From Bugula neritina (taxonomy: Eukaryota > Bryozoa > Gymnolaemata > Cheilostomatida > Bugulidae): a stretch of DNA of 64,000 bases. Under the pieces are notes generated by a model. It saw only the letters and a list, made by a program, of their open reading frames with translations. It searched no databases and was not told where the DNA came from. Position numbers and translations under genes: made by a program. Where the stretch lies: assembly GCA_964035545.1 (NCBI GenBank), contig OZ037769.1:15099133-15163132 (forward strand), in the 5' to 3' direction. How positions within the stretch are numbered: the first letter of the stretch is position 1; every line of letters starts with the position of its first letter. Of the stretch, positions 1 to 64,000 are shown piece by piece.

Positions 1-1413
1 TACTGTTGAATAGCCATATTTATTATACATGCGTAGGACTTGCATAAGTTGACAAAAAATAATTGCCACAGAATAGGGTTGAACCATGCATGACCAACCA
101 ATTCAATGCTGGTGCCTTTAACCCCTAGACCACACAGTCATTGTAAATCAGATGTGCACTATATGAGGAACTATCGTTACTTAAATATTTTGAGCCTCAA
201 ATGGGTTATAATTATTAGCCTGTCATTTCATGTTGACTAGCAGTGGCTAGCTATTTTCATAAACGATTGCAATAGCCTCAGATTACTAGCATAGCTAATG
301 GTTTTGAACAAATAACCCAAAAGTTGAAAAATAATTGCAGCTTTCATATTACTAGCTACAAAAACAGGTCTGAAATAGACTGGTAAATCATGCTCTTGCC
401 TATTATTGTAGAGTTTGCAGATGTGCCCCAAAATAAAACTTAAACTGCATGCTATTACATAAGTATTTGTATGCAAAAGAGTGATGGACAATACTGAGTT
501 TTTAGAAACCAACACACTTGAAGTAAACTTTGACAATGGTGTGTTATTTTCTTCATACACTAGCACAGTTAAGGCCTATAGCATAACTCTCTAATCATAT
601 GAATCTTTAAAAGCCCACAGCTCCTGTAAGGGTGGGAATGTAATTTGAAACTAAAAATTATGTTGCTGCATTGTGCTTAAGGTATATTACGGAGCAAAAT
701 TTGGTGTTGGTAGCCTACCCCAACGGCATTCTACAATGCAGCTTATATGCTGGCAGTTGTAATTTAAGTGCTGATAATAGCAAGGCTACTATCACTGCCA
801 GCTCTGAGCAGTATGTAACCTCTTGATTAAGTGCGCCAATTTTAAACTCTTGGAAGTTGGCCAAGTTATCATATCACAGCTATCCACCTGAGACAAAGCA
901 TCACAGCTAGCCATATATTATACTGATGCAATTGGTAGAAGAGTGGCTAATCTATTTTAGTTCATTATGGTTCAACACCCTTTACTTTGGGAATACAGCC
1001 TCTTTTTTTAAGTTTACCTAACAAACCATGAAAATATCTAAACTAATATTCAGATAATTTAGAGTTACATTTTGAAAACTAGATTAATTGCACTTGTTTG
1101 TACAACAACAATAATAAATTATATATTATGCAATATAAAAAAAACACATAATACTATATAATATATTATAACGATAATATAAATATAATATTATACGTGC
1201 CATTACTGCATTTTATAACTCGGATGGTTGCCAAAGAACTGCATCACACCAATTTTGTAATTACATAGATTATGATAAGAAAATAGAACTAGCTAGGCAG
1301 CAGGTTAGAACAGAGTAGATTCCTAAAACATGAAATCATGATTTGACAATTGTTTTATTTAAGCCAACCAATCTAGGAGTACAAAATTGGGTTTTAGCTG
1401 ATAGTTTATAACA
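1..1413. repeat. 1.4-kb dispersed repeat, copy 1 (runs off the left edge)
   Basis: This stretch matches 34221-35609 in the same orientation almost throughout, with scattered substitutions and small indels. The match stops abruptly at about 1413, after the shared text gtttataacattt. No coding frame is shared between the copies. A tRNA-like core sits near the left end on the minus strand (68-140). The second copy lies inside the DNA transposon at 33403-35965, but that transposon's terminal inverted repeats are absent here. The repeat is therefore either an independent element nested there or a shared internal segment. Confidence 0.85.
68..140 (-). repeat. tRNA-derived SINE-like core
   Basis: On the minus strand a box-A-like TGGTCTAGGGG (plus 122-132) is followed about 37 nt later by a box-B-like GGTTCAACCC (plus 76-85). 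This order and spacing resemble an RNA polymerase III internal promoter of a tRNA. The flanks do not fold into a complete cloverleaf with paired acceptor ends, so a tRNA-derived retroposon head is more likely than a working tRNA. The equivalent site in the second copy (34321-34395) keeps both boxes. Confidence 0.5.
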
Positions 1414-1875
1414 TTTGCTGTCATTTTTGGTGTCTTGGGGGGGGGGGTCATCCAAGATTTTTATTTTTTGATACGGATAAATAGATTAGGACTTTGTGAT
1501 CACATTGCACTTTAAATATTTAAAATCGGTCAAATGGAACCAGAAATATCCCAGGTTATACACACAGCGGTCCACAACAAACGACTTTCACTATTGCGAG
1601 TAATCAACAGTCAAAGTTCGGCGATCCAAAATTGTACTAAATTCGTTGTTTATCTACCTAGCAACAGTGTCTTCAATTAGCTCCATCAGCCCAAAAGTTA
1701 GTTACCAGGGGTGGTTTTTTATGCTGATCATGAAAATGTTAATTAGAAATTTATATCTGCAATATCTTAATCAATATTTCAGAGTTAAGTTCAGTATAAT
1801 GAGAACATTTTGATAATTATTCTCAGAGATTATTACTTTAATGCCTAAGTGGTTGCATAATAAAATTTCAGTAAT
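1414..1875. other. Gene-free stretch with a G11 run
   Basis: No credible coding frame is seen. A run of 11 G lies at 1437-1447, just past the end of the dispersed repeat. Homology to the TPR gene family begins at about 1876. Confidence 0.6.
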
Positions 1876-3390
1876 TCAGTAGAAGATTTTAGCTTACTTA
1901 GTATGTACTCAGTGAGAGATGTGCTTTTGTCTATCATGAGCTCTTCTTCTAATGTAGACTTTATCTGAATGAGAATAGTCTTAGCAGGTCTATATCTGCT
2001 CAAACTGTCCTTACAGCCAGCTATCAGTCTTTTATATTGCAGTATACTAAACCAGTTCGTTTCATAACTGATTAACCAACTCAGGTACTCAATGGCACTA
2101 CTATCATGGTCACTAGTGAATAGCAAATAACAACACATTTTCAGATACTTTTTCTCTAGATAGTCTGACTTGTTTGTGTTGTATTTTGATCTTATACATT
2201 CCACAAACTCATGGTACTCTACATTTCTTATATCAACACCTGAACCAGCAGATACGTACTCAAAGACTGTGTTTAAGTCTTCAACATAACACAATACTTC
2301 ACAGATTGTCATATAATTATGTTTATCTGTAAGCAAATCACTCAGAATCACTGATTTCAGGTATTCACTTAAACTCTTCTCCTTTAACGTTGACAGTAGC
2401 CTATTTCCTTTGTGCAAACTTCGATATGAGAGACTGTTTTATCGGAATGAGTATTGAACCAAATGTTACAAATATATTCCTTGGTATATAGTAATGTTTG
2501 TTTTTTTCATTTGCACTTTTCATATCAGCAGTTGGAGTACCTAGTAAAATAATTTCAGCTTTTTGAGTTTCCAAAGTAATGTAGGCCACAGTTCTCATGT
2601 ATATTGAGAGTCCCAAGATAATGTGAAGGTATCTCAGGCTTTCCTTAGAAATCATCCCTGACTGATGAAGTGCCTCATAAACCTTCCATGGAAAGTTTAG
2701 TTGAAAACAAAGAGCAATGTTTAAATTAGTAGCCAACAGAGTGATGTAACGGAAAATGTCTTCTTTTACTTTCACATCTTCACCAATAGCAGTTTTGAAT
2801 TTAAATTCTGGAAGAAAATCATATTTTTGTAGGTCTAGAGAAAGTCTCTCCACCCTCTTCTGTTTAGGTTTATGATCATTTTGGGCTGTAAATTCTTTAT
2901 ATGTAGCTATTTCTTCCATAAATCTGTCATGTAACTGTGCCCCGTCATCAGAACAGTATATCAGCTGTGATGTCATGAGCAGATCTGAAAGACTCGCTAG
3001 TTTTTCAGATAGAGACATCACTTCCTCCTTGTACAGTTTCACTGCTTGTTCAACTGTAAAGGTGAGACATCTACCCAATCCATTTCCTGTTGGTGTGTTA
3101 CCAGCATTTGGTGTCAGACCATCTATTCTATATCCTACTGGACAGATCTCACTAAGACAGTCAGGAGAGTTTTCAACTTTAATGTTGAAGGTTTTCAATG
3201 GAGGCTCGTTGAGGTTAGTTATTCTAAAATATGTGTCAACAGCCAACTGATTGAAATAATCTCTCTCGTTCTCATTTTCAATGAGAAATGCGTATTCAAG
3301 GTCAGATTACGGAGTTGCCTCACCACGAGCTGCGGAGCCCAAAGCCACTACGCAAAGTTACAGGGTGGCTCTATACTTGACACCCTTTAA

Positions 3391-5447
3391 CCCTGTTAAG
3401 CCCGGTGTAGCGTATACGCTACATCAACTTTCAACGCATATATATCTAATGGAAATGATAAAAAGTTGTGAAATACATTTGTAAAGTATAATTTTAGGCA
3501 TGTTTTACACATACATATCACTTTTTATATAATTAGTCAGTTTGTATGACCATAGCATCAAGTTTAGAATTTGATATTCGCCTAGTTCGCGAAACACATA
3601 TTTGGGGTTGCATTATTTGTTCAATTTTTTTCTGGACAGAGAGGATTTATGTTTTTTTATTACATAAACCAACAGTAAACATGTTGTTCAACATGTGTAC
3701 CAAGTGTTAATTGCTAAATTTGACTCAGCAGCAATATTCAGGCTTTCAAAAAGTCATGTAGCGCCGGTGCTACACTGGGCTTTAGAGGCAACAATTCTTT
3801 CAAATTTCAGATCAATATTGTATTGACTGAAATTGCTATTTCAATCATTTTTGCAACCTATTTTTATTCAGTCACATTCAATCTAATTCACACATGTTAC
3901 CTAGATAGTGAAACTAAATACTTTTAAGGTAGTCCTTGTACTAGCAAGACGAATATCAGAGCTCAAATATTGGACAGCTTCATTTTTTAGTACTTTTGAC
4001 GGATTATATCAAACCAAATAAATAATTTCAATTGGCTTTGCCATCATTTTTAAATTTTAGACTGCTTTTTGATCAATATTCAATATATTTTTACTAGTTT
4101 TCGATTGCAGAGAACCTAAACATAGATCTTTGAAAATCTGAAAATGGCTGCCGTTATTTTGTAAGCGCTTTTTGCCATCTATGCCAAAGGGACCGTCTCG
4201 CATTGCAAAAATATTATTAAAAGAGCAAAAATATACCTGAACTTTTTTCTCTAAATTAAATGAAGTTCCAATTTTGGAATTATAAATCCTTAGTATATAT
4301 TCTAACTTTCATACACATTGTATAAAATTATTTAGGGCAAAATTCTAAAACCGGTCATGTTTTATGGTATTGCGAAAACTCTTCAAGCAATAGCGTTGGT
4401 AACAAAACTTTACTTGCATAAAATTACAAGCAGCTCAAAAAAACCAAAGTATGTCTTAGGCAGACTGAGTTATAATAAACATCGTGCTAGGCTACAAATC
4501 CACTAGATAGAAACAGCTAAATGATCTAGAATGTGAATTAATCAAACTGAAAGAGGAGAAAAAAGATTTTTTTTTGTTAGTGTGAATGCTAAACTGTGAG
4601 TTTGCTTCATTTTTACTAAATCACAGCTAACATAAGAATATAGATTATAAAAGAACTAGTAACAAAGATAAGGGCCACATTATACAGGTATTCAATATTC
4701 CGGAAACTGTGAAACACCATAAAACAATTTCTGACATTGCTTTGCTTGATCTTTTTAACTTTCTTGATATTTGGAAAAATTAACAAGATAAGTTGGTTTA
4801 AGATAAGCTAATGTTAGCAACAGTTAGTGCATGTAGTATTGATGAACTAGCTTACAGTAATGGTATAAGGATACAACAAATATCAAATGTTAGGTAAGCA
4901 AAAATCAAATTTTCAAGGGGGAAAAGGGGTGGGTAGGCCCCATTAATGTATAATATACATTAATTGTTTCTGGTATCTTATTTTACTCAGGATACAATGT
5001 GACATCATTTATTGTGGTAAATTTAAACCAGGATATTACCAATTACTTTTACATAACAAGCAAAAAATATAATCAAAAATTGAAATTGTGTTCTATATAG
5101 GATGCAAAACATGTGTGAATTGGTCATTAGTAGGTCAAGGTCAAATAGTGAGTTCATTGAAGATGCCTTTTCTAAGTCTAGATTGAAAAAAACAGCTTGC
5201 ACAACTTTTAGCATGCAGTTTCCTTCCAACAAATAGGGAGAGTACTTTAGAAATGCTTGTGTTAAACAATGCCATTGTTGCAAGCATTAAGGCCCAATGT
5301 AGCGTATATGCTACTTTTTGTAAAATCAAAACAAACAAACATATTAACAAAAAACAACTTGATTTCAGGTTATAAGGTCCCTAGTGAAAGGTTAAACACA
5401 GAAAAAAATTTTTTGCTAATGCCTTTTTTGGTCTGGGCCTAACAGGG
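3391..5447. mobile_element. piggyBac-type non-autonomous DNA transposon, 2,057 bp
   Basis: The element is flanked by TTAA on both sides (3387-3390 and 5448-5451). It starts CCCTGTTAAGCCC and ends GGGCCTAACAGGG, a 13-bp terminal inverted repeat with one mismatch. TTAA target duplication with CCC...GGG ends is the piggyBac signature. The uninterrupted paralogue has the matching empty site at 18091-18105 (one TTAA followed by gcaaccctg). No transposase frame is present, so it must have moved in trans. Three palindromes of the form GTAGC(N6)GCTAC lie at 3407-3422, 3758-3773 and 5299-5314, each next to a GCCC or GGGC. They may be internal transposase-binding sites. Confidence 0.88.
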
Positions 5448-5807
5448 TTAAGCAACTCTGTACTTGATCTGATTACTGAACCAGAAAATTCTACAAATTC
5501 TTCAGAACACTCTTTACTACTTACAAAAACATCATTAGACAACTGAATAGATCTTTCTAAATTAGCATCACTAAACACATTGTCTATGTCTATCAACTTT
5601 ATATCACTATTCAAACTGTCAAAGTTAATGATTGTATTCTCTCGATATTCTTTAAGTTTTTGTTTATGGTGTTTTGTCAATTTGATGGTCTGTAAAAGTG
5701 AGTGGATGTTTTTCTTTGTACCATTTGTTTTCTATGTCATAGACTTTTTGGTATCTCTGACTGTTTTGTGAATCTATGGTTTGCAGGTGGTTTGCTATTC
5801 CATGACT

Positions 5808-7555
5808 CTACAGCGCAAAGGGAAGACAACTATTTATATATTTATAATAATTATAAATTGCTTTATAAGATAATCAATAATTTTTTCCACTATTTTAATT
5901 CGAAGCTGTTTCAACATTTACAACGTGAATTTAATAACAAAACATTAAATGTGCGTATGTTGTTCAAATCCTTTGACACAAAAGTTAGCTACAAGGTTTC
6001 ATTTCTTGAACTGTATTTCACTTGTACTTTAAAGCTAGCATGCATCCCTGATTGGCTGAATTTTGATATATTGTCTTTCTACAGCTTCTGAATATGTATA
6101 CTAACTTAGATTTTAATGTTGAGACATTAAAGCTATAGCTTGCTTAAGCAACTCTGATTCATTGAATTTTAGTGAGTTGTCTTTGTTACAGCTATTATAA
6201 TAACTGAATGTTAATTTTGAGTTTGTTCATTTATATATTACTATAATGTATTATTTAATTAATATTTATAATCTGCCAAATAATCGTCCTCATTTGTATA
6301 AGAAATGTTATACCACTACATATATAATTATACTATGATCTTTCTAATTACGTCTGAAAATTAGGTCGTGTTAACTACCTACTTTATATCATAGACAAGG
6401 TTATTTTGCTAGCATTGTTTATATATTTAAACTGCAAAAGTTCAAATTGTTGTATACATGCTAGAAAGCTGTTATTAAAATATTACCACCGTGTAACACC
6501 AGTTCTGTAGGCAAAGTACTTGAGTCAAGTTCCAAAAACCGATTGATTTTGGTGTAAATTTATTACACCACTGCAGCCGAATGATTGTACAGCCCAGTTT
6601 TAGTTCAATGGTTTATAGCTTCAATTGGCAAACGATAATAATGCTATATAATTTGGTAGACAATCAGTTGCATGAGGTTTAAAACATTCACTCGAACAAA
6701 TACATGCAAACTGATTTATTGCAACAGTTGAGTTATAACATATGCTCGAGTACACACAATGACATATCACCAGCTGCCTACCTGCAGCTCTTTTCTATTG
6801 TGATTCCATGTGACCTGATATTATAGTCAGACAATTCTTAAATGTCATAAATATAAAAAAAATTGTTATAATGCTTGCTATGGATTTAGTCTGTCCTATG
6901 TATAGCATTCTTAATAAAATAGTAATAATAAAAACATTTGTAACTGAGAAGTTTTATAAGTTTTATAAGTTGTGAGATGGCGCATATATAGGAAATTCTT
7001 TCCTATAGAATGTCGAATGACTATAAATCTAATAACATCTAACCTATTTGTCTTACATCTGGGTAAGGTAAACTCCAAAATCAGTCTACTGTATGGGTTT
7101 GTATATCAAGCTTTTCAGTTTACCAAACAAATTCACACTCTTTGAATAGTGCATTTAGTTTAACAAATGCATTGAAGTTGTTTCAATTTTAAAGTACCAT
7201 GTCTTGGAGCAATTTTTGATTATGCAGGTTTGAACCTTGTAGGCCTATATACTTATAAAGCAAGTTACATAAATATGTTATATAGTGAGGATATGTTAAT
7301 TTAATCTAATGAAAATAAGAATGCCATCCATCATGCTCTAAATCCAGCACCTCACTACATAATCTAAACATTTATTATCTCCAAAGATAATCATACTTAT
7401 ATAGAATATATATTATAATATAAATTTACTGCAGCTCATGCATTTAATAATATTATATTTTAATAAAACTATAATATTATGTTCTTATATAGGTCTCAAT
7501 CAATCTATAAGCTAGTATATTTACAATATTATTCATAATTAAATAAATATTTTAC
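5808..7555 (-). other. Inferred intron of nucleotidyltransferase paralogue 1
   Basis: AT-rich sequence between the donor at 7555 and the acceptor at 5808. No coding frame of note was seen. Apparent plus-strand frames over 5580-6091 partly mirror the pseudogene exon on the other strand and are not credible genes. Confidence 0.5.
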
Positions 7556-7645
7556 CTTGACATAGTCAACCCAGTTTCCTCTTGTTTCTGCTTCTTCCAA
7601 GTGTTTTGTTGAAAGTAACTCTAATTCAGCAATGTACTTTTCCAT
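7556..7645 (-). CDS. Probable first coding exon of nucleotidyltransferase paralogue 1
   Basis: ATG at 7645 opens 30 codons (starting MEKYIAELELL, ending NWVDYVK) that run straight into a good splice donor AAG|GTAAAA at 7556/7555. The peptide is Glu/Leu-rich and probably helical. The exon ends in phase 0, and the next exon (from 5807, beginning SHGIANHLQTID) also starts in phase 0, so the join keeps the frame. The intron would be about 1.75 kb. No equivalent exon was found upstream of paralogue 2. Transcript data would be needed to confirm the join. Confidence 0.6.
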
Positions 7646-7761
7646 GATTCACCATGTTATGTTGTACCTGAGTATTGGAATAATAAAGGTGAGTGTTTAC
7701 TTGTCATTTGTCATATTATACAGCATTGTGATGCATTTTTCATAATATCAATAAGATGAAG

Positions 7762-7763
<2 letters not shown>

Positions 7764-7800
<37 letters not shown>
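7764..7800. repeat. (TA)n microsatellite, left of an inverted-repeat element
   Basis: Uninterrupted alternating TA of about 36 bp, directly abutting the left terminal inverted repeat of the element at 7801-8561. Confidence 0.95.
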
Positions 7801-9850
<2,050 letters not shown>

Positions 9851-10077
9851 TTTATAGTCACCATCCCTGTGAGAAACCCCTGGTTTTTGTTAAAGGGGGC
9901 TAAGGGGTTAGAGCATTTGCCTAGTAAAACCAAGGTCATGGGTTGGAGTCATGGCAAAGGTCATTGGTGATGTTAGGAAGGGCATTCAGTCATAATTACT
10001 CCTGTGCTTAATTTAAATAAGTCCTTAGCCCACTTTAACAAAAACCAGGGGTTTCTCACAGAGATAGTGACTATAAA
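9851..10077. mobile_element. Foldback/MITE element with 55-bp arms around a tRNA-like core
   Basis: The left arm (9851-9905, starting TTTATAGTCAC) is repeated in reverse complement at 10022-10077 (ending GTGACTATAAA), with only a few mismatches. Between the arms lies a plus-strand tRNA-like sequence. No target-site duplication is obvious. A tRNA-like core enclosed by long inverted repeats is a mixed architecture: SINEs normally lack terminal inverted repeats. Confidence 0.85.
9896..9967 (+). repeat. tRNA-like sequence, resembles tRNA-Thr(AGT)
   Basis: Begins GGGGCTAAGGGGTTAGAGC, with a box-A-like region at 9900-9911, then an anticodon-loop-like CTAGTAA and a box-B-like GGTTGGAGTC at 9941-9950 (consensus GGTTCGANNCC with a C-to-G change). 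The 3' half does not pair cleanly with the 5' acceptor strand. It is probably a decayed tRNA-derived module and not a functional gene. Confidence 0.5.
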
Positions 10078-10900
10078 CTTGTGTGAGCGTGAGTTTACCT
10101 GACAATACCTGCATGCAACTACCTGGAAGTACTTAACGGCATCTTCTAGTACACATAAACAATAAAGTCAATAAGAAATATACATGCAATCACAGAGTTG
10201 TCTCCTTTTCTCAAACTTTGATATGTAAACATATCGTAGAGTTATCTCCCTTGTCAATACAGAGAAAAACTTCTCTGGTTACAGCGGCAGTCATAGACTA
10301 TCAAATACTGATTTGATGGATGATTAAACTAAATTAGGAATGTGATGCAAACCAGTTCTATTGCAGCATATAAGTTTGCGTACATGTGCATTTTTTCTGC
10401 AAAGTGTAGAGAAACTTTTACAAGCCGACATAGTGTGACACTAATTAGTATAACTTCAGATGTACATTCATTTGACATACTAAACATACAACAACATTCA
10501 AGTGTTTATACTTACTTGTGATGAGATGACTCACAATGACTCAAGTCTGACTGACAGAAACATCTTATACACAAGTACTACTCAGTCTCTGAGACTATTA
10601 TAGCAGCTGACTGCATGCTGCCTTGCTGTTGGCGAAAGTTACATGATGGAGCATATACAGTCTGGTTCTTACCATATCCTTGGAGAGAATTACACTTGAG
10701 AGAGACTAATGTTAAGTGAACACTAAACTCTGTTTTCTGATTAATTGTTGTTTTAGTTTACATATTTTTTATGTTTTAATATCCTGTGTATTTTATTAGA
10801 ACTCAGTTGAGGACAATTTTAGTATTTCATAATATTATTATGTGAAAGATTAAAATATAATCTTTATTACTGATACTAAAAATTAATTGTTGTTTTAGTA
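10078..10900. other. Gene-free stretch upstream of the proline-rich exon
   Basis: No coding frame or repeat of note. It may include distal promoter sequence for the exon at 11075. Confidence 0.4.
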
Positions 10901-11061
10901 TGTGAGACTGAATAAAAATTATAGTAGCACTGCTGGTGTCACGTGACTATAAGCAGACTGTACTCTACTCTTTTGTCTGCAGCTGTGACACTGAATAACA
11001 AGTGGTTGCACCGCTGGTGCCATGCACATGACTAGCAGACTACACTCTACTCTTCGGCTTC
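10901..11061 (+). promoter_or_regulatory. Tandemly duplicated promoter/5'UTR segment with CACGTG box
   Basis: Two diverged copies of an approximately 80-bp unit (10901-10984 and 10985-11061) share TGTGANACTGAATAA, a GCACYGCTGGTG block and AGCAGACT.CACTCTACTCTT. The first copy holds the palindrome GTCACGTGAC (10938-10947), a binding site for bHLH-Zip factors of the USF/TFE type. The second copy has lost it. The unit ends 14 bp before the ATG of the proline-rich exon, so a role in its transcription is inferred. Confidence 0.45.
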
Positions 11062-11074
11062 TTTAGAACAAAGG

Positions 11075-11225
11075 ATGAGTCACCATAACAGCAGACGACC
11101 TCCTCCAACATACTCTCAGTCTCAACAACATTATCCTCAAGGTCGTCTTCCGCCCATCAACAGGGCAGCACCCCCTACTGGACAGACAGCTGACTACACT
11201 AGTCAGTACCCACCTCCCCCTCCAG
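11075..11225 (+). CDS. Probable first coding exon of a proline-rich protein
   Basis: ATG at 11075 (context AAAGGATGA) opens 50 codons plus one base, ending at a strong splice donor CCAG|GTACAG (11225/11226). The peptide starts MSHHNSRRPPPTYSQSQQ and ends in a YPPPPPG-like stretch. It is rich in Pro, Gln, Ser and Tyr, as in disordered tails that bind WW or SH3 domains or undergo phase separation. Without splicing the frame would stop at 11272. No downstream exon could be placed before the LINE at 12.6 kb. I do not recognise the family. Confidence 0.5.
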
Positions 11226-12299
11226 GTACAGTAATATTCTATCCACTCCTTACTTCAAGATGGTGTATCTAACTGCACTCAGAGTATATTGTAATATAAT
11301 GATAATCTCTCATACTGAACAGCTATACACTCTATATAATACATGTGTATACTCTACTTTTTCTAGCTTACTTGTGAGACATGGGAAGACAACTCTATAT
11401 GAGAAGAATCTTATGACTCATTCTATTGGCTCATGAATTATTTTTCCTAAAATCTTGCAGTTGTTTACATAATATATTTTAGGTGATTAATTGTTTGTCA
11501 TTTGAAATAAAAGATAGTGACTCCATTATTTTCTTTGTGCAAAAGGTATTAACTGATATTAAATGTAAACTGTGAAACCCAAAAATATTTTGTTATATTT
11601 TTATTTATTCACTAAATTCCTAAATGGTTTTATTATATTTATTATCTGCAGCTTAGACATTTTTGTTGATAGACTTTCAATTTATATTTTTCGACATTTA
11701 ATACTAAAGTTTCTTTTATCCTGTGTATAATGTATGGCTTTAGCTACATTTTGCTTGCTGTTTTAATGATTATATGGTGGACAACTATGATGTTAAAATA
11801 AAGTCTCAAGCTTTCAATGAAATCTAAGGTGTTATGTTTTGCATTTTTCAGAACTTTTTAAGCAGTGAAATCTAGCTAATTGAATATCCTTAATGTTTTC
11901 TTCAACTTCAGAGAGATGACAATTAATATCTAAAATGGTGAACACCTCCACTCTTCAAGGTGGGACTATTTTTCACTGTCACTACAGAGTCACAGTGCAT
12001 ACACAGTCACTATACATGTCACAGCACAGTCTTGTTTACAGTCACTACACTTTGACTGTCAAAACAGAGTGACTGTATGTCAGTACAGCATTTAGCAGTT
12101 ATCTTCTCACTATCTTACACACACTGTACAGTACTGACCAATATTTGAACTACTTGACTCCAAGTTATAAAGATTCTATAAGGACTACCTGAAGTTTCCA
12201 TGACTTATTCTCTATAAATTCATTGACCTACCATGTTCCTATCTAGTGATTTGTACTTATAGTTATACTGATCTATAATGTCTTTTCTATGAAACTACA
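11226..12299 (+). other. Inferred intron or flanking DNA; GTCACT-rich patch
   Basis: No further exon was recognised. At about 11970-12085 the sequence is locally enriched in variants of CAGTCACTACA on both strands, a cryptically repetitive patch. Confidence 0.4.
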
Positions 12300-12573
12300 T
12301 GAAATGTGTGGTTTGTGTACCTAAACTTGTGTATTGTATGTATTGTATGCTCTTTGGGTATATTATTATATGAATAGTCAGTGTAATGTATGTATTGTAT
12401 ATTCTCTGTGTATATCATTATATGAATAGTCAGTGTATTGTATACTCTTTGGGTATATTATTATATGAATATTCAGTGTATTGTATGTATTGTATACTCT
12501 TTGGGTATATTGTTATATGAATAATCAGTGTATTGTATACTCTTTGGGTATATTATTATATAAAGAATTTGTG
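12300..12573. repeat. Minisatellite based on GTATACTCTTTGGGTATATT
   Basis: Several tandem units of roughly 45-65 bp contain ACTCTTTGGGTATATTATTA, then ATATGAATAGTCAGTGTA and a TGTATTGTAT spacer. A further unit lies on the far side of the LINE at 14164-14210, so the LINE has split the array. Confidence 0.85.
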
Positions 12574-12587
12574 TATTGCATATATAT

Positions 12588-14089
12588 GTCATTGTCATTA
12601 GCTGCCCTTCGTGTCCGAAGATGACTTCCGGTGAATCATGGTCCTCCATTTACATCTGTCTTTGCTGAGAGATTGCCAGCTACCAATAGGGATCTTCAGG
12701 TCTTTTAGATTGCGTTTAACGGTATCTTTGAATCTCAGTCGCGGCCTGCCAACACCACGGGTGCCTCCTTTCAGTTGTGAATAGAGAATTTGTTTAGGTA
12801 ATCTAGAATTATCCATTCGATGCACATGACCAGCCCATCTCAGGTTTTTTTGAATGAGTAGTTCATACATGCTGGGTAGATTTGCCTGTGCTAGAGTCTC
12901 CTCATTCGAGATGAAATCCCACCACTTCACGTTCAAGATCTGGCGTAGATGTCTCATCATATAGGTGTTGAATTTGTGAGCGGCTATCCTGTATACAGGC
13001 CAGGCCTCCGCTCCATAGAGCAGAGATCGGACAGGACAATGGCTCTGTACACTGTACACTTGGTCTTGAATGACAGATCCTTATTGTACCACACTTTGGT
13101 CTTTAGTCTGCCGAATGAGATTGAAGCATTGGACATCCTTGTATGAATCTCTTCATCCATCTTGTTGTTGCACATCACTGTAGACCCAAGATATTTAAAC
13201 TTATTGACGTTGGCAAGGTCTACATTATCTATGCAGATACTGTCACCACTGTCATGGGCTCCAGGTGCCGGTTGGTAAAGCATTTCCGTTTTCTTGATAT
13301 TGATCTTCAGACCAAAAGCTTTGGAAGCTCTGGCGAATCTGTCGACTAATTCCTGTGCATCGTCATGGCTGTGTGCAACGAAGGCAGTGTCGTCAGCAAA
13401 CATGAGTTCTCTAACCAATACTTTCTGTGTTCTTGTTGTTGACTTGTATTGGTTCACATTGAACAGATCAGCTCCAGGTCTACTTTGAATCCAGACGCCT
13501 TTATCACAGTTTTCAAATGCGTGCTGTAGAACAGCCGATAAGAAAATAGAGAATAGCGTTGGAGCCAACACACATCCTTGTTTCACACCATTGTTGACCT
13601 GGAACGACTCAGATAACTCCTCCTTCAGCTTGACTGAGGCCTTCATGCCAGTATGGAGAGCGCTGATAAGATTGGTGAAGTGACTGGGAAAACCGAGTTT
13701 CTGTAAGATCTTCCACAGGGTCGCCCGATCAACAGTATCGAACGCTTTGGTGAAGTCAATGAAGACCATGTACAGGGGCATATTTTGCTCGATGCATTTT
13801 TCCTGTATCTGCTTCAGTGCAAATATCATGTCTGCTGTTCCCCTTCCACTACGGAATCCACACTGAGTCTCGGGTCGGAAGTTTTCTGCATATGATGTAA
13901 GTCTATTTAGAAGGACACGAGCAAAAACTTTGCCGGGAATTGAGAGCAGGGAGATACCTCTGTAGTTGCCGCACAGCTTCCGATCACCCTTTTTGAAGAT
14001 GGTTATAAGCTGGGCATCTTTCCAATCTTGAGGGACTACAGCAGTTTTCTATGCCTCCTTTATTATCTCATGGAGAGTACTTATATATA
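12588..14089 (-). mobile_element. 5'-truncated non-LTR retrotransposon (LINE) with target-site duplication
   Basis: Minus-strand reverse transcriptase homology fills this interval. It is bounded by a 14-bp direct repeat TATTGCATATATAT (12574-12587 and 14090-14103), which I read as the target-site duplication. Domains in order: the CGFRSGRGTAD finger block, DFTKAFDTV (motif A), NNGVKQGCVLAPTLF (motif B), LMFADDTAFVAH (catalytic motif C), KYLGS, and a C-terminal RWAGHVHRMD / GRPRLRFKD block common in animal LINEs. The 5' part, including any endonuclease, is missing. A TAG at 14049-14051 and a frameshift near 13021-13040 break the frame. The terminal tail is TGAC-like and not poly(A). Confidence 0.9.
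12598..14048 (-). pseudogene. LINE reverse transcriptase fragment, frameshifted
   Basis: The first segment is open from just inside the TAG at 14049 down to 12984. It holds the palm motifs, with FADD as the catalytic motif (the usual form is F/YADD). A one-base slip near 13021-13040 moves the frame, and homology continues as the LLYGAEAWPVY block to a stop at 12598. In life this enzyme would copy element RNA at the target site. This copy is dead. Clade assignment (RTE, CR1/jockey or other) is not possible from this fragment by eye. Confidence 0.9.
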
Positions 14090-14092
14090 TAT

Positions 14093-14097
<5 letters not shown>

Positions 14098-14164
<67 letters not shown>
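14098..14164. repeat. (TA)n microsatellite beside the LINE insertion site
   Basis: Nearly pure alternating TA, continuous with the right-hand target duplication of the LINE. The left-hand copy is only a short TA run, so expansion probably followed insertion or already existed on this side. Confidence 0.95.
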
Positions 14165-14168
<4 letters not shown>

Positions 14169-14215
14169 ATATTCTTTGGGTATACTATTATATGAATAAT
14201 TAGCATAATTCATGT

Positions 14216-15448
14216 AAAACCCCATGGGTAAATAAATCAATAATCAGCATATAATAATATAGCTTTTAGTTTAATCTCGCTACAATGTGATGCAATAAAA
14301 CGTGAAATGTTGGTTAATTATTGCAGGAAACATTAGTGTAACGTAAAGCACTAAAACAGCATCTTTCTAATAATAAACTTTCAATTCTACATGACTTTCA
14401 GTTATTAAAGTTCTGTCTTGCAGTCTATTTTGGAGCAAATAAATATAATATTGGTATGAAAATTATACAAAAAAATTTGACCGGTTGATAGTATACAATA
14501 ATATAGGATTTTTATTGTTCCTTGTATCTTCACAGTGCGTTCAGATCTGTTTCAACATGTTACTTATAATTGTGTCAGGAATATGTTCTAATATCATCTT
14601 TAAGTAGGCCTACACGTCTGTTATGAAGAGCTAAATTTAAATTGAAAGTGATATTGAGGTGATTAATGTTTGCATAGCATAAGATATTTTCATTTATACC
14701 AATAGATTCACTGACACAGGATTGTAATATGATTACTATGGAAGCTAAAATAAAAACTAATTCCATGCAATTAAAATAGGTTTCTTAGACATAAAAAATA
14801 ATTTCATACATACTGCAGCATAAAATGCAATCTAAATAGAATATTGTTAAAAATACAATTTCCTGAAAAGATAAATTAAGAAAAGTGGAGAAAAAAACAA
14901 AAAATCTAAGTATGTGAAAACTATTTTGATTGAGAAAGTTTGGTTTTCTTATTAGTCAGGAGGCTGACTAAATTTCCAAATGCATTGTGGATAAAATAAA
15001 CAAATAATTAGGCATACAATCATATGAAGTTATATATAATATAAATCATATCCTCTCAATAAAAGCAAATTTCGAAGAAATACAAAGTCCTTTCAAAAAT
15101 TGATGTCACTGAGAACTGACCAAAACTACTCTCTTTAGATGTTAAGTATGATAAGTAATAAAACACAATAAACTGAAGAATTATAACAATAAATTAACAT
15201 GTATGTGAAAACAGAGCCAAAAGTTACATCAATGAGAGTATCATAATGATATACGTAGTGTGTTTGTTAAAACAGAATCAACTACTCAACAATAGATTGC
15301 AGCAAAATTCTACACGCTGAAAACAGCCAAACACAAAGGCTTGACAAGGGTGGGAGACACAAGGAAAAGGGAAAATATGTCACTCAAGAAAGAACAACTC
15401 CTTGTTTGAAAGTTGTGCAAGATGTCAGATGTGTGGAGAATATTTCTG
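14216..15448. other. Gene-free stretch downstream of TPR paralogue 2
   Basis: No credible gene. A minus-strand frame at 14575-14766 looks weakly like a signal peptide but has no supporting homology or splice context. The 3' UTR of the TPR gene probably occupies the last few hundred bases. Confidence 0.5.
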
Positions 15449-18400
15449 TTAGAAATGATTGCTTAGGATTTTAATAAGATGCAATGAGTCAGAGAGTTGT
15501 AGAAGGTCTGTCTTCATTCGTTTAATAGAAGAGTTTGTATTAACATTGAGGAGATTGTTAAAGTTGTCAAGAGATCTTTGACAATGTTCAATAGACTGAG
15601 TCACATGACCAGTGTGCAGAAATAGATGGGATATGGACATGTGAACTTTTCCAAGAGACAAAATGGCCTTTCTGGTTTTAGGAAGGGACTGATACAGACA
15701 GAGAGCAGAGTACAACCAACACCAACTCTTCTTGTATGATGACATCAGCATGTAACATCTACCCATCTGGTGGCAGTTGTCAGCCTGCTCCATGCTATGA
15801 TCAGCACCTTCAGAAATAGCAATCTGCAGAAACTTAGCAGCTCTTCTGTAATTTGATGTTTTGATGTAATCTGCTGATATTCTGTTGAGGACTTTGGACA
15901 GACATTGATTACTCAATACAGGAGTATAGCAAAGGAACAGACAGTCTTCATATCTGTTGTATTTTAAGTAAATGCCTATAATAGAAGAGATCACAGCTGT
16001 AAGATCAGGATGTGCTGAATCTTCACCATAAACAGCTTTCAGTATTTCCATTACCTTAGAGTAATATTCTAGTGCTGTGTCATAGTTACCTAATTGTTTG
16101 TGTACATTACCAATATTACCATAGGTGATAGCTATGCTAGAGTGGTTTGCATGTTCACCATAAACAGCCTTCATCATCTCCAGTGACTTGGTGTGATATT
16201 CTAGTGCTGTGACATAGTTACCTAGTTCTGTGTGCACATTGCCAATTTCATTATACATGTTTGCTATACTAGAGTGGTTTGTATGTTCACCATAAACAGC
16301 TTTATCCATCTCCAGTGACTCAGAAAGATATTCTAATGCTGTGCTATTTTCACATTCATGTCTGCACACACTTCCTAAGTTGTTCAGAATTGTGGATTTT
16401 GCTATCATATACTCTCTTGCACTATTTAAAAACTTTCTTTCACATAACGTTCTGCAAATAGAAAGAGACTGCATCAGGTAAGACTTGGCTTCAGCTAGAT
16501 TTGATGAGTGACTATTAGTTTTACCCAATGAGTAGAAGAGATAAGATATGAATTGAAACAGAAATAGCATATAATCTGGCAATTCAGTAGAAGCGTCTAC
16601 CTTTCTTAGTATGTATTCAGTGAGAGATTTGTTCTCATCTATCATTAGCTTTTCTTCTAGTTTAGACTTTATCTGAATGAGAATATTCCTGACAGGTTTA
16701 TATCTACTCAGCCTGTTCATACAGTCAGCTATAAGCCTCTTACACTGTAGTATACCAAACCAATTTGTTTCACAACTGATTAACTAACTCAGGTAGTCAA
16801 TGGCAAGACTTTGATGATCAGCAGTCATCAATATATGACAGCACATTTTCAAATACTTTTTCTCTAGATAATCTGATTTTTTTGTGTTGTATTTTGATCT
16901 TATACATTTCACAAACTCCTCATACCCTACGCTTCTGATATCAACACCTGAACCAGCAGATATGTACTTTAAGGCTGTGTTTGAGTCTTCAACATAACAC
17001 AATACTTCACAGATTGTCATATAATCATGTTTATCTGTCACCAAGTCACTGGAAATCACTAATTTCAGGTATTCACTCATAGTCTTCTCCTTTAATGTTG
17101 ACAGTAGTTTGTTTCCTCTGTGCATACTTGATACGATGGATTGTTTTAATGGAATCAGTATTGAGCCAAACATCACAAATATCTTCCTTGGTACATAATA
17201 ATGTTTGCTTTTTCCACTTGCACTTTTCATCTCAGCAGTTGGAGTACTTAATAAAATTTCAGCTTTTTGAGTTCCCATCATGACATATGCAATAGTTCTC
17301 ATGTAAACTGAGAGTCCCAAAATAATGTGAAAGTGTCTCAGACTTTCTTTGGAAATTATCCCAAACTGAAAAAATGCCTCATAAACCTTCCATGGAAAGT
17401 TTAGCTGTAAACAAAGGGCAATGTTTAGATTAGTAGCCAACAGAGTTACGTAACGGAAAATGTCTTCTTTTACTTTCACATTTCCTCCAACAAAAGTTGT
17501 AAATTCAAATTCAGGGAGAAAATCATATTTTTGTAAATCTAGAGAAAGTCTTTCCAGCCTCTTCTGTTTGATTTTATAATCATTGTGAGCTGTGGCTTTC
17601 TCATATGTAACTATTTCTTCCATAAATCTGTCATGTAACTGTGCCCCATCATCAGAACAGTATATCAATTGTGATGTGATAAGCAGATCTGAAAGACTCG
17701 CTATAGTTCTTCAGGTGGTGACATCACTTCCTCTTTGTACAGTTTTACTGCTTGCTCAACTGTGAAAGTGAGAGATCTACCCAATCCATTTCCTGTTGGT
17801 ATATTACCAGCATTTGGTGTGAGACCATCTATTCTATATCCTACTGGGCAGATTTCACTGAGACAGTAAGGAGGGTTTTCATGTTTAATGTTGAAGGTTT
17901 TTAATGGAGACTCATTGAGGTTAGTTATTCTAAAATATGTGTCAACAGCCAACTGAGTAAAATAAGTTTTCTCATTCTCATTTTCAATGAGAAATGCGTA
18001 TTCAAGGTCAGAATATGGAGTTGCCTCACCACGAGCTACTGAGCCCAAAGCAACTACAGAAAAATTACAGGGTGGCTCTACTTTCCACCTTTTAAGCAAC
18101 CCTGTACTTGAGTTTATCGAGGAACAAGAAAATTCTACAAATTCTTTGGAACACTCCTCACTACTTGCAAATACATCATTAGACAACTGAGTAGATATTT
18201 CTAAATTAGCATCACTAAACACATTGTCTGTGTCCAACAACTCTACATCACTACTCAAACTTTCAAAGTTAATGATTGTATTCTCTCAATATTCTTTCAG
18301 CTGTTGTTTGTGTTTTCTTGTCAATTCTTGATGTTCTGTAAAAGTGAGTGGATGTTTTCCTTTGTACCATTTGTTTTCTATTTCATATACTTTTTGGTAT

Positions 18401-18453
18401 CTCTGACTGTTTTGTGAATCTATAGTTTGCAGGTGGTTTGCTATTCCATGACT
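15449..18453 (-). pseudogene. Nucleotidyltransferase-TPR gene, paralogue 2, nearly full length with three lesions
   Basis: The minus-strand exon starts at acceptor GTAG/AGTCATGG (18454/18453) and runs about 1,000 codons to a stop at 15449. The N-terminal domain carries G-S-x10-D-x-E (GSVARGEATPYSDLEY, 18001-18045), the active-site signature of the polymerase-beta-like nucleotidyltransferase superfamily, closest to the DUF294/GlnD type. A helical middle region follows. The C-terminal 423 codons hold at least three 42-residue kinesin-light-chain-type TPRs (units near ALEYHTKSLEMMKAVYGE) and more degenerate helical pairs. Lesions: TGA for an Arg codon in KEY(R)ENT near 18285, a 2-bp TA insertion near 17702, and TAG for Trp near 16785. 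All are single small events, so a recent pseudogene, a segregating null allele or base-call error are all possible. Enzymatic product and partners are unknown. Confidence 0.8.
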
Positions 18454-19054
18454 CTACATCACAAAGGAAAGACAACTGCTTATAATCACATGTATATATC
18501 AACTGTTGTATAAATTATACATTATATATCTAATAATCTCTTTAAATTTCAATACTCAAGCAACTGTAGAACTTTCCTATATAGGAATATAAAGTTAAAG
18601 TTGAATGCTTCAGCAACTTTAGACTGTGGAGTTTATTATAGCAATTATATAAGAGCATCAAAGAACGTATTATGTAAATCTTCAAGTGTATAACACAACT
18701 TTTTTTGCAACTTCATTTTGGTTGCATTTTGGTCTGCGCATGCAAAATATATAACGACAATTTATTACCAAACAAGCTCATATTGCACTTTAACTCCAGT
18801 TTAATGCTGACTCACAATCATGATTGGCAGAGTTTTGTAAAATGACTGCTTTTATATACCTATATATACACCGCAGCAGATCGGCTTCATATACACCTAT
18901 ACTGTATTTATTAACTTTTAATTAGTTTATTGAATTATTATCATTATTTAAATAATATATTATAATGTAACAATTGCAAACCTTGTGTTTTCATTCTCAA
19001 TATGCTATTTTTCTAATTTTCAATCAGTATTGAGTTGTGTTTATGTACTTTTAC
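18454..19054. other. Stretch upstream of paralogue 2
   Basis: Expected to hold an intron. I searched the minus strand for a match to the first exon of paralogue 1 and found none here or up to 25 kb. Confidence 0.4.
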
Positions 19055-19870
19055 TGAAAAAAGTTTTGAGTTTCAGCTGCTAACACTCGTCAGAATACAG
19101 CTTTTTTATAGTTTTACTGAAACTCGGTGAAATTGTATCCATGCGGAAGCTTACTTTCTGAAAGTGAATTCTGACTGAAGTAATCGTTTTTCGATGCCCT
19201 TTGAAAAAATCGTGAATTAATAAAGCTGCGTGTACATAAGCTGATTTTTCATTCAACTTGACCGATAAACTGTATATAACGATTTTTTAGGATTTTTAGG
19301 ATTTATCGGCTGATTTTGCTTTTGGCTAATTTTTGAAACAATTTTCAGAATTGAATATGTTCAATTTTTTGCTGATTTTCTGTTGAACCAGTCAATTAAA
19401 AGCTGACAGCTTAAAGTTGCGTTTATACCTCTGCTGAAAAAAGTACCGAGTTTAAGTTAATAATGCTTGTCTGGGTACCCCTTTATAGTCAAACTGAAAC
19501 TCGTTGAAATTATATTGATGCGGTTGCTCACTTTCTGAAATTGAAATTTGACTCGCATAACAGCTATTTGATGCCCTTTGTAAACGTCGTGAATTGGTGA
19601 AGCAGACAGCATAAAAGCAATAATTGAAAAGGCGTAGGCTTTATAATTATAACCGTATAAGTACGTTGTCTAATCGCCAAAGTAATAACTAAATAACGAT
19701 GTTTACAAGGAGTTATTACTCCTATTCTAAAATTGGCCGATTAAGTTATCACAGTACAAAAATTTTTACGAGTGGCTTTTACAATGCAATGCAACTCGGT
19801 GAAATTTCAACTTGGCCAAATTGAAATCTTGACCGAAAATCGTGAAGGTATAAAGGCAACTTAAAAGTAA
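19055..19870. repeat. Diverged tandem/dispersed repeat cluster
   Basis: Two related units (19055-19230 and 19430-19615) share CTGAAACTCG.TGAAATT, a TACTTTCTGAAA-like block, GATGCCCTTTG and CGTGAATT. A third unit (19735-19870) carries AAGTTATCACA, TGCAACTCGGTGAAATTTC and AAAATCGTGAAGGTAT. The second and third units recur in the same order at 45543-45935. Non-coding. Confidence 0.8.
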
Positions 19871-22800
19871 TAATTGAGAAAGCCCAGGTGATATATTATC
19901 AGTATATATTTTCCTAGAATGTTGTTTAGCAGCATAAAAAAACTGCCTATGCACAACATACTTTGCATCTGTTTAGTATCTCGTAATTAGACATAAAAAA
20001 ATCAAAGCCAATTATAAGGCAAAAGACCATAATACTGTACTATCATTGGATAGTTCTTCATCAATAAACAGGTAGTCGCCAGTGGTGGATATGAACCCCT
20101 CCTAGATGTTTCTCGTACTTCCTCCTCAAAAAACATTTTCATTAAGCCAAAAAGAAATAACAATACACCTTTTTAGTTGACACTTTTTAATTTCTGACTG
20201 ATATTTCACCTTATTTCCAATTATAATTAACTTTTAACCGGCACTTTTCTTTGTAGTAATTCCTACCCTTTAGACTGTGTACTTTGAAATGAGTCTGTTT
20301 TACTCGTTACATAAAGTATAGTTGCACTGGCTACAGGTTGACACAAAAGCAAGCCTATCTTGATAAAATCATGCGCAAATGTAGAAACTACCGAGGAGTT
20401 TGTTCCTCATAATTAGAAATTGACAAATTATTTTTAATCCGTTTGAAAGCATCTGGTTAGGGAAGCATATGCCGCGTTCAATTTGTTATTCTAGCATTAA
20501 CAATAACAGAATGCAATAATTATAAGTTTATGAAAGTAATTTGTTTTCTTTCTAATTACAAATATAATATTTTAGTATAATATATTGTAAATTTATAAGG
20601 CTTGCATTAGGAATAACGCAGCTAAAACATCATTTTCCTTAAAGTCTTAAAAATATATAAGTATAACATAATACACTATGCCAATAAACTTATTAAAGTA
20701 CCAAGCAAGCTTAGCTAGTTTAAGAAAAATTACACTAGGTAAATTCCCATTATTTATAGAATGCTTGCTGATATTAGCTTTTGATGTAATTAAAGTAAAT
20801 TATTATTTATCTTTCTAGCTAAGGATTTCTTGCCGTAAGTTTTGCTTTTATGCATGGAGAAATGTCGTAACAAACGAGTTAAATTTTTATAGCACATAAA
20901 AATGTAATCTATAAGTCGAAGGTATTTAAACTTAGCCATTAACTCATTTTAATTAGCAATGTAGCCTAAATCTAATACAATACAAAATATATACCAGTAT
21001 ATATAATATATTTTTACCATGCTGTTAATTACAGTATTTGTTAAACAAATTTTATGCTCATTAATTAAATGCAACAAATATTTATAAAATACTAATAATG
21101 TTGAATAAATAAATTTAATAATTCCTTTTCTATTTAAATGGCTGCATAATTTCTTGCAAGGTTGTATAAAGGAGTTGTGGCCTACAACTTATTATGTGTT
21201 CAATTGCCACATATGTCTTAGGAAGAAGAAAACTCCCCAAAAATTCTTGGTTTGAAAATTCTAGTATAATTAAAATCACTTAATATATGTCTTTGAAATG
21301 CATTTTGCCACTCTGCAAAATTGCAGGAACAAATATTGCATGAAGTAATAAATGATTTATGAAGTAATTAACAAACCAATGTAAAAACTGTTGTTGTATA
21401 TAGAACACAACATATTGATTTTCTTCAATTTCCACATCAAATCTATATATTCAATTATATCTAACCAATGCTAATAAACTAAACATGCATGCATACAAAT
21501 ATTTGCATCATATGCAAGTAATATTAGCTAATTAGCAACTATAGCATTTTTTTCATTATTTTTATTGCTTGCATATGTCTAAGTATTATTAAAATAAGGT
21601 TTTTATTTGCAACTTTGCACCACAAATTACATAAAATCTAAAAACTTGAGTTGTGACATGCATTAGGGCTACCTATACACAAATAGACCTTCATAAAACT
21701 CTCAATGATTTTATTCAACTCATGTATGCAAAAGTTTTGCATTAAAACAATTCTTCTAAATCACCCTAGAGCAGGAAATTATTACAAAAACAGCTTCTCA
21801 TATATAATCTTTCTCCAGATTAATTTTTTTTCCTGTATTTAAACTAACTTAGCAAGTGAAGATTGTGATATCACTCAGGTAATCACATATATATTATTCA
21901 TAGCTGTAATACTTTAGCAATGAATAGATCATGTTTAATTTCCACTCTACCTAGCAGTTTTTCAGAATTATAGAGCTATGTATATCGTGAAATTGGAATA
22001 GCCTAATAGTTTTACATGTGTTTATAGCTAGACAAATTAACTTAAAAAGCTTACAATAATTAGATGATATTTGCATTCTTTTGAAGGTTATGGTGAAGCT
22101 ACTGCAAAACTGGCCATTAGTTTAGCATAATATGCAATGCCACGCAAAAGCATGCCAAACGAGCAATGTTTATTTACCTTACCAGTGCAATTTTATCACC
22201 TTAAACACAAAAGCAAGTATAAAATACACATCCATATTAGATTAACTGTCAAGTTAAAAAAAGACAACATATATTCATGAGGTCGTTCTGTTTGCACAAG
22301 TACAATTTAGACCAGCTTATTATTTAGATTGCCACAAAAATATGACGTAAGATATGTCTTTAATCATTATTTTGATATTCACTGGTTGAAGATATTTTTT
22401 ATATCCTAATATGTAAATATTGTACATAAATCTTAAAAATTAACTAGGTGAATAAGGAAAACTGCTAATTTTATGAAACTGTTATGTTAATAAAGACAAT
22501 GGCTATCAACAAATCCCACCAGACCACAAACTAATTGTAAATACTAAAGCAATTATATAGTGCTATGTGTTGATCTAGCCTAGTCAATACACCACAAATA
22601 TGTATTATGACGTACCACATTTTAAGTACTGGGTTACCATTTATTCTAATGGGTATTTGTTTAAACTGTTATATACAGCTTTTTGCACTACCAATATACA
22701 AGCCAGTTGTTATTCTGTCACTTTTTATCTACATCTCTTTTTAATGCCAGTTACTTGTTAGCTTCAGTACAAACAGCTAAACATTCTACTCTACAGCCAA

Positions 22801-24524
22801 TCTTACTGTTAACTCTTGTTTAACAATATGACAAGAATCTAAAAATTTGAGTGTGTTTTAAGTATAATATTCTATCATTATAACTTTTAAATGAAACAAT
22901 AATATGATAAATGCATTATAACTTTCTGAAAAGTTTTTTTGCAAAGTATATGTTTTTGGAAAATAGTTTTACAACATTTGCTAGGAGCATTATATTTATT
23001 CCTATCTAAAATAATTTTGTTTGAACTGCTATGTTTGTAATCATGTAATCAGAAGTAAAGCATCAGTAAAATGAGTATAAGTAGAAGCTTGACAGCTACA
23101 TTAGGCATTGCTACATAGTACATAAATATATGGCCGTATTAAATACTTAGCTGCATTCACAGATAAATGCATGGCTTGGAATTACAATACCATGAATACA
23201 TTATTTATTTAGCTGGGTAACTATACAATTATGCCAAAGTGAAAAGCTTTTGGTTATTAATGCCTGAAATGTCTAACAATCTACTTGGGAAACCACCTTG
23301 TTGTTACAGAGTGAATGAGTTATTTGTTTGGCATTTGGATGATGGCACAAAGAAAGGCTATTTGGTTTGTTACTTGAGACTAGTAGCAAACTGCTTCAGT
23401 CATAGCATCTTAGAAGATTTTGCATCACTTGCTAGAATTGTACATTATTTTAATGTAGCTATTGAAATTAATATCGCACTGAAAACACAGTATTGCAAAA
23501 TCTTAAGCTGTACATAATTATATTATGCATCAAAAAGTACTTCTGCTATTCGACTATCCCAGGTTTATTTTAAACTAGCACTGCCAAAGTGCCTTGACTC
23601 TATTACAGTGTTTACTAGCTAATTTTGTTTTTCTCAATAGTGAAATAGATCTATTGCAAGAAATTAATGACTAGATATAACAATAATGATTTTTACGCAA
23701 GACTTTCGCATCTATATTGCTCATCTGCTAGCTTGAAATACCCCTCTCCTTGGACTAATCTCAGGCTTTTCATTGTTGTTTAAACAGTTTTTAAACTCCT
23801 ATTTCAATAAATCATTACCAACACTGCCTGCATGTATTAATATTCATTAGTGCCATCAATGCACTGTGGAGACAGCACCTGATGTTCTGTATATTACATT
23901 ATAGTACAGAGATATTAAATCCAAAACATCTAAAATAATTGATGCTTCTACCAGATTTTTAGCACACCTATAATATGTATTCCTGTAGTAAATATTAATA
24001 AGATGTTTTAACTGATAGTTTTTATGCCATTATAATAGTTTGATACTATAACTATAACTTGAAACTCTTTAACCAGCACATTGGTTAGTAATATTGCTTC
24101 TTGATATTTAATTGCTGGTTCACAAACTATCAATAATAGGGATGCATATCAAAACTTGACTGCATTCATAATATGATTTTATTGCTAGGTAATGACTAAG
24201 CATGTCTGGCTGATATGAGGTGACTATTTTGTACACTGTTTAACAACATGAGCTTTTTGGGTTCATTTAAAGCATCTGCAAATCTGTATTATACATAATT
24301 ACTGTTAGGGCCAATTAATTAAATTGTTAACCCTGAAATGCTTTTTACACTGTAATACTAAGTAGTAAAAGATATGTATATATATATAAACTGATTGTAA
24401 TTTATACATAAAATTGTACATTTAAAAAAAATCACAAAATACATAATTTATTAGCTAAATTTCAAGGCGTTTTGTAGGTAGTGGGTTAATGTCAATAAAG
24501 TAGAATCCGGGAAGTTGAGTAGCT
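19871..24524. other. 4.6-kb stretch with no recognised gene
   Basis: AT-rich. The only longer frame (23239-23517) starts with GTG, has no recognisable domain and lacks splice context, so I do not call it. No RNA gene or clear repeat pair was seen. Confidence 0.55.
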
Positions 24525-24563
24525 TTATTCAAGAGGAAGGCTCTCCAACAGTTCTACCAAAGC
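24525..24563 (-). CDS. Probable last coding exon of an unidentified minus-strand gene
   Basis: After an acceptor TGTTATTTAG (24564-24565) the minus strand reads ALVELLESLPLE and stops at TAA (24527-24525). The stop overlaps a poly(A)-signal-like AATAAA. The exon begins in phase 0, which matches the phase-0 end of the exon at 25561-25638. The intron between them would be about 1 kb and holds the foldback repeat. This exon lies outside the duplicated block, so copy B does not carry it next to its own exons. Confidence 0.45.
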   Translation of the reverse strand, partial: ALVELLESLPLE

Positions 24564-25004
24564 CTAAATAACATGTATAAAATAAAGGTTATATGCACAA
24601 TTTTTTTTCCAAAACAGCCTGCAACTGTTTTGCTATTGCATATGCCCTATGCCATTCATCAAGTAGAACAATTTTAACCAGGATATCTAGAAAAGTTGAC
24701 ACAAGGGCTTTATAAACTATGTAACAGTAAAACTGTGAGTAGAAATTAATTGACACTAATGAATAATGCTTTAGGTGCTGGCAACAACCATAAAAGAAAA
24801 GTTATATAACAAACAAATAGAAAAAGCACTAAACAAATCAATAGCATTATATACAATTGGGGCACATACATGAAAACAGCAGCTAGTGTCATTTTCTTAA
24901 GACAGCACTATTTTAGGTATTAATTTAAGAAGTATTAGAAAATGCAGAAATTTACTGCAATTGGTTCATTTTATTTAAGTTAGTACATACTGAAGATCTC
25001 AAGT

Positions 25005-25310
25005 TTTTGCTAATGAACATGAGTTTTGGCCCGAAACTAAAAAAATATCAATAAATACACCTAAATAATCAAGGCTCTTTTTAATTTTCTTTGATTTCCT
25101 ATGCTTTTTTTCTAATTACAGCAACTTCTGACTGGGGATCGCCACGGTTAGTTTGTAACAATAGGCAATCCAAATGAAATGAATAAATAGGAAAAAACAT
25201 GAGAAATCATGCAAAATTAAGAAGAACCTTGATTTTTTAGGTGTATTTCTTGATGTCTCACTAATTTTAAGCAAAAAGCATTGTTCATTAGCAGCTAAAA
25301 TGTAAAAATG
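25005..25310. repeat. Imperfect foldback repeat, arms about 125 bp
   Basis: The left arm (about 25005-25125) includes TTTGCTAATGAACATG, AAATACACCTAAATAATC and AAGGCTCTTTTTAATTTT. The right arm (about 25170-25310), in reverse complement, reads CTGCTAATGAACAATG, AAATACACCTAAAAAATC and AAGGTTCTTCTTAATTTT. The arms enclose a short GC-richer centre around 25130-25160 (tggggatcgccacgg). It resembles an old MITE inside the inferred intron. Confidence 0.75.
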
Positions 25311-25560
25311 GCTAAAAACTGCAGATATCTAGTGTGTACTAAATTAAATAAAAGGATTCAATCACCTTTGCAACATAATTCAATAATTGCATGGTCAAGC
25401 AGAATAAACTACAATTAACAGCAACAACAGTGTAATAGTTGCGTAGAAAAGTTGTACTGCAAAAAACTAAAAGAATGCAAAATCTATAAATGTGTGCTAC
25501 CAAGTAAATGCTGAACAGACATCATAAAATAGTGTACGAAATACAAACTATTAAACTTAC

Positions 25561-25638
25561 CTGTTGATCTAATGCAGCCAAAACCTTAAGCTTAGAGTAG
25601 TGGAATGGTGCTGTTCGATGTTGAAATGCTACAAGTAG
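25561..25638 (-). CDS. Probable internal coding exon of the unidentified minus-strand gene (copy A)
   Basis: After an acceptor ATCTTAG (25639-25640), 26 codons (LLVAFQHRTAPFHYSKLKVL, then AALDQQ) run into an ideal donor CAG|GTAAGT (25561/25560). The exon is phase 0 at both ends, and the frame continues into 24525-24563. The copy in block B (48391-48468) keeps the frame with one Phe-to-Tyr change. Not recognised as any family. Confidence 0.5.
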
Positions 25639-26397
25639 CTAAGATGACTCAAATTCTTGCCTTTAGGAGTAAGAGGCCTCAGCTCAGTTTCAACAAAACT
25701 TCCAATAATCTCAACGGATGCGCTCAATTAGGAGCCACAACAAAGCACACCCATGTCATTTTAGTAAACTCTAAAAAATGAACGAAAATAAAACTGTTAG
25801 AGAGTAAACAGAGAAACATATAGTGATGGGGGAAAAACCTGTCAGCAAAGGTTAGATACACTCATAGCCATAACACGAAGAAAAAGATAATGAATAACAA
25901 CCTATTCAAGATGACACAAGAAACCAAACAAATTTCTTTGACTAAAAAATATAATTAAATACTATATTACTTGGCAAAAAATATTTGTTTTGAACAACGT
26001 ATTATTGGGAAGAATTGCCAGTGTCTTAAATTTTGAGATTAAAATTTCTGCCTTATAGCGGAAATAGAGAGGCAATCAATAGTGTACAAAACATGTTTTC
26101 AGTCATTGGCTGTTGACTAAATTGACAAAGTTAAAGAAAGCTTCCATATCATTATTTATTTTGTTCTCAAGTGTGTGGTTACAGTTTCATGAGTCAGAAA
26201 TATAATTATTTGAGATATGAAATCAAATGTAGTCAAAAGAGTGTCATACAATTTAAAATGTAGTAATAGAGCTTTGACAATAATTTCTTCTGCTAAGTAA
26301 AACAGGTACCATTATGTGCTACTTATCTTTTAGAGATGAACATCAAGGATGTTGAAAACAAATAGTTGTAAATTACAGCAAATACCTTTCTACTTAC

Positions 26398-26498
26398 CTA
26401 ACCAGAGAAAATAAGTTTTCAACCTTGCATGCACTCAGCTGGTTTTCAATGTTTGGATCAGTGACATCTTTATAACTGATAGCAGCATTATGTGATAG
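26398..26498 (-). CDS. Probable internal coding exon of the unidentified minus-strand gene (copy A)
   Basis: From an acceptor CCTAAAG (26499-26500) the minus strand encodes 33 codons (LSHNAAISYKDVTDPNIENQ, then LSACKVENLFSLV) plus two bases, ending at donor TTAG|GTAAGT (26398/26397). Composition is typical of a soluble protein. It ends in phase 2 while the next recognised exon (25638) begins in phase 0, so at least one linking exon between 25640 and 26390 was missed. Block B carries it unchanged at 49233-49333. Confidence 0.5.
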
Positions 26499-27064
26499 CT
26501 TTAGGAATTGTTACCTTAAATCTAAATTATATAGAACAAGAAGTGCAAAAATATGGCATTAGTACTCATTGCACAATACACACTTGCTAGAGTAGCTAAT
26601 CTAGCATCACATTAATTTAAGAAAGACAAAATTTTATTACTGTTCACAAATGATGAATATTAAAATTTGAATAATTAGACAAATTACCAATGATATTGAT
26701 GTTAGTTCAAACATTACTAATGGTAAACACCAAAATACTAATAGGAATAGTCATGTTAACATCAATTAGAAAAGTAAAGATAATTTGAAAATGAGACAGT
26801 TTATAGGTCTAACTCTTATAGTTGACAAGCAATTACAGGGCAGTCATATTGATGTAGGCTACCCTCAAAATGTAGCACTTTAAAAATATTAAAAAGACAG
26901 CACATATAAGAACATAATCTTAAAAATAGGCATATGTGACACCTATATTTTGATTAACAAAGAAATCTTCTTTACTTTATTAATCTAGCTCATATAATGG
27001 TATTCTGTCTTAGTATGTTATTTTAATACTTGAAATCTAATCAGCTACAGAAAAGTACTTCAAT

Positions 27065-27325
27065 TCAAAGGCCTTCATAATTATTCTTTAGTTTGCTATT
27101 TAAATAGTCAGTAAGGTTGATGAATAAAATAAAAGTTAGTAAAGTAAAAACTAAATAAATTGAGATAAATATCTCCACTCTAAGGTTATAATCCTTATAA
27201 ATTAACATTTTAATACTCCTGTTATCCTTAGGTATAGTTGTTAGCATTTTAACTATGAGCTCGAAGCCAAATGTCAGTATCAGCATCCCCATTACATTGA
27301 CTAAGACTGACTTTATAACCCTCAA
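27065..27325 (-). CDS. Small hydrophobic ORF, possible exon (copy A), weak
   Basis: 86 codons open without an ATG at the left end (first codon TTG), preceded by TTAG, which could be an acceptor. Two hydrophobic segments (about residues 7-26 and 52-71) flank a basic loop with KDNRSIKMLIYKDYN. The copy in block B (49901-50161) stays open, but most of the few differences change the amino acid, so there is no sign of constraint. It may be an exon of a membrane protein or a chance frame. Confidence 0.25.
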   Translation of the reverse strand: MRVIKSVLVNVMGMLILTFGFELIVKMLTTIPKDNRSIKMLIYKDYNLRVEIFISIYLVFTLLTFILFINLTDYLNSKLKNNYEGL

Positions 27326-28910
27326 GCTGTGGCACTCAATTTCTATAAGTAGTAACTAATAACAAATATAAAATTATTTATTTGCTACTGATAGTGATAA
27401 TAATAATAATTAAAAATAATAATATGATCCATTAAAATAGAACTAATAAAGCCAACGACGTTAATGGTATGTCTAACTAAACATGGCATGTCTCGTCTGG
27501 CAGTGGGTATGTGGAGGGCCAGGCAACCTACGGCCGTCAACCCGTTAATGGCACAACTAAAAGAAGATACTCAAGAGAAGACAACAAAGTTGTCATGAAA
27601 TGCTGCTTCAAAAGTACACCCAAATTGAGAGGTTATAGAAAAACAATGTATGAGCTCTGTAGACCCGGATCAAAGAATTATTTAAAAAGAATGTGCAAAC
27701 GCTGGAAAACAGAGGAGAGTTTAACATCAGCGAATAGAGACTAGCGGATTAAGCAAGAACTATGAAGAAACACAAGCATTTTATAGAAGAAGAACTCCAT
27801 AAGATTGAAGAAGGAACCTTGCAAGAACAAGGCACATCAATTGGTGAAGAAGATAATGAAGAGCTAAATTTGCAAATAGAGGATGTTATAGTACAACATG
27901 AGATAGCATATAAATCAGCCATGAGAATTTTAAGAGTACCTAGTTCAGAGGTAGAAAAAGTGTTAGTAGAAAAATTATAAATGAGCATAACAAACTATCT
28001 AATGATCGACCAACACTAAGAGCCCTTAGGCACATTGAGAGGGTCAAATTACTATGGGCAGTAAAACAGATTAATGATGTGCTAAACTGTGTTGAGATTA
28101 TTAATACCATTGAGCTTAATAACACCACCATGGCTTGTGCGAAAAATAGTAACAGAACAAGTGTGTAACAAAAAGGAAAAAGAAAAACTGACAAAGTACA
28201 AGTATGGAAAATACGACTGCAGAAGAAATAAAAAGAAATTAGATCAGACTTAAGTAAAATAGCAGAGTGAAAAAGTAGAGCTTACAATGATTCATTGAGA
28301 AGAATGGTTGAAGAAAAATATAGGATAAAGAACAAAGAGTGTGGTGTAGTGATTGAAAAACTGAAGCAAAACCTGAGAGCTGTAAGCCAGAAGATAAACA
28401 GATATACAGAATGAGTTGATCAATATAATCAGAACACAATGTTTACAATGATAAGCGCTTTTATCAAGAATTACGAGGAAATGAATACGTACATCTAAAG
28501 AGGCACCTGACAAGGAAATCAAAAGCATTCTGATAAAATATATGGGGTCAGCCAACTAAAAATAATACCAATGCAGAATGACTAAATAAAGTTAGCAACA
28601 AATTGGAGCATATGTAAAGACAAGGAAATTAGATCTTAGAAACGATGCAAACAACTGGAATAGCAATTAATGTCATAAGGTTGATAAGAAAAAGCATGAA
28701 ACCTGGAAAACACAACTGAAATACCTGGAAGAAAAGATAGGAGAAATAAAGATCAAACTAAGAATTTTCCAAGGAGACTCTTTATCTCTATCCCTTTTCT
28801 CCAACTACCGATTCGCATGACAGAAGCGGCTCAATGATGCAAATTTCGACGAGACAGAAAACAAACCATCTCCTATATGTGGATGACCTGAAGGTAAATA
28901 GGAAATCAAA

Positions 28911-29267
28911 GTGGGCACTGGAAGCTTTGGTAAACACTGCCGGGATCTTCACAAGGAATATAGAAATGAAATTTGGATTAAAAAATGTGCCACACTGGTT
29001 ATGAGAAAGGGAAAGAAAATTAAGGACACAGGAATCAGTTTGCCTGATGAACAGGTAATCAAAGATCTGGGTGAGAAGCCGTATAAATATCTAGGAGTTT
29101 TTGAGATTGATGGAATACAAATATATGAAATGAAAAATAAGATCAAGGAGTACTACAAACAAATAAGAAAAGTTCTGGATTCAAAACTGAATGGTGAGAA
29201 CACAATCAAAGCAATAAACACATGGGCAGTAACAGCAGTGCATTACACAGCTAGAATACTTGACTGA
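28911..29267 (+). pseudogene. R2-like LINE reverse transcriptase, thumb-region fragment (copy A)
   Basis: Longest intact frame of the element. It holds IKKCATLVMRKGKK, EKPYKYLGVFEIDG and a KAINTWAVTAVHY block, as in the region just after the catalytic motif of R2/R4-like LINEs. The catalytic YVDD lies just upstream in a different frame. Copy A has 13 extra bases at about 28910 relative to copy B (51739). No function is expected. Confidence 0.8.
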
Positions 29268-29585
29268 ACTGTTTCATGAGCTAAAAAATATAGACTGAAA
29301 GACAAGGAAGCTAATGACAACAAACCGTGCACCCTATCCGAGAGCAGATGTAGGCAGGCTGTATTTTAGCAGAAGGGAAGGCGGTAGAAAAATGTTGTCA
29401 ACTGAAAAATGCATAAAGATTGAAAACTGCAGCATGTCAGACTACATAAATATAACATAGACTGATAGAAACACCACACTGAATACCTTCCTAAAAGACA
29501 GAACAGCGGTAGAACTAAATAATGATAACGTGATAGAAAGAACTGATGAGTGTAAAGAAAAGCTTCACGTGGTCAATACATCAAA

Positions 29586-29867
29586 ATGGTGGAAGACATG
29601 AAAGCATTTTCCTGGAACTGGTTGAAGTATGGTTGGCTGAAAAAGGAAACAGAAGGACTGCTGACAGCTGCGCAAAATCAACTATTCACTACTAGAAATT
29701 ATAAAGTGGCTATGATGAGAGAACAGGGTAGCAAGAAGTGTGGAATGTGTAACGCAAGAGACAAAACTTCGATGCACGTATTGAGTGAGTTTGAGAAGGT
29801 AGCAGAAGGAGAATATAAGAAAAAACACAACCTTTTGGCATTGATAATTTCAATAGTAGTTGTGTGA
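29586..29867 (+). pseudogene. R2-like LINE zinc-knuckle region fragment (copy A)
   Basis: Frame with LTAAQNQLFTTRNYKV and CGMCNARDKTSMHVLSEF. Relatives have C-x2-C-x8-H-x4-C here. In both copies the last Cys is Phe (TTT), so the nucleic-acid-binding zinc site is lost. The endonuclease core follows about 130 bp downstream in a shifted frame. Confidence 0.8.
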
Positions 29868-30387
29868 ACTTCGTGGGTTTCAGAAAAGTAAGAATTGGTA
29901 CGGCCATCAAGCAGAATAAGTACTGGAAAATGATAATGTGAAAACCTTGTAAGATTTTAACATACACACTGACGTAGTCATCAAAGTTAGGAGACCCGAT
30001 ATATTAGTAGTTGACAAGCATAATGCTGAAACAACGATAATTGATATAACAGTCCCTGTTAACTACAGAGTAAAAGAAAAAAATTCGAAAAGTTAGGGAA
30101 ATATCAGAATTTAGCACTAGAATAAACCCGCCTTTGGAAAACATCAAAAAAGTCATCCCGTTGTAACTGGAGCCTTTGGAGCTTTATACAAGATTGTAGA
30201 CTGGCTGACACTACTTGGAGTAGCTGAGAACAAATGCTCATTAATTCAGCAGACACCCTTACTAGGATCAGGATAAGCTCACATCCTGAGGAAAGTTCTA
30301 TCCATTTCAGCCTAGTATAACTAGGCCAATGGTAAAAGGTTACACCAGCTAAAAAACTACGGTCAATCAACAATAATAATAATAATA

Positions 30388-31491
30388 GTGCAGTTGGTTC
30401 TATTATTAGATTAGCATATCGATTATGACTTTTCGATTGCCACCCTGATACTATGAGTAAAATGTACAAGCATACGTGAAAGTATAGATATGATCATAAG
30501 TATAAAAATAGGTATAAGTATAAATATAAATATAGGTACAAGTATAAAACGAATGATTATATTATTAATAATATTAGTCAGTGATACCTATAACCGTAAT
30601 GGTTTTTAGACTTACAGTTATCATTAACATTAGCTGAGTAATATGATTAGTTAAAATAATGGTATTCATTATCATATCATAGTTATAAGTTATAACTCTA
30701 GTCTCTAAAGAGCAACAGCAAGTGTAATTGGGATATTCATATTAAATTTCATATTCACATAGTGAAATGTTTATGTTATGAACTAATTTATTCCTTCAAC
30801 ATTTAACTATAAATATGATTAACACTAACTTTGACCAGCAGTATTACTAAAAGAAACGTATTACAAATATAAGATAATAAAATTCTAGTAGTAGGACTAA
30901 TAGTATTACTAGGTCCAGTATTATTCTTGTTATCTTATTCATCATTCATGAGTTATCAAATTTAAAATTACTACTTATTAGCATCAGCATATAAAAAGTA
31001 AGATCATTAGGAATAATTATCATGAGGTATGATCTATGATTTGCCTTATCCATATATAGTTTAATATCAATATGATATATTATTATTGCTGATAGTCTAT
31101 GTTATAGTTAAATTTATACTTATCTTTACAGTTACCTATAGTAGCACTTATTAGTTATTTGTGGTAGCCAAACTAATGTTTAATATTAATAAATTAAACT
31201 GAGTATCATAAAAGTGTTACTAAGAATTTTAATTATAATCGTAATGGTGATCATATTACTTTATTATAATTAGTATATTTTATCATTAATGCTAAACTGA
31301 GTTAATGTATATACTTTGAGTTTTACTATTACTCATTATATTTACACTTATAGTAAAACTAAATATGTAAAAGTTATACTTATACTATTATTATTCGTAT
31401 TTCATTAGACTTACATCTAAGATCGCAGTCCTATTACTACTACCACTGATACTAGTACTACAACTAGTACTAGTACTGCTACTAGTACTAG

Positions 31492-31523
<32 letters not shown>

Positions 31524-33402
31524 ATAGTACTGTTACTACTACTACTACTACTAGTACTACTACTAGGTCTACTACTGTACCAGTACAACTACAAACTTTG
31601 AAAATAACTGCAAGAAAGGTATGACTTACTCTTTTTCTTAGTCTTACTGTGACTCTCAGTCGTAATGTAAAATAAAATTGTGAACTGTAAAGTTAAACCC
31701 AAGGCTGAAATTTATTTAATTAAATTTAGACAATCTGAATCATTGGCTCAATCCTTGAGTTTGACTATTACTATTATTATTAGTGCTACGATTGCGATTA
31801 TCATTGGCATTATGCCATTATGATTATCATTATGATTGTAATTGTGGTAATTCTAACATTAATTATAATCATAAATTAAAAGGTAATGATTAATGATAAT
31901 TATTTTCATTTTGTAATCATAATGATAATCATAATGATGTAAATTTTGATGTAAAACCAAAATACTAAAACTAAAAGTAAAAGTTATAAAATTAAATGAT
32001 AAAATATTATAATGATAATTATTATATTTATTATATTATTATTGAATATATTATTTCATTAGAAAATAGGTTGCAGCTTAGCATGATTAAAATTCAGTAA
32101 AAATTAGTTTACCAACAGCAAACATGCATGCGTCTTGTCAACATTCAATTCGTAGTGTCATAGCGAAGCCAGATTACTGGTAGTACGACTACTAGAACTA
32201 CTACTACTAGTGATGGATTACAGATCCTTGGCGATTTTAGCTGTGAGTGACCTTCACCTCACATTCTCGTCATGTGCGCGGCATTAGACTAAGTAGAGGG
32301 TATGAAGCACTGAGCTGGAAAAGAAAGAATATATTTTAATTATAGGTAATACTAATAGTAATATAATTTATGGTAATATATAGGTAATATTATTGAGTTC
32401 ATTGGTATGGAGTATAGACCTATCACTGATAGTATCAGTATCAACTACCACTTACGTACTACTTCAACTTATAACTTACCTTCAACTCAAACTCAAACTG
32501 AAACTGCTTGGAATCATTTGTCTTTGATCATATTGGCATTGTCATTGTGATTGTAATAACTATTAATATTTTTAGTTCAACATCAATGCCGAACATATTG
32601 TAATAACTAATAAGATAATCATAAGGTTGATATATTTTGCTAATACTAATACTAATACTAATAGTTATAGTAATAGTTATAGTAATTCAGTGTCACTCTC
32701 ACTCTGGTGGAGTGAGACTCAGACTTAGAGTTAGAGACAGAGTGAGTCCGAGTAAGTCTGAGTGTTGGTAATAGTAATAGTCATATAAATTTAAATTATA
32801 TTTACTTATTTCTAGCAATCACAATGGCAATAGTTGTAGTAACTTTCACTTACTCTTAAATCATTGAACCTGAACTAAAAGTAAAATTAAGCATTATGAT
32901 TATCATTATGATTATACCTATGATTTTATTATGTTTAAATTAAAAATCAATATCATGATAATATCATAGTGATAGACATATTATTGATAAATGATAATAT
33001 AAAAGTAATTTGATAAATTATACATTGATTTTGAATTAAGGTGATACTGATACTAGACCGGTACTGAAAGTGATAGTAATACTAATAGTAATAGTAATAG
33101 TCATATAAATTTAAGTTATATTTACTCATTACCGGCAATCACAATGGCAATAGTAACTTAAACTGTAACAGTAATGGTATGGGTATGTTTGAAATTGTCA
33201 CTATCAGTATTGCTATGAATCAAAATATAATGCTATCATACCAATAATTTAAAATAATATTACAAAGCTTCAGTAGCAACTTTTACTTGTACCAGTTTGG
33301 AATTTTGAATTATACATATTCTTAGTTAAAGTCTTCAAGTTTATTGTCAAAATGAACTTGAAATTAAAGACTTAGTAGTAAAAATTAAACTAAGACTGAC
33401 TG
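30388..33402. other. Low-complexity, gene-free DNA (copy A)
   Basis: Three kilobases built largely from short motifs such as TAGTAATAG, ATTATGATTATC, TAAGTATAAATA and ACTAGTACT, with frequent local reverse complements. No coding frame is credible. The Ser-rich minus-strand frame at 31391-31588 is a product of an (ACT)n tract. Copy B repeats this DNA at 53211-53804 and 59063-61471. Confidence 0.8.
31432..31580. repeat. (ACT/AGT)n microsatellite cluster, copy A
   Basis: Dense ACTACT and ACTAGT repeats, self-complementary in places because ACTAGT is palindromic. The copy-B cluster (59517-59653) is shorter by two triplets, as expected of slippage after duplication. Confidence 0.9.
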
Positions 33403-35965
33403 CACAGTTAGTTTAAGGTCATTACTTTCCAGATTCAAGCACTGCTTTATGTTATATATAAACGGTTTCCAGGGGATAGCTCGAACAGTTTTTGTCTCAC
33501 ATTAACAAATTTTACATGAAAAGATAGCTCTTGCATTCCTCTTTCATATACTTTTTTAATTTTTCAATAAAAAATTTTCTGAGAAAGTTGTTGCATAATA
33601 AGTAAAATTTTACACCCTCCATGTTCCACTGCTGTAGCACAGGGGATTCATTTTATAAAGTCTAAAAGTTAAACTTGACATTCCTTGATATGTTTTCTCT
33701 AATATACTTTCTTTGTTTTTTAAAATTCTGTTTATGCTCTTCACAATTTGGTAAAAACATACACCATTTTGCAAGTTTCACTGCAATTTTCTAAATTCTT
33801 CATATGGTGGTTCTAGCTACGCTCCTGTGACTAATTATAACATTCCTAGTACGTTTGCCGCTCTGCGCTATCACAATAACATATAGTACCCTCTCGCACA
33901 AATTGGCAATCTATTGGATTTCTGCCAATATAATGTTCCCTGTTTTACATTAGCGCTTAGCTGAATCATCTCACTATGTTACAATAATATATTGAAAATG
34001 CCTCAGCACAACATAATTCTTTGTTTGTTTGGCAGAGTTAATTTCAGCTAAATCACTTCACTTTGCAGTCTTGTCAGTAAAGGTCTGTCTATAGCCCAGC
34101 AGGTGTACTTTCAGTTTCTCTAATTCGCATATGATTATTTTAAGTACATTGTATTCTATAAGATCAATTTAAGGTTTAGTCCAGTGTTCAGTATCTAATT
34201 ATTATGCATGTATGTTGTCTTACTGTTGAACAAAAGTTAAAAAAAAACTTTACAATTATAGCCATATTTATTATACATGCGTAGGATTTGCATAAGTTGA
34301 CAAAAAAAATTGCAACAAAACAGGATTGAACCATGACCAACCAAATTCTCGCTGACGCCTCTAACCTCTGGACCACGCATTCATCGTTAATGAAACGCGC
34401 ACTATATGAGTAACTATCATTACATAAATATTTCGCGCGCAAATGGGTTATAATTATTAGGCTGATAGCAGTCAACTGTTGCAATAGTCTCAGGTTACTA
34501 GCAAAGCTAATGGTTTTGAACAAATAACCCAAAAGTTTAAAAAATAAGTAGCTTGCGTATTGCTAGCTACAAAAACAACTCTGAAATAGACTGGTAAAGC
34601 AAGCTCTTATTGTAGAGTTTGCAGATGTGCTCTAAAATAAAACTTAAACTGTATGCTATTACATAAGTATTTGTATGCGAGAGATAAATGGACATTACTG
34701 AGTTTCTGGAAAACAACATACTTGAAGTTAACTTTGACAATGGTGTGTTATTTTCATCATACACTAGCACAGATAGGGCCTATAGCATAAATCTCTAATC
34801 ATATGAATCTTTATGAAGCCCACAGCTCATGTAAGGGTGGCAAATGTAATTTGAAACTAAAAATTGTGTTGCTGCATTGTGTCTAAGGTATATTAGAGAG
34901 CAGAATTTGGTTTTACTAGCCTACCCCAACGGCATTCTACAATGCAGCTTATATGCTGGCAGTTGTAATAAGTACTGTCAATAGCAAGGTTACTATCACT
35001 GCTAGCTCTGTGCAGTATGTAACCTCTTGAATAATTGCGCCAATTTTAAACTCTTGGAAGTTGGCCAAGTTATCATATCGCAGCCAGCCACCGGAGACAA
35101 AGCATCAGAGCTATTCATATAATACTGATGCACTCGGTAGCAGAGTGGCTAATCTAATATAGTTCATAGTTCAACACCCTTTACTTTGGGAATACAGCCT
35201 CTTTTTTTAGGTTTACCTTACAAAGCATGAACATATCTAAACTGATATTCTGATAATTTAGAGGTACATTTTGAAAACTAGGTTAATTGCACTTGTTTGC
35301 ACAACAACAATAATAAAATAGATATTATGCAGTATAATAAAAACACACATAATACTATATAATATATTATAATGATAATAATATAATATTATAAGTACCA
35401 TTACTGCATTTTATAAATCACATGGTTGCCAAAAAAATGTATCACAAATTTTGTAATTATACATCAAAAATAGAACTATAGCTAGGCAGCAGGTTAGAAT
35501 AGAGTAAATTTTTAAAACATAAAATCATGATTTGACTATTGTTTTATTTAGGCCAACCAACCTAGGAATACAAGATTGGGTTTTAGCTGACAGTTTATAA
35601 CATTTAGCTTTTGAGCCAGCAGCACTGGCACTTGTGAAGTATAGGCAAAGTTAGTGAAGCGAGACTAACTATAGCACTCAAATACAAGGCATATTGAGAC
35701 GCGATAACAAGTCAGGAGCGTATAAATTGAAAAGAATGTGGAAGGGGGACTATGTTTTTCAACAAGCTATAACTTAAACATGAATTGGTTTTTGAAAAAA
35801 ATAAAAAAGTATATTGGAGAACATAAGTTTCTTTATCTTTTCATATTTTTTTTGTTCCTGTGACATTCAACCTGTTCGAGCTATCAGTGGAACATTGTTC
35901 ATATAGAACATAAAGCACCTGGCAAAGAGCCAGAAAATGAAAAGTGTGACCTTAAACTAACTGTG
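33403..35965. mobile_element. DNA transposon, 2,563 bp, CACAG...CTGTG ends, absent from copy B
   Basis: Copy B has the uninterrupted text GACTGACTGTAAGTGAC (TG at 61472-61473). Here the TG is duplicated (33401-33402 and 35966-35967) around an insert starting CACAGTTAGTTTAAGGTCA, with the reverse complement of that at its right end. Inverted-repeat similarity continues with gaps for about 150-200 bp (shared TGCTTTATGTT, GATAGCTCGAACAG and ATACTTTTTTA). No transposase is encoded. CACNN ends with a 2-bp duplication recall the CACTA/EnSpm group, but this is tentative. A 1.4-kb repeat with a tRNA-like core lies inside. Confidence 0.88.
34221..35609. repeat. 1.4-kb dispersed repeat, copy 2 (inside the DNA transposon)
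   Basis: Direct match to 1-1413, ending after the shared text GTTTATAACATTTAGC. The minus-strand tRNA-like core lies at 34321-34395: box A TGGTCCAGAGG (plus 34365-34375) and box B GGTTCAATCC (plus 34323-34332). Confidence 0.85.
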
Positions 35966-36778
35966 TGTAAGTGACTAAGATTAAAAATAAGTAATTTTAA
36001 ATATCGATTTAGTATTTTTCTTACTCTTTGTCTTAAAATTGACTTTTATTTTGCACCTACTTCTGGTCAATGATTCTTTTTTCTATTTATATTACTATTG
36101 CTATTAGTATAATTGACTTAAATTTAATAATAGATATGATTATATCTTTATAAATGTGATATTTGATTTTATGAATAGTAATTCGAAAACTCTTTGGTAT
36201 TATTTATTTTTGATCATTGTAGTTATTATCATTATATTTGTATAATAATTATGATTATCAAATTCAATATCGATATTTGTATTATGGTATGGATATCTGC
36301 CTCCATCCCATGTTCTGTTTTGCAGTGCCTTTTTACATTCACGTCTAGCTTCACATTGCGATGGTCATACTGATAGCACTTGGGGACAGTGATGAGCATA
36401 ATGATTATCACTAATATTAGGATTATCGTTATTAGGATTTAGAATAATTTAATAAACAAGCAACTTAAAACAAATGTTTTTACTAATATACATAATAATT
36501 ACTAATATAAATATACTACTATGAATATTATAATTATTATACTTTACAATTCAAAGTAAGATAATCATAATACGAACTGGTAAAACTAAATATAAAGTAA
36601 ATGTAATAATACTAATAGTAGTTATCCATTCCCCTTTGGTTTCACATACTAATAATTGGAAACCTCTGTCCTAATATTATTTCTATTAATATTGCTCAAA
36701 GTTTGATCCCTATTTAATTTTATAGTTCACTCACCAGCTACATAATTTTATTAAAATACATGTGGTATTGGTTATAGT
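35966..36778. other. Low-complexity, gene-free DNA between two insertions (copy A)
   Basis: Matches 61472-62284 of copy B. No coding frame. The last five bases (36774-36778) are ATAGT, the target duplication of LTR element 1. Confidence 0.8.
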
Positions 36779-37129
36779 TTAGTAATTTGTTCAATTACTG
36801 AGCGTGAGTTATTTACTTGCGTATAGTTAGCTGGTTATTCTGTTATCAATTACTAAGGTAGCTGTCGAGTAATTATATTTATTATCCACAATAAAGCATA
36901 AACCAAACATCACATCAAATTATCCTATACAAGAGTCAACTACTAACACATGTTACTACTACAAGCCTCCGCTTACAACAACGTGATATAATGTTAATAA
37001 CCCGGGAAGTGTCACGTGACTCGGAAGCATATCTTCCGGAGCTGCTAATTGGTTGCTACATAAGAGTCTAAGTATTCCAAGAGTAGGGAGAGGGCGATTC
37101 CTGTATTTGTACTTGCACTACTCACTACA
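36779..37129 (-). repeat. 3' LTR of element 1
   Basis: About 352 bp. On the minus strand it begins TGTAGTGAG and ends AATTACTAA. The terminal CA is damaged: plus-strand TT-AG instead of TGTAG, one base lost. It contains the palindrome GTCACGTGAC at 37011-37020. Confidence 0.93.
36878..36883 (-). terminator. Poly(A) signal AATAAA in the 3' LTR of element 1
   Basis: AATAAA on the minus strand, in the right half of the LTR as transcribed. Position and sequence suit polyadenylation of the element's RNA. The same hexamer lies in the 5' LTR at 41790-41795. Confidence 0.4.
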
Positions 37130-37140
37130 CCGTCCCCCCC
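37130..37140 (-). promoter_or_regulatory. Polypurine tract next to the 3' LTR of element 1
   Basis: The minus strand reads GGGGGGGACGG directly before the LTR's TGTAGTG. This is where a plus-strand primer is expected in LTR elements. It is unchanged in element 2 (54157-54167). Confidence 0.6.
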
Positions 37141-37420
37141 AGCAGAAAGCCCTACTTTCTGATAACACAATAAAAAAACATAATGAAAAACCATACAATA
37201 ATCCAAAAAGGAAAATATACATAAGTAAACCCACAAAGAGTAAGAAAAGAAATAGTTAAACACGACAACATTTACATTAGAAGACAACAGGGTGATCGAT
37301 CACACACATCTAGTCAGCTATTAAGAGAGAGGGTGCTTACCAGCACGCGGGCCAATGTCGGAGCGCTCGTCACATTCCAAACGAGCTATAGCTCAACGAA
37401 GGTGCCTACCCCAGGCATTC

Positions 37421-38473
37421 TCATTGGTTGGACTCTGCTTCTTGTAGCGACCGTGCTCTGTGTCGAGCCTGTCGGGCCCGTAGCCGCCTCTTCAGTCGCC
37501 CTACTGAGTCCTTCAACTGGTATAGACCTGTCGTCGTATCCAGCAAGTCAGGGGCAAGTTGTGTGAACTCGGCTTGCAGTCTTAGAAGCCGCTCTTCTAC
37601 GTTAGCCAGCTGGCTAGGCCTTGGTGGGGTTATAGGGGTCTCCGTTAGACGGGATATGGTTGTTTCTTCTACTTCTGGGGTGTTGCTAGGGTTGACGGGG
37701 GTAGGAGGTGGGCCCTGAACCATAGGGGACTTATGGCGGGCAGATAGTAACAGTACGTGAAACCCTGACGTTAGTGCGGCCAGGGTAATAGCCTTCCTGA
37801 TGACTGGCTTGATGGCATCCAGGTATAGGGGGAAACTGTCTTCATCAACAGTGTGGTTCTCTCCGGCGAAGCAGCTTAGCTTATGTACTGTCACGGGATA
37901 TGGGTAGACGTCGTGGAACCCGCAGGGACAGAAGTGGAGTAGGAAATGGGCGTCTACATGTAAACGCAGGGAGCGGTGCGACGGGCACTCCTCAAAGCAG
38001 ACCTGGCAGGTTTGGTGTGGTCCACTGGGTCCCCAGGCTTCTTCAATTCTCCTCTCTGTCGTGGGTGACACCCAACGGTGTCGTCGGCGGAGTACTACTG
38101 GTATGCCATTCTCCATTACAGGCTCTTCTTCCATAGACAGAGAGGTTGGCTGGTCCCGTGACCGGGAGGTGGTCACTCGAGTGTGATCTGAAAGAGTAGC
38201 AGTGTTAAAGATTATACACTGAGACACCGTCGGCGTGTACAGCCTGATCGGTACTCTGTTCAGTTACACTCGTGAGATTCAGGCTAATGAATAGTTGATG
38301 GAGAACACACTCGCTATGACAGATTATTTAAAATCAAAGTCGACGTGTATTCCCACCACTGTTTATCATTATCGAATCTCCAGCTAGCTAGTGTAGCTAA
38401 GCTGACTGATGCAGTCTAGTTATCGTACCAAAAACATAATTAACTCACCCTTCGATCCAGAATAGTAAGACAT
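37421..38473 (-). CDS. Element 1 ORF3: spliced zinc-finger/coiled-coil accessory protein
   Basis: Exon 2 (38187-37421) encodes about 255 residues. In an unspliced 268-residue numbering from 38227, a C2H2 finger lies at C74, C77, H90, H94 and a second Cys/His cluster at C100, C102, H115, C119. A hydrophobic segment follows (about 145-160), then a Pro/Thr linker and a basic coiled coil (about 206-264). A 25-nt exon 1 (38473-38449; ATG plus 8 codons plus one base) has donor G|GTGAGT, and exon 2 has acceptor TACTCTTTCAG. The 261-bp intron removal joins them in frame. The exon-1 ATG is 24 nt past the ORF2 stop. Retroviral env genes occupy this place, but there is no signal peptide here; a nucleic-acid-binding role is more likely. 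Function unknown. Confidence 0.7.
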
Positions 38474-38496
38474 TTTGGAATGAGAGTGGTAACTGA

Positions 38497-40857
38497 TTAC
38501 TGTTTACTGGCACGTCTACTCTCGACTGCATCAACATAGGAAAAGACCGGACAGCGTGGTTGTGAAACGTGACTAGGGCTTTTTACTTCCAGCGGATGAA
38601 TCTCGTGTGAGATTCCGCCGAGGCAAAAGTTGAGATTCTCGTGGTGATCACAACTCCCACGGCTCTTTGCCTGTTTTCCCATGCGAGGCCTCTCTAGACT
38701 TTTGTTACTGCCGCTTATACCGCGGTCACGTACACAGTCTCTGAGACACGCTGGAAGTTGCCTAGTGTGTGGTCCTGGTCCTATGTTGGTATCTCCTTGC
38801 GGAGCCCCTTCCACGGGGGATTTTTGCACTTCCGGACCGGTTTCTGGTTCCGGAAGTGGTGATGATGGCAGGCTTGACGTTGAGGGCGGTGAGCGCACTT
38901 TCAAGGACGGAAGTGGCCTTTCTCGCCTCGCCAAGTCTTCCTGACGTGTCATGGAGGTGTTTCCCGCCAGGTTGACAGTCTCCGCCTGCCGAGACCTTCT
39001 CGCACAATGCGTCTGCCGCCCCACTTCACCAGGGAGACGGCTATGCTTGTTGGTCTGGCAGACTTTGCACCGTCTCACTCTGCGTCGGATATCCCGTTCC
39101 ATGTTAGGCCAGTACCACCGGAGTTGTAGCTTGGTGACCACCCCTTGGACTCCTCCGTGAGTCTCCTCGTGGGTGTCTTGTATCAACTTCCGGCGGATGG
39201 CAACTGGGCAGACAACCCTCTTCCTGGCTGGCTGTCTGCTGTTGGCGGCCAAGGTCATGGTTAGCAGACCCTCTGGCCCGACCCGCAGAGAGCTCCAACG
39301 TTGACAGTACAGCCGTAACTCGGCGCATCCCTGTCGCCGTTGTGTACTACTGGGTCGTCGCCCCTCCTGTTTCGCTCGGTACACGTCGGCTACCACCCCA
39401 GGAAGGCATTCCTGGAGCTTCGGCAGCTCCCTAACGTTACCAGCCCATACAGGTTTGGCGCGGAGGCTCTGGGCAGCCTCCGGGGGCGTGTCAGCCCTCT
39501 GTTGGAGTGGCTGAGCAGGGGCGGTCCTCGCCGCCCGTGGTACCTCACGGCAGCCTGCTCTATTTAGGCGGGCTCCGTGGTCTGTGTGGCTTAACGCCTC
39601 ACTGTACCCATGTGGCAACCTAGCCATAGCCTGGCGCTTCCCGTTGCCTGTGCAGCCACGCGTCCCTGGAGGAGGGGAGGCGTGGGTTGGGACGGTCCTC
39701 CGCCCTCGAGACGGGCTCTGCTGAGGACCTTCCGTCGTAGCTCCCGACGACGGCCCAATGGCTTCCTCCTGGACAGGATGGAAGCGACCCAGCATGGATC
39801 TGGGTGGTAGGTCTACTGTCTCTGAGAAGGGGTTGACACACTGCACTGAGATCTCTCCTTGCCCCGTGAGCCGGCTAAAACTACGGGCAAGTTGGACTCT
39901 CGAGTGCGTACTTTCGACAACTCCCAGCTTAGAGGTTTGGCCACCGTCTACCTTGCAGCGGACGGTAGCCCGGGAGTGGCCTGGTATAGTACAGCTCCGT
40001 ACTACCTGCACTGCTCCCGCTAGAGGACGACCAAACTTATCGACACAAGCGAGCTCCTTGTCGCCCATGATTATCGCAGATTTACTGAAATCGATGCGAC
40101 AACCGTGTCGTTGTAAGAATGGCATCCCGAGGATAGCATCCTCGTTGAGCTGCCCGACGATAAACGTCTCTTGGATGGCCTGGTTACGGACGTAACCAGT
40201 TAGCTCAATAATGCCGTAGAAGGGGATGCACGACCCGTCTGCCAGGGTGCCATGATCCCCCTCATACGGTGCCAACCCGTCCTTGACCTTAGCGCTGAGG
40301 GTGTCAAAGAACTGACGGCTAAGGAGGTTGGTGGTGCAGCCGGAGTCCAGGAGGAAGTTGGCAGGCTTGCCGGCTAGCTTCCCTGGTAGGAAGTAGCTAC
40401 TTCCGTGCGGCTGCAATTGAGTGTGCCGTGGTTGCACCTCCCTCGCTGTGGGTCGAGGGGTCCACGGTTGGCGGCGACTATTGACCAGCTGCCGAGGTTG
40501 GGGCGGTACGCCTTGCGGCGCTTGTACCGTTTCCCTCGCAGGCTCTGTGGTCAACCGTCTGCCGGCTCCGTGTTGGTGCCAGAGTGGCGTAGAGGACCCA
40601 GGCGGCGAGTGGCTTGAGCCTACTTGCCGCGGGGGTCGCCACTTCACAGCATCTCCGCGCGGCGCCCAGCGGGGCGACAGACGCGCGGGCCTCCCTGGGT
40701 GATTCACAGACGGCCCGCAGGAGGTGGGAACATCTGCGGGCCGGGGTAGTTTAACCCTGGTGGGAGTTGAGGGCAGTTTCTCTGGAAATGTCCTGGCCTT
40801 CCGCATTCCCAGCAGAAGTGGTGCCCCATGCCTGGTGATTGTACCTGCGGCCCGCAA
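38497..40857 (-). CDS. Element 1 ORF2: retropepsin plus integrase H2C2 zinc domain, no RT
   Basis: 786 codons without a stop. Residues 1-60 overlap gag in another frame. An aspartic protease follows, with catalytic DSG at 171-173 (DTG is more usual) and ILGMPF at 242-247. The N-terminal zinc domain of a gypsy integrase is at H563, H567, C597, C600 (H-x3-H-x29-C-x2-C). Between them, where RT and RNase H belong, there is only a Pro/Arg/Gln-rich linker with remnants of the pre-RT segment (about 360-450). No F/YxDD motif and no D,D-35-E core is present. The tail is Pro/Ser-rich. Expression probably needs a -1 frameshift from gag. The protease could still mature gag. Confidence 0.85.
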   Translation of the reverse strand: MRAAGTITRHGAPLLLGMRKARTFPEKLPSTPTRVKLPRPADVPTSCGPSVNHPGRPARLSPRWAPRGDAVKWRPPRQVGSSHSPPGSSTPLWHQHGAGRRLTTEPARETVQAPQGVPPQPRQLVNSRRQPWTPRPTAREVQPRHTQLQPHGSSYFLPGKLAGKPANFLLDSGCTTNLLSRQFFDTLSAKVKDGLAPYEGDHGTLADGSCIPFYGIIELTGYVRNQAIQETFIVGQLNEDAILGMPFLQRHGCRIDFSKSAIIMGDKELACVDKFGRPLAGAVQVVRSCTIPGHSRATVRCKVDGGQTSKLGVVESTHSRVQLARSFSRLTGQGEISVQCVNPFSETVDLPPRSMLGRFHPVQEEAIGPSSGATTEGPQQSPSRGRRTVPTHASPPPGTRGCTGNGKRQAMARLPHGYSEALSHTDHGARLNRAGCREVPRAARTAPAQPLQQRADTPPEAAQSLRAKPVWAGNVRELPKLQECLPGVVADVYRAKQEGRRPSSTQRRQGCAELRLYCQRWSSLRVGPEGLLTMTLAANSRQPARKRVVCPVAIRRKLIQDTHEETHGGVQGVVTKLQLRWYWPNMERDIRRRVRRCKVCQTNKHSRLPGEVGRQTHCARRSRQAETVNLAGNTSMTRQEDLARRERPLPSLKVRSPPSTSSLPSSPLPEPETGPEVQKSPVEGAPQGDTNIGPGPHTRQLPACLRDCVRDRGISGSNKSLERPRMGKQAKSRGSCDHHENLNFCLGGISHEIHPLEVKSPSHVSQPRCPVFSYVDAVESRRASKQ

Positions 40858-41654
40858 GGCTCACGGGCAGTATCTACCTGGCTTGGGGAGGCTAGTGTGG
40901 TGACCAGTTTATCTAGCATGTCAGTCATCTGTGAGATTTTTGACGCTAGTGACATCTGGTTCACACTAGCCACCGCGGAGGGTTCCGCATTTAATTCGGT
41001 GTGAGCAGTAGAGTGCTCCGTGGTCACCTGGCGGGAGGCCACGCGGTTGCGGTGCATATGAGTCGCCAAGAGATAGGCTTCTCCCACCGCAAGTGCATCT
41101 TCGACTGTGGTGACTCCCCTCGCTTGGAGTTGATGGTGGAGCCCCAAGTCGTTGATGGACTGCACGAAGGCATCATAGGTATACCTCTCACGGTGTACCG
41201 GAGGCAGATCGCGGAATGCAATCTGCGCTAATGGGTACACCGTGGCAGCGTGCTCTTCTAGTGACGTGTGAGGATCACGCCGCATCCTCTGTAGACGGGC
41301 CCGCGCATCTATGGGAGAGATGCCAAAACGGGCCCGCAGGGAAGCAAAGATTCCGTCTATGTCAGGTCCAGCTCCGTACGGCTTAGCTTTGCCCGTCAGC
41401 GCCATCCTGAGCTTCAGCAACGCCACCCTTGGCGGGCATTCTGCAATCTCCATCACATCCTGGAATTCTTGGATGAACTGCTCCACTGCTTCTTCGCCGG
41501 TGAAGTTGGGTGCCTTCAGCCGGTATCTATCTTCACCATGCTCTCTAAGAATTCTCACTTCTTCATCGAACACCACTGGTTCCACAGGTATATCAACATT
41601 ATCTCTCTCACCTTCATTCAGTGGAATGGGTAGCTCCGTGCCGTCTTCTGCCAT
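40704..41654 (-). CDS. Element 1 gag-like capsid/nucleocapsid protein
   Basis: ATG at 41654 (first residues MAEDGTELPIPL), 316 codons. The region open further upstream uses a TTG and is not needed. The N-terminal two thirds is helical and gag-like, with FTGEEAVEQFIQEFQDVM and a Leu/Arg-rich middle, as in Ty3/gypsy capsids. A zinc knuckle CWECGRPGHFQRNC (C-x2-C-x4-H-x4-C) precedes a short Pro-rich end. It would form the particle and bind element RNA. It is open in both elements with few differences. Confidence 0.88.
   Translation of the reverse strand: MAEDGTELPIPLNEGERDNVDIPVEPVVFDEEVRILREHGEDRYRLKAPNFTGEEAVEQFIQEFQDVMEIAECPPRVALLKLRMALTGKAKPYGAGPDIDGIFASLRARFGISPIDARARLQRMRRDPHTSLEEHAATVYPLAQIAFRDLPPVHRERYTYDAFVQSINDLGLHHQLQARGVTTVEDALAVGEAYLLATHMHRNRVASRQVTTEHSTAHTELNAEPSAVASVNQMSLASKISQMTDMLDKLVTTLASPSQVDTAREPCGPQVQSPGMGHHFCWECGRPGHFQRNCPQLPPGLNYPGPQMFPPPAGRL
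40749..40755 (-). promoter_or_regulatory. Candidate -1 ribosomal frameshift site GTTAAAC, element 1
   Basis: The minus strand reads G TTA AAC in the gag frame, inside the 154-nt overlap of gag with ORF2. ORF2 is in the -1 frame relative to gag. GTTAAAC is a known slippery heptamer (arteriviruses use it). Position and phase fit; a downstream pseudoknot was not verified. It is unchanged in element 2 at 57770-57776. Confidence 0.45.
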
Positions 41655-41671
41655 GACTGCTATACGCAAGA

Positions 41672-41688
41672 TCCCACCGCTGCCACCA
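41672..41688 (-). promoter_or_regulatory. Primer binding site (tRNA-Leu), element 1
   Basis: The plus strand reads TCCCACCGCTGCCACCA, identical to the 3' end (with CCA) typical of animal tRNA-Leu, one base from the LTR. The minus-strand RNA would therefore pair with tRNA-Leu to prime reverse transcription. Confidence 0.8.
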
Positions 41689-41689
41689 C

Positions 41690-42041
41690 TGTAGTAATTT
41701 GTTCAATTACTGAGCGTGAGTTATTTACTTGCGTATAGTTAGCTGGTTATTCTGTTATCAATTACTAAGGTAGCTGTCGAGTAATTATATTTATTATCCA
41801 CAATAAAGCATAAACCAAACATCACATCAAATTATCCTATACAAGAGTCAACTACTAACACATGTTACTACTACAAGCCTCCGCTTACAACAACGTGATA
41901 TAATGTTAATAACCCGGGAAGTGTCACGTGACTCGGAAGCATATCTTCTGGAGCTGCTAATTGGTTGCTACATAAGAGTCTAAGTATTCCAAGAGTAGGG
42001 AGAGGGCGATTCCTGTATTTGTACTTGCACTACTCACTACA
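41690..42041 (-). repeat. 5' LTR of element 1
   Basis: 352 bp with intact TG...CA ends. It differs from its partner in the terminal dinucleotide and at one CCGG/CTGG site near 41949. GTCACGTGAC at 41923-41932 may act as a promoter element. The promoter start site cannot be read. Confidence 0.95.
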
Positions 42042-43178
42042 ATAGTACTAGTGAAACTTGAAGTTGAATAGCATGCTTATTACTCACTGCTCTTTGCTTA
42101 CATTATTAGGGTTACTCTTTAGTCTTAGAGGTACCCTAACATAAACTTGAAAGCTGGAGGTAGTACTAGTCTAGTGCTGTGTTAATCCTACACCGTTGAC
42201 TTATCAACACTGTGACTATAATTATGACTCCTAAGTCAAAGTCATTTTCATATAGTAGTAATCACTATGACAGACTGAAAGTCAGGAAGACTAAATATAA
42301 TGGTAAAGTGTGTAAGAATAAATCATACTCAATCAATTACTTTTAGTTTTATTACCAGTGTTGGGTCAACTTTCAGAATAAAGAATAAATATAATTATAA
42401 AGATAAATGGATAAAAATTCCAATCATGGTTTAATGTGCCTATTTTAAGCTGTTAATTTAATTACTATAATATAAGTGCTCAAAATACAACTTTTGTTTT
42501 TCATAATTATGTTTTAATTTAATACAGATACCATAGTATCATATACAGTAGAATCAGTTGTATCTTATTTAATAATGAAGTAACTTATTGGAGCTTTCAC
42601 AATTATTAATTATTTACTTGTTAGTCTTTGAACTGGGACAATGTTTGAAACTTGAAGTAGAATGAAGTTTGATTTCAGTTACCGCAATGGTATCTGCAGT
42701 CACAATAGGAATACGCATATAACTATGTTTATATTTGTGAAAAATATATAGTCAAAAGTAGATAAGGTAATAGTAATTATAATTGGTTTCACTTTTAATA
42801 TATTCCTATAAACTGGAAAATAGACAGAAGCATTTAATCATGAAAGTAAACCTAGTGGAAGTAAATCAATTCACTAAGTATAGTAAAATATTTACTATTC
42901 AGTAAGTTTATTTACTTTAGTTAATTGTACTTGATTATTTCTGTCGGTTTTTCAGTTGATTTTTCTACCTTTTGCTATAGCATATCAAACTACCACAAAG
43001 TCATGCTTCCGTATTACAATTATAAACATAGTGTTACTGTGTAATGTTATAGTAATGTAATAGTAATATTTGGATCATTGTAAGTATTTCTGTTGTTGTA
43101 CTGATTGATAAATATTTTTTAGCTTGCATGGATATTTGCAACGATCAAGATGTCATTTGAACCTGGACTGGAATAAAG
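42042..43178. other. Gene-free AT-rich DNA (copy A)
   Basis: Begins with ATAGT, the right target duplication of element 1. It matches 62280-63416 of copy B. No coding frame was recognised. Confidence 0.6.
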
Positions 43179-44323
43179 ATGGCAAATCGAGAAGCTAGGT
43201 ACAATTATTCTGCAGAAAGAAACTTGGTAAGCAAAAATAAGCTGCAGCATTAAGCCGTAAGCAATATGACGATGAACTTTGCTTGATTTTGATTGACCTT
43301 AAAATATCTGGTCACCTTTCACCAACGTGGTCCTGCGCGGGTGGCGGGTGACCTTAAAATGTCTGTTGCACGTAAAATAAATTTTGTGACAGTCAAAAGT
43401 ATGCTGATCTTTTTCGTATTTCAGTGCATCGGTGTCTTAGCTTAAGAGCTGAACCCAACAATTATGATCTAAAGCTGTTTTTACTAGAAAGTGATTTTAC
43501 TGTCTTTCTGATTATTCTTGGTTTTTCAGCTTGATGAATTGAATAAATGGATTTGATTTCGGGTATTATGTAATGGATGAAAGAAATTTTTCTTAAATTT
43601 GTACTGAGCAATTTTTGCTATTGCTATGATGTTTAGTGATAAAATTGCACCCTTAATAACCCTGAAAATTATCATTACTAGCATTTGTTTATGTTCATTT
43701 TTAGGAAATTAAAATGAAGACACAACTCACCGATGCTATCTCACTGTGCCTGCATGCAGTTTATCTAAAAAGGTACTCCTATTAGCTGGCTCTTGCCCAA
43801 TACCTGGTTGTCTCTGTAACTATTTCTTGCTCGCAGATGAGTTTTTTGAACTTGACATTTTATTGATTTTGAAAGTTATAGTGAGCTTTGAAGTTGCTAG
43901 CATCGTTTTTAAAGACTTGCTGCAGTTTTTATCAACATTTTTTAAGTCAATGGTGTTAGTTTGGAAGCTCTCTCACTCCCCTCTCTGTCTCTTTCTCCCA
44001 CACCTTCCACTCAACCTCTCTCTCTTTCTCCCCCTCTCTCCCACCCTCCCTCTCTCCCACCCTCCCTCTCTCCCACCTTCTCCCTCTCCTAACCTTTCTC
44101 TCTTCCCTTTTCCGCTATCTCTCTGACTCTCTCCCTTTCTCTATTCTACCCCATCTCTCTTCCATCCTCTCTCCTAACCTTTCTCTCCCACCCCCCCATC
44201 TCCCACTCTCTTTCTCTCTCTAGTTTGCATGGCTTTACCGAATTTTGGTTTATTTTTTTATTTTGTTTCAGAGTATCCAAAAGGAAAGCTAAAATTTATT
44301 TAATATATATTATACCAACTTGA
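43179..44323 (+). CDS. Candidate three-exon small gene (copy A), weak
   Basis: ATG at 43179 (context AAAGATGG) opens 16 codons (MANREARYNYSAERNL) to donor TTG|GTAAGC (43226/43227). After acceptor TTTTTAG, exon 2 (43705-43772) reads EIKMKTQLTDAISLCLHAVY and ends at AAAAAG|GTACTC in phase 2. A possible exon 3 (44272-44323) after acceptor TTTTGTTTCAG closes with TGA, and AATAAA follows at 44342. The product would be about 55 residues. Copy B keeps exons 1 and 2 (63417-63464, 63944 on) with one Arg-to-Ser change. No family recognised, and chance is not excluded. Confidence 0.3.
43968..44222. repeat. Polypyrimidine (CT-rich) tract, about 250 bp
   Basis: Almost pure C and T on the plus strand, built from CTCTCT, CCCTC and CCACCC variants. 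The Pro/Leu/Ser frame through it is an artefact. Long homopurine-homopyrimidine DNA can form triplexes. It lies in the inferred intron before exon 3 of the candidate small gene. Confidence 0.95.
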
Positions 44324-47300
44324 GCTTTACATATAATATCAAATAAATGCTGTGTTTTGTTAAAACAATGTTTGCAACTTTGTAGTATATTCAAATTCAT
44401 AATTTATTTGTAGAGTCACACAACAAGACACTACTCTGACACACTCACAAGTTGCCACTGATCCAGCAGTATAGATGATTGTTTTCTCCACTGGCTATGC
44501 TGTCACGCTTTACTGTTGTGGTGTTTGAAACAAACCAATTGTTTGCCTACGCAGATTAGGGTGAGAAAAAAAGTGAGAAATGAAAGCTGTTTTTAATACC
44601 ATGACTACACTTGGTTTTTATTGAATGAAAAACAAAGTGAAATCATTAGTTATCCGTTAAATGACTAAATCACTGTTTATAAAGATGAAACACAAATAAT
44701 CTTATAATATGCTAATGAAATTTGGCTTTCAAATAGCTTTTTTCTGTATATTTGTTGAGGAAGTTTATCTTCAACAAAACTTAGTAGCTGTTGAATATGT
44801 GGAGAGTATTTTATATTGCATAAATTTATAGAGTAAAAGGTTCTCATCAAACTTTTACAACTTAGCTCATCTACGGTTTAAAAGTGTGAGTCACCCTTCA
44901 CACTAGAGTTTTATAAAGTTTTAATGAATGTGCAGTATTTTATAAAATATTGTGTGTCTCGTAAGTTTAGCTATTTTTACCTTTTCAGTGAGATTGGAGT
45001 AAACACACCTCAAAATTCACATCTGGTATCACATTGATTTATCGCAAGTCAAAGTACACCTACTAACTCTTCCTTCCTTAATACCTGCTTGCTTTTGCAC
45101 TTCTACTCATTTCATATACCTAACATTTCTCTTGCAGATGAATTACATCTTTTAAGTTGTAAAAGCCTTAAATAGCATGAAATTAATGAGGTTTAAACCG
45201 TGGCCCCACTAACTATTGATGCGTTTTTTGATGGGTTAAATTACACGAAAATATTGTCTCTTTCTTTTTAGTTTCACCTAAAGTATTACATACTACTGAT
45301 GGAGGCTTTGCTAAAGTTTTTGGGTGATGATTTGTCAATAATTTTCCAGAGAAGATGATGCCACGGTGGCTGGCATCATTATGCAGTTTCCAAATTTCTT
45401 TCGGCTTTGCTCTAGTGAAAATGTTGGAAAACAATCAACAAAAAGGTTTGTACCATAAACAAAGTTATTGTGTGCGTGTTGTCAAAGCATAAAGTGTGCT
45501 GGAAATTTTTGGGTTTCTGTTGAGATGCGTTTTTGCTTTTCCTGCATGAAAAAAGTTCCAGTTTCAGTTAATATCACTAGCGGAGTGCCCACCTATATTT
45601 TAAATCATATTGATGCATAAGTTCTTTTTGTAATATTAAAAGTATAACTTGCGAAATTGCTATTCAATGCCCTTTGAAGTTTCCAACTGTAATTAATTAG
45701 TTGATTTGGCAGCATAGTATCGATGATTGATGAAGGCAGCCGATATAATTATAAGCATCAATATCTATATCTACATGAAGATGTCATTCCCAATGATTGT
45801 TATTCTGAAATCAGCTGATTAAGTTATCACAAACTAAACATTTTGACCAGCGGCTTGCAATGCAACTCGGTGAAATTTCAGACCTAGATAAATTGAATTT
45901 CTTACTGAAAATCGTGAAGGTATTAAAGTTTAAAGTGAAAGTTTAAAGGGTCATCTCTCTGCGAATTCTAATAGCATGGTGCCAATTAGACTTGAAAAAA
46001 CTTCAAGGCACTACAAAGCACTAAGCCCATTCTTACAAGTAGTTTCAAAGTGCACTGGAATTTCAGTTTACTTGTCATTGTATAGAATCCTGATCTACAC
46101 TATATAGCATTCACTATTGCCTGCTTCTTCTAAGCATCTATAATGTATTAACTACAGTTTGCTTTGAGAAGTGAATTTCTACTTGGTATTTTTTCCTTAT
46201 CGTTCCGTTGTTTGCCAGTAGTCTTAATTTAATGGATTTTCCCTTTTCAAAAGTGGTTGTGACAATCAAAACACATCATGCAGCCTGCAACTACACAATC
46301 AGTCAGTAATTTCTTCCATTAAAGTAGCTCTTCTGGTTACTCTTGCTCACCTAAAAGCCTGAGCCTCATTCAAATTGCAATTTTTTAGAGTTGTTAGTTT
46401 TTCATGCAGTCTTTCATTTTTTTTTGTTAGGCACAAAATTAGTATTCACTAGACCTAATCTTTCATCTGCATGTATGCCTATTGTTTGTTCATTAAAGAA
46501 AAACCTCTGCTGAATATTGAACTAATAATGAAAATAAATTCCCTAAACTAAAAGTAGCAGTGTGATTTTGGTATTACAATTAGTTGTTAGCATAGAGTCA
46601 AGTTATTGACAGGAATTTTCAAATTGAAATGAATGAATTTCATTGTAAGTCAGCAAGATTTAGTCTAAGTAAACATAGCATTACATCGTGTTTTATTTAG
46701 CATTTGCAGAAGGCAACATATATTTTAAGGATTATTGTAAACTTAAAAGTAATTTTAAGTACTTTCCATGTTTGTTATTGTAGATGGTCTTGTTCTTTGG
46801 GATGGATGTGACAACTCCTTGTGTCAAGCTTAACTGATTGACTACTGAATCCCAATCATATGTTTTGCCAAAAAATGTGAAAATGGAGTGCATGTCTACT
46901 TTATTTGAGAAAATATTAAAAATACTTTTGAAACTTCATCTAGCCAAACAATACAACAGTTTCATTTCATTAAAAAATATCATTTGCACAAAAATGTATT
47001 ATGTAATCGAACAATTTCTAGAAAAAAAGTGCTTTCCTCCAGTTTTGCTAATGAACTACATTTTTCATTATATGCTTGTCTTTATAATTTTATTAATTGT
47101 TTTTTCTGGTGAGTCAATTAAAGTCAATTCAACCTAGAAAAGTCTGAATTTCAGACTTTATTTCAAGCTAGAATATTCACATTTTTAGGTCTGCATTTGC
47201 AAACATTGTTGTGTTACTTTACTTTTTATATATTTTGAAATAAATATCTTTTTAGCTTGTGCCTATTCATGATTAGAATAGTATAATAATATTTAACTTT

Positions 47301-48170
47301 TCTTCAATTTCAATAGATGAAAATGTTGATCAGTTGGAGTATTCAGTTTAGCTGAATTTTACTTGCTTCTGCGAAAACAATCTTTTGGAGTTGTCTGCCC
47401 TCTCTGTAGGTAATTTTTTGACCTATGGTCAACGCAATAATTATAACTTTTTAAAGATGCTTGTGAACCTAACAATATAGCATAACTATCAAACCACATT
47501 ATTCAATATCTGCATAAAATTTAGCCGATAAGCTGCCACCCAATGAGCTTGAAAAGATATTAGAATTCTAGCTCAGTGCTGCCATCAATGTAGATATTTA
47601 TAATGATATAAAGCCAAAACTCATTATTTATAATGATATAAAGCCAAAACTCATTATTGCATGAAATTATCTAACCATTCCTGACAAAGAATCGAGATAA
47701 TAACTCCAAAGTTGGTCAGTTGAAACCACAGCAATAATACTTTAATTGTTATAATTGTCAGGTTTAATTTTATACCAAGCCCCAATAAGTACATATAACT
47801 ATGACAACACAGCCTAAGCACCTCCAATGCAAGAAATTTAGTATTGTGGTGCTGCAAATCCTCCAGTTACAAATGAGTAGAGCTTTCATGATTATTGGTC
47901 TACCATAATGTTTATTTAGTTTCAAGGACTAGCATAAATGCTATTATATGCGGGAGGTATTTGAAAAGCTTCCAACTCCATCTTCAACTACGGGCTATTA
48001 TAATTATGCCGATAAACGAGATACTACACTCAGACTGCCCTGTTATAGTACTATGATTGGCTACTGCAAAATTTTTGCCGATAGACAACATTTAATTATG
48101 ATGTAAGGTATCTCGTATTGGTACATAAGTGTTATGTCTGAGGACGAGATACTGTGAAATTATGCCCTGT
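44324..48170. other. Gene-free stretch between duplication blocks
   Basis: No supported gene. Minus-strand frames at 45213-45434 and 47654-47857 and a plus-strand frame at 46838-47137 have no recognisable domain. A 30-bp direct tandem repeat (ATTTATAATGATATAAAGCC...) occurs twice at 47596-47655. The stretch ends where copy B begins. Confidence 0.55.
45543..45935. repeat. Dispersed repeat, second site of the 19-kb cluster
   Basis: Matches 19430-19870 in order and orientation: GATGCCCTTTG-like text (45670 region), then AAGTTATCACA, TGCAACTCGGTGAAATTTC and AAAATCGTGAAGGTAT. Quite diverged, non-coding. Confidence 0.75.
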
Positions 48171-48390
48171 AAATTAAATAAAAGGACTCAATCACCTTTG
48201 CAACATAATTCAATAATTGCATGGTCAAGCAGAATAAACTACAATTAACAGCAACAACAGTGTAATAGTTGCGTAGAAAAGTTGTACTGCAAAAAACTAA
48301 AAGAATGCAAAATCTATAAATGTGTGCTACCAAGTAAATGCTGAACAGACATCATGAAATAGTGTACGAAATACAAACTATTAAACTTAC

Positions 48391-48468
48391 CTGTTGATCT
48401 AATGCAGCCAAAACCTTAAGCTTAGAGTAGTGGAATGGTGCTGTTCGATGTTGATATGCTACAAGTAG
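48391..48468 (-). CDS. Exon of the unidentified minus-strand gene, copy B
   Basis: Counterpart of 25561-25638 with donor CAG|GTAAGT intact and one Phe-to-Tyr change (VAYQHR). The terminal exon found at 24525-24563 is not present to the left of the copy-B boundary, so this copy would end differently or be a gene fragment. Confidence 0.4.
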
Positions 48469-49232
48469 CTAAGATGACTCAAATTCTTGCCTTTAGGAGT
48501 AAGAGGCCTCAACTCAGTTTCAACAAAACTTCCAATAATCTCAACGGATGCGCTCAATTAGGAGCCACAACAAAGCACACCCATGTCATTTTAGTAAACT
48601 CTAAAAAATGAACGGAAATAAAACTGTTAGAGAGTAAACAGAGAAACATATAGTGATGGGGGAAAAACCTGTCAGCAAAGGTTATATACACTCATAGTCA
48701 TAACACGAAGAAAAAGATAATGAATAACAAGCTATTCAAGATGACACAAGAAACCAAACAAATTTCTTTGACTAAAAAATATAATTAAATACTATATTAC
48801 TTGGCAAAAAATATTTGTTTTGAACAACGTATTATTGGGAAGAATTGCCAGTGTCTTAAATTTTGAGATTAAAGTTTCTGCCTTATAGCGGAAATAGAGA
48901 GGCAATCAATAGTGTACAAAACATGTTTTCAGTCATTGGCTGTTGACTAAATTGACAAAGGTAAAGAAAGCCTCCATATCATTATTTATTTTGTTCTCAA
49001 GTGTGTGGTTACAGTTTCATGAGTCAGAAATATAATTATTTGAGATATGAAATCAAATGCATGCAGTCAAAAGAGTGTCATACAATTTAAAATGTAGTAA
49101 TAGAGCTTTGACAATAATTTCTTCTGCTAAGTAAAACAGGTACCATTATGTGCTACTTATCTTTTAGAGATGAACATCAAGGATGTTGAAAACAAAATAG
49201 TTGTAAATTACAGCAAATACCTTTCTACTTAC

Positions 49233-49333
49233 CTAACCAGAGAAAATAAGTTTTCAACCTTGCATGCACTCAGCTGGTTTTCAATGTTTGGATCAGTGAC
49301 ATCTTTATAACTGATAGCAGCATTATGTGATAG
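49233..49333 (-). CDS. Exon of the unidentified minus-strand gene, copy B
   Basis: Counterpart of 26398-26498. The 33 codons and the donor TTAG|GTAAGT are unchanged as far as I can read. Confidence 0.45.
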
Positions 49334-49900
49334 CTTTAGGAATTGTTACCTTAAATCTAAATTATATAAAACAAGAAGTGCAAAAATATGGCATTAGTAC
49401 TCATTGCACAATACACACTTGCTAGAGTAGCTAATCTAGCATCACATTAATTTAAGAAAGACAAAATTTTTTTTACTGTTCACAAATGATGAATATTAAA
49501 ATTTGAATAATTAGACAAATTAACAATGATATTGATGTTACTTCAAACATTACTAATGGTAAACACCAAAATACTAATAGGAATAGTCATGTTAACATCA
49601 ATTAGAAAAGTAAAGATAATTTGAAAATGAGACAGTTTATAGGTCTAACTCTTATAGTTGACAAGCAATTACAGGGCAGTCATATTGATGTAGGCTACCC
49701 TCAAAATGTAGCACTTTAAAAATATTAAAAAGACAGCACATATAAGAACATAATCTTAAAAATAGGCATATGTGACACCTATATTTTGATTAACAAAGAA
49801 ATCTTCTTTACTTTATTAATCTAGCTCATATAATGGTATTCTGTCTTAGTATGTTATTTTAATACTTGAAATCTAATCAGCTACAGAAAAGTACTTCAAT

Positions 49901-50161
49901 TCAAAGGCCTTCATAATTATTCTTTAGTTTGCTATTTAAATAGACAGTAAGGTTGATGAATAAAATAAAAGTTAGTAAAGTAAAAACTAAATAAATTGAG
50001 AATAATATCTCCACTCTAAGGTTATAATCCTTATAAATTAACATTTTAATACTCCTGTTATCCTTAGGTATAGTTGTTAGCAATTTAACTATGAGCTCAA
50101 AGCCAAATGTCAGTATCAGCATCCCCATTACATTGACTAAGACTGACTTTATAACCCTCAA
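49901..50161 (-). CDS. Small hydrophobic ORF, possible exon (copy B), weak
   Basis: Counterpart of 27065-27325 with about four amino-acid changes (Met to Leu, Phe-Ile to Leu-Phe, Asp to Val) and almost no synonymous ones. It stays open, but this does not look like purifying selection. Confidence 0.2.
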   Translation of the reverse strand: MRVIKSVLVNVMGMLILTFGFELIVKLLTTIPKDNRSIKMLIYKDYNLRVEILFSIYLVFTLLTFILFINLTVYLNSKLKNNYEGL

Positions 50162-51823
50162 GCTGTGGCACTCAATTTCTATAAGTAGTAACTAATAACA
50201 AATATAAAATTATTTATTCGCTACTGAGGGTGATAATAATAATAATTAAAAATAATAATATGATCCATTAAAATAGAAATAATAAAGCCAACGACGTTAA
50301 TGGTATGTCTAACTAAACATGGCATGTCTTGTCTGGCAGTGGGTATGTGGAGGGCCAGGCAACCTACGGCCGTCAACCCGTTAATGGCACAACTAAAAGA
50401 AGATACTCAAGAGAAGACAACAAAGTTGTCATGAAATGCTGCTTCAAAAGTACACCCAAATTGAGAGGTTATAGAAAAACAATGTATGAGCTCTGTAGAC
50501 CCGGATCAAAGAATTATTTAAAAAGAATGTGCAAACGCTGGAAAACAGAGGAGAGTTTAACATCAGCGAATAGAGACTAGCGGATTAAGCAAGAACTATG
50601 AAGAAACACAAGCATTTTATAGAAGAAGAACTCCATAAGATTGGAGAAGGAACCTTGCAAGAACTAGGCACATCAATTGGTGAAGAAGATAATGAAGAGC
50701 TAAATTTGCAAATAGAGGATGTTATAGTACAACATGAGATAGCATATAAATCAGCCATGAGAATTTTAAGAGTACCTAGTTCAGAGGTAGAAAAAGTGTT
50801 AGTAGAAAAATTATAAATGAGCATAACAAACTATCTAATGATCGACCAACACTAAGAGCCCTTAGGCACATTGAGAGGGTCAAATTACTACAGGCAGTAA
50901 AACAGATTAATGATGTGCTAAACTGTGTTAAGATTATTAATACCATTGAGCTTAATAACACCACCATGGCTTGTGCGAAAAATAGTAACAGAACAAGTGT
51001 GTAACAAAAAGGAAAAAGAAAAACTGACAATGTACAAGTATGGAAAATACGACTGCAGAAGAAATAAAAAGAAATTAGATCAGACTTAAGTAAAATAGCA
51101 GAGTGAAAAAGTAGAGCTTACAATGATTCATTGAGAAGAATGGTTGAAGAAAAATATAGGATAAAGAACAAAGAGTGTGGTGTAGTGATTGAAAAACTGA
51201 AGCAAAACCTGAGAGCTGTAAGCCAGAAGATAAACAGATATACAGAATGAGTTGATCAATATAATCAGAACACAATGTTTACAATGATAAGCGCTTTTAT
51301 CAAGAATTACGAGGAAATGAATACGTACATCTAAAGAGGCACCTGACAAGGAAATCAAAAGCATTCTGATAAAATATATGGGGTCAGCCAATTAAAAATA
51401 ATACCAATGCAGAATGACTAAATAAAGTTAGCAACAAATTGGAGCATATGTAAAGACAAGGAAATTAGATCTTAGAAACGATGCAAACAACTGGAATAGC
51501 AATTAATGTCATAAGGTTGATAAGAAAAAGCATGAAACCTGGAAAACACAACTGAAATACCTGGAAGAAAAGATAGGAGAAATAAAGATCAAACTAAGAA
51601 TTTTCCAAGGAGACTCTTTATCTCTATCCCTTTTTTCCAACTACCGATTCGCATGACAGAAGCGGCTCAATGATGCAAATTTCGACGAGACAGAAAACAA
51701 ACCATCTCCTATATGTGGATGACCTGAAGGTAAATAGGAACTGGAAGCTTTGGTAAACACTGCCGGGATCTTCACAAGGAATATAGAAATGAAATTTGGA
51801 TTAAAAAATGTGCCACACTGGTT

Positions 51824-52090
51824 ATGAGAAAGGGAAAGAAAATTAAGGACACAGGAATCAGTTTGCCTGATGAACAGGTAATCAAAGATCTGGGTGAGAA
51901 GCCGTATAAATATCTAGGAGTTCTTGAGATTGATGGAATACAAATATATGAAATGAAAAATAAGATCAAGGAGTACTACAAACAAATAAGAAAAGTTCTG
52001 GATTCAAAACTGAATGGTGAGAACACAATCAAAGCAATAAACACATGGGCAGTAACAGCAGTGCATTACACAGCTAGAATACTTGACTGA
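51824..52090 (+). pseudogene. R2-like LINE reverse transcriptase fragment (copy B)
   Basis: Counterpart of 28911-29267, shorter at the 5' side because of the 13-bp difference. It contains EKPYKYLGVLEIDG and the KAINTWAV block. Non-functional. Confidence 0.75.
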
Positions 52091-52408
52091 ACTGTTTCAT
52101 GAGCTAAAAAATATAGACTGAAAGACAAGGAAGCTAATGACAACAAACCGTGCACCCTATCCGAGAGCAGATGTAGGCAGGCTGTATTTTAGCAGAAGGG
52201 AAGGCGGTAGAAGAATGTTGTCAACTGAAAAATGCATAAAGATTGAAAACTGCAGCATGTCAGACTACATAAATATAACATAGACTGATAGAAACACCAC
52301 ACTGAATACCTTCCTAAAAGACAGAACAGCGGTAGAACTAAATAATGATAAAGTGATAGAAAGAACTGATGAGTGTAAAGAAAAGCTTCACGTGGTCAAT
52401 ACATCAAA

Positions 52409-52690
52409 ATGGTGGAAGACATGAAAGCATTTTCCTGGAACTGGTTGAAGTATGGTTGGCTGAAAAAGGAAACAGAAGGACTGCTGACAGCTGCGCAAAA
52501 TCAACTATTCACTACTAGAAATTATAAAGTGGCTATGATGAGAGAACAGGGTAGCAAGAAGTGTGGAATGTGTAACGCAAGAGACAAAACTTCGATGCAC
52601 GTATTGAGTGAGTTTGAGAAGGTAGCAGAAGGAGAATATAAGGAAAAACACAACCTTTTGGCATTGATAATTTCAATAGTAGTTGTGTGA
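52409..52690 (+). pseudogene. R2-like LINE zinc-knuckle region fragment (copy B)
   Basis: Counterpart of 29586-29867 with one Lys-to-Glu change. The C-x2-C-x8-H-x4-F motif shows the same missing ligand. The endonuclease core follows at about 52815-52883. Confidence 0.75.
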
Positions 52691-53804
52691 ACTTCGTGGG
52701 TTTCAGAAAAGTAAGAATTGGTTCGGCCATCAAGCAGAATAAGTACTGGAAAATGATAATGTGAAAACCTTGTAAGATTTTAACATACACACTGACGTAG
52801 TCATCAAAGTTAGGAGACCCGATATATTAGTAGTTGACAAGCATAATGCTAAAACAACGATAATTGATATCACAGTCCCTGTTAACTACAGAGTAAAAGA
52901 AAAAAATTCGAAAAGTTAGGAAAATATCAGAATTTAGCACTAGAATAAACCCGCCTTTGGAAAACATCAAAAAAGTCATCCCGTTGTAACTGGAGCCTTT
53001 GGAGCTTTATACAAGATTGTAGACTGGCTGACACTACTTGGAGTAGCTGAAAACAAATGCTCATCAATTCAGCAGACACCCTTACTAGGATCAGGATAAG
53101 CTCACATCCTAAGGAAAGTTCTAGCCATTTCAGCCTAGTATAACTAGGCCAATGGTAAAAGGTTACACCAGCTAAAAAACTACGGTCAATCAACAATAAT
53201 AATAATAATAGTGCAGTTGGTTCTATTATTAGATTAGCATATCGATTATGACTTTTCGATTGCCACCCTGATACTATGAGTAAAATGTACAAGCATACGT
53301 GAAAGTATAGATATGATCATAAGTATAAAAATAGGTATAAGTATAAATATAAATATAGGTACAAGTATAAAACGAATGATTATATTATTAATAATATTAG
53401 TCAGTGATACCTATAACCGTAATGGTTTTTAGACTTACAGTTATCATTAACATTAGCTGAGTAATATGATTAGTTAAAATAATGGTATTCATTATTATAT
53501 CATAGTTATAAGTTATAACTCTAGTCTCTAAAGAGCAACAGCAAGTGTAATTGGGATATTCATATTAAATTTCATATTCACATAGTGAAATGTTTATGTT
53601 ATGAACTAATTTATTCCTTCAACATTTAACTATAAATATGATTAACACTAACTTTGACCAGCAGTATTACTAAAAGAAGCGCATTACAAATATAAGATAA
53701 TAAAATTCTAGTAGTAGGACTAATAGTATTACTAGGTCCAGTATTATTCTTGTTATCTTATTCATCATTCATGAGTTATCAAATTTAAAATTACTACTTA
53801 TTAG

Positions 53805-54156
53805 TGTAGTAATTTGTGCAATTACTGAGCGTGAGTTATTTACTTGCGTATAGTTAGCTGGTTATTCTGTTATCAATTACTAGGGTAGCTGTCGAGTAAT
53901 TATATTTATTATCCACAATAAAGCATAAACCAAACATCACATCAAATTATCCTATACAAGAGTCAACTACTAACACATGTTACTACTACAAGCCTCCGCT
54001 TACAACAACGTGATATAATCTTAATAACCCGGGAAGTGTCACGTGACTCGGAAGCATATCTTCCGGAGCTGCTAATTGGTTGCTACATAAGAGTCTAAGT
54101 ATTCCAAGAATAGGGAGAGGGCGATTCCTGTATTTGTACTTGCACTACTCACCACA
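53805..54156 (-). repeat. 3' LTR of element 2
   Basis: 352 bp with TG...CA ends and GTCACGTGAC at 54038-54047. The adjacent purine tract is at 54157-54167. Confidence 0.95.
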
Positions 54157-54446
54157 CCGTCCCCCCCAGCAGAAAGCCCTACTTTCTGATAACACAATAA
54201 AAAACATAATGAAAAACCATACAATAATCCAAAAAGGAAAATATACATAAGTACACCCACAAAGAGTAAGAAAAGAAATAGTTAAACACGACAACGTTTA
54301 CATTAGAAGACAACAGGGTGATCGATCACACACATCTAGTCAGCTATTAAGAGAGAGGGTGCTTACCAGCACGCGGGCCAATGTCGGAGCGCTCGTCACA
54401 TCCTAAACGAGCTATAGCTCAACGAAGGTGCCTACCCCAGGCATTC

Positions 54447-55494
54447 TCATTGGTTGGACTCTGCTTCTTGTAGCGACCGTGCTCTGTGTCGAGCCTGTCG
54501 GGCCCGTAGCCGCCTCTTCAGTCGTCCCACTGAGTCCTTCAACTGGTATAGACCTGTCGTCGTATCCAGCAAGTCAGGGGCAAGTTGTGTGAACTCGGCT
54601 TGCAGTCTTAGAAGCCGCTCTTCTACGTTAGCCAGCTGGCTAGGTCTTGGTGGGGTTATAGGGGTCTCCGTTATACGGGATATGGTTGTTTTTTCTACTT
54701 CTGGGGTGTTGCTAGGGTTGACGGGAGTAGGAGGTGGGCCCTGAACCATAGGGGACTTATGGCGGGCAGATAGTAACAGTACGTGAAACCCTGACGTTAG
54801 TGCGGCCAGGGTAATAGCCTTCCTGATGACTGGCTTGATGGCATCCAGGTATAGGGGGAAACTGTCTTCATCAACAGTGTGGTTCTCTCCGGCGAAGCAG
54901 CTTAGCTTATGTACTGTCACGGGATACGGGTAGACGTCGTGGAACCCGCAGGGACAGAAGTGGAGTAGGAAATGGGCATCCACATGTAAACGCAAGGAGC
55001 GGTGTGACGGGCACTCCTCAAAGCAGACCTGGCAGGTTCGGTGTGGTCCACTGGGTCCCCAGGCTTCTTCAATTTTCCTCTCTGTCGTGGGTGACACCCA
55101 ACGGTGTCGTCGGCGGAGTACTACTGGTATGCCATTCTCCATTACAGGCTCTTCTTCCATAGACAGAGAGGTTGGCTGGTCCCGTGACCGGGAGGTGGTC
55201 ACTCGAGTGTGATCTGAAAGAGTAGCAGTGTTAAAGATTATACACTGAGACACCGTCGGCGTGTACAGCCTGACCGGTACTCTGTTCAGTTACACTCGTG
55301 AGATTCAGGCTAATGAATAGTTGATGGAGAACACACTCGCTATGACAGATTATTTAAAATCAAAGTCGACGTGTATTCCCACCACTGTTTATCATTATCG
55401 AATCTCCAGCTAGCTAGTGTAGCTGACTGATGCAGTCTAGTTATCGTACCAAAAACATAATTAACTCACCCTTCGATCCAGAATAGTAAGACAT
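54447..55494 (-). CDS. Element 2 ORF3: spliced zinc-finger/coiled-coil accessory protein
   Basis: Exon 1 55494-55470, exon 2 55213-54447. Donor, acceptor, phase and all eight zinc ligands are conserved with element 1. Amino-acid differences are few (for example Gln to Arg just before the first finger, Leu to Ile in the linker). Preservation of an intron-containing reading frame in two separate insertions argues that the spliced form is real. Confidence 0.7.
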
Positions 55495-55517
55495 TTTGGA
55501 ATGAAAGTGGTATCTGA

Positions 55518-57878
55518 TTACTGTTTACTGGCACGTCTACTCTCGACTGCATCAACATAGGAAAAGACCGGACAGCGTGGTTGTGAAACGTGACTAGGGC
55601 TTTTCACTTCCAGCGGATGAATCTCGCGTGAGATTCCGCCGAGGCAAAAGTTGAGATTCTCGTGGTGATCACAACTCCCACGGCTCTTTGCCTGTTTTCC
55701 CATGCGAGGCCTCTCTAGACTTTTGTTACTGCCGCTTATACCGCGGTCACGTACACAGTCTCTGAGACACGCTGGAAGTTGCCTAGTGTGTGGTGCTGGT
55801 CCTATGTTGGCATCTCCTTGCGGAGCCCCTCCCACGGGGGGTTTTTGCACTTCCGGACCTGTTTCTGGTTCCGGAAGTGGTGATGATGGCAGGCTTGACG
55901 TTGGGGGCAGTGGGCGCACTTTCAAGGACGGAAGTGGCCTTTCTCGCCTCGCCAAGTCTTCCTGACGTGTCATGGAGGTGTTTCCGGCCAGGTTGACAGT
56001 CTCCGCCTGCTGAGACCTTCTCGCACAATGCGTCTGCCGCCCCGCTTCACCAGGGAGACGGCTATGCTTGTTGGTCTGGCAGACTTTGCACCGTCTCACT
56101 CTGCGTCGGATATCCCGTTCCATGTTAGGCCAGTACCACCGGAGTTGTAACTTGGTGACCACCCCTTGGACTCCTCCGTGAGTCTCCTCGTGAGTGTCTT
56201 GTATCAACTTCCGGCGGATGGCAACTGGGCAGACAACCCTCTTCCTGGTGGGCTGTCTGCTGTTGGTGGCCAAGGTCATGGTTAGCAGACCATCTGGCCC
56301 GACCCGCAGAGAGCTCCAACGTTGACAGTACAGCCGTAACTCGGCGCATCCCTGTCGCCGTTGTGTACTACTGGGTCGTCGCCCCTCCTGTTTCGCTCGG
56401 TACACGTCGGCTACCACCCCAGGAAGGCATTCCTGGAGCTTCGGCAGCTCCCTAACGTTACCAGCCCATACAGGTTTGGCGCGGAGGCTCTGGGCAGCCT
56501 CCGGGGGCGTGTCAGCCCTCTGTTGAAGTGGCTGAGCAGGGGCGGTCCTCGCCGCCCGTGGTACCTCACGGCAGCCTGCTCTATTTAGGCGGGCTCCGTG
56601 GTTTGTGTGGCTGAACGCCTCACTGTACCCATGTGGCAACCTAGCCATAGCCTGGCGCTTCCCGTTGCCTGTGCAGCCACGCGTCCCTGAAGGAGGGGAG
56701 GCGTGGGTTGGGACGGTCTTCCGCCCTCGAGACGGGCTCTGCTGAGGACCTTCCGTCGTAGCTCCCGACGACGGCCCAATGGCTTCCTCCTGGACAGGAT
56801 GGAAGCGACCCAGCATGGATCTGGGTGGTAGGTCTACTGTCTCTGAGGAGGGGTTGACACACTGCACTGAGATCTCTCCTTGCCCCGTGAGCCGGCTAAA
56901 ACTACGGGCAAGTTGGACTCTCGAGTGCGTACTTTCGACAACTCCCAACTTAGAGGTTTGGCCACCGTCTACCTTGCAGCGGACGGTAGCCCGGGAGTGG
57001 CCTGGCATAGTACAGCTCCGTACTACCTGCACTGCTCCCGCTAGAGGACGACCAAACTTATCGACACAAGCGAGCTCCTCGTCGCCCATGATTATCGCAG
57101 ATTTACTGAAATCGATGCGACAACCGTGTCGTTGTAAGAATGGCATCCCGAGGATAGCATCCTCGTTGAGCTGCCCGACGATAAACGTCTCTTGGATGGC
57201 CTGGTTACGGACGTAACCAGTTAGCTCAATAATGCCGTAGAAGGGAATGCACGACCCGTCTGCCAAGGTGCCATGATCCCCCTCGTACGGTGCCAACCTG
57301 TCCTTGACCTTAGCGCTGAGGGTGTCAAAGAACTGACGGCTAAGGAGGTTGGTGGTGCAGCCGGAGTCCAGAAGGAAGTTGGCAGGCTTGCCGGCTAACT
57401 TCCCTGGCAGGAAGTAGCTACTTCCGTGCGGCTGCAATTGAGTGTGCCGTGGTTGCACCTCCCTCGCTGTGGGTCGAGGGGTCCACGGTTGGCGGCGACT
57501 ATTGACCAGCTGCCGAGGTTGGGGCGGTACGCCTTGCGGCGCCTGTACCGTTTCCCTCGCAGGCTCTGTGGTCAACCGTCTGCCGGTTCCGTGTTGGTGC
57601 CGGAGTGGCGTAGAGGACCCAGGTGGCGAGTGGCTGAAGCCTACTTGCCGCGGGGGTCGCCACTTCACAGCGTCTCCGCGCGGCGCCCAGCGGGGCGACA
57701 GACGCGCGGGCCTCCCTGGGTGATTTACAGACGGCCCGCAGGAGGTGGGAACATCTGCGGGCCGGGGTAGTTTAACCCTGGTGGGAGTTGAGGGCAGTTT
57801 CTCTGGAAATGTCCTGGCCTTCCGCATTCCCAGCAGAAGTGGTGCCCCATGCCTGGTGATTGTACCTGCGGCCCGCAA
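55518..57878 (-). CDS. Element 2 ORF2: retropepsin plus integrase H2C2 zinc domain, no RT
   Basis: Also exactly 786 codons and uninterrupted, with the same missing RT, RNase H and integrase core and the same linker boundaries. The deletion was therefore present in the common source and was not lost separately. DSG, ILGMPF and the H-x3-H-x29-C-x2-C zinc ligands are all kept. Confidence 0.85.
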   Translation of the reverse strand: MRAAGTITRHGAPLLLGMRKARTFPEKLPSTPTRVKLPRPADVPTSCGPSVNHPGRPARLSPRWAPRGDAVKWRPPRQVGFSHSPPGSSTPLRHQHGTGRRLTTEPARETVQAPQGVPPQPRQLVNSRRQPWTPRPTAREVQPRHTQLQPHGSSYFLPGKLAGKPANFLLDSGCTTNLLSRQFFDTLSAKVKDRLAPYEGDHGTLADGSCIPFYGIIELTGYVRNQAIQETFIVGQLNEDAILGMPFLQRHGCRIDFSKSAIIMGDEELACVDKFGRPLAGAVQVVRSCTMPGHSRATVRCKVDGGQTSKLGVVESTHSRVQLARSFSRLTGQGEISVQCVNPSSETVDLPPRSMLGRFHPVQEEAIGPSSGATTEGPQQSPSRGRKTVPTHASPPSGTRGCTGNGKRQAMARLPHGYSEAFSHTNHGARLNRAGCREVPRAARTAPAQPLQQRADTPPEAAQSLRAKPVWAGNVRELPKLQECLPGVVADVYRAKQEGRRPSSTQRRQGCAELRLYCQRWSSLRVGPDGLLTMTLATNSRQPTRKRVVCPVAIRRKLIQDTHEETHGGVQGVVTKLQLRWYWPNMERDIRRRVRRCKVCQTNKHSRLPGEAGRQTHCARRSQQAETVNLAGNTSMTRQEDLARRERPLPSLKVRPLPPTSSLPSSPLPEPETGPEVQKPPVGGAPQGDANIGPAPHTRQLPACLRDCVRDRGISGSNKSLERPRMGKQAKSRGSCDHHENLNFCLGGISREIHPLEVKSPSHVSQPRCPVFSYVDAVESRRASKQ

Positions 57879-58675
57879 GGCTCACGGGCAGTATCTACCT
57901 GGCTTGGGGAGGCTAATGTGGTGACCAGTTTATCTAGCATGTCAGTCATCTGTGAGATTTTTGACTCTAGTGACATCTGGTTCACACTAGCCACCGCGGA
58001 GGGTTCCGCATTTAATTCGGTGTGAGCAGTAGAGTGCTCCGTGGCCACCTGGCGGGAGGCCACGCGGTTGCGGTGCATATGAGTCGCCAAGAGATAGGCT
58101 TCTCCCACCGCAAGTGCATCTTCGACTGTGGTGACTCCCCTCGCTTGGAGTTGATGGTGGAGTCCCAAGTCGTTGATGGACTGCACGAAGGCATCATAGG
58201 TATACCTCTCACGGTGTACCGGAGGCAGATCGCGGAATGCAATCTGCGCTAGTGGGTACACCGTGGCAGCGTGCTCTTCTAGTGACGTGTGAGGATCACG
58301 CCGCATCCTCTGTAGACGGGCCCGCGCATCTATGGGAGAGATGCCAAAACGGGCCCGCAGGGAAGCAAAGATTCCGTCTATGTCAGGTCCAGCTCCGTAC
58401 GGCTTAGCTTTGCCCGTCAGCGCCATCCTGAGCTTTAGCAACGCCACCCTTGGCGGCCATTCTGCAATCTCCATCACATCCTGGAATTCTTGGATGAACT
58501 GCTCCACTGCTTCTTCGCCAGTGAAGTTGGGCGCCTTCAGCCGATATCTATTTTCACCATGCTCTCTAAGAATTCTCACTTCTTCATCTAACACCACTGG
58601 TTCCACAGGTATATCAACATTATCTCTCTCACCTTCATTCAGTGGAATGGGTAGCTCCGTGCCGTCTTCTGCCAT
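57725..58675 (-). CDS. Element 2 gag-like protein
   Basis: 316 codons from ATG 58675. The zinc knuckle is unchanged. A few substitutions against element 1 include Cys to Trp in the helical part (AEWPPR) and Ala to Glu near MSLESK. It overlaps ORF2 as in element 1. Confidence 0.88.
   Translation of the reverse strand: MAEDGTELPIPLNEGERDNVDIPVEPVVLDEEVRILREHGENRYRLKAPNFTGEEAVEQFIQEFQDVMEIAEWPPRVALLKLRMALTGKAKPYGAGPDIDGIFASLRARFGISPIDARARLQRMRRDPHTSLEEHAATVYPLAQIAFRDLPPVHRERYTYDAFVQSINDLGLHHQLQARGVTTVEDALAVGEAYLLATHMHRNRVASRQVATEHSTAHTELNAEPSAVASVNQMSLESKISQMTDMLDKLVTTLASPSQVDTAREPCGPQVQSPGMGHHFCWECGRPGHFQRNCPQLPPGLNYPGPQMFPPPAGRL
57770..57776 (-). promoter_or_regulatory. Candidate -1 frameshift site GTTAAAC, element 2
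   Basis: Same heptamer and same phase as in element 1, within the gag/ORF2 overlap. Confidence 0.45.
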
Positions 58676-58692
58676 GACTGCTATACGCAAGA

Positions 58693-58709
58693 TCCCACCG
58701 CTGCCACCA
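58693..58709 (-). promoter_or_regulatory. Primer binding site (tRNA-Leu), element 2
   Basis: The plus strand reads TCCCACCGCTGCCACCA, one base from the LTR at 58711. It is identical to the site in element 1. Confidence 0.8.
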
Positions 58710-58710
58710 C

Positions 58711-59062
58711 TGTAGTAATTTGTGCAATTACTGAGCGTGAGTTATTTACTTGCGTATAGTTAGCTGGTTATTCTGTTATCAATTACTAGGGTAGCTGTCG
58801 AGTAATTATATTTATTATCCACAATAAAGCATAAACCAAACATCACATCAAATTATCCTATACAAGAGTCAACTACTAACACATGTTACTACTACAAGCC
58901 TCCGCTTACAACAACGTGATATAATCTTAATAACCCGGGAAGTGTCACGTGACTCGGAAGCATATCTTCCGGAGCTGCTAATTGGTTGCTACATAAGAGT
59001 CTAAGTATTCCAAGAATAGGGAGAGGGCGATTCCTGTATTTGTACTTGCACTACTCACCACA
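58711..59062 (-). repeat. 5' LTR of element 2
   Basis: 352 bp, apparently identical to 53805-54156. GTCACGTGAC lies at 58944-58953. Confidence 0.95.
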
Positions 59063-59067
59063 ATTAG

Positions 59068-62000
59068 CATCAGCATATAAAAAGTAAGATCATTAGGAAT
59101 AATTATCATGAGGTATGATCTATGATTTGCATTATCCATATATAGTTTAATATCAATATGATATATTATTATTGCTGATAGTCTATGTTATAGTTAAATT
59201 TATACTTATCTTTACAGTTACCTATAGTAGCACTTATTAGTTATTTGTGGTAGCCAAACTAATGTTTAATACTAATAAATTAAACTGAGTATCATAAAAG
59301 TGTTACTAAGAATTTTAATTATAATCGTAATGGTGATCATATTACTTTATTATAATTATTATATTTTATCATTAATGCTAAACTGAGTTAATGTATATAC
59401 TTTGAGTTTTACTATTACTCATTATATTTACACTTATAGTAAAACTAAATATGTAAAAGTTATACTTATACTATTATTATTCGTATTTCATTAGACTTAC
59501 ATCTAAGATCGCAGTCCTATTACTACTACCACTGATACTAGTACTACAACTAGTACTAGTACTGCTACTAGTACTAGTACTACTACTACTACTACTACTA
59601 CTACTAATAGTACTGTTACTACTACTACTACTAGTACTACTACTAGGTCTACTACTGTACCAGTACAACTACAAACTTTGAAAATAACTGCAAGAAAGGT
59701 ATGACTTACTCTTTTTCTTAGTCTTACTGTGACTCTCAGTCGTAATGTAAAATAAAATTGTGAACTGTAAAGTTAAACCCAAGGCTGAAATTTATTTAAT
59801 TAAATTTAGACAATCTGAATCATTGGCTCAATCCTTGAGTTTGACTATTACTATTATTATTAGTGTTACGATTGTGATTATCATTGGCATTATGCCATTA
59901 TGATTATCATTATGATTGTAATTGTGGTAATTCTAACATTAATTATAATCATAAATTAAAAGGTAATGATTAATGATAAGTATTTTCATTTTGTAATCAT
60001 AATGATAATCATAATGATGTAAATTTTGATGTAAAACCAAAATACTAAAACTAAAAGTAAAAGTTATAAAATTAAATGATAAAATATTATAATGATAATT
60101 ATTATATTATTATTGAATATATTATTTCATTAGAAAATAGGTTGCAGCTTAGCATGATTAAAATTCAGTAAAAATTAGTTTACCAACAGCAAACATGCAT
60201 GCGTCTTGTCAACATTCAATTCGTAGTGTCATAGCGAAGCCAGATTACTGGTAGTACGACTACTAGAACTACTACTACTAGTGATGGATTACAGATCCTT
60301 GGCGATTTTAGCTGTGAGTGACCTTCACCTCACATTATCGTCATGTGCGCGGCATTAGACTAAGTAGAGGGTATGAAGCACTGAGCTGGAAAAGAAAGAA
60401 TATATTTTAATTATAGGTAATACTAATAGTAATATAATTTATGGTAATATATAGGTAATATTATTGAGTTCATTGGTATGGAGTATAGACCTATCACTGA
60501 TAGTATCAGTATCAACTACCACTTACGTACTACTTCAACTTATAACTTACCTTCAACTCAAACTGAAACTGCTTGGAATCATTTGTCTTTGATCATATTG
60601 GCATTGTGATTGTCATTGTGATTGTAATAACTATTAATATTTTTAGTTCAACATCAATGCCGAACATATTGTAATAACTAATAAGATAATCATAAGGTTG
60701 ATATATTTTGCTAATACTGATACTAATACTAATAGTTATAGTAATAGTTATAGTAATTCAGTGTCACTCTCACTCTGGTGGAGTGAGACTCAGACTTAGA
60801 GTTAGAGACAGAGTGAGTCCGAGTAAGTCTGAGTGTTGGTAATAGTAATAGTCATATAAATTTAAATTATATTTACTTATTTCTAGCAATCACAATGGCA
60901 ATAGTTATAGTAACTTTCACTTACTCTTAAATCATTGAACCTGAACTAAAAGTAAAATTAAGCATTATGATTATCATTATGATTATACCTATGATTTTAT
61001 TATGTTTAAATTAAAAATCAATATCATGATAATATCATAGTGATAGACATATTATTGATAAATGATAATATAAAAGTAATTTGATAAATTATACATTGAT
61101 TTTGAATTAAGGTGATACTGATACTAGACCGGTACTGAAAGTGATAGTAATACTAATGGTAATAGTAATAGTCATATAAATTTAAGTTATATTTACTCAT
61201 TACCGGCAATCACAATGGCAATAGTAACTTAAACTGTAACAGTAATGGTATGGGTATGTTTGAAATTGTCACTATCAGTATTGCTATGAATCAAAATATA
61301 ATGCTATCATACCAATAATTTAAAATAATATTACAAAGCTTCAGTAGCAACTTTTACTTGTACCAGTTTGGAATTTTGAATTATACATATTCTTAGTTGA
61401 AGTCTACAAGTTTATTGTCAAAATGAACTTGAAATTAAAGACTTAGTAGTAAAAATTAAACTAAGACTGACTGTAAGTGACTAAGATTAAAAATAAGTAA
61501 TTTTAAATATCGATTTAGTATTTTTCTTACTCTTTGTCTTAAAATTGACTTTTATTTTGCACCTACTCCTGGTCAATTATTCTTTTTTCTATTTATATTA
61601 CTATTGCTATTAGTATAATTGACTTAAATTTAATAATAGATATGATTATATCTTTATAAATGTGATATTTGATTTTATGAATAGTAATTCGAAAACTCTT
61701 TGGTATTATTTATTTTTGATCATTGTAGTTATTATCATTATATTTGTATAATAATTATGATTATCAAATTCAATATCGATATTTGTATTATGGTATGGAT
61801 ATCTGCCTCCATCCCATGTTCTGTTTTGCAGTGCCTTTTTACATTCACGTCTAGGTTCACATTGCGATGGTCATACTGATAGCACTTGGGGACAGTGATG
61901 AGCATAATGATTATCACTAATATTAAGATTATCGTTATTAGGATTTAGAATAATTTAATAAACAAGCAACTTAAAACAAATGTTTTTACTAATATACATA

Positions 62001-63416
62001 TTAATTACTAATATAAATATACTACTATGAATATTATGATTATTATACTTTACAATTCAAAGTAAGATAATCATAATACGAACTGGTAAAACTAAATATA
62101 AAGTAAATGTAATAATACTAATAGTAGTTATCCATTCCCCTTTGGTTTCACATACTAATAATTGGAAACCTCTGTCCTAATATTATTTTTATTAATACTG
62201 CTCAAAGTTTGATCCCTATTTAGTTTTATAGTTCACTCACCAGCTACATAATTTTATTAAAATACATGTGGTATTGGTTATAGTACTAGTGAAACTTGAA
62301 GTTGAATAGCATGCTTATTACTCACTGCTCTTTGCTTACATTATTAGGGTTACTCTTTAGTCTTAGAGATACCCTAACATAAACTTGAAAGCTGGAGGTA
62401 GTACTAGTCTAGTGCTGTGTTAATCCTACACTGTTGACTTATCAACACTGTGACTATAATTATGACTCCTAAGTCAAAGTCATTTTCATATAGTAGTAAT
62501 CACTATGACAGACTGAAAGTCAGGAAAACTAAATATAATGGTAAAGTGTGTAAGAATAAATCATACTTAATCAATTACTTTTAGTTTTGTTACCAGTGTT
62601 GGGTCAACTTTCAGAATAAAGAATAAATATAATTATAAAGATAAATGGATAAAAATTCCAATCATGGTTTAATGTGCCTATTTTAAGCTGTTAATTTAAT
62701 TACTATAATATAAGTGCTCAAAATACAACTTTTGATTTTCATAATTATGTTTTAATTTAATACAGATACCATAGTATCATATACAGTAGAATCAGTTGTA
62801 TCTTATTTAATAATGAAGTAACTTATTGGAGCTTTCACAGTTATTAATTATTTACTTGTTAGTCTTTGAACTGGGACAATGTTTGAAACTTGAAGTAGAA
62901 TGAAGTTTGATTTCAGTTACCGCAATGGTATCTGCAGTCACAATAGGAATACGCATATAACTATGTTTATATTTGTGAAAAATATATAGTCAAAACTAGA
63001 TAAGGTAATAGTAATTATAATTGGTTTCACTTTTAATATATTCCTATAAACTGGAAAATAGACAGAAGCATTTAATCATGAAAGTAAACCTAGTGGAAGT
63101 AAATCAATTCACTAAGTATAGTAAAATATTTACTATTCAGTAAGTTTATTTACTTTAGTTAATTGTACTTGATTATTTCTGTCGGTTTTTCAGTTGATTT
63201 TTCTACCTTTTTCTATAGCATATCAAACTACCACAAAGTCATGCTTCCGTATTACAATTATAAACATAGTGTTACTGTGTAATGTTATAGTAATGTAATA
63301 GTAATATTTGGATCATTGTAAGTATTTCTGTTGTTGTACTGATTGATAAATATTTTTTAGCTTGCATGGATATTTGCAACGATCAAGATGTTATTTGAAC
63401 CTGGACTGGAATAAAG
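59068..63416. other. Low-complexity, gene-free DNA (copy B)
   Basis: Counterpart of 30982-33402, 35966-36778 and 42042-43178 of copy A joined without the insertions. It holds both empty sites, TG at 61472-61473 and ATAGT at 62280-62284. The (ACT)n cluster is at 59517-59653. Confidence 0.8.
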
Positions 63417-64000
63417 ATGGCAAATCGAGAAGCTAGCTACAATTATTCTGCAGAAAGAAACTTGGTAAGCAAAAATAAGCTGCAGCATTAAGCAGTAAGC
63501 AATATGACGATGAACTTTGCTTGGTTTTGATTGACCTTAAAATATCTGGTCACCTTTCACCAACGTGGTCCTGCGCGGGTGGCGGGTGACCTTAAAATGT
63601 CTGTTGCACGTAAAATAAATTTTGTGACAGTCAAAAGTATGCTGATCTTTTTCGTATTTCAGTGCATCGGTGTCTTAGCTTAAGAGCTGAACCCAACAAT
63701 TATGATCTAAAGCTGTTTTTTACTAGAAAGTGATTTTACTGTCTTTCTGATTATTCTTGGTTTTTCAGCTTGATGAATTGAATAAATGGATTTGATTTCG
63801 GGTATTATGTAATGGATGAAAGAAATTTTTCTTAAATTTGTACAGAGCAATTTTTGCTATTGCTATGATGTTTAGTGATGAAATTGCACCCTTAATAACC
63901 CTGAAAACTTTCATTACTAGCATTTGTTTATGTTTATTTTTAGGAAATTAAAATGAAGACACAACTCACCGATGCTATCTCACTGTGCCTGCATGCAGTT
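63417..64000 (+). CDS. Candidate small gene, exons 1-2 (copy B), weak and cut by the window edge
   Basis: Exon 1 63417-63464 with donor TTG|GTAAGC. Exon 2 starts at 63944 after TTTTTAG and runs to the window edge in the same frame as copy A. One Arg-to-Ser change in exon 1; exon 2 is identical so far. Confidence 0.28.

What the first reader, a model, noticed from the sequence alone, without database searches (positions are those of the whole stretch)
37421..38473. Spliced third ORF with two zinc fingers in an LTR retrotransposon
A 25-nt ATG exon with consensus donor joins in frame across a 261-bp intron to an ORF with C2H2 and C-x-C-x12-H-x3-C fingers and a basic coiled coil. All elements of the model are kept in both insertions. 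A spliced accessory DNA- or RNA-binding protein in the env position would be unusual for a gypsy-type element and could control targeting or host silencing.
Basis: partly seen in the sequence, partly recalled or inferred. Interest (0 to 1): 0.8.

Follow-up and report, generated by a model that had tools for sequence, protein, structure and literature searches.

The report
Spliced regulator gene in a retrotransposon
A jumping element in an unnamed eukaryote's genome carries a third gene whose messenger RNA really is spliced, as shown by naturally intron-less copies in the same genome, and the removed intron is itself a conserved folded RNA, which suggests an HIV-Rev-like switch for handling the element's full-length RNA.

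Summary
ORF3 (window 38473-37421, minus strand) is a spliced, selected gene of a Ty3/gypsy-type element. At least five separate insertions in the host genome, across three families, lack exactly the predicted intron (five of the junction places were seen only as pattern matches). A further natural copy (L036) is a 1.8-kb LTR element in which the first 43 nt of gag are joined to ORF3 exon 2 at the same acceptor: a subgenomic, env- or CERV-like message for Gag(1-14)-ORF3. Complete relatives with gag and full pol also carry ORF3; dN/dS is 0.05-0.25 in the 12 of 18 pairs where computable. The two window copies lack RT, RNase H and integrase core, yet in their family ORF3 and protease are the most constrained genes. 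The intron is a conserved folded RNA (z -9.0 against column shuffles; eight other segments +1.1 to -2.6), absent from both spliced forms. Best reading: ORF3 is a zinc-finger, arginine-rich-tail protein acting like Cer1 CERV or HIV Rev on unspliced RNA, with the intron as cis element. Splicing, selection and fold are shown; RNA binding and export are inferred. No transcript data were available.

The parts
38449..38473 (-). ORF3 exon 1 (25 nt: ATG + 7 codons + 1 nt)
   Evidence: Sequence; 1 mod 3 in the 21 of 34 stretches where the expression found it (25 or 22 nt); joined to exon 2 in natural copies
38188..38448 (-). Intron, GTGAGT...CTTTCAG, conserved folded RNA
   Evidence: Absent from L031, L032, L015/L016; alone z -4.07; alignment z -9.0, SCI 1.16
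37421..38187 (-). ORF3 exon 2: C2H2 finger, C-x-C-x12-H-x3-C finger, helical middle, long C-terminal helix with Arg-rich end, stop
41612..41654 (-). gag start = alternative first exon (43 nt, ATG..GAATGAAG), followed by donor GTGAGA at 41611
   Evidence: Donor kept in winA, L018, L022, L023, L025; joined to exon 2 in natural copy L036; same fusion in metagenome protein P0018
40704..41654 (-). gag with CCHC knuckle
   Evidence: dN/dS 0.18-0.31 in family
38497..40860 (-). Remnant pol frame: protease and integrase H2C2 finger; RT, RNase H and integrase core deleted
41690..42041 (-). 5' LTR, copy A (352 bp)
36778..37129 (-). 3' LTR, copy A
41670..41688 (-). Primer binding site TGGTGGCAGCGGTGGGATC (tRNA-Leu type is recalled, not tested)
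55470..55494 (-). ORF3 exon 1, copy B
55214..55469 (-). Intron, copy B (256 nt)
54447..55213 (-). ORF3 exon 2, copy B
53805..59062 (-). Whole copy B, LTR to LTR (LTRs 352/352 identical)

Best explanation
ORF3 is a spliced regulatory gene of a Ty3/gypsy-type lineage. One acceptor is served by two donors: the 25-nt exon just behind pol, and the gag start. The second choice gives a subgenomic RNA encoding Gag(1-14)-ORF3. The protein has a double zinc finger, a helical (perhaps self-associating) region and an arginine-rich tail. I propose that it enters the nucleus and binds unspliced genomic RNA, most likely through the folded 261-nt intron that is missing from its own mRNAs, and so secures its export, stability or escape from splicing. 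That would work like HIV Rev on its response element, or like CERV in Cer1. Shown: both splice junctions as reverse-transcribed natural copies, reading frame, purifying selection, conserved intron fold, and retention in RT-less copies. Inferred: nuclear site, self-association, RNA binding, the intron as target, and export as the step controlled.
For: Intron-less natural copies: L031 and L032 lack winA 4753-5013 with no other large gap in the aligned part; the 5' end of L032 is a run of N. Each is nearest to intron-bearing copies rather than to the other (L031 with L007, support 0.994; L032 with L003/L004 by distance). L031 has identical LTRs (352/352) and ATAG on both sides. L015/L016 are one older intron-less insertion, duplicated with its flank. 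Junctions also match at 4 places in the L023 family and 1 in the L018 family, not read further. Subgenomic copy L036: LTR, PBS, 43 nt of gag, exon 2, LTR, with one open frame. dN/dS of ORF3: 0.05-0.16 in 10 of 12 computable pairs, 0.20 and 0.25 in the other two, 6 further pairs saturated; 0.07-0.19 in 11 comparisons within the RT-less family. Intron fold: E -88.9 versus -47.2 +/- 4.6 in 100 shuffles, eight other segments z +1.1 to -2.6; 17 pairs with changes on both sides versus 9.0 +/- 2.6, reached by 2 of 300 shuffles; 672/741 cells paired, 31-46% when slid. Between the winA and L023 families the intron is more alike (0.66) than exon 2 (0.51-0.57) or the 3' UTR (0.48).
Against: No RNA, protein or binding data. 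C2H2 fingers more often bind DNA. No export signal was demonstrated. Part of the fold pairs the two splice sites, so it may only tune splicing. Intron-less copies did transpose, so the intron is not absolutely required in cis. Single introns are less striking than the alignment (z -0.8 to -3.8 for 8 introns). The pol-tail segments just upstream also lean to structure (z -2.4, -2.6), and the near pol tail (0.68) and a gag segment (0.71) are as alike between those families as the intron, so the intron's conservation alone is not exceptional. The AlphaFold model is mediocre (pLDDT 64) and fold searches gave no convincing relative.
Confidence: 0.47

Rival explanations
1. ORF3 is a DNA-binding factor made from the subgenomic RNA: it activates the element's LTR (as Tas or Tax do in retroviruses, recalled) or tethers integration complexes to chosen chromatin. 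The intron fold is a separate splicing or RNA feature.
Confidence: 0.2
2. ORF3 is a particle or packaging factor that selects genomic RNA for assembly (nucleocapsid helper), with the intron as a packaging signal placed so that spliced RNAs lack it.
For: The intron is present only in full-length RNA. Copies without it are few: 3 insertions found in the winA superfamily against 95 places matching the exon-1 donor with up to 2 mismatches. gag, PR and ORF3 are the genes kept in RT-less copies.
Against: Intron-less and subgenomic RNAs were nevertheless packaged, copied and inserted. Gag already has its own CCHC knuckle.
Confidence: 0.15
3. The folded intron only regulates splicing (keeps both splice sites in a helix so that most RNA stays unspliced), and ORF3 does something unrelated.
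For: Predicted pairs join alignment columns 2-5 with 272-275, i.e. donor and acceptor.
Against: Those four pairs do not covary. The covarying pairs lie in inner stems away from the splice sites.
Confidence: 0.12
4. ORF3 is a divergent envelope or membrane fusion protein.
For: Position behind pol, and a subgenomic RNA lacking gag and pol, as for env in errantiviruses (PMC4276936, passages).
Against: Both possible N-termini are short and polar, without a signal peptide by eye; no Pfam envelope match; two conserved zinc fingers and an arginine-rich tail. No membrane predictor was run.
Confidence: 0.02

Closest known systems
CERV of Cer1 (C. elegans Ty3/gypsy element; PMC10309623, abstract and sections 6, 9, 15; PMC3315495, passages)
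   Same: Spliced accessory protein of a gypsy-type element whose message shares the start of Gag; Cys-rich possible finger; the element needs unspliced RNA exported.
   Different: CERV is 517 aa from 5 exons, with H, M and G domains; its possible C4-type finger differs from the C2H2 plus C-C-H-C pair here. No conserved folded intron is described in the parts I read. Sequence comparison was not made.
HIV Rev and its response element; MPMV constitutive transport element (PMC11599104, passages)
   Same: Protein made from spliced RNA (PMC3315495, passages); arginine-rich helical tail (recalled for Rev); structured RNA kept in unspliced RNA.
   Different: No homology shown; zinc fingers absent from Rev (recalled); the structured RNA here is the whole short intron next to the gene.
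Errantivirus env (Drosophila gypsy; PMC4276936, passages)
   Same: Third ORF behind pol, made from a spliced subgenomic RNA lacking gag and pol.
   Different: Errantivirus Env is a membrane glycoprotein; ORF3 looks like a zinc-finger protein.
sORF1/sORF2 of Drosophila MDG1-group elements (PMC11952523, abstract and one section)
   Same: Accessory ORFs with signs of selection in LTR retrotransposons; sORF1 is subnuclear.
   Different: Upstream of gag, about 110 and 70 aa, transcripts not spliced.
Retand TRP28 ORFs of plants (PMC11963269, abstract)
   Same: Extra ORF between pol and 3' LTR, predicted to bind DNA; some members of the lineage are non-autonomous.
   Different: Antisense, different domain, no splicing described in the abstract.

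Membership tests
Ty3/gypsy-type LTR retrotransposon | LTRs, tRNA-type primer site, polypurine tract, short target duplication | tested here: met
Ty3/gypsy-type LTR retrotransposon | pol order PR-RT-RNaseH-IN in the lineage | tested here: met
   Autonomous relative L023. Not met in the window copies themselves, which lack RT, RNase H and IN core
Ty3/gypsy-type LTR retrotransposon | RT phylogeny within a named clade | not tested
   No reference RT set at hand
Spliced accessory gene of an LTR element | Precise intron removal in nature | tested here: met
CERV family | Message shares Gag N-terminus | tested here: met
   L036 and P0018
CERV family | Sequence homology or shared H, M, G domains | not tested
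CERV family | Required for export of genomic RNA | not testable with these tools
Rev/RRE-like system | Conserved structured RNA confined to unspliced RNA | tested here: met
Rev/RRE-like system | Protein binds that RNA and an export receptor | not testable with these tools
Rev/RRE-like system | Known Rfam element | tested here: inconclusive
   No Rfam match up to E 1 in window 36700-42100
Errantivirus Env | Membrane glycoprotein with signal and transmembrane parts | tested here: inconclusive
   No Pfam envelope match; no membrane predictor run

The most novel reading that the evidence does not exclude
A Rev/RRE-like two-part system arose separately in gypsy-type elements. A zinc-finger, arginine-tail protein, made only from spliced RNA, licenses the unspliced genome through a folded intron that its own mRNA lacks. 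RT-less parasitic copies keep both halves because the system works in cis, and so show which functions cannot be borrowed.
Probability: 0.39. Interest if true: 0.88.

Novelty: new variant of a known kind. Interest (0 to 1): 0.74.

Why it matters
How simple LTR elements get intron-containing genomic RNA out of the nucleus is known for few of them (from general knowledge). Here a protein family without named relatives in my searches and a folded intron are coupled in one gene, in several families of one genome, with protein relatives on metagenome contigs. RT-less copies that still select for ORF3, protease and gag, but less for the integrase leftovers, separate functions that the element must bring itself from those it can borrow. 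The genome also shows that splicing can be demonstrated without RNA data, from reverse-transcribed spliced copies.

Tried and rejected

Novelty searches: (ten listings, each showing only its top rows); I saw in them no spliced zinc-finger third ORF of this kind in an LTR element. Most subscription papers are not held, and Repbase/GyDB were not available. Papers seen: PMC10309623 (abstract, sections 6, 9, 15), PMC3315495, PMC4276936 and PMC11599104 (passages), PMC11952523 (abstract, section 7), PMC11963269 (abstract); all others as listings only.

Full report
What is there. The window lies in a 215.8-Mb assembly of an unnamed organism with introns and retrotransposons. Two LTR elements lie on the minus strand, at about 36778-42041 and 53805-59062, 98.2% identical, with LTRs of 350-352 bp that are 99.7% and 100% identical. 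They sit in two arms of a duplicated segment (98.4-98.9% identical), and each is absent from the other arm. Their short target duplications differ. They are therefore independent insertions.

The elements are non-autonomous. The long frame behind gag holds a protease and the H2C2 finger of integrase, but Pfam finds no RT, RNase H or integrase core in it. Against the complete relative L025, two blocks are missing. L023, L024 and L025 have gag (328-330 aa), a pol frame of 1481-1557 aa, ORF3, and LTRs that are 99.7-100% identical; Pfam finds PR, RT, RNase H, H2C2 and integrase core in L023, the one scanned. The integrase-core deletion aligns through its joint between L027 (winA superfamily) and L018, so it looks shared and old. 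The RT deletion overlaps, but its ends differ by up to about 100 nt, so common origin is likely but not shown.

ORF3 is a gene. A search of the assembly scored 138 matches of 927 first-look candidates. Homologues outside: 106 proteins by single-sequence search, and 166 (120 listed) by profile search that scored the best 7,996 candidates; no listed row has a given name or a Pfam domain. Of 18 ORF3 pairs compared, 12 gave a dN/dS: 0.05-0.16 in 10, 0.20 and 0.25 in two L018-family pairs; in the 6 most distant pairs synonymous sites are saturated. In the RT-less family, comparing winA with 11 other copies: ORF3 0.07-0.19 (11 copies), protease part 0.05-0.25 (10), gag 0.18-0.31 (10, partial in L011 and L028), H2C2 part 0.32-0.99 (11), pol tail 0.29-1.17 (11). 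ORF3 is the lowest in 6 of the 10 copies with all parts, protease in the other 4. The young pairs rest on few changes, and some copies have stops in gag, PR or H2C2. So copies that have lost RT and integrase still select for ORF3, protease and gag.

Splicing, form a. Exon 1 is 25 nt in the winA and L022-L026 families and 22 nt in the L018 family, always 1 mod 3 where found. A regular expression found an intron in 27 of 35 stretches, 256-272 nt long; L001, L002 and L006 duplicate winA, L009 and L010. Of the 8 without, L015, L016, L031, L032 and L036 lack it by splicing, L034 has a larger deletion across it, and L012 and L013 align through it but escaped the expression. The exon-1 donor pattern (up to 2 mismatches) occurs at 95 places (control 2), and the acceptor pattern at 122, which include L018-family sites at 2 mismatches (control 0). 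A pattern allowing 0-8 bases between the two exon ends hit two places, both with zero bases between, control 0. These are L031 and L032: both are intact around the joint and lack winA 4753-5013 with no other large gap; L031 is complete from LTR to LTR, while the 5' end of L032 is a run of N. In a tree of 21 sequences L031 pairs with intron-bearing L007 (support 0.994), and L032 is nearest by distance to intron-bearing L003 and L004, so they are two events. L015/L016 are a third, older insertion, duplicated later with host flank. The same joint matches at 4 places in the L023 family and 1 place in the L018 family, control 0 each; I did not read those five loci. That is at least five events in three families.

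Splicing, form b. One metagenome protein of the 131 homologues looked at, P0018, starts with Gag residues and continues at once with ORF3 exon 2; its DNA was not seen. The gag start of winA, L018, L022, L023 and L025 carries GAAG|GTGAG (after 43 nt in winA); L027 reads GAAA|GTGAG. A 15-base junction pattern found one place (control also 1, so the pattern alone is not evidence). That place, L036, is a 1.8-kb element: LTR, primer site, 43 nt of gag, exon 2 of ORF3, 3' UTR, LTR. The joint lies at the gag donor and ORF3 acceptor positions of L018, and the frame is open from the gag ATG to the normal stop. Its LTRs are 98.6% alike and no clear target duplication was seen. I read it as a reverse-transcribed subgenomic message. 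Which of the two forms makes most protein is unknown. Form a leaves the exon-1 ATG far from the cap, so form b is the easier message to translate; but the exon-1 ATG and phase are kept in all three families.

The intron is a folded RNA. Nine introns less than 96% identical (of 27) gave an RNAalifold energy of -88.9 against -47.2 +/- 4.6 in 100 column shuffles, z -9.0, SCI 1.16. Eight other segments of about 260 nt from the same copies gave z from +1.1 to -2.6, the two pol-tail segments being the lowest. In a separate run, 0 of 300 shuffles reached the energy, and 17 pairs with changes on both sides were reached by 2 of 300. Sliding the partner by 1-3 columns drops pairing from 91% to 31-46% and strict compensatory pairs from 11 to 0-3. 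The winA intron alone has z -4.07 with 0 of 200 shuffles as good; eight single introns range from -0.8 to -3.8. The nine rows are related, so counts are not independent events. Between the winA and L023 families the intron (0.66) is more alike than exon 2 or the 3' UTR, but not more than the near pol tail (0.68) or a gag segment (0.71). No Rfam match.

The protein. Fingers C-x2-C-x12-H-x3-H and C-x-C-x12-H-x3(4)-C are kept in 49-55 of 52-55 rows per ligand. The AlphaFold model has mean pLDDT 64; residues 21-90 (fingers included), 111-150 and 231-255 are its better parts, and the first half of the long C-terminal helix is weak. The tail LKRRLRARQARHRAR is arginine-rich. No solved or viral fold matches convincingly.

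Mechanism. Cer1 CERV shows that a gypsy-type element can need a protein from a spliced message, sharing the Gag start, to export its unspliced RNA (PMC10309623, sections 6, 9 and 15; PMC3315495, passages). Here the arrangement is alike, with one addition: the stretch removed by both splice events is the short intron, and it is the tested segment with the strong conserved fold. The simplest account is a Rev-like loop: spliced RNA makes ORF3; ORF3 marks RNAs that still carry the intron; these leave the nucleus as genomic RNA and as gag-pol message. Selection on ORF3 in RT-less copies fits a cis-preferring function. Against it stands that intron-less and subgenomic RNAs were also copied and inserted, so the intron helps at most. 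DNA-binding and packaging roles remain open.

Verdict. Observation confirmed; interpretation improved. A protein family without named relatives in my searches, and a new arrangement of a known strategy.

Noticed in passing
window 25340-43761 vs 48170-64000: Duplicated segment (98.4-98.9% identical) with one element insertion in each arm and an empty site in the other: segmental duplication or two haplotypes assembled in tandem.
   Followed up: partly
winA against L027, L028, L011-L014: Synonymous divergence of ORF3 is about 1.4-2.6 times that of gag and protease in the same copies; unexplained (recombination, or synonymous constraint upstream).
   Followed up: no
L023:8789-9274, L024, L026: A 162-164 aa frame overlaps the end of ORF3 in three complete-length relatives, but none of 130 aa or more is there in L025; the L023 one has no Pfam match.
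   Followed up: partly
window 12598-14048 (-): Frames that look by eye like a non-LTR reverse transcriptase.
   Followed up: no
window 1845-3390 and 15449-18285 (-): Two partly duplicated gene pieces (85.7% identical over 1.5 kb), one with TPR-like repeats by eye.
   Followed up: no
L024, L025 pol versus L023: The pol frame ends earlier in L024 and L025 (1481 and 1485 aa) than in L023 (1557 aa).
   Followed up: no
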